Shown piece after piece: positions 1 to 27,624 of a DNA stretch of 27,624 nt. Position 1 is the first letter of the stretch. Each line of letters begins with the position of its first letter. This stretch comes from a virus. Position numbers and translations under genes: made by a program. The DNA lies in the IMG/VR virus record IMGVR_UViG_3300032285_002914, positions 1 through 27,624 of that record. The stretch is one strand, 5' to 3'. A model generated the notes under the pieces. That model was given only the letters and a program-made list of their open reading frames with translations, made no database searches and was not told where the DNA came from.

Positions 1-49
1 AGATGCAAGCACCCCGATCGGCTACTTTTGCGGAATAGATTTCCTCCAT
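1..49 (-). CDS. Possible start of a gene cut by the window edge
   Basis: An ATG (complement of 47-49) opens a reading frame that stays open to the left edge, giving 16 codons that begin MEEIYSAKVADRG. A G-rich run lies just upstream of the ATG. The gene would continue the minus-strand series after the 95-559 gene. Too little is present to name a product, and chance openness of such a short frame cannot be excluded. Confidence 0.35.
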   Translation of the reverse strand, partial: MEEIYSAKVADRGACI

Positions 50-94
50 ATGCCCCCGTGGCGTGGGGTATGGGGTGAGGGTGGCTGTGGTCTA

Positions 95-559
95 TCACTC
101 CGCCCCTTTGAGCTCGTTGTAGGCCCTCACAATGGGCTCAGCTTCGCGTATAAACTGCTCGCGCAGTTCAGCATCCTGACTGATGTACTTTGATCCGCGA
201 TTACCTAGCCACTGGCAGGCTTTGATCACCGGCCACAGGAATGGTTTGGGGTCAGCCGGAACGCTGGCCGTGATTGGATCTGGCAGCATTCCGATCCTTA
301 GATAAGTCTGACGCATCTCGCCTGCGTCAGCCTGGCCTGATGTTAGTTTATGCTGAGCAGCGGCCACCTTCTCATAACGCCGACCAACCTCCTCAGTGAT
401 CCCTGCCTGCTCGCATAGATCTCGGACGTCCTCGCCGTGTGTCCGGGCCTGCTGGATAATCGTGCCAGCCTCAGCCGCCAGCCCGATGGTCTTGCCCACC
501 AGTTCCAGCGCCTTGTCGCGTGTGTCGTTTAGTTTAGTGACGATTGCTTTTAGTTTCAT
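95..559 (-). CDS. Hypothetical phage protein, helical, DUF3102-like
   Basis: This is a 154-residue, mostly helical and soluble protein with no signal peptide or membrane segment. The N-terminal third (about residues 20-70) has a pattern of helix, 'ARTHGED', helix and 'AGITEEVGRRY' that resembles the host-range/ParB-neighbour type of protein called DUF3102; this is weak, pattern-level similarity only. Its start overlaps the stop of the upstream HTH gene by four bases (ATGA), so the two are probably translated in series. No catalytic motif is visible. Function unknown. Confidence 0.75.
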   Translation of the reverse strand: MKLKAIVTKLNDTRDKALELVGKTIGLAAEAGTIIQQARTHGEDVRDLCEQAGITEEVGRRYEKVAAAQHKLTSGQADAGEMRQTYLRIGMLPDPITASVPADPKPFLWPVIKACQWLGNRGSKYISQDAELREQFIREAEPIVRAYNELKGAE

Positions 560-1035
560 TTCTTTATGCCTTTCTTGACTGCGGCCATGTTGAATTTTGG
601 AGCCTCACGCCGCCGCTGTGCGTGTACTCTGTACGCCCGCTTGCGATAGGACTCTCTGGCCTTATCGCTTTTCTGTGATCGCGACCGGATCCCGAGCCGG
701 TCATAAACTTCAGTCACCTGCTTGCTGATCGCCTGCTTCGTCACGCCGTACCGTTTGGCCACGGCCGTCATCGACTCCGGCGACTTATTCAGCGCTATGT
801 TCAGCACGGCATGGCCGAGGGTGTCCGTCCGGTTGGCCATCGCCGGGTGATCAGGTGCCTTTGCCATCAGGTACTCAATCACCTTGGTCGTGGTGAACGC
901 CGTGCTTGTGGTGACCGTGATCCTGAGTTCGGAATACGCCTCAAAGACCAAATCGGACAGCGTATCCATGGTCATCGCCGGGTGCATATTTTGAGCAGGG
1001 ATTTTTTCGATGATTTCTGCGCTGTTTATGATCAC
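556..1035 (-). CDS. HTH DNA-binding protein, sigma region 4-like
   Basis: This 159-residue protein has a helix-turn-helix at about residues 88-110 (SMTAVAKRYGVTKQAISKQV) of the kind found in sigma-70 region 4 and small phage regulators. It is followed by a strongly basic C-terminal tail rich in Arg and Lys (about 116-159) that would help DNA binding. The start is GTG at 1035, chosen because the complement of 1044-1049 reads as a G-rich Shine-Dalgarno sequence about eight bases upstream. The start codon lies inside the left arm of the nested inverted repeat at 1031-1146, so this gene may be controlled through that structure. It could be an early/late transcription activator; that role is inferred. 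Confidence 0.8.
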   Translation of the reverse strand: MIINSAEIIEKIPAQNMHPAMTMDTLSDLVFEAYSELRITVTTSTAFTTTKVIEYLMAKAPDHPAMANRTDTLGHAVLNIALNKSPESMTAVAKRYGVTKQAISKQVTEVYDRLGIRSRSQKSDKARESYRKRAYRVHAQRRREAPKFNMAAVKKGIKK

Positions 1036-1146
1036 CGGAAATACCCCCTATGGATGGTCAATGGATGGAAATTATGAACCCTATCGATGGATATTCCCTT
1101 AAAGGGGGAATATCCATCCATAGGAGTTCGACCAATTTCCGGTGAT
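1031..1146. repeat. Nested inverted repeats between primase and HTH gene
   Basis: Three inverted repeats are nested in this 116-bp gap. The outer arms are 1031-1042 (ATCACCGGAAAT) and 1135-1146 (perfect complement). The middle arms are 1047-1057 (CCTATGGATGG) and 1114-1124 (perfect). The inner arms are 1087-1098 (ATGGATATTCCC) and 1106-1117 (perfect, 7-bp loop). The inner and middle right arms share 1114-1117, so they are alternative pairings. The motif ATGGAT also recurs directly at 1051 and 1064. The element covers the start and ribosome site of the HTH gene. It could be an operator, an RNA switch/attenuator or a replication origin with iterons; the sequence alone does not decide. Confidence 0.75.
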
Positions 1147-1180
1147 AGAAAAATAATAAGTGGTGATAGGTTTTTTGGGG

Positions 1181-3148
1181 TCATTTTTGATACTCGTTTA
1201 ATACGTATTTTTTGGCCTTTTCTGTGCCTATATTTTTGATCAAACCTTCGATTTCCCATGCCGCTGTCAGATCCCTGCTTTTTGTGTGACCGATCTTCGA
1301 TTTGTTGCGGATTAAACTTTGAAGATCGCCGGCGCTTATCCCTTTTGAGATAGAACTGCGATAATCCTCAAAGTTGACCACAATTTCAGGCCGGCCTGCC
1401 GTCTTCCGCTCCGGCTCATCGGCACCAATCCACGCCAGTCCAACATCGCTGTGGCGTAGATTCACGTAAGGTTGAATGGCAGTTTGCGCCACAATGCCTC
1501 CAAAAGACAGATTTGACCGCTTCCCGCGCTTGGTTACCTCTAGGCGGTAAACGTTGCGCTGTTCGGCATCCTGACCGCTTGGCGCAAGTGTTAAAACGCT
1601 CCGGGCCCAGTTGGTCAGCTCGGACGATCCAAATCCGCTATATGCCTTGTCGTGCCCTTGATACCCATTTCCTTCCCGGACGGGCTTTGGCGTGTGGTGA
1701 ATGAGCATCCACGCAAATCCAGCCGACAGCGACAGCGGATTCAGCATCGTGCGCAGGAACTCGCTGGCCGTCTCCTGGCTGGATAGGTCGCCGCCGATAA
1801 ACGCCAGCAACGGATCCACCCATACTAGGTCAACCTTGTACTTTTCGACAAGGCGCCGGACACGATCGACAAACTTCTCCCCGGTGGAAGTGCAGTCCCG
1901 GACGATTATGACGTTTTTCTTCACCAGCTCGATCTCTTCTGGCGTCAGGTTTATAGCCTTCACAACTCCTTGAATCGCCTCCGCCACGTCGCCCTCATCG
2001 TTCTCGGCCTGAATGATCAGCGACTTGAGGCCATTCCCATGCGGATTAATACCAAAGAACGCCCGACCAATGGCCCAAGTGATGGCGGCCTGCAAACACA
2101 GGACGGACTTTCCCAGCCCGCTGGATCCTACCCACAGCGCAGACCCACCCCGGCAGATCCATCGCTTGCCGAGCAGTTGGGTCGGATCTTCGGTCTCTTT
2201 AAAATTCAGCAGGTCGTCCCACTTGTACGGCTCGGGAATATCTCCAAACAGGATCCGCTCCTTCCATTCTAGGAATGATATTTTAGGCGTTCCGCATTCA
2301 ACCAAGTCCTGCCGCTGGCCTGTGGCCGTCCGCATCGCCCCGGGCAAGCGTGACAGGCGCCCAGCGTCCTTGTTCGCCGGATCCGGCTTGGAATGTTCGA
2401 GATGATTGTAAATGAATTCGACGCGTTCCTTGAATTCCTCTTGCGTTGTCGCATCGATCCGCACCCATGCGTGAAGACTGCGTGAGCCGCTTTTGATGAT
2501 GCAGGTGGTAGGCAGTCCGCTTTTTTTAATGATCTTCCACTGTTCATCCATCGTAGATTCATCGAATTCAATCAGGCAGTGCCGCCATTTTACCACGTGC
2601 TCCGACTTGCGGCCTTTGCCGTTGTTCGGATTGATCGAGGCATAAACTCCAACCGCATCTCCCTGCCATTCCTTCAGCCCTTCGCCTTTAAATAGCTCGA
2701 GCCATTCCTCTCGGGTGCGGGTTTCCCCGGATCCGTCTGGGCGCTCCCGGTCGTCGTCCCGAATGCTGCGGGTGATGTTGATCATCTCGCCAACTTCAAA
2801 CGCTGCCGTCAGGAACTTCTCCACCGGCGTCTCGTCCACGCTCCGCGGCATAGCCGGGATGGGATCTCCTTCCTTTACGATCTGTAAATTATGCAATTTG
2901 TATTTTCCTTTCGGCTGATAAGGCTGACGGGCCGGCTGCCTAAACGCAGACTTCGTGCATCCTTCGGCTTCTTTCAGCGGTAAATTATTCCTTACACACC
3001 ATTCCTCGGCGTTCGTCAGCGTTTCGTCCTGGCACGCACCGGAATCGCGCCACTGAAGGCACAGCTTGAACAGCTCCGTGTTGCGGGTGCCTTCGGCTGC
3101 CCCGTTCTTCATGACCTCAACGGCGGCAGGTGGTAGTTGGTGAATCAT
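1181..3148 (-). CDS. Primase-polymerase / RepA-like helicase fusion
   Basis: This 655-residue protein is the likely replication initiator. Residues 1-75 resemble a PriCT-type helical domain. Residues about 165-300 carry archaeo-eukaryotic-primase-like motifs: an acidic strand 'CLIEFDES' (191-198), 'SGSRSLHAW' (220-228) holding the expected histidine, and 'DAGRLSRLPG' (261-270). Residues about 325-560 form a RecA/RepA-type ATPase (AAA_25) with Walker A GSSGLGKS (341-348), Walker B LVWVDP (441-446) and 'HHTPKP' (484-489). A small C-terminal domain at about 585-655 looks winged-helix-like. Known families of this kind make primers and unwind DNA at the origin. It overlaps the small upstream gene by four bases and is followed by the structured gap at 1031-1146. 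Whether the primase half is active was not testable. Confidence 0.88.
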   Translation of the reverse strand: MIHQLPPAAVEVMKNGAAEGTRNTELFKLCLQWRDSGACQDETLTNAEEWCVRNNLPLKEAEGCTKSAFRQPARQPYQPKGKYKLHNLQIVKEGDPIPAMPRSVDETPVEKFLTAAFEVGEMINITRSIRDDDRERPDGSGETRTREEWLELFKGEGLKEWQGDAVGVYASINPNNGKGRKSEHVVKWRHCLIEFDESTMDEQWKIIKKSGLPTTCIIKSGSRSLHAWVRIDATTQEEFKERVEFIYNHLEHSKPDPANKDAGRLSRLPGAMRTATGQRQDLVECGTPKISFLEWKERILFGDIPEPYKWDDLLNFKETEDPTQLLGKRWICRGGSALWVGSSGLGKSVLCLQAAITWAIGRAFFGINPHGNGLKSLIIQAENDEGDVAEAIQGVVKAINLTPEEIELVKKNVIIVRDCTSTGEKFVDRVRRLVEKYKVDLVWVDPLLAFIGGDLSSQETASEFLRTMLNPLSLSAGFAWMLIHHTPKPVREGNGYQGHDKAYSGFGSSELTNWARSVLTLAPSGQDAEQRNVYRLEVTKRGKRSNLSFGGIVAQTAIQPYVNLRHSDVGLAWIGADEPERKTAGRPEIVVNFEDYRSSISKGISAGDLQSLIRNKSKIGHTKSRDLTAAWEIEGLIKNIGTEKAKKYVLNEYQK

Positions 3149-3339
3149 TTGCTTTCCTTACCAACGGCCTTGGTATCCATATCCCGTTTTTGATACGCCT
3201 TGGCCCGTTTGAGCAGCTCCTGTGCAATCGTCAGCGCTAGATCCAATCGCGTCCCGGCGGCCTTATGCTGCTCGGCGGCCAGATTGCGCTTGGCGCGTTC
3301 TAAAATTTCGACCAACCATGTGGTGCGTTTTACGGACAT
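3145..3339 (-). CDS. Small helical hypothetical protein
   Basis: A 64-residue basic protein that is predicted to be almost entirely helical, with a regular Leu/Ala/Lys pattern. Its TGA stop overlaps the ATG of the primase gene (ATGA), the usual coupling in this phage, which supports its being real. It may be an accessory to replication, but no motif shows this. Confidence 0.65.
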   Translation of the reverse strand: MSVKRTTWLVEILERAKRNLAAEQHKAAGTRLDLALTIAQELLKRAKAYQKRDMDTKAVGKESK

Positions 3340-3866
3340 ACAGCCTCATATATTTTATTTTTTATAAGATTTTCAAGATAAACAGACGAATGAACCACAC
3401 ACTCGGGGATTGTTTTTAAAGGTATCGCCATAAAACAGCTTTGCCCGTCCCTGTTCGGAATAATTGCAAATTTATTCAACAGTTCAGATTTTGTTTTGAT
3501 CAAAAGCCTAAAGCGCATCAGATCCACCAAAACCCACCAAAAAAAAGATGTGTTATCTGGATTCATGATCCCATAAAACATGTGGGAAGCGTTGCCCTCA
3601 CATATTTTTTTAAATTCAGTTGTAGGGGTTGTTGTTCTGCCAAAACGAATCGTTATTTCCCCCTTGTATTTTATTGCATCATTATTGCGCACTCTTACGG
3701 CAAGCTGGTTAATCCTAATAAATGGTATTAAATCTGTGGCTTTTTTTACGTCCTGTGAAAAAGAGGAATTTTGGAAGCATGCCAGTCCAAGAGTGCTTTT
3801 TACTAAAGACATTCTGGAATCAGCAGTCATGCGATCCGTGAAGTAAGATTGTATTGAAAGATTCAT
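3330..3866 (-). CDS. Hypothetical protein in an AT-rich island
   Basis: A 178-residue protein I do not recognise. The start at 3866 is preferred over the longer form at 3884 because its ATG overlaps the TGA of the methyltransferase gene (ATGA). The sequence mixes beta-rich stretches (ITIRFGRTT, FFWWVLVDL) with basic segments, and has no membrane segment or clear catalytic motif. Together with the methyltransferase gene it is clearly richer in A and T than the genes around it, which suggests that the pair arrived together. A link with DNA modification or anti-restriction is only an inference from position. Confidence 0.7.
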   Translation of the reverse strand: MNLSIQSYFTDRMTADSRMSLVKSTLGLACFQNSSFSQDVKKATDLIPFIRINQLAVRVRNNDAIKYKGEITIRFGRTTTPTTEFKKICEGNASHMFYGIMNPDNTSFFWWVLVDLMRFRLLIKTKSELLNKFAIIPNRDGQSCFMAIPLKTIPECVVHSSVYLENLIKNKIYEAVCP

Positions 3867-4843
3867 GCGGCTTGGTTGCCCCAAGTTTCAAAACCAGTAA
3901 TCTTTCTTCTATTGAACATATCCAATCTACGACCGGCGGTAACTCGTCGCACCATGTCGTAAAATTCTTCCGGCTTCTGACTGTGCGCACCACGAGGGGC
4001 CGAAAAGCACGTTGGAAAGGCTTTTGTGTCTATAAATTTTGGCGCACCTTTACGTGCATATAATGCAAATTCACAATTATACTGTGGTAGTCCTATTGGC
4101 TGAAAACCGCCTGGTTTGTGCCATACAAACGTACAGATATAATTGAAAGACCAAGCCTCTAAAACGCGAAAAGCCATAGTTAAAAATTTTTGCGTAGTCC
4201 ACATCCATAGATGGCAATCGTTGGCTGAGGGTATTTCGACTTTAAGTATTTCCTCCTCTGTCATAGTTGGGTAATCAAAATTTGTCTGATTAGGCCTTAC
4301 ATCGCGGGAAATCTTTTCCATGGGCCAAGGTGGATCTATTACAATGACATCATATTGCCCTAATAACTTCTTTGACTTTTTGTTTTTAATTGATTCAAGA
4401 TCTCTAATAATTTTTTCTTTTTTTACCTGCCTCAATGCTTCAGCCATTCCGATCACACCTTCCTTAACTTGCTCAAATTCGTTATCTGGCATTTCTTCAA
4501 GCCTTCTTATTGTGTGAGCTTGTTTTTTGCTTATGCCAAGATCTGCAAGTGAACTAGGCGGGTTCTCTTGGTACCCGCCTAGTTGAGAGGTTGCCTGGGT
4601 TCCTTTATTTTTTGGGGCATTTTTCCACAGTTTTCCGAGCCTACGCATCGCTTCTATTTTTATGCTATTTGCGTAACCAACGGCCTCGTCTCCGAGCTGT
4701 TGTCGTTTGGCGTATATTCTTGCAGCATCGGCCACATCCATAATTTTCTTAACTTCCTGCATTGATTTCGCCTCGACAAGTATTTGGCTTGCTTGGCTCA
4801 ACCTATCTATAACGGCGTCTTTTCTTACAATTTGTTGTAACAT
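3863..4843 (-). CDS. MT-A70 family adenine-N6 DNA methyltransferase
   Basis: This enzyme is expected to transfer a methyl group from S-adenosylmethionine to N6 of adenine. The catalytic motif DPPW is at residues 170-173, in the hydrophobic strand VIVIDPPW, and the rest of the MT-A70 pattern follows (LWMWTT at 212-217, WHKP at 241-244, SQKPEEFYDMV at 288-298). Residues 1-150 are helical with an HTH-like segment (about 96-120, 'LADLGISKKQAHTI') that could bind DNA or a partner. The start at 4843 is chosen for AAGGA six bases upstream; a longer form from 4891 lacks this. The gene is AT-rich compared with its neighbours. No cognate endonuclease sits beside it, so it is probably an orphan methylase for protection or regulation. 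The recognition site is unknown. Confidence 0.92.
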   Translation of the reverse strand: MLQQIVRKDAVIDRLSQASQILVEAKSMQEVKKIMDVADAARIYAKRQQLGDEAVGYANSIKIEAMRRLGKLWKNAPKNKGTQATSQLGGYQENPPSSLADLGISKKQAHTIRRLEEMPDNEFEQVKEGVIGMAEALRQVKKEKIIRDLESIKNKKSKKLLGQYDVIVIDPPWPMEKISRDVRPNQTNFDYPTMTEEEILKVEIPSANDCHLWMWTTQKFLTMAFRVLEAWSFNYICTFVWHKPGGFQPIGLPQYNCEFALYARKGAPKFIDTKAFPTCFSAPRGAHSQKPEEFYDMVRRVTAGRRLDMFNRRKITGFETWGNQAA

Positions 4844-4869
4844 TTTATTCCTTTTTGTTTGTTGTTTGA

Positions 4870-4998
4870 CTACCACTGCCCCATTCCCCACCGCATTCGG
4901 TTATTCCGGGCGATGATGACCTGCTGGGCGTACTGCGCAGGCGTGTAGGTGCCAATGACGCGGGCGGAGAACATAAAAAGCAGATCCCGCAACGTCAC
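4870..4998 (-). CDS. Small hypothetical protein, 42 aa
   Basis: A GTG at 4998 overlaps the TGA of the upstream HTH gene (GTGA) and opens 42 codons. The product has a hydrophobic N-terminus (LRDLLFMF) and a basic, Trp-containing C-terminus (NNRMRWGMGQW). An internal ATG at codon 9 is an alternative start. The overlap and the absence of another gene in the gap support it; nothing indicates function. Confidence 0.5.
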   Translation of the reverse strand: MTLRDLLFMFSARVIGTYTPAQYAQQVIIARNNRMRWGMGQW

Positions 4999-5276
4999 AG
5001 CACGGCCTCCGGCAGCGGCCCGGCCAGCTTGTAGATGTACTTGGCGCTGTCGTATTCGAGCTGATAGCCAAAAAAGTCCCGCAGCAGATCGATGTCCCGC
5101 TGAATCGTTTTGTAGCTACATTCGAGCTCCACGCCCATCTTGGCACAGCTCGGCAGGCACAGATCCCGGCGCAGTTTGCGGGCAATCATCCCCAGGCGGC
5201 GGAGCGTCGGCCGGGTGTCGCCCTTTCCCATCGCACGCTGGCGCTTGGAAGCAAACGTGGCGGAACGTGTCTTCAC
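4995..5276 (-). CDS. HTH protein like the N-terminus of WYL regulators
   Basis: The 93 residues match the N-terminal winged HTH of DeoR/PafC-type regulators: 'RPTLRRLGMIARKL', then a recognition helix region 'CSYKTIQRDIDLLRDFFG' (about 53-70) and a short wing ending in 'YKLAGPL'. The ligand-binding WYL domain that normally follows in proteins of about 300 residues is absent, so this is a stand-alone DNA-binding module. The GTG start overlaps the stop of the 3D-domain gene, and the sequence GGAGGTGA six bases upstream is a strong ribosome site. It probably acts as a small phage transcription regulator. Confidence 0.8.
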   Translation of the reverse strand: MKTRSATFASKRQRAMGKGDTRPTLRRLGMIARKLRRDLCLPSCAKMGVELECSYKTIQRDIDLLRDFFGYQLEYDSAKYIYKLAGPLPEAVL

Positions 5277-5689
5277 TTACTCACCTCCACCGTCGCCACC
5301 TTGGGTAACCGCATCGCGTTAAATTGCGCCTCACTCGCTGCAAACACGTCAATCACCGGCAGCTTTCCCCCACTGGCCTTTTTGCTTTTGACCGCAGTGC
5401 CCGTATCTACTGCTACCCATTCCCGCTTTCCGTTCAGGATCTTAATCTTCGACCACAGCGGAATGATGTCGGGATCAACGGCGCAGTGACGGCCGGCCCG
5501 CAGCCGCGTTCCTGTGCTCGACTGAAAGCGGCTCGACCACTCGTCCTCGCCTGGCCAGTAACCGGTGATGCGGACTTTCATTTTCTTCACGTCGATCCGC
5601 TTGGCCTCGGGCCTGCAATCGATCATGACGTTCGACGCCTGCCCGGACGTGATCCCAAGAATGGCGAGAATTGAAAGCAGCGCTCTCAC
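5273..5689 (-). CDS. Secreted 3D-domain (double-psi barrel) protein
   Basis: Residues 1-20 form a signal peptide (a hydrophobic stretch ending GQAS). Residues about 40-135 match the 3D domain, named for three aspartates, seen here at D72 (AVDP), D95 (AVDTG) and D114 (IDVF). This double-psi beta barrel occurs in MltA-type lytic transglycosylases and in RlpA/YocH-like wall enzymes, so the protein probably acts on peptidoglycan in the periplasm. It lies in the replication region and not with the endolysin, so it may work in entry, wall remodelling or exclusion. The start is GTG, overlapping the upstream stop. The fold call is firm; the role is inferred. Confidence 0.82.
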   Translation of the reverse strand: MRALLSILAILGITSGQASNVMIDCRPEAKRIDVKKMKVRITGYWPGEDEWSSRFQSSTGTRLRAGRHCAVDPDIIPLWSKIKILNGKREWVAVDTGTAVKSKKASGGKLPVIDVFAASEAQFNAMRLPKVATVEVSK

Positions 5690-5838
5690 AGTCCTGCCCT
5701 TATCCGATCGATCAGATCGTTCTCGCGCGTCTCGGCAGCGGACAGCGCTGCCTTTGCCTCGGCCAGTTGACGGGCAAGCGATCGAACGCGGTTGAGGAGT
5801 TGTTCGTGCGTCGTTTGGTCGGGGAGGATCTCGATCAT
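5686..5838 (-). CDS. Small coiled-coil protein, 50 aa
   Basis: The frame from ATG at 5838 to TGA at 5686 encodes 50 residues with a clear heptad pattern (LLNRVRSLARQLAEAKAAL). It overlaps its neighbours on both sides by four bases or less (ATGA upstream, GTGA downstream), which is strong support for a real gene. Function unknown; it may mediate dimer formation with a partner. Confidence 0.68.
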   Translation of the reverse strand: MIEILPDQTTHEQLLNRVRSLARQLAEAKAALSAAETRENDLIDRIRAGL

Positions 5839-6131
5839 TGCGCAGCCCTCATGCCAATTAGTTTTTTGTATTCTTTAAACGTGTTCTCAAAAGCAAGCTG
5901 CGACAAAAGTAAGTCGACTGAAAAAGGCGTGCTTTTAAATCTTTTTAAACTTTCTTTTATTATTGCTATGGCAAGGTGGTCGGATGGCTGTTTTTTTCTA
6001 ATTCGTCGCAGCGATGCCTCAATCCTTGCGGAGCAATTGCAAATATTATTTTGAATCTCTCGTGGGCACTCTGAGCCTTTTTTGTTTATGTGATATTTAA
6101 CGTATCTTTTGATATGCATTTTTTTTCTCAT
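5835..6131 (-). CDS. Basic hypothetical protein, AT-rich gene
   Basis: The 98-residue product is strongly basic (MRKKMHIKRYVKYH at the start) with several cysteines in 'SECPREIQNNICNC' and helical remaining sequence. The cysteine spacing does not match a zinc finger I can name. The start at 6131 is preferred because its ATG overlaps the TGA of the nuclease gene. The base composition is more AT-rich than the flanking genes, as for the methyltransferase island, so it may be a later arrival. Confidence 0.65.
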   Translation of the reverse strand: MRKKMHIKRYVKYHINKKGSECPREIQNNICNCSARIEASLRRIRKKQPSDHLAIAIIKESLKRFKSTPFSVDLLLSQLAFENTFKEYKKLIGMRAAQ

Positions 6132-6919
6132 TTTGCACCATCCCGCGGGTCGTATTTCTTTAGCCACCGCCAGACCTTGCAAATGGATGTGAACGCCTCG
6201 AATGCTTTGTGCACCTGCTCGGCCGTGTAGCGCACCTCGGCCAGTTGTCCGGTCACCGGATCAATTAGAATGTTCCGACAAGCCATGCCTTCGTCCGTAA
6301 AGGCGTACGCGTAAGCGCTGAGCTGTAAAATATCTGTTTCATAGGCAGGAGTTTTTTTGTCTTTTAGTTTTCTCGTTTTAAAATCCACCACTTCAATCAC
6401 GCCATGAATGTCGGCGATCAGATCCACCCGGCCTGCATATCCTTCAGCCTCGTTCACCATGACCGATTCGCTTGCGTGTACTTTGGTCACGCAGCAGGAA
6501 TGCCATTCCTTTAGCGACTCAAAGTGGTTTTCGTATCCATTGACCAGCTCTCCGGGCTCCTCGCCGTTGATAAGGATTTCAGCCAGGGAATGAATATGCG
6601 TTCCGCGGGCGGCGGCCGCCTCCACTTCTTTACGGCTGTCCAACACGACGCGCTTGGCAAAGTCTGCGTCGGTTTCACCGGACTCCCGGGGAAGCGACAA
6701 GGCGGACAGGATTGCCTGCTCCTCTTTCCAGTTCATCAGCCCGGTCTTGCTGGGGCCGGCTGCTGCCAGGATGGTGGTGACGGACGGATACGCTCCGACT
6801 TTGCGGGCCGAGCGCAGATCGCCGTGGCACGATTCGCCGGTCGCCATGTAGTAGTGCGACGACTCGGCCTTTGCGGTTGCGATAATAGGCGCCATGTAGG
6901 TTACCAGTTGCGGATCCAT
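6128..6919 (-). CDS. RecB/Cas4-like PD-(D/E)XK exonuclease
   Basis: The 263-residue protein has the ordered motifs of PD-(D/E)XK nucleases of the RecB family: RGTHIH (105-110), GRVD (163-166), VVDFKT (177-182) and a downstream Q199 with SAYAYA. The acidic D166 and D179 and K181 would bind metal and catalyse. Phage proteins of this type resect double-stranded ends for recombination. The ssDNA-binding candidate at 7069-7554 is two genes upstream, which supports a recombination/replication module. There is no iron-sulfur cysteine set as in Cas4. ATG 6919 overlaps the small membrane ORF upstream; ATG at residue 9 is an alternative. Confidence 0.88.
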   Translation of the reverse strand: MDPQLVTYMAPIIATAKAESSHYYMATGESCHGDLRSARKVGAYPSVTTILAAAGPSKTGLMNWKEEQAILSALSLPRESGETDADFAKRVVLDSRKEVEAAAARGTHIHSLAEILINGEEPGELVNGYENHFESLKEWHSCCVTKVHASESVMVNEAEGYAGRVDLIADIHGVIEVVDFKTRKLKDKKTPAYETDILQLSAYAYAFTDEGMACRNILIDPVTGQLAEVRYTAEQVHKAFEAFTSICKVWRWLKKYDPRDGAK

Positions 6920-6993
6920 CCGATCGACATGGCAAAAAGGGCCACGACGATGGTGGGAATTGCGATCTGTGTGAGGATTGTAAGTGTTTGCAT
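6901..6993 (-). CDS. Tiny single-pass membrane protein, 30 aa
   Basis: An ATG at 6993 opens 30 codons encoding one hydrophobic helix (ILTQIAIPTIVVALFAMS) and a short basic/Trp tail (WIRNW). GGAAA lies about six bases upstream. The gene ends inside the start of the nuclease gene. Its size and form recall small phage membrane peptides, but it could be a chance ORF. Confidence 0.45.
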   Translation of the reverse strand: MQTLTILTQIAIPTIVVALFAMSIGWIRNW

Positions 6994-7004
6994 TTTGTTT
7001 TTCC

Positions 7005-7038
7005 GAGCCGGTCAGACGGATAGAACATCCGCCGGCTC
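7005..7038 (-). other. Bulged RNA hairpin in the gap after the ssDNA-binding gene
   Basis: The minus-strand transcript can form a two-part stem. Outer arms GAGCCGG and CCGGCTC (7032-7038 with 7005-7011) enclose inner arms CGGAT and ATCCG (7027-7031 with 7017-7021), with a 5-nt loop and a 5-nt bulge on one side only. No T tract follows, so it is not a typical terminator. It may be a processing or stability element. Confidence 0.55.
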
Positions 7039-7068
7039 TAGTTGGTTAGGATCTCGATTGTCTCCGGG

Positions 7069-7554
7069 TTAAAAGGGGACGTTGTTCCCGTCGCCGTCTT
7101 CTTCGCCGATCTTTACGGGTTCGGCGTTGCCTGTTCGGTTGACCTTCCGAACAAAGTCTTTATCCACGGTCACTTTGTTTTTCCCAGCGGGTAGGACTGC
7201 CTGCACGTTGGCGTAGGTGGATCCGTCCCGTTCCGTGTGGGTCACAAGGATCTGACAGGGTTTGCCGATCAGCGTTTCCAGATCGAGATTCTGGGGAGGC
7301 GCCTTCTTTGCGTAGGACTTCAGGTCTTTGAAAAGAGCAGCCTTTTCATGCAGGCTAAGTCCATAGCGCCGGCCGATGGTGTACGGCCGTCCGTCTTCCA
7401 TTTTCAGGCCAAGCTGCCAGACGATCCTGACCTGGTGCTTTTTGCCGTATTGGGTTTCGATGATTCCAAGGTCTTCCACGTCGCAGAAAACTGCGTCATG
7501 AGATCCTTCGGGTGCGGGAGTGTATGTCCCGCCTCTGCTTGCTACTATTGCCAT
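7069..7554 (-). CDS. Putative single-stranded DNA-binding protein (phage OB fold)
   Basis: The 161-residue protein opens with 'MAIVASRGGTYTPAPEG' and contains 'YGLSLHEKAALFKDLKSY' and 'LETLIGKPCQILVTH', a pattern I associate with a conserved phage recombination/replication family. Alternating beta strands in the first 130 residues and an acidic, disordered C-terminus (IGEEDGDGNNVPF) ending in hydrophobic residues match the layout of SSB proteins, whose acidic tip binds partners. It stands next to the RecB-like nuclease in the same transcript. The assignment rests on this layout and context and not on a catalytic motif. Confidence 0.7.
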   Translation of the reverse strand: MAIVASRGGTYTPAPEGSHDAVFCDVEDLGIIETQYGKKHQVRIVWQLGLKMEDGRPYTIGRRYGLSLHEKAALFKDLKSYAKKAPPQNLDLETLIGKPCQILVTHTERDGSTYANVQAVLPAGKNKVTVDKDFVRKVNRTGNAEPVKIGEEDGDGNNVPF

Positions 7555-7600
7555 ATTTTTATTTTTCTTTCTTGGTTTGGGTTTCTTGGATTTGCTTCGA

Positions 7601-7816
7601 CTACTCGTCGTCGCAAAAGTCGCTGCTGATATGCGGTAGGTTTAAGTCTTGGAATTCACGCTCCGGCTTCTGCCATGCCAGCTCGTGCTGACGGGCCAGC
7701 CGATGCGCTTCGGTCAAGTCGCCACGATTCACGGCATCGCTTACCTTTTCGGCCGAATTGGCTTTCGCCCGGAGCGTGGCCGTTTCCATAATCAGGAATG
7801 CTTTGTTCGGCATCAT
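7601..7816 (-). CDS. Small hypothetical protein, 71 aa
   Basis: A helical protein of 71 residues with a segment 'AVNRGDLTEAHRLARQH' resembling a single TPR-like helical pair, and an acidic C-terminal end (SSDFCDDE). It begins with two consecutive ATGs, and the first overlaps the upstream stop. Function unknown. Confidence 0.6.
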   Translation of the reverse strand: MMPNKAFLIMETATLRAKANSAEKVSDAVNRGDLTEAHRLARQHELAWQKPEREFQDLNLPHISSDFCDDE

Positions 7817-7992
7817 GATCCGTACCGGTTGTTGCCCGAGTAATCGCAGAAACGCTGGAAGCTGCGGTCAAAGTCGCCGTGCTCGCGTTCGTACACGTCG
7901 TGCTCGTAGTCCGGCTTGTCGTTCATTGGCGTCGGCTCGGCTGCCTTTGCCTTTTCTGCGTTGTATTGTTCTTCGTTTTTAGGATCGCTCAT
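7813..7992 (-). CDS. Small acidic hypothetical protein, 59 aa
   Basis: The start at 7992 gives a 59-residue protein (MSDPKNEEQYNAEKAK at the beginning) and overlaps the stop of the upstream nuclease gene by four bases. The longer form from 8076 would run into that gene and is less likely. The protein is highly charged and probably disordered. No function is visible. Confidence 0.62.
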   Translation of the reverse strand: MSDPKNEEQYNAEKAKAAEPTPMNDKPDYEHDVYEREHGDFDRSFQRFCDYSGNNRYGS

Positions 7993-8327
7993 TTTTTGCC
8001 TTTCGTTGCTAGTTTCATGGATTGAATCGTCGTTTTGATTGCTTCCTGCGTGAGACACTTCGTCGTGAACCTCCACACCCGCCAGCCTAGGTCGGCTGCT
8101 GCCCGGTACTTTTCGCAGTCCTTAACCATTCCCATCCCACGGCCGTGGCGGCCCCCGAACGGCAGGAACGCACCGCCGTCCAGCTCGACGGCACAGCGGG
8201 CGTCTGAATTTGCGATCACGTAGTCAAACCTCCACTTACGTGTCGGGTGAAATTTATATTCTGCTGTGAGCTCCGGCCCACCGGCTGCTTTCCAAAGCAG
8301 GATGAATTTGCTGGCCAGTGCGCTCAT
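7989..8327 (-). CDS. Small Vsr/DUF559-like PD-(D/E)XK endonuclease
   Basis: Translated from ATG 8327, which overlaps the upstream stop (ATGA), the protein has 112 residues. It contains 'KWRFDYVI' with D35 and 'CAVELDGG' with E48 and D50, followed by 'CEKYRAAADLGWRVWRF' (71-87). This is the core of the very-short-patch-repair/DUF559 type of nuclease. A His-rich glycine loop (FGGRHGRGMGM) sits between the strands, as in phage members of this group. Likely roles are junction or mismatch cleavage, or recombination. A longer ORF extends to 8543 in the same frame but overlaps two other genes. Confidence 0.78.
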   Translation of the reverse strand: MSALASKFILLWKAAGGPELTAEYKFHPTRKWRFDYVIANSDARCAVELDGGAFLPFGGRHGRGMGMVKDCEKYRAAADLGWRVWRFTTKCLTQEAIKTTIQSMKLATKGKK

Positions 8328-8518
8328 TTCGCCTGCCCCTTTTTGCCCATCATCGACGCCACTACTTCGGTAAGGCGTGCCACGTCGGCCTCTAGGCGTT
8401 TCGTCCGGCTTTGCAGGTCGATCAGGGCAGTCGCCGACGACCACTCCGCCATCCCTACCGACTTGGACGGCACCACGGCCCCCAGCACGCCCTCGGCTTC
8501 CAAATCCCGGACGCTCAC
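8324..8518 (-). CDS. Small coiled-coil protein, 64 aa
   Basis: The GTG start at 8518 overlaps the TGA of the upstream membrane gene. Residues about 30-55 have a heptad pattern (LQSRTKRLEADVARLTEVV) and the C-terminus is basic. No function is visible; it lies between a membrane protein and a nuclease in one transcript. Confidence 0.6.
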   Translation of the reverse strand: MSVRDLEAEGVLGAVVPSKSVGMAEWSSATALIDLQSRTKRLEADVARLTEVVASMMGKKGQAK

Positions 8519-8667
8519 AGAATCTCCTTGCGAACGAAGTCAATAATCCAGAAGATCACGGCGATTGCTATGGTCAGGCCACCGATTCCGCAGCCCACAA
8601 ACAAGCCCCAGCCCACGATCAGCCCGGAAAGCTGGGCCAAATCTTTCATCAGCTCCCAAGAGATCAC
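8515..8667 (-). CDS. Small membrane protein with glycine-rich helix, 50 aa
   Basis: GTG 8667 has AGGGGAG five bases upstream and begins a 50-residue protein with one or two hydrophobic segments (LSGLIVGWGLFVGCGIGG and TIAIAVIFWIIDFV), then a basic end. Glycine spacing in the first helix favours helix packing. It could be a holin-like or superinfection protein, but it is not next to the endolysin. Confidence 0.62.
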   Translation of the reverse strand: MISWELMKDLAQLSGLIVGWGLFVGCGIGGLTIAIAVIFWIIDFVRKEIL

Positions 8668-8927
8668 TGTTCTCCCCTTACTTGGCGATGCCATGCCAGC
8701 CGGACGGCGGGATCCGGGTGCCAAACGTGCGCGTCTGGGCCTAGATTATATCCGCCCCGTTTATTAAAGTTAACTTGTTGGTAATGACGCTTCGAAAGCT
8801 CAGGTATTACTTCCGATTCTGTAACTCTTTGTAAGTCTTTATAGTGATAAGACTCGGACGGGGTGGGATTTGAACCCACGGTTCTATTTCTTTCTTCGTT
8901 TTGATTTATTATGCTAGGGAAGTTCAT
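8664..8927 (-). CDS. Doubtful ORF reading out of the attachment site
   Basis: The frame is open from ATG 8927 to TGA 8664 and its stop overlaps the GTG of the next gene (GTGA), the coupling seen elsewhere. The C-terminal half (GPDAHVWHPDPAVRLAWHRQ) looks protein-like, but the N-terminal half is a translation of the tRNA-derived attachment site. No other ATG exists in frame; GTG at 8879 is possible. After integration the upstream part would change. Treat as uncertain. Confidence 0.3.
   Translation of the reverse strand: MNFPSIINQNEERNRTVGSNPTPSESYHYKDLQRVTESEVIPELSKRHYQQVNFNKRGGYNLGPDAHVWHPDPAVRLAWHRQVRGEQ
8821..8840. repeat. Tandem 10-bp repeat beside the attachment core
   Basis: GTAACTCTTT (8821-8830) is followed at once by GTAAGTCTTT (8831-8840), differing at one base. 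It lies 15 bp from the tRNA-derived core, which is the place where arm-type integrase or excisionase sites occur. Binding has not been shown. Confidence 0.5.
8855..8890 (-). other. attP core: 3' end of a tRNA gene (probably tRNA-Ser)
   Basis: Read on the minus strand, the segment holds a complete T arm (GTGGG, loop TTCAAAT, CCCAC) followed by CCCGTCC and G, which is an acceptor strand with discriminator base G. There is no matching GGACGGG acceptor 5' strand, D arm or anticodon upstream, so this is only the 3' end of a tRNA gene, the kind of segment phages carry to restore the host gene on integration. The G discriminator and the sequence next to the T arm favour a class II tRNA such as tRNA-Ser. 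The integrase gene starts about 80 bp away. Confidence 0.8.
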
Positions 8928-8971
8928 TGTATGTTATTGCTTCAAACTCAGTAAATGTTACCGTTGTGACC

Positions 8972-10069
8972 ATGGCCTTTTCTTACGTTAAACGAGGCTC
9001 CCCGTGGTACTTCATTCGCTACAAAAACGAAGACGGAAAATGGCGCAGTAAGGCCACCCGCTATCGCATAGACAATACCCTGCACCGGGCCAAGGCAGTC
9101 GCAGAAGCAGCCCGACTTGGCGTTCATGAAAACACGGCGAAATGCGGCCACGACTGGGTCAACGATTTGATCCAGAATCATCCTGTTTCCCCTCTCACAA
9201 AAGTTTATTACCTGAATTCGTGGAAACATCTTGAGCGATTTATTTATGAGAAAAAAATAAGTCTGCAAGCATTTTCCGCTAATGACTGCGAAATTTATTT
9301 GAAATGGCGGCAAAACCTCCCCCGCACGTCCGGCGGACAGGCCGGCCGGAACCAGGCGTGCCAAGATTTGAAGATACTTAAATGGATTCATAGGCAGGGT
9401 CGCCTGCTTGGAAAGATGGACTCCGTTGCTTTGCTTGATTACAGAATTAAACGCGGCCCGATTGCCAGAGTTAAACCCCCCTTTTCGGATAATGAGATTA
9501 AAATCGTACGGAAAGCGCTGTCCGTCGAAGGAATCCCGGAGTGGATGAACGTTTCCTTTGAGATTGCTCTGGCCACTGGCTGCCGTCTCCGTGAAACGCA
9601 GATCCCGCTTTCTTGCGTCGATCTCAAAAATCGCATCCTGACATTCCCCTGCCCCAAGGGCGGAGCCGGAAAGTCGTTTAGCATTCCAATCCCGGCCGCC
9701 ATCGAATCCATGCTGAAGGACATGAAAGCGGAAGGCCGTGAGCTTACCTGTGAAGTTCCCCGCACGCGGGCATCGCTGTGCTGGCGTCGCCTGTTGGATA
9801 TTTGCGGCCTTAAATGTCATTGTTTTCACTCTTTGCGGGTAACCCGAGTGACGCGACTGCGTCTCGCAGGCTGCTCTCAATCAGTCGCCATGCGACTCGT
9901 GAATCACTCCTCGACGTTAGTTCACGAGCTTTATCAGCGACACTGCGTGGAGGATTTGCGGGACGCTGTGAACGTAGGCCAGCCTGCTCCTTCCGCCATT
10001 GATCAAAATCGCTCGGAATTACCTTTCCCGCGATTAGGGGAAATCCATGCATTCCCCGCAGTTGTTTGA
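8972..10069 (+). CDS. int: Tyrosine recombinase integrase
   Basis: The only large plus-strand gene. Residues about 1-60 form an arm-binding/N-terminal region, about 60-160 a SAM-like core-binding domain, and about 165-330 the catalytic domain. From ATG 8972 (365 residues) the catalytic residues are R205 in TGCRLRE, H286 and R289 in HSLR, H312 in VNHSS and the nucleophile Y321 in LYQRH; a lysine lies in CPKGGAGK. These form the full set for a phage integrase. A longer form from TTG 8927 is possible; neither has a good ribosome site. The gene points away from the attachment core. Its 3' 260 bp overlap the minus-strand excisionase-like gene. Confidence 0.95.
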   Translation: MAFSYVKRGSPWYFIRYKNEDGKWRSKATRYRIDNTLHRAKAVAEAARLGVHENTAKCGHDWVNDLIQNHPVSPLTKVYYLNSWKHLERFIYEKKISLQAFSANDCEIYLKWRQNLPRTSGGQAGRNQACQDLKILKWIHRQGRLLGKMDSVALLDYRIKRGPIARVKPPFSDNEIKIVRKALSVEGIPEWMNVSFEIALATGCRLRETQIPLSCVDLKNRILTFPCPKGGAGKSFSIPIPAAIESMLKDMKAEGRELTCEVPRTRASLCWRRLLDICGLKCHCFHSLRVTRVTRLRLAGCSQSVAMRLVNHSSTLVHELYQRHCVEDLRDAVNVGQPAPSAIDQNRSELPFPRLGEIHAFPAVV

Positions 10070-10175
10070 TTCTGGCGTATCCTAGATTGTAGGCAGCGCC
10101 AAGTTGGCGGAGTGAAAGGGCGGCGTCCTCCTGGCGGAGTTTCAGGGCTGTATCGTGGAGACGCCCGGAAATCAT
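9810..10175 (-). CDS. Excisionase-like HTH protein overlapping the integrase gene
   Basis: Residues about 21-61 (QLGAAYNLGYARIKQL, then GFPLIAGKVIPSDFDQW) have the winged-HTH pattern of excisionases and HTH_17 proteins, including the small wing and terminal D-x-x-W. The remaining 60 residues are basic/helical and are encoded opposite the integrase active-site region. The gene follows the RHH gene at 10182-10343 by six bases, so both are probably on one transcript. An excisionase role fits the position next to integrase, but a general regulator is possible. The shared 260 bp may also allow mutual antisense control. Confidence 0.72.
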   Translation of the reverse strand: MISGRLHDTALKLRQEDAALSLRQLGAAYNLGYARIKQLRGMHGFPLIAGKVIPSDFDQWRKEQAGLRSQRPANPPRSVADKARELTSRSDSRVAWRLIESSLRDAVASLGLPAKSENNDI

Positions 10176-10181
10176 AAGTAT

Positions 10182-10343
10182 CTAGCTTGATTCTCCCGAC
10201 GCTCGATCGAGCAGTTGGGCAACCAACTGAGACAGTGTAATCTTGCGCTTTGCGGCGAGATTTTTGGATGATTTTCTGATGTGCTCCGGAATCAGAATGT
10301 AGGCTTTTTCGCCCTTTTTCGCTTTTATCGCAGCACCTTTCAT
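10182..10343 (-). CDS. Ribbon-helix-helix regulator, minus strand (RHH-1)
   Basis: This 53-residue protein begins MKGAAIKAKKG and has the RHH layout: a short strand (KAYILIPEHI) followed by two helices (KSSKNLAAKRK and LSQLVAQLLDRA). RHH proteins bind DNA as dimers, inserting the strand pair into the major groove, with dimers on neighbouring sites touching each other. A promoter with only six bases between its -10 box and the ATG suggests a leaderless transcript. It is divergent to a second RHH gene and precedes the excisionase-like gene, so it is a good candidate for a lysogeny regulator. Confidence 0.78.
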   Translation of the reverse strand: MKGAAIKAKKGEKAYILIPEHIRKSSKNLAAKRKITLSQLVAQLLDRASGESS

Positions 10344-10349
10344 GCGCCG

Positions 10350-10378
10350 TGTATGCGCCTACAATGCGCACAAAGCAA
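10350..10378 (-). promoter_or_regulatory. Promoter for RHH-1 (leaderless)
   Basis: On the minus strand TTGCTT (10373-10378), a 17-bp spacer and CATACA (10350-10355) form a sigma-70-type promoter. Six bases then separate the -10 box from the ATG at 10343, so transcription would start at or within a base or two of the start codon. No ribosome site is present, which agrees with leaderless translation. Confidence 0.6.
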
Positions 10379-10413
10379 TATCTTTTTATCCTTTAAAGGA
10401 CACGATTTCCGCC

Positions 10414-10441
10414 TTGAGTGCGTAATAGATGCGCATAAAAT
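10414..10441 (+). promoter_or_regulatory. Promoter for RHH-2 (leaderless)
   Basis: On the plus strand TTGAGT (10414-10419), a 16-bp spacer and TAAAAT (10436-10441) form a sigma-70-type promoter, again with six bases before the ATG at 10448. It mirrors the minus-strand promoter, and its elements are interleaved with the right repeat array. Confidence 0.6.
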
Positions 10442-10447
10442 GCACCT

Positions 10448-10597
10448 ATGAAAAAGGTGAAAACCAACCTGACGCTTGATCCAAACGTGAAGCGAAAAGG
10501 TGAGCAGTTGGCCAAAAAAAACGGATTATCTCTTTCGGCATATATCACGACTCTGCTTGTCCGAGAGCTGTCCAACCACAAAAAAACTGGTAATTAA
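10448..10597 (+). CDS. Ribbon-helix-helix regulator, plus strand (RHH-2)
   Basis: This 49-residue protein (MKKVKTNLTLDPNVKRKG at the start) has the CopG/Arc-like pattern: strand VKTNLTL, helix NVKRKGEQLAKKN, a turn GLSLS and helix AYITTLLVREL. Because it is divergent to RHH-1, with symmetric promoters and operators between them, the two may repress each other or both genes. No toxin gene follows: the next gene is on the other strand, so it is unlikely to be an antitoxin. The gene has no visible ribosome site and is probably translated from a leaderless message. Confidence 0.8.
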   Translation: MKKVKTNLTLDPNVKRKGEQLAKKNGLSLSAYITTLLVRELSNHKKTGN

Positions 10598-10599
10598 CT

Positions 10600-10899
10600 T
10601 TATCCCTTTTGGGGTATTTTCTTGAGTTTGTAGTAAGGCGCTGGCCGCGTGTATTGGCGCTTTGGGCCAAATTTGGACAGATGATTTCCTGCTTTCACCA
10701 ACTGATAAAACTTTTTCTTTTCTGCCCTTCCCTCTTTCACCATGCGACTCATCATCCGGCTGATCGTCGGCCGCGTGTATCCGAATATCTTTTGCAAATC
10801 CTCAATCGATTTCCACCCGGGCGGGATCGGTTCGATCCGCCTGCCCGCCATATGCTCGGCGAGCGCCTCCGCCCAGTCCTTTAGATCGGCAGTCGCCAT
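10600..10899 (-). CDS. HTH DNA-binding protein
   Basis: The 99-residue protein has a helix-turn-helix at about residues 30-57 (SIEDLQKIFGYTRPTISRMM), followed by a basic segment and a Tyr-rich C-terminal end. It is the last gene of the leftward late transcript and converges with RHH-2, with two bases between them. It may report or switch between late and lysogenic expression. The 20-base overlap with the phosphoesterase gene upstream supports its start. Confidence 0.72.
   Translation of the reverse strand: MATADLKDWAEALAEHMAGRRIEPIPPGWKSIEDLQKIFGYTRPTISRMMSRMVKEGRAEKKKFYQLVKAGNHLSKFGPKRQYTRPAPYYKLKKIPQKG
10601..10624 (+). terminator. Terminator-like hairpin after RHH-2
   Basis: The plus strand reads TATCCC, loop TTTT, GGGGTA, giving six pairs including one G-T, and then a T-rich tail (TTTTCTT). 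It sits three bases after the RHH-2 stop and inside the 3' end of the converging HTH gene. The stem is short, so termination may be partial. Confidence 0.42.
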
Positions 10900-11630
10900 T
10901 CTCCCTCCACAGGACTCACCACGTTGACCGTGCAGCCTTCCCCGCCGTCAACGTACTCCCCATACGCGATCCCATGCGCCCAGCGCGTCACAGAGCGATT
11001 GCGGCGGGCATAATGCATCGATCCAATGTCGGCCAGACAACCGATCGACCACCCCACCGGGGCTCCTACACAACGGCCGGCCGATCGATCGATCCGGTGT
11101 AGATGGCCAAACACAACCGGACGGCGGAGCATTTCAACATGATCCCGGACGGCCATCTCGTTGAACATGTAACCGTGACCAAATAGAGTTCCGCCAAAAT
11201 CCACCCATCCTTTTTCAATATCGTACTGCGTGACCTTGGTTTTCATTTCCTTCATGGCCGTCATGAGCTCGGCGATGGCGCTGGTGGCGCAGTGAGCGAC
11301 AATCGCGCTGGGACTTTTCTGCATGGAATACAAACGATCTTCATGATTACCTGCAAAAAAATGCGTTATGCGTAGTTCACGCAGGAAGTTGATTCCGGCA
11401 TCGAAGTCTTCCCGGATCGAGGCGGATCTATCGGTGGCGTTGGGATCGCGCATGGCTCCGGCCCGAAGAGCAGCCAGATCCACGGCGTCGCCTAGGTGCA
11501 TGGTGGTGTCTCCTGGGCGGATCCATCGGCGCTTCATCTCGATGGCAGCCTTACAGGCCGCCGCGTTTGCCAGGTGCCCGTGACTGCACGACACGGCCAG
11601 CCACCGCTTCCACTTGCGGATCACTTTCAT
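10881..11630 (-). CDS. Calcineurin-like metallophosphoesterase
   Basis: The 249-residue protein shows the motif series of this superfamily: 'CSHGH' (15-19), GD (47-48), GNHED (94-98), FGHGY (150-154) and GHLH (175-178). These bind two metal ions and hydrolyse phosphoesters such as nucleotides or DNA ends. The first motif normally reads D-x-H; here C15 takes the place of the aspartate, so activity may be altered. The frame and spacing are otherwise normal. It overlaps the MazG-like gene by four bases. Its substrate is unknown. Confidence 0.85.
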   Translation of the reverse strand: MKVIRKWKRWLAVSCSHGHLANAAACKAAIEMKRRWIRPGDTTMHLGDAVDLAALRAGAMRDPNATDRSASIREDFDAGINFLRELRITHFFAGNHEDRLYSMQKSPSAIVAHCATSAIAELMTAMKEMKTKVTQYDIEKGWVDFGGTLFGHGYMFNEMAVRDHVEMLRRPVVFGHLHRIDRSAGRCVGAPVGWSIGCLADIGSMHYARRNRSVTRWAHGIAYGEYVDGGEGCTVNVVSPVEGEWRLPI

Positions 11631-11971
11631 TTCTTATCCTCTGCCCCCGGCAACCCGTGCAGGACGGCGAGAATCTGCCGGCACGCCTCCCGAGACGTAG
11701 CGGCCGCGACGCTCTCGTCTGCTGCGCCTTGTAGGGCCATGTCCGCAATCACACCAAGCTGAAGCTTCAGCGTGTGCATGTAGGTGCAGAGATCCAGCAC
11801 CTCGTCCCACGCGTCCTTCCACACCGGCCGCCTCCACAGGGCGCCTCCGTGCTCGAGCTGGCCCTTCACATATTTTGCCGACACGTCGTTAGTCAGGTCG
11901 TTGATAATTGTTGCTAGGTGTTTTCTGTGCTCCGGCGACATGACTTCAGCGCCGTTCATCGTGAGCTCCAT
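11627..11971 (-). CDS. MazG-like all-alpha phage protein
   Basis: The 114-residue, all-helical protein contains 'KYVKGQLEHGGALWRRP' (about 34-50) followed by 'DAWDEVLDLCTYMHTL'. This resembles the E-x-x-D helices of phage MazG-type nucleotide pyrophosphohydrolases, where acidic residues bind magnesium. It lies next to a phosphoesterase, so the pair may clean or adjust nucleotide pools. The catalytic set is incomplete to my eye, so the name reflects fold likeness. The start overlaps the endolysin stop by 16 bases. Confidence 0.6.
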   Translation of the reverse strand: MELTMNGAEVMSPEHRKHLATIINDLTNDVSAKYVKGQLEHGGALWRRPVWKDAWDEVLDLCTYMHTLKLQLGVIADMALQGAADESVAAATSREACRQILAVLHGLPGAEDKK

Positions 11972-12462
11972 GGGCGTTTTGATACCAGTCCCCTGCCTTT
12001 TGCTATCTTGGGTTTTTCGACGACTTCTTCCACAGGACTATGTGGAATGTCACGCCATGAACTATATCGGCCATCTTGTAAGTGACCGGTTTCCCAGCTT
12101 ATGGCTGTGAGGTTAAACGTTAGCCCGACGTGTTCCCCGAGGCGGAATGCGGTTTCGTCGTCCCAATTTGTGTCGAGCAGGTCGCCCTTTCCTACCCGCA
12201 ACGGCACCCAATCGAACGCCAGCCCGTAGTTGTGGTACGACTGTCCGGGCTTTGCCTGTGTGAGGATCTTGCCCGGACGTGACCTACCCTGCGCAAACAA
12301 CATCGCCTGCTCCTCCATGGTGCGCCGGCCGCAATAAATCAGCGGCTGGATCCGGCTGTTTTGCATTTCCACGAGCCACCCGCGCACCCGCTTTTGGAAG
12401 TCCAGATCCAGCGTTTCAATGCAGCGGAGCGTTCGAGCCGTTGCCTCCGCGAGACTTGTCAT
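11956..12462 (-). CDS. Endolysin, M15-type L,D/D,D-peptidase
   Basis: This 168-residue protein has the peptidase M15 core: CGRRTMEEQAMLF (44-56), then SYHNYGLAFDW (75-85) with zinc ligands H77 and D84, and WETGHLQ (123-129) with catalytic E124 and the third ligand H127. The fold cuts peptide bridges of peptidoglycan. No signal peptide is present, so it needs a holin to reach the wall. The GTG-like coupling (its ATG overlaps the lipoprotein TGA) puts it in the lysis cassette. The C-terminal 30 residues are basic and disordered. Confidence 0.92.
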   Translation of the reverse strand: MTSLAEATARTLRCIETLDLDFQKRVRGWLVEMQNSRIQPLIYCGRRTMEEQAMLFAQGRSRPGKILTQAKPGQSYHNYGLAFDWVPLRVGKGDLLDTNWDDETAFRLGEHVGLTFNLTAISWETGHLQDGRYSSWRDIPHSPVEEVVEKPKIAKGRGLVSKRPWSSR

Positions 12463-12707
12463 CGCCGCGCTCGCTCTCTTTCAGTTTCTGCCAAGCTGTC
12501 AGATAGCGCCTTGAGCGATTGCGCAAAGAGATCTCGGTAAGCTTGCGGACAGGGTTTGTTTGTTCGTTCGGCTTTGTCCCAGGCGTAGATAAAATAGCTG
12601 ATTGTGTCCGGGCTCGGCGGCGGGCCGTCTTGCGTTTGCGAGACCGTCGCACAGCTTGCCAGCCCGAGGCTAAGAATCAGCAGGAGGGCGTTTCGTCCAC
12701 CACGCAT
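12459..12707 (-). CDS. Outer-membrane lipoprotein, o-spanin-like
   Basis: The 82-residue protein has an n-region MRGGRN, a hydrophobic core and a lipobox LASC with C19 as the acylation site. The rest is hydrophilic, with a charged helix at the end (LAETERERARR). It overlaps the 12670-12840 membrane gene by 38 bases in another frame and ends at the endolysin start. This is the layout of an Rz/Rz1 pair, where a lipoprotein in the outer membrane joins an inner-membrane partner to fuse the membranes at lysis. The spanin role is inferred from layout; the lipoprotein call is firm. Confidence 0.75.
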   Translation of the reverse strand: MRGGRNALLLILSLGLASCATVSQTQDGPPPSPDTISYFIYAWDKAERTNKPCPQAYRDLFAQSLKALSDSLAETERERARR

Positions 12708-12840
12708 CGATGTCTCTCAGTCTTTTCCGGCGTTCCAGTTCGATCGCTTCAAAGTTCCGCTGGGTCGGCGTTTTGCGGTTCAGTGCGTAAAGAATGATTC
12801 CGATCAGTCCACTCACCGCCGAAAGGATCGCGGCGATCAT
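12670..12840 (-). CDS. Small membrane protein overlapping the lipoprotein gene (i-spanin-like)
   Basis: The 56-residue protein has one N-terminal membrane helix (AAILSAVSGLIGIILYAL, about 3-20) and a charged helical segment after it (FEAIELERRKRLRDIDAWW). The last 38 bases of the gene are shared, in another frame, with the lipoprotein gene. N-terminal anchor, periplasmic helix and overlap with a lipoprotein are the traits of an inner-membrane spanin, though at 56 residues it is much shorter than usual. A second holin-like protein is the alternative. Confidence 0.6.
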   Translation of the reverse strand: MIAAILSAVSGLIGIILYALNRKTPTQRNFEAIELERRKRLRDIDAWWTKRPPADS

Positions 12841-12846
12841 GTTCCC

Positions 12847-13014
12847 TTATTTGCGGGAGATTTTGCTGATGAAATCGACGATCTTTTGCAGGGTCGCTTC
12901 CGGCTCGTCCCCGGGGAACAAAGTTGCGACGGCGATGGCGGCCGTCAGGAGAGCAGTGACTGCGCCTAGGATCTGAGTCCCGTGGCTGATTGCATAGGAT
13001 AGAGTTTCGTTCAT
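12847..13014 (-). CDS. Small holin-like membrane protein, 55 aa
   Basis: ATG 13014 begins a 55-residue protein with a single hydrophobic stretch (ILGAVTALLTAAIAVATLF, about 15-33) and an acidic then basic C-terminal helix (PGDEPEATLQKIVDF). A ribosome-site-like AAAGGG lies just upstream. It lies between the coiled-coil membrane protein and the spanin-like pair, so a holin or pinholin role is likely. It ends six bases before the next start. Confidence 0.65.
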   Translation of the reverse strand: MNETLSYAISHGTQILGAVTALLTAAIAVATLFPGDEPEATLQKIVDFISKISRK

Positions 13015-13029
13015 GCCCTTTGGGCAGTG

Positions 13030-13290
13030 TCAAAGACCGAATCGGCGTTTGATCAGCTCCCACGCCGTACTCACCACGGCCCCGGAGATCAGCGCGACCA
13101 ACCATAGCTTTGTTTTGATCGTGTGGGCGTCCCGTTCCATGGCGGTCAGCCGGCCGTGATATTCGCCTAGGCTGGCCTGGGAGCGTTCCAAAAGGTCGAG
13201 AATGACCGATTGGCGGGTCTCGATCCGAGCGACCGATTCTCGCACCACGGAAAGGCGTTCGGAAAGTTCGGCGATCTGGTCGGTGCTCAT
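13030..13290 (-). CDS. Coiled-coil protein with C-terminal membrane anchor (XhlA-like)
   Basis: From ATG 13290 the protein has 86 residues. A long heptad helix fills residues 5-55 (LSERLSVVRESVARIETR), and a membrane helix follows at about 61-78 (LWLVALISGAVVSTAWEL), ending in basic residues. This is the form of the XhlA family of holin-associated proteins, known from other phage lysis cassettes. The start overlaps the stop of the preceding small gene (ATGA). Confidence 0.72.
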   Translation of the reverse strand: MSTDQIAELSERLSVVRESVARIETRQSVILDLLERSQASLGEYHGRLTAMERDAHTIKTKLWLVALISGAVVSTAWELIKRRFGL

Positions 13291-13436
13291 TTCATGTTCG
13301 CCCCGGCCGTCGTGATGCAAAGATATAGTTCGCCGTCCCGATCGACCGGCTCAATGAATCCTTCGTCGATCAGGTAAGAAAGGGCGTAAAGTTTGTCCTG
13401 GTCAGGAACAGTCGACCAATCGATTTTGCGAGCCAT
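13287..13436 (-). CDS. Small hypothetical protein, 49 aa
   Basis: The frame runs from ATG 13436 to TGA 13287, which overlaps the next ATG. The 49-residue protein (MARKIDWSTVPDQDKLYAL at the start) has an alpha/beta layout, with a possible winged-helix-like end (FIEPVDRDGELYLCITTAG). It lies in the lysis region without a recognised role. Confidence 0.6.
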   Translation of the reverse strand: MARKIDWSTVPDQDKLYALSYLIDEGFIEPVDRDGELYLCITTAGANMK

Positions 13437-13439
13437 ATC

Positions 13440-13574
13440 TCAAAACGGTTTTTCACCGCCTGCCCGGGCCGCGTCGCCCATTGTCGGCGTGTTGGTGTAT
13501 CTGGTGGGTACTTCAACCGCAACCGGCGCAGGCGAACAACCCGCCAGCACGGCGCAGAGAAGAATTAGCCTCAT
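13440..13574 (-). CDS. Small lipoprotein, 44 aa
   Basis: ATG 13574 overlaps the stop of the fibre-like gene (ATGA). The product is a 44-residue precursor: MRLILL, a hydrophobic core and lipobox LAGC with C13, followed by a Pro/Ala/Val-rich mature part of 32 residues. It is the first of the two lipoproteins here and may act in lysis or in excluding other phages. Confidence 0.68.
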   Translation of the reverse strand: MRLILLCAVLAGCSPAPVAVEVPTRYTNTPTMGDAARAGGEKPF

Positions 13575-14380
13575 GGCAATCCGAGGCCGGTGCCAAGGGT
13601 GGTTTTGTAAACTGAATTGATAGAATCGTGCTGGGCTTTTGATAAAGCAGTATTAAATGTCATTGCACAGGCAAATTGCGCGTTAATTGGCCCGTATATG
13701 GTTTCTATATTTGTATAACTTACTCCAACGCTCAAAAGGTTAGGAGATCCAGCCGTGTTGCCCCAGCTTCCAGAAATTGCGGTATTATTGCCTCCAATCG
13801 TCCAGGCTGAAAAAGTTGTCGATCCGCCAGAAAACGCGACTTCATAAAATCCGGTTCCGTTGCTTGTTCCGTTATTTGAAAGATTTAAGTTCGGCTGAGT
13901 AACACCCAGCCCCCTTCCTCCCGTCGAGCTTACATTGATTGAAAAGTTTCCCGTCCCTGCGGCGCCTCCTCCTCCGTATGAATACCAGTTCCCACCGTCA
14001 GCCAGCATTTTCTGAATGTAAATGATTGAATAAGTTCTCAGATTTGCGCTGCCAATAGTTGCTAATCCATATTGGGTGGATCCGTTTGTGGTTATCCCGT
14101 CAGTTCCAATCGTCGGGCTTCCTGAAAAAGAAAGATTGTAGGATCCAAGCCCACCCAAACTCTTAGCTGTGGAAGTGTTGTTGTTTTGATCTTGGCGCAA
14201 AGGCCAAGCGGCCATGTTTGACCATAGTCCCAGCCCCTTTATCCCAGTAACAAAGCTATTTATGCTTTTCTTTTGATCGGCATTTGTGATTCCGGCCGAG
14301 GTAAAGTAAGCGGATGCGTCGCTATCATAAGCAGGCCCAGCGCTTAATCCGCCTAATCTCAGACCGAGGCCGAGATACAC
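13571..14380 (-). CDS. Receptor-binding/fibre-like protein with LamG-type fold
   Basis: The 269-residue protein starts with a helical segment (about 22-60, ADQKKSINSFVTGIKGLGLW) and then a Gly/Ser/Thr/Asn-rich beta domain (about 65-245). The ordering resembles jelly-roll/concanavalin-type (LamG) domains in phage tail proteins, and the C-terminal 'ALSKAQHDSINSVY' helix is typical of that group. It is the last gene of the tail block, where receptor-binding proteins usually lie. Sugar binding at the host surface is an inference. Confidence 0.68.
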   Translation of the reverse strand: MYLGLGLRLGGLSAGPAYDSDASAYFTSAGITNADQKKSINSFVTGIKGLGLWSNMAAWPLRQDQNNNTSTAKSLGGLGSYNLSFSGSPTIGTDGITTNGSTQYGLATIGSANLRTYSIIYIQKMLADGGNWYSYGGGGAAGTGNFSINVSSTGGRGLGVTQPNLNLSNNGTSNGTGFYEVAFSGGSTTFSAWTIGGNNTAISGSWGNTAGSPNLLSVGVSYTNIETIYGPINAQFACAMTFNTALSKAQHDSINSVYKTTLGTGLGLP

Positions 14381-14383
14381 GGT

Positions 14384-14653
14384 TTAGTTCCCCCGGGTGT
14401 AGGCGATGGCTTTGCCGGTGGCCAGTTGGAAGGCGGTGACGGCCGCAAACACGACGAACCCAGCCGGGAAGGTCACGCCGGTGAGAGCGTCACCCGCAAG
14501 GGCAGTCTGGCTGACGGACGTGAACTGGCCGTCGGCGATGAACTGAATGGCCTGAAAGCTGCCAGTGACGGCAGTGGTGCCTGTTGCAACCCTGCCGCCA
14601 TATTCACCAACGCTGAGCGACGTATCCTGATTGATCTGAAGGTCGTATGCCAT
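14384..14653 (-). CDS. Small structural protein, 89 aa
   Basis: The protein is 89 residues, rich in Gly, Thr and Ala with beta-strand character (GYGGRVAT, FVVFAAVTAF), no membrane helix and no catalytic motif. It lies between fibre-type genes and is probably a small virion or decoration protein. I cannot assign a family. Confidence 0.65.
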   Translation of the reverse strand: MAYDLQINQDTSLSVGEYGGRVATGTTAVTGSFQAIQFIADGQFTSVSQTALAGDALTGVTFPAGFVVFAAVTAFQLATGKAIAYTRGN

Positions 14654-14671
14654 ATATGGGTCAAAGGCGTG

Positions 14672-15316
14672 TCAAAGCGGTTCGCCAGTTGTAGTGTCGT
14701 AGGTGCCGCCGTATGACCAGTATTCACTAGCGACGATTGTAGAGTTGAAGTCTGTAATTAGGGGGGTTGGGCCGGGAGGGAAAATGTAACCAGTATAATA
14801 AACCTTTTGCCCACTTGTTGTATAAACTTGAAATCCGTTTATCGTAAATTCTTGTATCGTGTATGGGTCACCCTCAACCCCAAGAAGAACGCCAGATTGA
14901 TCGTCTTGATCGGTTGCAAAAGTCACATCCATATAAAGATGTACAAGTGATTGCGTTGGCGATGAATTAACATAAAAATCAGCACCTCTGAAATCTAAAT
15001 TGAAAGCCACACTTGCCCCGGTATCGGTTAGGCTTGTTGAGTAACCATCGTTGCAAACAAGATTTGCTTCTTCATCAGCCAGAGATGTGGTTGTTCCACT
15101 CCAAGTAACACTTACCGGGTTTGCTGGGTCATTAAAGGTATATGCGGTAAATGAACCAGACACAGAAAACTTCTTTACTCTCCAATAGAGTTTCATCATT
15201 TCAGACAATGTGCCACGCACATTTAGGCCAGTAGTAATGCCACAAGGAACATACCCACCAGCCTCGGAGTCGTAATGACTGAATGGGAAGGGCTGGGTAG
15301 TTAGGATTTTACCCAC
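14672..15316 (-). CDS. Hypothetical tail-region structural protein
   Basis: This 214-residue, beta-rich protein (FSVSGSFTAYTF, GFQVYTTSGQKVYYTGYIF) has an aromatic, Tyr-rich C-terminus and no recognisable motif. Its start is GTG 15316, with AGAGGAG about eight bases upstream. Its position between the large fibre gene and the LamG-type gene suggests a distal tail component. Confidence 0.7.
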   Translation of the reverse strand: MGKILTTQPFPFSHYDSEAGGYVPCGITTGLNVRGTLSEMMKLYWRVKKFSVSGSFTAYTFNDPANPVSVTWSGTTTSLADEEANLVCNDGYSTSLTDTGASVAFNLDFRGADFYVNSSPTQSLVHLYMDVTFATDQDDQSGVLLGVEGDPYTIQEFTINGFQVYTTSGQKVYYTGYIFPPGPTPLITDFNSTIVASEYWSYGGTYDTTTGEPL

Positions 15317-15333
15317 AGGATCTCGCTCCTCTC

Positions 15334-15343
15334 GCCTTTCGGC
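15334..15343 (-). other. Small GAAA-loop hairpin after the fibre gene
   Basis: The minus-strand transcript reads GCC, GAAA, GGC, a short stem with a GNRA-type loop, in the gap after the fibre stop and before the ribosome site of the next gene. Two similar hairpins follow other structural genes (21227-21238 and 27054-27083). It is too weak to terminate alone. Confidence 0.4.
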
Positions 15344-17050
15344 CTAGTACCCGATGACTGTGATGCGGAAAGTCTGCGTGGATTGTGTCTTGCTGGCGGT
15401 GGTTGCGTTTACCGCATCCACGTGAACTTGGTCGGTTGCGACTACGTGGCCAAAAAACACGAGCCCTTCAGAGACTGCGCTGGGTGCCCCAATCAGCACG
15501 ACGTCATTGATCGACGCCCCTGTGACTGCGACGGTGATAGACGTGGATGAATTGGCTGCAACAGCGCCAAACGCCAAGGACGTCGTCGTCGTCAGCGTTT
15601 CAACCGACAACGGCAGCACGCCGTAAGTCGTGGATCCGGTTCGCAACAGGCCAAGGTTGATCAGGCTAGTGACCACGTTCGGGCCGTTGGGTTGGGTGAC
15701 CGGGGTGGATCCGTAGAACGCAAGTTTCGACGACGTGCTGACTCCGAACTTCGTCCCGGTAGCGGTGCCCACCCCAAGGTTGTATCCGTCCGTGATGGTG
15801 ACGGCCGTGCCGGACAGATCCAACACGGTGGCGCCTGTCCCGATCGTGTTATTCTGCCAATCGAGGAACACGGATCCGCCCGAGTTGTACAGCTTGCGGT
15901 TGGTCGCGTCCACGTTTGTGGCGCTGTCTTCGACGAATAAGGCGTCGCATTCTGCCTTTGTGTAGTAGCCGGCAGCCGACGCCGGGACTGCGGATCCTGT
16001 GGTGATGACGTCTTTGCGGATCGTGATGTCGCCCTGGTAGATCGTCTTTGGCGTGCCCGACTGCGTCAGCTCAATTTCCAGCTTCGGCGTGATCGTGCTT
16101 GTTCCTGCTTCAGCGTAAAGCTCATCCAGTTCGCTCGTAGCCATCGTCACAGTGCTCTGGAAAAACTTTCCAAACACAACGGCGGACGCATCCAAGGTGA
16201 GCGCTGTCGTGACGTTCTGCTGGCCGAGATTACGAACAAAGCTGATTGTGTAGTCGCCTTGATTGTTGCCGGCCTGCACGCTGATGTTCCCGGATCCGAT
16301 GCCTGTGACGGCCGAAAGCGCTTCCGAGAAGCTGGCCGCGGTGGCCCCGATGGCGATACCGGTTGTACTGTTTGCGCCGTAGTTAAGAACGATATTTCCC
16401 CCTTCTGCATCCGGGCCAACGCTAAGGCGCCAGGTCTGATTTGTTCCGGTTGTCCCGGAAGATCCGACCTGAAGCTGCGTTAGGCTAACGACTCCGGCCG
16501 TGCTGGCCGCGGTGAACGTGTCGCTGTACACGGCAGGATTGCGGGAAAGTTGAATGATCTGCTGGGCGTTGACTGAAACGGCCGGATAGCGACGGGTATT
16601 GATTAGGACGGAGCTGGTCGGGAATAGCGTGAAAGACGATCCGCCAAAAGACAGCGCCGTGTTGGCGGTGACGGCCGTGATCACCCACGCCCCATTCGTC
16701 ACGGAGCCGTACGTCGTTACAGTGCAGTTGCCAGCGATCGCTGAGATGGCGGTGGCGACCTGTGCAGTCGTCGCATTGAAAGAGATTGCCGTGGATGTGC
16801 CGGTAGTAGTTGTCAGTTTGAACTGTCCGTCGGTCGGCTTTCCGTCCAGATAACCGATGCCGAGCTTTAGGCTGGCGCCTGTGGTGTCGATGTCGCGCAG
16901 CAGGCCGGAGCTGTCCCGGGCCTGCAAGCGGACGCGGAGCGTGTAGGAGTCGTTGCGGGTGAGTGTCGGGAAAACTCCGTTCTTCACGGATCCTGCCGCC
17001 ACCAGTGCGTTGGCACCTGTATCCAGATAAAGATCGATCTGCTGGCCCAT
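15344..17050 (-). CDS. Large tail fibre / baseplate-associated protein
   Basis: The 568-residue protein is Ser/Thr/Val/Gly-rich and built of repeated beta-type stretches. Residues 1-60 resemble an N-terminal attachment domain (RVRLQARDSSGLLRDID). The middle 70-290 contains similar segments such as TTTTGTSTAISFNATTAQV (78-96) and a related one at about 225-245. The segment TPKTIYQGDITIRKD (333-347) and a short helical linker YYTKAECDALFVE (361-373) precede a C-terminal beta domain (about 375-568). This is the usual design of a phage fibre or upper baseplate protein. The repeated fold suggests domain duplication. Confidence 0.75.
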   Translation of the reverse strand: MGQQIDLYLDTGANALVAAGSVKNGVFPTLTRNDSYTLRVRLQARDSSGLLRDIDTTGASLKLGIGYLDGKPTDGQFKLTTTTGTSTAISFNATTAQVATAISAIAGNCTVTTYGSVTNGAWVITAVTANTALSFGGSSFTLFPTSSVLINTRRYPAVSVNAQQIIQLSRNPAVYSDTFTAASTAGVVSLTQLQVGSSGTTGTNQTWRLSVGPDAEGGNIVLNYGANSTTGIAIGATAASFSEALSAVTGIGSGNISVQAGNNQGDYTISFVRNLGQQNVTTALTLDASAVVFGKFFQSTVTMATSELDELYAEAGTSTITPKLEIELTQSGTPKTIYQGDITIRKDVITTGSAVPASAAGYYTKAECDALFVEDSATNVDATNRKLYNSGGSVFLDWQNNTIGTGATVLDLSGTAVTITDGYNLGVGTATGTKFGVSTSSKLAFYGSTPVTQPNGPNVVTSLINLGLLRTGSTTYGVLPLSVETLTTTTSLAFGAVAANSSTSITVAVTGASINDVVLIGAPSAVSEGLVFFGHVVATDQVHVDAVNATTASKTQSTQTFRITVIGY

Positions 17051-17073
17051 TTTATCCCTCGCCTATGTCAAGG

Positions 17074-17349
17074 TTAGGTAGTGGTTGTGGCCGCTCCCGG
17101 GCCATAAACTATAATTGTGGCAGGAGTACCGTTTGAACATACGTTCAGCGTGATTTGATTCAGCCCGCCGCCTCCGGCCGTGACCACGCCTGTCACGCTG
17201 ATCTGGATCCCGTCCGGGACGTCGATTAGGGTGACGTTGTCCCCTGCAATCGGTTTTGTGCATTCAATCCGCCGAATCAGCTTGTTAAAAAATCCTTTCC
17301 CAAGTCGAGACGGGCCATCGATTTCGTTTAGGCGGGCTTCGGTTGCCAT
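17074..17349 (-). CDS. Small tail protein, 91 aa
   Basis: The protein has 91 residues with a helical N-terminal part (NEIDGPSRLGKGFFNKLI) and a beta/Gly/Thr-rich end (VVTAGGGGLNQITLNV). It lies between the fibre and the 217-residue tail protein with short gaps. Its size, position and form fit a tail-tip adaptor; no family is recognised. Confidence 0.65.
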   Translation of the reverse strand: MATEARLNEIDGPSRLGKGFFNKLIRRIECTKPIAGDNVTLIDVPDGIQISVTGVVTAGGGGLNQITLNVCSNGTPATIIVYGPGAATTTT

Positions 17350-17352
17350 GGC

Positions 17353-18006
17353 TTACGCGTATACGCCCTGCCCTTGCTGCTTCTCTTTAAACACCGCCCG
17401 GGCGACAAGGAACTGACCGCGACGAACAGAGTCCAAGCTGTCCAAGCAGTATCCAAAATATGTTAGCGTGCCACCAAGGTTCGATTCCGTTACGCCTGGT
17501 GTCCGGGGATTCTGCGGTGTTTCCGTCCCGTTAATATATGCAGGCATGGGAATTTTAGATGTAGGGGTGAATCGTTCTTTTACAGGAAAACCTGACGAAA
17601 GTTGACCGCTTGCGAATTGGCTTTCGGTCAGATCGGTGACAAAGCTGACTTCAATCACAACGGGCGGCCCCCATATATCCGCACCAGTTGTCGGAATGTA
17701 TTTGATCTGTGCAGGCGGCAGGCTTGTCTCACTGGTGAGCCCCACGTAAGTGACGGTCAGCTCGCTGATGTCGCCGTCCTGCTCCCGGACGGCCGCTGTT
17801 TCCACTGCCATCCGGGTGAACTTGGTCGATGCCGTGGAGAATGCGGAGTGCGTGACGTCCTTCAGCGGCAGAATGGTCTGACGGTCGCTGGATCGGATCG
17901 TGTAGGTTTCGGTGAGCGTTTCCAGCCCAACGATTTCCCGGCTGTAATCGGAACGCCGCAGGATCTTGCTCCCGGACGATAATGCGCCGATGATGGATGC
18001 GGGCAT
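17353..18006 (-). CDS. Hypothetical tail protein, 217 aa
   Basis: A beta-rich 217-residue protein with no motif I recognise. It lies directly downstream of the tape-measure gene (ATG one base after the tape-measure stop region), the position where distal tail proteins of siphophages occur, so a tail-tip role is likely. Strands such as ELTVTYVGL and VVIEVSFV recur along the chain. Confidence 0.7.
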   Translation of the reverse strand: MPASIIGALSSGSKILRRSDYSREIVGLETLTETYTIRSSDRQTILPLKDVTHSAFSTASTKFTRMAVETAAVREQDGDISELTVTYVGLTSETSLPPAQIKYIPTTGADIWGPPVVIEVSFVTDLTESQFASGQLSSGFPVKERFTPTSKIPMPAYINGTETPQNPRTPGVTESNLGGTLTYFGYCLDSLDSVRRGQFLVARAVFKEKQQGQGVYA

Positions 18007-18007
18007 A

Positions 18008-19498
18008 TTAGCTTACCAGTGGCGCAGACGTCAGCTTCGCCAGAGCGTCTTGCAGGGTTTTGTTGATGTCGTCTAAGGTTGTCTTTCCCTCGGCTTCTTT
18101 CTTTGCCTGCGTTTGGATGTACTCGGAACGGCGTTCAGACATGGAACGCTGCGCTGTTCCAATCCCAAACGATCCGACCTTTGTGGCGGACGTGTTTGCT
18201 AGGACTTCTTTGTCGAGTTGGCCCTGCGTGATTTTCTTCTGTTCCTCGGCTGCTTTCGCACGGGCCTTTTCAACTTCGGCTGCCACGCTGCCGCCCAGTC
18301 CGGCCGCTATGTCGAGGCGTTGCCCAGCAGCTTGGCCTGTTGCCTGCTGGCCTTGCCGTGCTCTGTCTGGTGCACCTGCGAGCCACTCGTTGTATTTTTG
18401 CTGATACTTTGCGGCTTCTTCGTTTTGTTTAATTTTTTCGTTCACCGCCTCTCGTTCGCTTTCAAAAATGTACTTCCGTCGACTTTCTTCGCTGTCCGCG
18501 GCCATCTTTTTCTCGTCTTCTTCTTCTTTCAGCGCTCGCATGGCTTCGTCAGTACGTTCTTTAATGGCGTCTTTTTCTGCTTTTTCGGTTTCCTTGGCGG
18601 CTTTTATTTTTGCAGCTTTGCCAGTTGCGCCAGCACCGCCTTCAAGATCCATAGGTTTGGCGGCTGCTTTGGGTTGATCGCCCTTATTAAATTCAGCCTT
18701 ACTTTTCTTCATTTCGTCGCTGATTGCCTTAGCTCCTGCAAGATTACCTGTCAGCGCTTCCCCTACCATCGCCATGGCCATCGTGACCTGTTCGGCCATG
18801 AATTTAAATCCCTTGATGGCGGGGTTGATGAATTGCGCTACCGATCCGAAAACGATTGTCATCGTATTCTGGAAAGTTTTGATTTCGTCGGAAGCTGCGC
18901 CAAGTTGTGCGATCGTATCATCCGACCAGACGCCCATGTCTTGACCCATTTTCTGAATGGCATCCGGGCCCATTCTGAGCGTTTCCATGAGAGCTCCGAC
19001 GCTTTTGCCGGCCACTTCCTGCGCCTGGGCGAACGCTTCCAGCGGGTCGTTTGCACCAGCCACTGCCTCGCTGAGCTTGAAAAATAGATCCTGAGGCGAC
19101 ATGCCTTGCAGATCGGAAACGGTCAAACCTAGTTTTTCAAACGATGCGATCATGGCGTCATCGCCGCCGATCGCCTTTCCTGCATTTACGGCCAGCTTGT
19201 TCATGGCGCTGGCCACGTCTTCAATGCCTGCCCCGGACAGCGATGCGGCGTTCCCGACTTCCTGTAGGGCGGAAGCTGAAATCCCGAAACGATTGGCCAA
19301 ATCTTGAAGCTGGTCGCCCTTGTCGATTGCCGATGAAAGGCCGCTCAAAATCTTATCGAATGCAAAAGCGCCGGTCAGGATTCCAGCCGTTTGCTTGGCA
19401 AACTTGTTGACGGCGTTCTCCGCCTCTTTCAACCCGTTCTCAAACGAGCTTTTTTCCAGTGCGAGCTTGGCTGTTGCGACGGCGTCCATTTTAGGCAA
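18008..19498 (-). CDS. Tail tape-measure protein
   Basis: The 496-residue protein has an N-terminal helical region (about 1-50), a Gly/Ala/Ile-rich region with 'GIEDVASAMNKLAVNAGKA' (91-109) typical of tape-measure proteins, a hydrophobic segment at about 215-250 and a long charged, Lys/Glu/Ala-rich coiled coil (about 255-490). At about 1.5 angstroms per residue, a tail of some 70-75 nm would be expected; this is a rule of thumb. The frameshifted chaperone gene lies one gene upstream, as is usual in lambda-like tail modules. Confidence 0.88.
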   Translation of the reverse strand: MPKMDAVATAKLALEKSSFENGLKEAENAVNKFAKQTAGILTGAFAFDKILSGLSSAIDKGDQLQDLANRFGISASALQEVGNAASLSGAGIEDVASAMNKLAVNAGKAIGGDDAMIASFEKLGLTVSDLQGMSPQDLFFKLSEAVAGANDPLEAFAQAQEVAGKSVGALMETLRMGPDAIQKMGQDMGVWSDDTIAQLGAASDEIKTFQNTMTIVFGSVAQFINPAIKGFKFMAEQVTMAMAMVGEALTGNLAGAKAISDEMKKSKAEFNKGDQPKAAAKPMDLEGGAGATGKAAKIKAAKETEKAEKDAIKERTDEAMRALKEEEDEKKMAADSEESRRKYIFESEREAVNEKIKQNEEAAKYQQKYNEWLAGAPDRARQGQQATGQAAGQRLDIAAGLGGSVAAEVEKARAKAAEEQKKITQGQLDKEVLANTSATKVGSFGIGTAQRSMSERRSEYIQTQAKKEAEGKTTLDDINKTLQDALAKLTSAPLVS

Positions 19499-20246
19499 AT
19501 CCTGCTTCTTTTGATTTATGTTTCACTATGGCAATCACGCTTTTGGCTAGTGTGTTTCGCTGGATGTCAAGAGTCTTCTGTAAATTGGAACGGCTAAGCG
19601 CTCGTCCGATCCATGGGATGCTGTTTTTCAGCTCCACGTACTTGTCGGTCACAGTCACGGAACCCTTTCCATACTTGGAAATCAGCTTTTGAATCCACCC
19701 CTGGACAGATCCAACGCCTTTTACCCTGGCAAATCCGCCAAGCATTGAAGCGCATTCCGCCCAGCCGGCCTTTGCGATGCCGACTTTTTTCTGCGTTTCT
19801 TTAATGTATCGCTGCTGATCTTTTTGAAGGAGATAACCTTTTTGGTCAGTCTTTGTTCTGCCTGTCGCACGGCTTCTGGTTTTCTGGTGAAATTCTTTGA
19901 TTCCTGATGCGGTTAGTTCTTGATTGTCATAATTCAGATAATTCTTTCCATCTTTTGTTGTGAATCGCTGATTGAATGCCTTCGGCCCGAGTGGACGCAT
20001 CCGCCCGGCCTCTTTCATGTATTCTTTGGTCAACGGCTTTGTGATCGCCGCAATATCCCTCAGGATTGCGTTTTCACCTTTCTTGCGGGCGTCAGCATTC
20101 ATGCCGAAAGGTTGGGTAGCGTTCGTCAAACGTACTGCCAGCGCACGGCCGGACGATCGCAGCTCTTTCGTCTGCTCCTCTTTTGTCAGTTTTCCCCACA
20201 TGGCCAGCGCCTTCGTCAGCTTCTTTTCGTCGATGGTCAGTTTCAT
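19491..20246 (-). CDS. Hypothetical tail protein, basic, 251 aa
   Basis: A basic 251-residue protein, mainly helical, with many Lys and Arg residues (KELRSSGRALAVRLTN near the N-terminus). Its start overlaps the stop of the -1 frame chaperone extension (ATGA), and its end overlaps the tape-measure start by eight bases. It resembles minor tail or head-tail proteins in size, but no family is recognised. Its position between chaperone and tape measure may mean that it helps tail initiation. Confidence 0.72.
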   Translation of the reverse strand: MKLTIDEKKLTKALAMWGKLTKEEQTKELRSSGRALAVRLTNATQPFGMNADARKKGENAILRDIAAITKPLTKEYMKEAGRMRPLGPKAFNQRFTTKDGKNYLNYDNQELTASGIKEFHQKTRSRATGRTKTDQKGYLLQKDQQRYIKETQKKVGIAKAGWAECASMLGGFARVKGVGSVQGWIQKLISKYGKGSVTVTDKYVELKNSIPWIGRALSRSNLQKTLDIQRNTLAKSVIAIVKHKSKEAGFA

Positions 20247-20458
20247 ATCCCCAGCAGATCCTTTATGTCACGGAGATCGTCGCCCGTGATCGCTTCCACC
20301 CGGCGCAATTTCACGCCGTTGATGAACATGAAAACGTGTTCGGCCTGATTGACCAAGCAGATTGGAATTTCCCATAGAATTTTCTGCAAATCCCATCCTG
20401 TTTCCTTTGCCAGCACGAACACGCTCGCGGCGCATCCGGCCGGCGTCAGGCGTTTCCC
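20243..20458 (-). CDS. -1 frame extension of the tail-assembly chaperone (GT-type)
   Basis: The -1 frame opens before the chaperone stop and runs 69 codons past the slip site to a TGA at 20243, which overlaps the next ATG. The residues (KETGWDLQKILWEIPICLVN in the middle) look protein-like and there is no normal ATG or well-placed ribosome site at its beginning; only CTG and GTG are possible. The likely product is a fusion of residues 1-127 of the chaperone with this segment, about 196 residues, as in lambda G/GT, where the T part binds the tape measure. The fusion has not been shown in this phage. Confidence 0.8.
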   Translation of the reverse strand, partial: GKRLTPAGCAASVFVLAKETGWDLQKILWEIPICLVNQAEHVFMFINGVKLRRVEAITGDDLRDIKDLLGI

Positions 20459-20832
20459 GGGTCGCCGATTGGCTTTTTATCCGGGATGACCGCCACCCGC
20501 GATTTGTTGGCTTCGCCCAGGATAGCCGCCACAAGCAGCCCGGCCGTGTCCCTGTCCTCCGGGGTCATATCCTCCGACCATTCCATGAGCTTTTCGCGGA
20601 ATTCGTCCTTATTCCATGCCAGCCGGATCGCGGCTTTCCTATCCTTAGCCAACAGAATGTGAACGTAGAGGAACGACCAAATAAAGTAGATTGAACTGTC
20701 GGCGTCGTCTCGGACTTGGAGCAAAAGCAGTCGGGAGCCTTCGGTGTAGGGCGCCAGCCGTTGATCTTTGAAATATCGATCAGGGCTGACGAACGCGGAA
20801 TTCAGTTCCGCCTCTAGGTCTTGGTCGCTCAT
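20446..20832 (-). CDS. Tail-assembly chaperone (G-type), short form
   Basis: This 128-residue, acidic, mostly helical protein is the first of the two frames (residues YFKDQRLAPYTEGSRLLLLQ, later AIRLAWNKDEFREKL). Its last codons carry the slip site G_GGA_AAC, two codons from the TGA. Known phage tail chaperones of this kind coat the tape measure during tail assembly and are not in the virion. The order chaperone, extension, one tail gene and tape measure supports the call. Its ATG overlaps the upstream stop. Confidence 0.78.
   Translation of the reverse strand: MSDQDLEAELNSAFVSPDRYFKDQRLAPYTEGSRLLLLQVRDDADSSIYFIWSFLYVHILLAKDRKAAIRLAWNKDEFREKLMEWSEDMTPEDRDTAGLLVAAILGEANKSRVAVIPDKKPIGDPGNA
20452..20458 (-). 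promoter_or_regulatory. Programmed -1 ribosomal frameshift site
   Basis: The minus strand reads GGGAAAC, in frame G_GGA_AAC, exactly the X_XXY_YYZ form. The two tRNAs can re-pair as GGG and AAA after a one-base slip. The zero-frame stop follows one codon later. The GC-rich sequence just downstream (minus strand CGCCGGCCGG at about 20433-20442) could form a stimulatory hairpin. Confidence 0.8.
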
Positions 20833-21206
20833 AGCCTGCTCAAAAGGGCTTTCTTTAGCTCAGGACGGGCTTTCTCTGCGACCAGTAGCGTCTGCCCGCC
20901 TCTTTGTATGGATAGAATCTTTTCGGCACGCTTCACTAGCCCGAGGAGTGTCTCTCTGTTCTCAAGCGCCGCCCTCACGAACCTGATCGACGCATCCTCC
21001 GGGCTTTTCATATCCGCCCATGTGCGTTCCATTTCAGCCTTGGCGTCCTGTCCTTCACCGCCATCCATGAACCAAAACGTGACCTGCTCGCGCCCATCCT
21101 CTTTTTGGATTCTGGTGACCGGATCCATGGGCCGTAGCTTGGCGCCATAGGCTGCTGCAGCAGCAGCGACTTTGATATTCGTTGTACCCCAGAAACTCTC
21201 GATCAT
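20829..21206 (-). CDS. Hypothetical tail-region protein, 125 aa
   Basis: The 125-residue protein has an alanine-rich start (IKVAAAAAAYGAKL) then a strand-rich middle (EQVTFWFMDGGEG) and a charged helical end. Its stop overlaps the chaperone start by four bases. It lies between the tail-tube candidate and the chaperone, which is the position of many tail accessory proteins. I recognise no family. Confidence 0.7.
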   Translation of the reverse strand: MIESFWGTTNIKVAAAAAAYGAKLRPMDPVTRIQKEDGREQVTFWFMDGGEGQDAKAEMERTWADMKSPEDASIRFVRAALENRETLLGLVKRAEKILSIQRGGQTLLVAEKARPELKKALLSRL

Positions 21207-21226
21207 TTTAGGATCTCAGGTGAACC

Positions 21227-21238
21227 GCCCTTTCGGGC
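21227..21238 (-). terminator. GAAA-loop hairpin after the tail-tube gene
   Basis: The minus-strand transcript reads GCCC, GAAA, GGGC directly after the stop of the tail-tube candidate. The stem has four strong pairs with a stable GNRA-type loop, but no T tract follows. It may protect the abundant tube message from 3' decay or cause partial termination. Confidence 0.45.
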
Positions 21239-21583
21239 TTAGCTCATGTTAGGGTAGCGGGTGGCGCTGACGTCGACCGTGACGAACGCGTCAGGGCTTT
21301 TTGAGAAGGCCACGGATTCGACCACGATTTTTCCGCCGGTGCTGGTAGCGTTGGCGAGGGTGGTGAGAACGGCTCCGGCCGTTGTGGCGTAGGTTCCGGT
21401 GATTGTGCCGGAAAAGCTGAGAGCGTCGGTCTGATTATAAAGTGCAAGGGCGACGACGTCGCCGGACGCGTTGCGGACTTCCGCTTTCTCGATATTCCTT
21501 GTTTCAGAGAAGTTGGAAACGAGGATTCCGCTCTCTGCGCTCATTCCGAAAGAAAGGCCTGAAGTTCCGATTGTGGTCGCCAT
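21239..21583 (-). CDS. Putative tail-tube (major tail) protein
   Basis: The 114-residue protein is beta-rich and low in charge (ATTIGTSGLSFGMSAESG at the start, and LSFSGTITGTYATTAG in the middle). It fits tail-tube-like proteins in layout, and it lies where a major tail protein is expected, between tail completion and chaperone genes, followed by a hairpin typical of highly expressed genes. At 114 residues it is shorter than usual tube proteins, so a tail-accessory protein is the alternative. Confidence 0.6.
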   Translation of the reverse strand: MATTIGTSGLSFGMSAESGILVSNFSETRNIEKAEVRNASGDVVALALYNQTDALSFSGTITGTYATTAGAVLTTLANATSTGGKIVVESVAFSKSPDAFVTVDVSATRYPNMS

Positions 21584-21601
21584 ATTGCCCTATTTTTTGT
21601 G

Positions 21602-22048
21602 TCAACTCGCTGTCGAGTTTGGATAGGCGATCACTGACAGCTTGAAATTGCGTTTTATGCTTATTTCCTCGTTGTCGGCCTCTGCCTCGCTGCTTTCAAG
21701 TTTTGCGTTGTAGCAGCGGGCCGCACCGATCGCTGTGGTGGCGTTAAGTCTGGCCGTCAGGCTGGTCGTGTCGTAGAACGCCTGAAGGATTTTTGAGCAT
21801 TTTTGCGTGTGCGCCTCGAGTGTTGTGTCGTCATAGCGCTGTTCCAGAATGATTTCGACCGGGACGCTGAACACGCCCGATCCCTGCACGGGTTCTTCGG
21901 TTCCCATCGTCGCCTTGATGACGATCGATGGCGGCTTGTTTTCGGTCAGATCGTGCGACAGGTGGTAACTCTGCCCGGTGACGGTGGAGGAAAGTAGTTC
22001 CTGAAAAGCGCCTTCAATTAGGCGATCGAGCATGGTCACGGCGGGCAT
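21602..22048 (-). CDS. Tail terminator / head-tail completion-like protein
   Basis: The 148-residue protein opens with a helix (LDRLIEGAFQELL) and continues as strands and helices (SVPVEIILEQRYDD, AHTQKCSKILQAFY, ISIKRNFKLSVIAYP). This is the layout of small tail-terminator/neck proteins of siphophages. It directly precedes the tube candidate. The metabolic cassette lies between it and the neck protein at 26732-27031. Confidence 0.58.
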   Translation of the reverse strand: MPAVTMLDRLIEGAFQELLSSTVTGQSYHLSHDLTENKPPSIVIKATMGTEEPVQGSGVFSVPVEIILEQRYDDTTLEAHTQKCSKILQAFYDTTSLTARLNATTAIGAARCYNAKLESSEAEADNEEISIKRNFKLSVIAYPNSTAS

Positions 22049-22065
22049 ATTCTAAACTGTTGTTG

Positions 22066-22680
22066 TCACCAGATCGGGCGAATTGATGGATCAAAAGTGA
22101 CCATCGTTTTGCACCCAGCTCCGCCGTGGGGGAACGTTGGCGTGTAGGAATAGCGCCGGACGCAATCCGGCCAAGTCATTGTCGCTTTTCCCCTGGCTGC
22201 TTTGGAAGTATCAACCGACCGATCGTTGTCCTCGATGATAAAGGTGCAAGGCAGGCCGGAGCCGGCGACATAGTTCACGGCTTCATAAAAGTGCCCTTCA
22301 TCCTCTGCCCCGTCGCCTAGAAAGCACCATACCTTTGATGCGCTGCCCTGTTCTTTGAGCGTGTGCGCGACTCCGGCAGCTATCCCGCACGTCCCGGCCA
22401 GAACGCTGGAAGTGTAAAAATTTAATTTACGGTCAAAGACGAACATGGATCTGCCATCTTTGATCATCTGTTCCAGTGCGTCGGGATCCCCGCCGGCCAA
22501 AAGGTAGTGATAATGGGATCGATGGGTTGAAAAGATCCAATCTCCCGGGCGAATTTCCTTATAGATTTCAATCAGTTGATCTTCGTTTCCACCGCAAAGG
22601 TGGATCAGATAGGGCAGTTTCCCCTGCTCAAAAAGGGCTTTGATCCGCAGCTCAAAATCGATCAGGTCTTGTTTATTCAT
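22066..22680 (-). CDS. E1-alpha-like thiamine-diphosphate (PP) subunit
   Basis: The 204-residue protein matches the dehydrogenase E1 alpha pattern: STHRSHYHYLLAGGDPDAL (51-69), SMFVFDRKLNFY (78-89), then the diphosphate-binding motif GDG (122-124) to N152 in EDND, spanning EAVNYVAGSGLP. It should bind the diphosphate and Mg of thiamine diphosphate. Two things are unusual: it is about two-thirds of the normal 320-370 residues, and in the regulatory/catalytic loop the conserved His of SMH is Phe79 here, with GHG missing in the next segment. It ends the five-gene cassette; the PYR partner is separated from it by the radical SAM gene, with 4-7 bp overlaps. The intact frame argues against a pseudogene. 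Confidence 0.82.
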   Translation of the reverse strand: MNKQDLIDFELRIKALFEQGKLPYLIHLCGGNEDQLIEIYKEIRPGDWIFSTHRSHYHYLLAGGDPDALEQMIKDGRSMFVFDRKLNFYTSSVLAGTCGIAAGVAHTLKEQGSASKVWCFLGDGAEDEGHFYEAVNYVAGSGLPCTFIIEDNDRSVDTSKAARGKATMTWPDCVRRYSYTPTFPHGGAGCKTMVTFDPSIRPIW

Positions 22681-23771
22681 ACAAAGGCGTCATGGCTGTC
22701 GGTTGTCAGTTTTTCAAACAGCGCAACCTTCGCGTGATTGGCGCATTCATGCAGGCAGCTCACGCCGGGATTGAAGTTCTTGTGCCATGCCTTCGCCTCA
22801 TCGCCGAACCATGCCTGACTGAATGTTTGATTCTTCATTGATGCGATCCGGCCGTGATTTGCGTATGCCGTATTATGGCAGGCGTAAATATCCAGATCGG
22901 CGCCGACCACGCAAACGGCCTGAGCATATAGGCAACGATGAAACGGCCGGAGCGGCGACTTGCTTGGATTATCCAGATCGTAAGTCGTATTGATCGTGAA
23001 GTCCTCGTCACAGAATGACTGACATTCCGCAAGCTGTTCACGCACCCTGGTCGCAATCGTGCCGTGATATTCCTTGAAGTTCTGAACATAGACCGGTGAA
23101 AATCGGACGTTGCTGACTCCGCATTCCTTTAACTCTTTTGCGAATGGAACGAGCCCTTCGTAATTATAACGGGTGATAATGAAATTGATTCCAAGATCGC
23201 AGCTTTCAGTCTTCGTGTTTGAAAAGTTTTTTATGTTTTCCATGACCGAATCAAACGATCGATCCGGCACGTTTCGGCTGGCGGCCATTTGTTCGGCGCT
23301 GGTGTAGTCCATGGAAATCCTGACCCACTTGGCGTTGCTCAATACTTCCGCCCGCTCGCCGGTGAGAAGCTGGCCGTTGGTGATGATAGAAAGATCCAAC
23401 CCGGATGAAACGGTCTTCGTCATGATTTGAACAATGTCCCTATGCAGTAGCGGTTCGCCGCCGCCGCTGAACGTCACGGCCTTTGTGCCTATGCTGGAAA
23501 GATCCTCGATCAATTCCATCGCCTTGGCCGTAGGCATGACGTCCCGTTCGTTCATGCTGGTGTGCATTCCTGCTTGCAGGTGTAGATCCGGGCGATCCTT
23601 AGGCCGTGTTGTGCCGTCAGAATAAACGCAAAAACGGCACGCATGATTGCAGATATTTGTCGGCTTGATCCGCACGTAGATCGGGGCCGTGATAATATCG
23701 CCACGGAAGCTGGCGATCTTATCGGGAAACGAAAAGATTTTAAGGTCGCTGTATTTGTTTTGCTTCACCAA
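22677..23771 (-). CDS. Radical SAM protein with cysteine-rich SPASM-type end
   Basis: The 364-residue protein has the 4Fe-4S site CNHACRFC (C41, C45, C48), the SAM-binding GGGEP (103-107), and strands of a partial TIM barrel (LSIITNGQLL at 127-136; GINFIIT 194-200). The C-terminus has C280, C287, C298, C339 and C343, fitting a SPASM/twitch domain for extra iron-sulfur clusters. Such enzymes modify peptides, sugars or cofactors by radical chemistry. The gene lies between the two halves of the thiamine enzyme and overlaps both, so its product probably acts in the same pathway. The substrate cannot be told from the sequence. Confidence 0.9.
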   Translation of the reverse strand: MVKQNKYSDLKIFSFPDKIASFRGDIITAPIYVRIKPTNICNHACRFCVYSDGTTRPKDRPDLHLQAGMHTSMNERDVMPTAKAMELIEDLSSIGTKAVTFSGGGEPLLHRDIVQIMTKTVSSGLDLSIITNGQLLTGERAEVLSNAKWVRISMDYTSAEQMAASRNVPDRSFDSVMENIKNFSNTKTESCDLGINFIITRYNYEGLVPFAKELKECGVSNVRFSPVYVQNFKEYHGTIATRVREQLAECQSFCDEDFTINTTYDLDNPSKSPLRPFHRCLYAQAVCVVGADLDIYACHNTAYANHGRIASMKNQTFSQAWFGDEAKAWHKNFNPGVSCLHECANHAKVALFEKLTTDSHDAFV

Positions 23772-24286
23772 TCGTCCTTTCGTTCGACAAGCATGGTCGA
23801 TCGGCCCCAGCTCAGCCCTTCAAGCGCGAATTTATATTCACCCGCCACATGCGAAGAGTGTGAAAGATCGATGACCGGAAAGTCCACCATGCCCCTGATC
23901 GCTTGGGTGAAGTCCTGCGTATGGGTTGGCCCTGTGAAAAGTGCCTTCTTTTTATTTCCGATGACCACCCTGATGATGGCGGCCGGATAGAATTGCCCGC
24001 AGCTTATCCTGGCCGCAGCGCCTAGATGGTTCACGATTGCGTCCAAGGCGTTTAGAATGAAATCCATTCTTTCGATAAAAACGACGGGTTTTAGTCCTGC
24101 CAGACTTAGGCCGGTCGCCATTCCAACCATAAGATTTTCAGCCACAGGCGTCTCGATCAGTTGAGAATCTGGAATGCGGTTCAGTGTGCCGGCGGCCCGA
24201 CCGCCCACTTTTACGCCGTATCCAATGAACCGGACGGCCGGATCCCAAGCCAAAGTTTCCATGGCTTTCGTCAGCTCAGCTTTCAA
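23765..24286 (-). CDS. E1-beta/transketolase pyrimidine (PYR) domain subunit
   Basis: The 173-residue protein corresponds to the pyrimidine-binding half of E1 beta: 'IETPVAENLMVGMATGLSLA' (44-63), with the catalytic Glu at E50 that activates thiamine diphosphate, and FIERMDFILNALDAIVNH (70-87), then the GPTHTQ segment (119-124) and FPVID. The C-terminal transketolase domain present in usual 320-residue E1 beta proteins is missing. With the PP subunit it would make a minimal PP/PYR enzyme, in general like two-subunit sulfopyruvate decarboxylases, though it is closer to E1 by sequence. It overlaps its neighbours by four and seven bases. Confidence 0.8.
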   Translation of the reverse strand: MKAELTKAMETLAWDPAVRFIGYGVKVGGRAAGTLNRIPDSQLIETPVAENLMVGMATGLSLAGLKPVVFIERMDFILNALDAIVNHLGAAARISCGQFYPAAIIRVVIGNKKKALFTGPTHTQDFTQAIRGMVDFPVIDLSHSSHVAGEYKFALEGLSWGRSTMLVERKDDW

Positions 24287-25047
24287 AGCAGACCCACTTC
24301 TTCCAAAATATGAATGGCGTGGAATGCGCTTCTGGCCATCTGTCCGCGTTCAGTAAGGATCACGTTTTCGGTATCAGCGCAAAGCAGGTGGAAGGCGTCT
24401 TTATTGTGAACGTTCAGGCAGGGCCAGCTCGGCCCGGTGGATGTTCCAATGATCGCTTTCGCCTTGGCGGCCGTGGCTCCGATCCAAGTGACGTTTTTAT
24501 TTTCAAAAGCAGGACAGATCTCGGTCGGCGCCGTTGTGATTACCCGATGACCTTTTGCGACAAGTTTTGAAATTAAAACCGTGAAGTCATCTTTGTTGAA
24601 GTTTGTGAATTGATTCGACAATCCTAGCGAATTGATGACGACGACGTCAAAGTCTTCGGTCATAGGAATGAACGATTCGAGCGCCCAATAATCAAACAAG
24701 AGATCTTCCGTTTTGCGTATTGGATTTTTGACGGCCATCCGGCTGGCCAGTTTTTCAAACCAGCACAAGTGAAACTTTGCAAAATCCAATCTGTCGGGGT
24801 GGCCGTACCAGTAGCCGTCGGATCCCCGCCAGGAGTCGATGCTCTCTTTGGGAGCTTGGTCAATCGTCTTTAGAAATAGCCTGCGTGAAATATCAGACCG
24901 GAGTGCGTCGATTTCCTCGAATCTGCAAAGGTCAGGACTGTAATAGTGCGTGATCTCTAGTTCAGGATTTTGCAGGCATAGGCGGCGCAAAAAGTTCAAC
25001 TGCACCAAATTGTCGCCGAGTCTTAACGCATTGTGCGTGTGGATCAC
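24283..25047 (-). CDS. GT9/heptosyltransferase-like GT-B protein
   Basis: The 254-residue protein begins 'LRLGDNLVQLNFLRRL' (8-23), similar to the GDxL start of heptosyltransferases, and ends with 'IIGTSTGPSWPCLN' (204-217), like the donor-binding segment D-S-G-P/H in GT9 enzymes. Between them are alternating strands and helices. It is shorter than usual (about 320-350), mostly in the N-terminal half. It probably transfers or binds a nucleotide sugar. Its start overlaps the double-glycosyltransferase gene by four bases. Confidence 0.72.
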   Translation of the reverse strand: MIHTHNALRLGDNLVQLNFLRRLCLQNPELEITHYYSPDLCRFEEIDALRSDISRRLFLKTIDQAPKESIDSWRGSDGYWYGHPDRLDFAKFHLCWFEKLASRMAVKNPIRKTEDLLFDYWALESFIPMTEDFDVVVINSLGLSNQFTNFNKDDFTVLISKLVAKGHRVITTAPTEICPAFENKNVTWIGATAAKAKAIIGTSTGPSWPCLNVHNKDAFHLLCADTENVILTERGQMARSAFHAIHILEEVGLL

Positions 25048-26729
25048 GGATTGCGTTCCTTAAAAATCTTTTCTCCCAGCGTGTAGTTTTCTTTGGCGTT
25101 GTGCTTTTTGAATTCTTCGTCCTGCGGTGCACCGGTGAAGAATGGGTTGTTATGTTTGAAGACGACGTCTTTTGCGTCCACGATCACGCCGTCAAATTTT
25201 GCCCTGTGGCTGAATTCGTTGTCGGAAAAGATTCCCGAGCATTGATCGTATTCAGCCGCAAACATGGCGCCCTGATCCTCTAGTCTCGCCCGGGTCATAA
25301 TCGCCATACACAGCAGCTCGTCCTGGCGGTGGCCGTCGCTGATCGCCAAAACCTTCGGCTTACTGGTATCGCCAAGCCTATCGATCAGAATCTGATCCCA
25401 GTGCAGCGGCGGATCCCAATCGTCGGAGCCCTGCACGATGATTTCGCCTTGCGCGACGGCGGCCGCCCTGTTCCAAGCGGCGATGCAGCTCCCCTTGCCC
25501 ATGACCGGCCCCCACGGTTTTAACGTCTTCGCCTTTTCGTCATCGTCGTCGCAGGAAAAGATCCACTCGACGGCCGCCGGATCGGCCGCCTTTTTCATCC
25601 ATAGGATCCGGGCGTTGATGGCTTCCTGCGGTCGCCCACGGGTGGCGTGACAGATTGAGATTTTGACCGGACGAATTTTTCGCCAGCTCGCCCATACGCG
25701 ATCGGCCTCGTCGTTGTCGCCTACGGCACGGCACGCCGCGATGTACAGATCGATGCATTCAAAGTCATAGACCGTGCGCTGGGCGTTCCAGACCGTGACG
25801 CCGGGATCAGATTGAACCATCGCCGACTTGAGATAATGGTACGCCGACGACCAACGGCCGACGGACGCTTCTTCTCGGGCCAGATAGTAAAGAGATTCCC
25901 GGCGGCTGGGATTCATGTGGTGAGCTTTGTGATAAAGCTCGATCCGCTTTTCACGGTCAGGCGTGGCGCTCGCCAAATTGTTCATCGCCTCATAGGCCAG
26001 CGTCGGCTCTTGATCCGGCCAGTGGGCGGCAGCGTTTGACCAGGTGATCGATTCCGTGCGGTTGTTGGATAGGAAAAGTTCCTGCTGGTAGTAGTACGCA
26101 TACTTGCCGGCCTCGCTGAGTTGCGCTTTTAGAATGCGTAGATTCCGATCAGCGCTTCCTTGCTTGTATCCACCGGGGTGATGTTCAACCCAGACGGCCT
26201 GCTCGCCGACTGAAGTGAATCCCGGAAGCGGTAATAGCGCCTCGTGCACGGCGTAGTTCCACCGGCCCGTCCATCCGTTGTCGGTTTTCTTCACCATCCG
26301 TTCCCGTACTGGGGTCAGCTTGGCGTTTAAAACCGCATAAACTCCGGCATAGATGCCGACCTTTGGATCAGATTCAAACGCCGCTACGGCCCGTTTAAAC
26401 GCGTTTTTTAGGTCTTTATGGGGCAGGTCATCGCAGTCGATCCACACGGCATAATCCCCGGAGCAGGCGTCCAGTGCTTTGTTGCGGGCGGCTGCAAAGT
26501 TATCGATGTGCGGCCAATCGGCGCCTGCCGGTGCGTTGTGATATTCCGTGATGACGGCCCCGGCCTTTTCAGCGATCGCCCGGGTGCCGTCGTCCGGCCG
26601 GGATCCCTGCGCCATGCACACGACCATTTCATCGCAGAACGGTTTGAATGCGGTCAGACAGCGTTCCATGAATTGCGCCTCGTGCCCGGCGATCATGTAA
26701 ATTGAAATTTTAGGATTTCGGGTGGCCAC
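25044..26729 (-). CDS. Two-domain family 2 glycosyltransferase with TPR-like middle
   Basis: The 561-residue protein contains two glycosyltransferase folds. Domain 1 (about 6-190) starts ISIYMIAGHEAQFMERCL and has the metal/donor site WIDCDD (96-101). Residues about 195-350 are helical repeats resembling TPRs, with 'AYEAMNNLASATPDREKRIE' in this part. Domain 2 (about 355-555) starts ISICHATRGRPQEAINARI, with CDDDDE (393-398) and GSDDWDPP (434-441). The protein would transfer two sugars or act processively on one target. It is the first gene of the cassette, immediately after the neck gene (two bases apart), and is the largest of the five. Confidence 0.86.
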   Translation of the reverse strand: MATRNPKISIYMIAGHEAQFMERCLTAFKPFCDEMVVCMAQGSRPDDGTRAIAEKAGAVITEYHNAPAGADWPHIDNFAAARNKALDACSGDYAVWIDCDDLPHKDLKNAFKRAVAAFESDPKVGIYAGVYAVLNAKLTPVRERMVKKTDNGWTGRWNYAVHEALLPLPGFTSVGEQAVWVEHHPGGYKQGSADRNLRILKAQLSEAGKYAYYYQQELFLSNNRTESITWSNAAAHWPDQEPTLAYEAMNNLASATPDREKRIELYHKAHHMNPSRRESLYYLAREEASVGRWSSAYHYLKSAMVQSDPGVTVWNAQRTVYDFECIDLYIAACRAVGDNDEADRVWASWRKIRPVKISICHATRGRPQEAINARILWMKKAADPAAVEWIFSCDDDDEKAKTLKPWGPVMGKGSCIAAWNRAAAVAQGEIIVQGSDDWDPPLHWDQILIDRLGDTSKPKVLAISDGHRQDELLCMAIMTRARLEDQGAMFAAEYDQCSGIFSDNEFSHRAKFDGVIVDAKDVVFKHNNPFFTGAPQDEEFKKHNAKENYTLGEKIFKERNP

Positions 26730-26731
26730 GT

Positions 26732-27031
26732 TTAAACCTCTCGAAGTCCCAGCACGTAGCTGCCGATCGACGTATCCAAAGACGCCACCCGATAGCTGAC
26801 CGAATTAGCCAAAAGAATCGAACCGATCTCCGGAGCTGCTGAAATGGCGGTGACGTCGATGGTGAACGTTGAATTCAGATCCAAATCGTAACCGCCCAGC
26901 GCAACGTTCTCATTTCGTGAGATTGTAGACAGGATCCCGGTGACGCTTGTGGATCCGATGGTGGCGGCGGTTCCGATCTGAATGTAAAGAGCCGCCAGAC
27001 TCTCTTTCAGGCATTCAGTGAATTCAGACAT
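26732..27031 (-). CDS. Neck / head-tail joining protein
   Basis: The 99-residue protein has a helical N-terminus (FTECLKESLAALY) and a beta-rich rest, ending 'SVSYRVASLDTSIGSYVLGL' (77-96), a pattern of small neck/joining proteins that close the head and bind the tail. It follows the major capsid gene, with the terminator-like hairpin between. The role is inferred from position and layout. Confidence 0.65.
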   Translation of the reverse strand: MSEFTECLKESLAALYIQIGTAATIGSTSVTGILSTISRNENVALGGYDLDLNSTFTIDVTAISAAPEIGSILLANSVSYRVASLDTSIGSYVLGLREV

Positions 27032-27053
27032 TTGAGGATTTCTTAAAGTGGAA

Positions 27054-27083
27054 AGGGCGGTGAGCCTTTCAGCCCACCGCCCT
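27054..27083 (-). terminator. Strong hairpin after the major capsid gene
   Basis: The minus-strand transcript pairs AGGGCGGTGGGC with GCTCACCGCCCT around a six-base loop TGAAAG, twelve pairs with one mismatch. Only a few T residues follow. It lies 11 bases after the capsid stop and probably gives partial termination or stabilises the capsid message, allowing capsid to be made in excess of downstream genes. Confidence 0.7.
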
Positions 27084-27094
27084 CCCCGAGTGAA

Positions 27095-27624
27095 TTAGCT
27101 TCCGTTGATACGCACGAGGCTGTTGGTCTCGCCGGCTTTCACGCCGTAGATCAAGGCATAGGTGCGTTGCAGCTGGCCGGTGAACACCGAATATGCCTCA
27201 CGCACTTGGATCGAAAGTCCGGTGCGGGGTTCCGTCACCACGCTGATGTCTCCGGGGATCGGGACGCCAGTGGGGATTTCGGGAACGCGGGCTGCGATCA
27301 AGAGCGCTTCACGCTGGGCGAAGAATCCGCCGAGGGTGATGCTGTTGGAAGGCACCGCGCTGTACATGTTGATGTTAAACCCGGCAACGGATCCGATTCC
27401 GGCCGTGCGGGCCTGTTCACCGGAGATCTGAGCGTTCGCCACGATGGTCGAATCATTCAAGAGACGGCCATAGAACGAAGGGGCGAGAACCGCGTACCGA
27501 TCGTGCTGGGGAACGTTTGCGTTGTTGAGGGTGATTCCAGCCGACACCACGGAGGCGTAGCTGAAGGTTGCCGAGCTCTGCGTGAGCGCGGAGGTGAAGC
27601 TGCTGGAAGTGACGAGCGCGAGCA
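27095..27624 (-). CDS. Major capsid protein, C-terminal part (cut by window edge)
   Basis: The frame is open through the right edge and ends at 27095; 176 codons are present. It contains 'QHDRYAVLAPSFYGRLLND' (from about residue 40 of the visible part), then 'GSVAGFNINMYSAVPSN' and the C-terminal 'AYSVFTGQLQRTYALIYGVKAG'. These fit the A/P domain end of HK97-fold coat proteins of the P22-like type. GTG/ATG codons inside the visible part are not starts. The hairpin following the gene and its place before the neck gene agree with a coat gene. Confidence 0.82.
   Translation of the reverse strand, partial: LALVTSSSFTSALTQSSATFSYASVVSAGITLNNANVPQHDRYAVLAPSFYGRLLNDSTIVANAQISGEQARTAGIGSVAGFNINMYSAVPSNSITLGGFFAQREALLIAARVPEIPTGVPIPGDISVVTEPRTGLSIQVREAYSVFTGQLQRTYALIYGVKAGETNSLVRINGS

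Follow-up and report, generated by a model that had tools for sequence, protein, structure and literature searches.

On balance, we favour the reading that five coupled genes in the head-tail operon of a phage form a two-slot glycan-tailoring cassette, in which an oxidation, a thiamine diphosphate (ThDP)-dependent joining of carbon and an attachment by glycosyltransferases would modify a target that is likelier the virion than the host surface. To our knowledge, enzymes that build new sugar carbon skeletons are rare in phages; if the proposed chemistry is true, the genes represent a phage-encoded branched-sugar pathway. A minimal ThDP enzyme with an interchangeable oxidase recurs in cyanophages as well as in small freshwater and very large phages. 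This may constitute a natural experiment, with a radical SAM protein and a Zn dehydrogenase apparently filling one step.

Five coupled genes in a structural module

The cassette occupies positions 22066-26729, on the minus strand, of the window (the whole 27,624-nucleotide stretch of virus DNA analysed), in the order GT2, GT9-like, PYR, radical SAM and PP (Table 1). As the sequence-only reading had described, all five ORFs are present and coupled, with overlaps of 4, 4, 7 and 4 bp at the four junctions (GT2/GT9-like, GT9-like/PYR, PYR/radical SAM, radical SAM/PP). The GT2 gene begins with GTG, 2 bp past the upstream structural gene. The true start of the radical SAM gene is probably the GTG at 23768, because relatives begin MKQNKY; the PYR/radical SAM overlap would therefore also be 4 bp. 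These genes are real, intact and translationally coupled. A contig mis-join, one of the doubts that the earlier reading had raised, is ruled out because the identical gene order was found again in dozens of IMG/VR contigs.

Cassette pN/pS is generally equal to or lower than that of the flanking structural genes, and comparison of close relatives gave values down to 0.02-0.08 for PP and the radical SAM gene. The cassette is under strong purifying selection. The low values of these two genes count against the notion of genome filler, although cyanophage LPS genes were once thought to be possible stuffer DNA (PMC3037559); we regard this, jointly with a maturase role for the radical SAM protein (below), as scarcely credible.

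The neck and tail-completion names given earlier to the flanking genes are weak (a marginal Phage_attach match for one, no family match for the other). The structural setting itself is secure, given the tape measure gene and a major head protein gene that is cut by the end of the window. The source phage is a freshwater phage, and its cassette sits between head and tail genes. The cassette includes neither a gene for nucleotide-sugar synthesis nor one that clearly encodes a reductase acting on a keto branch, which weighs against the favoured reading. A GANTC scan for a possible methylation signature gave nothing notable.

Table 1. Genes of the cassette and other features of the window
Feature	Position	Strand	Basis or remark
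Tyrosine integrase-like gene	8927..10069	+	phage probably temperate
Tape measure gene	18008-19498		structural context
Downstream structural-module gene, tail-completion-like by position	21602..22048	-	no family match; conserved neighbour
PP (diphosphate-binding) subunit of ThDP enzyme, E1-alpha type, 204 aa	22066..22680	-	E1_dh, GDG..N
Twitch-type radical SAM protein (predicted)	22677..23771	-	CxxxCxxC 41/45/48, GGGEP, four-Cys tail 280/298/339/343
PYR (pyrimidine-binding) subunit of ThDP enzyme, E1-beta type, 173 aa	23765..24286	-	Transket_pyr
GT9/heptosyltransferase-like protein, LGDxL..FLR motif, 254 aa	24283..25047	-	motif, co-occurrence
Double GT-A (GT2) glycosyltransferase, TPR-like middle part, 561 aa	25044..26729	-	Glycos_transf_2, phrog_13126, phrog_14945
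Putative head-tail attachment/neck protein	26732..27031	-	weak match, Phage_attach E 0.01
Major head protein (P22-like), truncated by window edge	27095..27622	-	phrog_283 E 6.6e-15, phrog_267

Enzymes of the cassette

The radical SAM protein, matched by Radical_SAM (E 1e-19), had been called SPASM-type. The radical SAM part of that description holds: the cysteines of the SAM-cluster motif CxxxCxxC are conserved in 85/87 (C41), 86/87 (C45) and 87/87 (C48) sequences. The SPASM part does not, as the full SPASM domain, with seven cysteines and two auxiliary clusters, is absent (Pfam SPASM E 0.09, below the cut-off). The tail has four cysteines, each present in 87/87 sequences, and is twitch-like by sequence, with one predicted auxiliary cluster. 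Fold comparison, with a model built from an alignment of IMG/VR loci only, gave Z 23.8 for both DesII and SkfB, 22.1 for BlsE, about 20 for MoaA and 15.4 for BtrN. DesII and BlsE are also among the significant profile matches; BtrN is not (E<=0.001).

PP and PYR match E1_dh (E 4.4e-17) and Transket_pyr (E 2e-6), in agreement with their earlier description as E1-alpha and E1-beta subunits, and the expected residues are near-invariant. The cofactor (ThDP/Mg) motif GDG..N of PP has GD in 163/163 aligned sequences and G124 and N152 in 162/163 each; in PYR, the catalytic Glu50 and the active-site His122 of GxTH are both conserved in 167/167. No C-terminal transketolase (TKC) domain follows PYR, which at 173 aa stops at about residue 170 of the ~325-aa E1-beta models and structures, unlike full-length E1-beta and transketolase, where this domain is present; this, too, weighs against the favoured reading. 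Among the window proteins scanned (part of the ORFs), there were no E2/E3 partners (lipoyl carrier). In other phages, among them cyanophages S-SM2 and P-TIM68, homologues of the two subunits are joined in one polypeptide. We modelled the enzyme as one chain on a natural PP-PYR fusion. The model (pLDDT 88) aligns to transketolase over 350 residues (Z 20), and its PYR half aligns to PDH E1-beta (Z 22.4). The natural fusion, together with the conserved residues and the model, supports the earlier proposal that PP and PYR belong to one enzyme, a predicted minimal form that has GDG..N, Glu50 and GxTH and lacks TKC.

Both glycosyltransferase domains of the double GT2 protein were recovered: Glycos_transf_2 matches residues 9-136 (E 1.5e-11), phrog_13126 residues 6-345, and phrog_14945, a glycosyltransferase family, residues 354-551, the second GT domain. 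The GT9 label of the adjacent protein is weak. It has no Pfam or NCBIfam match, the Glyco_transf_9 profile matched neither this protein nor its counterpart in locus L251, and the best PDB profile match is to the GT9 structure 3tov (E 0.049). The LGD..FL motif is conserved across its relatives.

Partner exchange, proposed chemistry and target

Exactly one oxidoreductase lies within 3 kb of the ThDP genes in all 86 distinct loci (90% clusters) carrying PP+PYR: a radical SAM protein in 33 and a Zn-dependent alcohol dehydrogenase (ADH) in 53, with both in 0/86 and neither in 0/86. This exclusivity refers to the window-type radical SAM family, and in three of the 33 clusters, which come from genome records (L087, L088 and L091), the radical SAM proteins are more distant, at 120-160 bits. 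We do not extend it to any radical SAM protein, since L077 is an ADH-type locus with a different, shorter radical SAM protein (262 aa) nearby; a relative of the latter is also present in L056, which is of the radical SAM type. One viral scan used the radical SAM protein as query, which enriches such loci and cannot produce the lack of "both" and "neither". Operon slots match between the two types (GT9, PYR, then radical SAM or ADH, then PP), and the PP+PYR tree has about 5 partner changes, 3 of them forced by well-supported branches. The catalytic Cys39/His62/Glu63 and the glycine-motif residues of the Zn-ADH are invariant (15 aligned). Alcohol oxidation is the activity common to the two classes.

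The reverse exchange was also identified. Four loci of close relatives (L216, L220, L221 and L224) retain GT2, the GT9-like protein and a radical SAM protein, the last 89-91% identical to that of this phage, with an unrelated transketolase (TK)-type PP (Transketolase_N 4e-12) and PYR (1.6e-22) substituted in situ for the E1-type pair and, additionally, a methyltransferase. The same radical SAM family occurs with TK-type ThDP proteins again in L339, L340 and L341; the TK-type pairs of L342 and L343 have neither radical SAM nor ADH. There are 4-5 changes on the radical SAM tree, and one direction of exchange involves few lineages only. The GT9-like gene is found with either type of ThDP enzyme and with either type of oxidoreductase. 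Scattered, unlinked homologues and a lost cofactor site had been seen as possible objections; the ThDP pair stays with its oxidoreductase and glycosyltransferase partners, and the sites are present.

Exchanges of the oxidising and of the carbon-joining enzyme therefore point to the role of each gene. The logic is correlative, and the radical SAM protein and ADH might each have a substrate of their own and still feed one enzyme. The sugar-modifying role suggested by the sequence-only reading is supported by the recurrent glycosyltransferase partners, the cyanophage sugar clusters and the interchange of radical SAM and Zn-ADH. A peptide or cofactor maturase with an incidental ThDP linkage would fit a fold that is also common to peptide maturases (SkfB equals DesII in Z) and the best, sub-threshold, NCBIfam model, which is a cofactor maturase. 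It fits poorly with the replacement of the radical SAM protein by an alcohol dehydrogenase in most clusters, and a precursor peptide was not noticed in an unsystematic look through these tightly packed operons. The exchange argues for a sugar-alcohol dehydrogenase over a generic SPASM maturase; from it and the modelled fold, we infer a two-electron alcohol oxidation.

In the proposed mechanism, the twitch radical SAM protein would oxidise a sugar hydroxyl by two electrons, yielding a ketosugar; the sugar may be bound to a nucleotide or have been transferred beforehand. In relatives, a Zn/NAD alcohol dehydrogenase would perform this oxidation. In the second slot, PP+PYR would move a short unit, either a pyruvate-derived acetyl group or a ketol, onto the ketone, forming a carbon-branched or chain-altered sugar, and relatives would use a transketolase-type split ThDP enzyme instead. 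The double GT2 and GT9-like proteins would attach or extend this sugar on the target. We infer which way the ThDP step runs and what its donor is, as well as the target.

The ThDP enzyme might instead cleave or shorten an alpha-hydroxyketone (ketose) made by the radical SAM protein or ADH. Acetoin dehydrogenase E1 and inositol-catabolic ThDP hydrolases cleave after an alcohol dehydrogenase, the same pairing of oxidoreductase and ThDP enzyme, and alpha-hydroxyketones are handled by both E1-type and TK-type enzymes. The Zn-ADH is also weakly similar to scyllo-inosose 3-dehydrogenase and galactitol-1-phosphate dehydrogenase models. We nevertheless consider cleavage unlikely: downstream catabolic genes were not seen, and the constant link to glycosyltransferases, with methyltransferases in many loci, suggests glycan building rather than catabolism.

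For a carbon-joining cassette, the target may be judged from gene placement. In 19/40 clusters with split PP/PYR genes, an MCP, TerL/portal or baseplate gene is no more than 5 kb away, and structural-module placement of the split form recurs with three major-head-protein families. RecT/RusA genes adjoin 8 split clusters, and most fused ones are outside structural modules. The fused homologues of S-SM2 and P-TIM68 lie in heptose/LPS-type sugar clusters that contain, with the Zn-ADH and the fusion, a sugar kinase, a GmhA-like isomerase, a nucleotidyltransferase and an epimerase. The virion role read earlier from structural placement is consistent with this recurrence, but the RecT/RusA-linked and sugar-cluster versions do not support a strictly virion-only placement, and we favour a virion role without taking it as established. 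Virion proteins are slightly favoured over the host surface because of the head, packaging or baseplate neighbours of the split form and because the cassette would be expressed together with the head-tail operon.

The same chemistry could be directed at the host surface (LPS, O-antigen or capsule), remodelling receptors for superinfection exclusion or converting the surface of lysogens. A tyrosine integrase is encoded in this phage group, so surface conversion stays plausible; fused homologues occur in LPS-like cyanophage clusters (PMC3037559), cellular homologues are found among glycosyltransferases and a PMT-type mannosyltransferase, and the gene immediately after the radical SAM gene of L251 encodes a pectate-lyase-like beta-helix protein. 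A lysogen, however, should keep the genes of a head-tail operon switched off, and a lytic infection should express them late; their placement recurs with the three head-protein families, and neither a membrane flippase nor a polymerase was noted among the cassette genes. We view a host-surface target as possible, though doubtful. Far less probable is DNA hypermodification, with glycosyltransferases acting on modified bases and the radical SAM and ThDP enzymes tailoring the sugar. Virus-encoded glycosyltransferases are known for this (cited in PMC12619734), and RecT/RusA genes lie next to the 8 split clusters. Neither the cassette nor the family-matched genes were found to include one for base hydroxylation or for making modified nucleotides, and most loci are structural or inside sugar clusters.

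If virion proteins are the target, a tentative extension is that unrelated phages share a mix-and-match module, in which independent exchange of oxidase and ThDP enzyme would yield varied branched virion sugars. The resulting serotype-like coat variation would alter how hosts, grazers or other antagonists recognise the phage.

Comparison with known systems

AviB1/AviB2 (avilamycin) and Pau11/Pau12 (paulomycin) are E1-alpha/beta-like proteins assigned to two-carbon branches on 4-ketosugars (PMC4425429), and EvdU5/EvdS3 (everninomicin) are proposed to have such a role (PMC10338323). As in these systems, two-subunit E1-type ThDP proteins are linked to glycosyltransferases and sugar-tailoring enzymes, and the phage cassette may by analogy share the logic of a ketosugar and ThDP-dependent two-carbon transfer. 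The antibiotic clusters are actinobacterial and obtain the ketone from an NDP-sugar dehydratase or decarboxylase, whereas the phage loci have a dedicated radical SAM protein or ADH. Pau11 (325 aa) and Pau12 (345 aa) are full-length, unlike the phage subunits (204 and 173 aa, without TKC).

Dehydrogenases of the GenE type are Zn-dependent. In other 2-deoxystreptamine pathways, such a non-radical SAM dehydrogenase performs the step (PMC12689558) that is carried out in butirosin synthesis by BtrN, a twitch radical SAM enzyme with a four-Cys auxiliary cluster that converts an aminocyclitol alcohol to a ketone (PMC9012708). The phage protein resembles BtrN in its four tail cysteines and one predicted auxiliary cluster, but has no detectable sequence relationship to it at profile level, and BtrN ranks below DesII and BlsE in fold similarity. 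DesII, a TDP-sugar radical SAM deaminase/dehydrogenase, dehydrogenates TDP-D-quinovose, an NDP-sugar (PMC11434129). It and BlsE have among the nearest folds, but share about 15-20% identity with the phage protein and belong to other operons; the phage cassette has no amino sugar genes.

The split transketolase of Carboxydothermus hydrogenoformans (6yak/6yaj) and DXS are the nearest solved relatives of the TK-type pair of L216, which is shorter, lacks TKC and is linked to radical SAM and glycosyltransferase genes. An example of phage virion glycosylation is the modification of capsids and tail tubes in mycobacteriophages (Freeman et al. 2023, cited in PMC12619734). Phage-encoded glycosyltransferases act there on structural proteins; here, glycosyltransferase genes are linked to structural genes, and virion proteins are a putative target. 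The passages of PMC12619734 concerned do not mention ThDP or radical SAM sugar-building enzymes such as those of the cassette.

Literature searches found no published account of the five-gene phage set. The earlier claim that no such phage system had been described needs qualification, in that the fused homologue was already annotated in isolated cyanophages, with function unassigned (PMC3037559). This protein, phrog_34187 ("transketolase central region-containing protein" of S-SM2 and P-TIM68), is an orthologous PP-PYR with 51-54% identity in PP. It differs in being a fused chain with a Zn-ADH partner (also an SDR in P-TIM68), encoded in large sugar-nucleotide clusters rather than a structural operon. 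If the proposed chemistry is true, it would provide a function for phrog_34187 and for part of the cyanophage "LPS" clusters, the role of which has been open since 2010 (PMC3037559).

Cassette genes and setting

The five open reading frames of the cassette are all minus-strand genes and run GT2, GT9-like, PYR, rSAM, PP, as described in the sequence-only reading, with overlaps of 4, 4, 7 and 4 bp between successive frames. Judging from relatives that begin with MKQNKY, the radical SAM protein (rSAM) most likely starts at the GTG at 23768, in which case the PYR/rSAM overlap would be 4 bp instead of 7. Pfam searches matched PP to E1_dh (4.4e-17), PYR to Transket_pyr (2.2e-6), rSAM to Radical_SAM (1.3e-19) and the GT2 protein to Glycos_transf_2 (1.5e-11). 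The GT9-like protein, a putative GT9, gave no Pfam match. The proposed head-tail operon setting holds, with a P22-like major head protein encoded upstream and a tape-measure protein further downstream; the names "neck" and "tail completion" are weakly supported or derive from gene position.

A chance arrangement or contig mis-join is rejected, as dozens of IMG/VR contigs (60-100% identity) have the same cassette order between the same flanking genes. Between the window and its relatives, PP has a pN/pS of 0.02-0.22 and rSAM one of 0.05-0.30, values that are as a rule no higher than those of adjoining head and tail genes. In one relative (L006), PP is 94% identical to that of the window despite saturated synonymous divergence. 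The MT-A70-type gene of the window (see table) lies in a region of low G+C (about 40% vs 50-58% elsewhere) and is possibly a recent acquisition.

Features of the window and of homologous loci
Record	Position	Strand	Feature
Window	22066-26729	-	Five-gene cassette
Window	3863-4891	-	MT-A70-type adenine methyltransferase
Window	8927-10069	+	Tyrosine integrase-like gene; opposite strand to main operons
L077 (ADH-type)	4437-5225		Second, different rSAM, about 250 aa, near ThDP genes
L056 (rSAM-type)	6262-7002		Second, different rSAM, about 250 aa, near ThDP genes
L251 (TK-type; also L341)	8092-9282		Pectate-lyase/beta-helix protein, tail-spike or depolymerase-like; 4-bp overlap with rSAM end
L086 (MW202801)	7998-12661		rSAM-GT-PhyH-methyltransferase-NodB-GT set right behind major capsid gene
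L344 (MW202524)	3147-7307		Multi-GT set right behind major capsid gene

The two enzymes

PP and PYR, the diphosphate- and pyrimidine-binding subunits of a split thiamine-diphosphate (ThDP) enzyme, each match one half of a single PHROG family (phrog_34187), and thus form one chain in other phages. The fused form also occurs in cyanophages S-SM2 and P-TIM68, where it is annotated as "transketolase central region-containing protein". Across 163-167 distinct sequences, there is little or no variation in the GDG..N motif, catalytic Glu50 or the histidine of GxTH. In the predicted model of the fused protein (pLDDT 88), the PYR half superimposes on PDH E1-beta (Z 22.4, 1.8 A, 170 residues), and the protein also resembles transketolase (Z about 20, 3.2 A, 350 residues). 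PYR ends where the C-terminal transketolase domain (TKC) of E1-beta starts; the absence of TKC rules out a complete E1. These results show the type of enzyme that PP and PYR form, a minimal E1-type ThDP enzyme.

The rSAM has CxxxCxxC and GGGEP motifs and four invariant tail cysteines, which make the tail twitch-like. Its earlier SPASM label was not borne out: the SPASM domain falls short of the Pfam threshold and this is not a full SPASM protein. Profile searches of the PDB matched it to BlsE, MoaA and DesII; SuiB, which cyclises peptides, gave a weaker match than BlsE or MoaA. The folds nearest to the predicted model (pLDDT 79) are SkfB and DesII (both Z 23.8), BlsE (22.1), MoaA (about 20) and BtrN (15.4). 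DesII can dehydrogenate TDP-D-quinovose (PMC11434129), and BtrN, which has a four-Cys auxiliary cluster vs the three-Cys cluster of MoaA, dehydrogenates an aminocyclitol (PMC9012708).

Exchange of both enzymes and sugar context

Relatives were gathered with PP, PYR, fused and rSAM queries and all loci were then profile-searched. PP and PYR occur in 284 loci, which form 86 clusters at 90% identity. Each of the 86 clusters encodes one of two oxidoreductases within 3 kb of these genes, an rSAM in 33 clusters and a Zn-dependent alcohol dehydrogenase (ADH) in 53; in no cluster are both present or both absent. The ADHs have ADH_zinc_N/ADH_N domains, with invariant catalytic Cys/His/Glu and glycine-motif residues. 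Partner type is independent of fusion (split with ADH, nine clusters; fused with rSAM, two), and the PP+PYR tree involves about five partner changes, three of them forced by well-supported branches. The operon positions match (GT9-PYR-rSAM-PP vs GT9-PYR-ADH-PP). As alcohol dehydrogenation is the activity common to these unrelated enzyme classes, the inferred reaction of the rSAM is oxidation of a hydroxyl group. The dehydrogenases of 2-deoxystreptamine pathways other than that of butirosin are Zn-dependent. The use of BtrN in the butirosin pathway vs a dehydrogenase in those pathways is a known parallel to this exchange (PMC9012708; PMC12689558).

The ThDP enzyme is also exchanged. Four close relatives (L216, L220, L221, L224) have, at the same site, GT2, GT9-like and an rSAM 89-91% identical to that of the window. 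In place of PP/PYR, they encode proteins of 213 aa (Transketolase_N-like) and 151 aa (Transket_pyr), as well as a methyltransferase. The nearest solved relatives of this transketolase (TK)-type pair are a split transketolase and DXS. Members of the same rSAM family accompany TK-type pairs in L339 (230 kb), L340 (120 kb) and L341, and the rSAM tree involves 4-5 changes of ThDP type. Thus, the rSAM of this family keeps a ThDP partner though the type changes, and the simplest reading would be a constant ketosugar acceptor and a variable donor.

The fusion in S-SM2 and P-TIM68 adjoins genes for a Zn-ADH, sugar kinase, nucleotidyltransferase, phosphoheptose isomerase and epimerase. LPS clusters were reported in S-SM2 and other cyanophages, with function vs stuffer DNA left undecided (Sullivan et al., 2010; PMC3037559). 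About half of the fused/ADH clusters additionally encode a short-chain dehydrogenase, which could reduce a keto branch; such a reduction has been proposed in the case of paulomycin (PMC4425429). Methyltransferases are frequent. The PYR-rSAM-PP trio is also found in a 735-kb phage genome (L085, LR756501), and in the same order in a 108-kb IMG/VR contig (L063).

Target and comparison with known systems

Of 40 clusters with the split form, 19 have a gene for a major head protein (three families), terminase/portal or baseplate no more than 5 kb away; eight are close to RecT/RusA, and the other 13 lie elsewhere. Virion glycans are known on phage capsid and tail-tube proteins, according to work cited in PMC12619734. 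We somewhat favour the virion as the target. Modification of the host surface is a somewhat less probable alternative, to which two observations point: cellular versions of the cassette are located among glycan genes, and the phage group of the window encodes a tyrosine integrase, which 10 of the 15 related contigs examined share at 52-84% identity. The 34,143-base record from which L009 comes has one part of this gene at either end and so seems to represent a circular or permuted temperate phage genome, nearly complete at about 34 kb. In the records behind L216 and L224 (G014, G015), the integrase match covers only 66-67 residues and has in-frame stop codons, so the ThDP swap there coincides with apparent integrase loss.

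Other rSAM/GT or GT-only sets occur directly 3' of the major capsid gene in Manatee Spring podoviruses, and sugar cassettes seem to occur repeatedly at this position behind the head gene. In three loci (L087, L088, L091), the genes next to GT2 and a PMT-type transferase include split PP/PYR and two or three different rSAMs. Their contigs are assigned to Deltaproteobacteria/Desulfobacterales and a nanoarchaeon. They may represent glycan clusters of cells, or else phage contigs co-binned with those organisms.

The original observation was correct, and the comparative evidence turns what was a guess into a specific module that can be tested, with a proposed chemistry and target. The nearest described logic is that of the E1-like pairs AviB1/AviB2 (avilamycin), Pau11/Pau12 (paulomycin) and EvdU5/EvdS3 (everninomicin), proposed to put a two-carbon branch on a ketosugar, and the cassette may work similarly. 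Unlike these pairs, it has minimal subunits and a dedicated rSAM or ADH, exchanges both enzymes, and is located in a phage structural operon.
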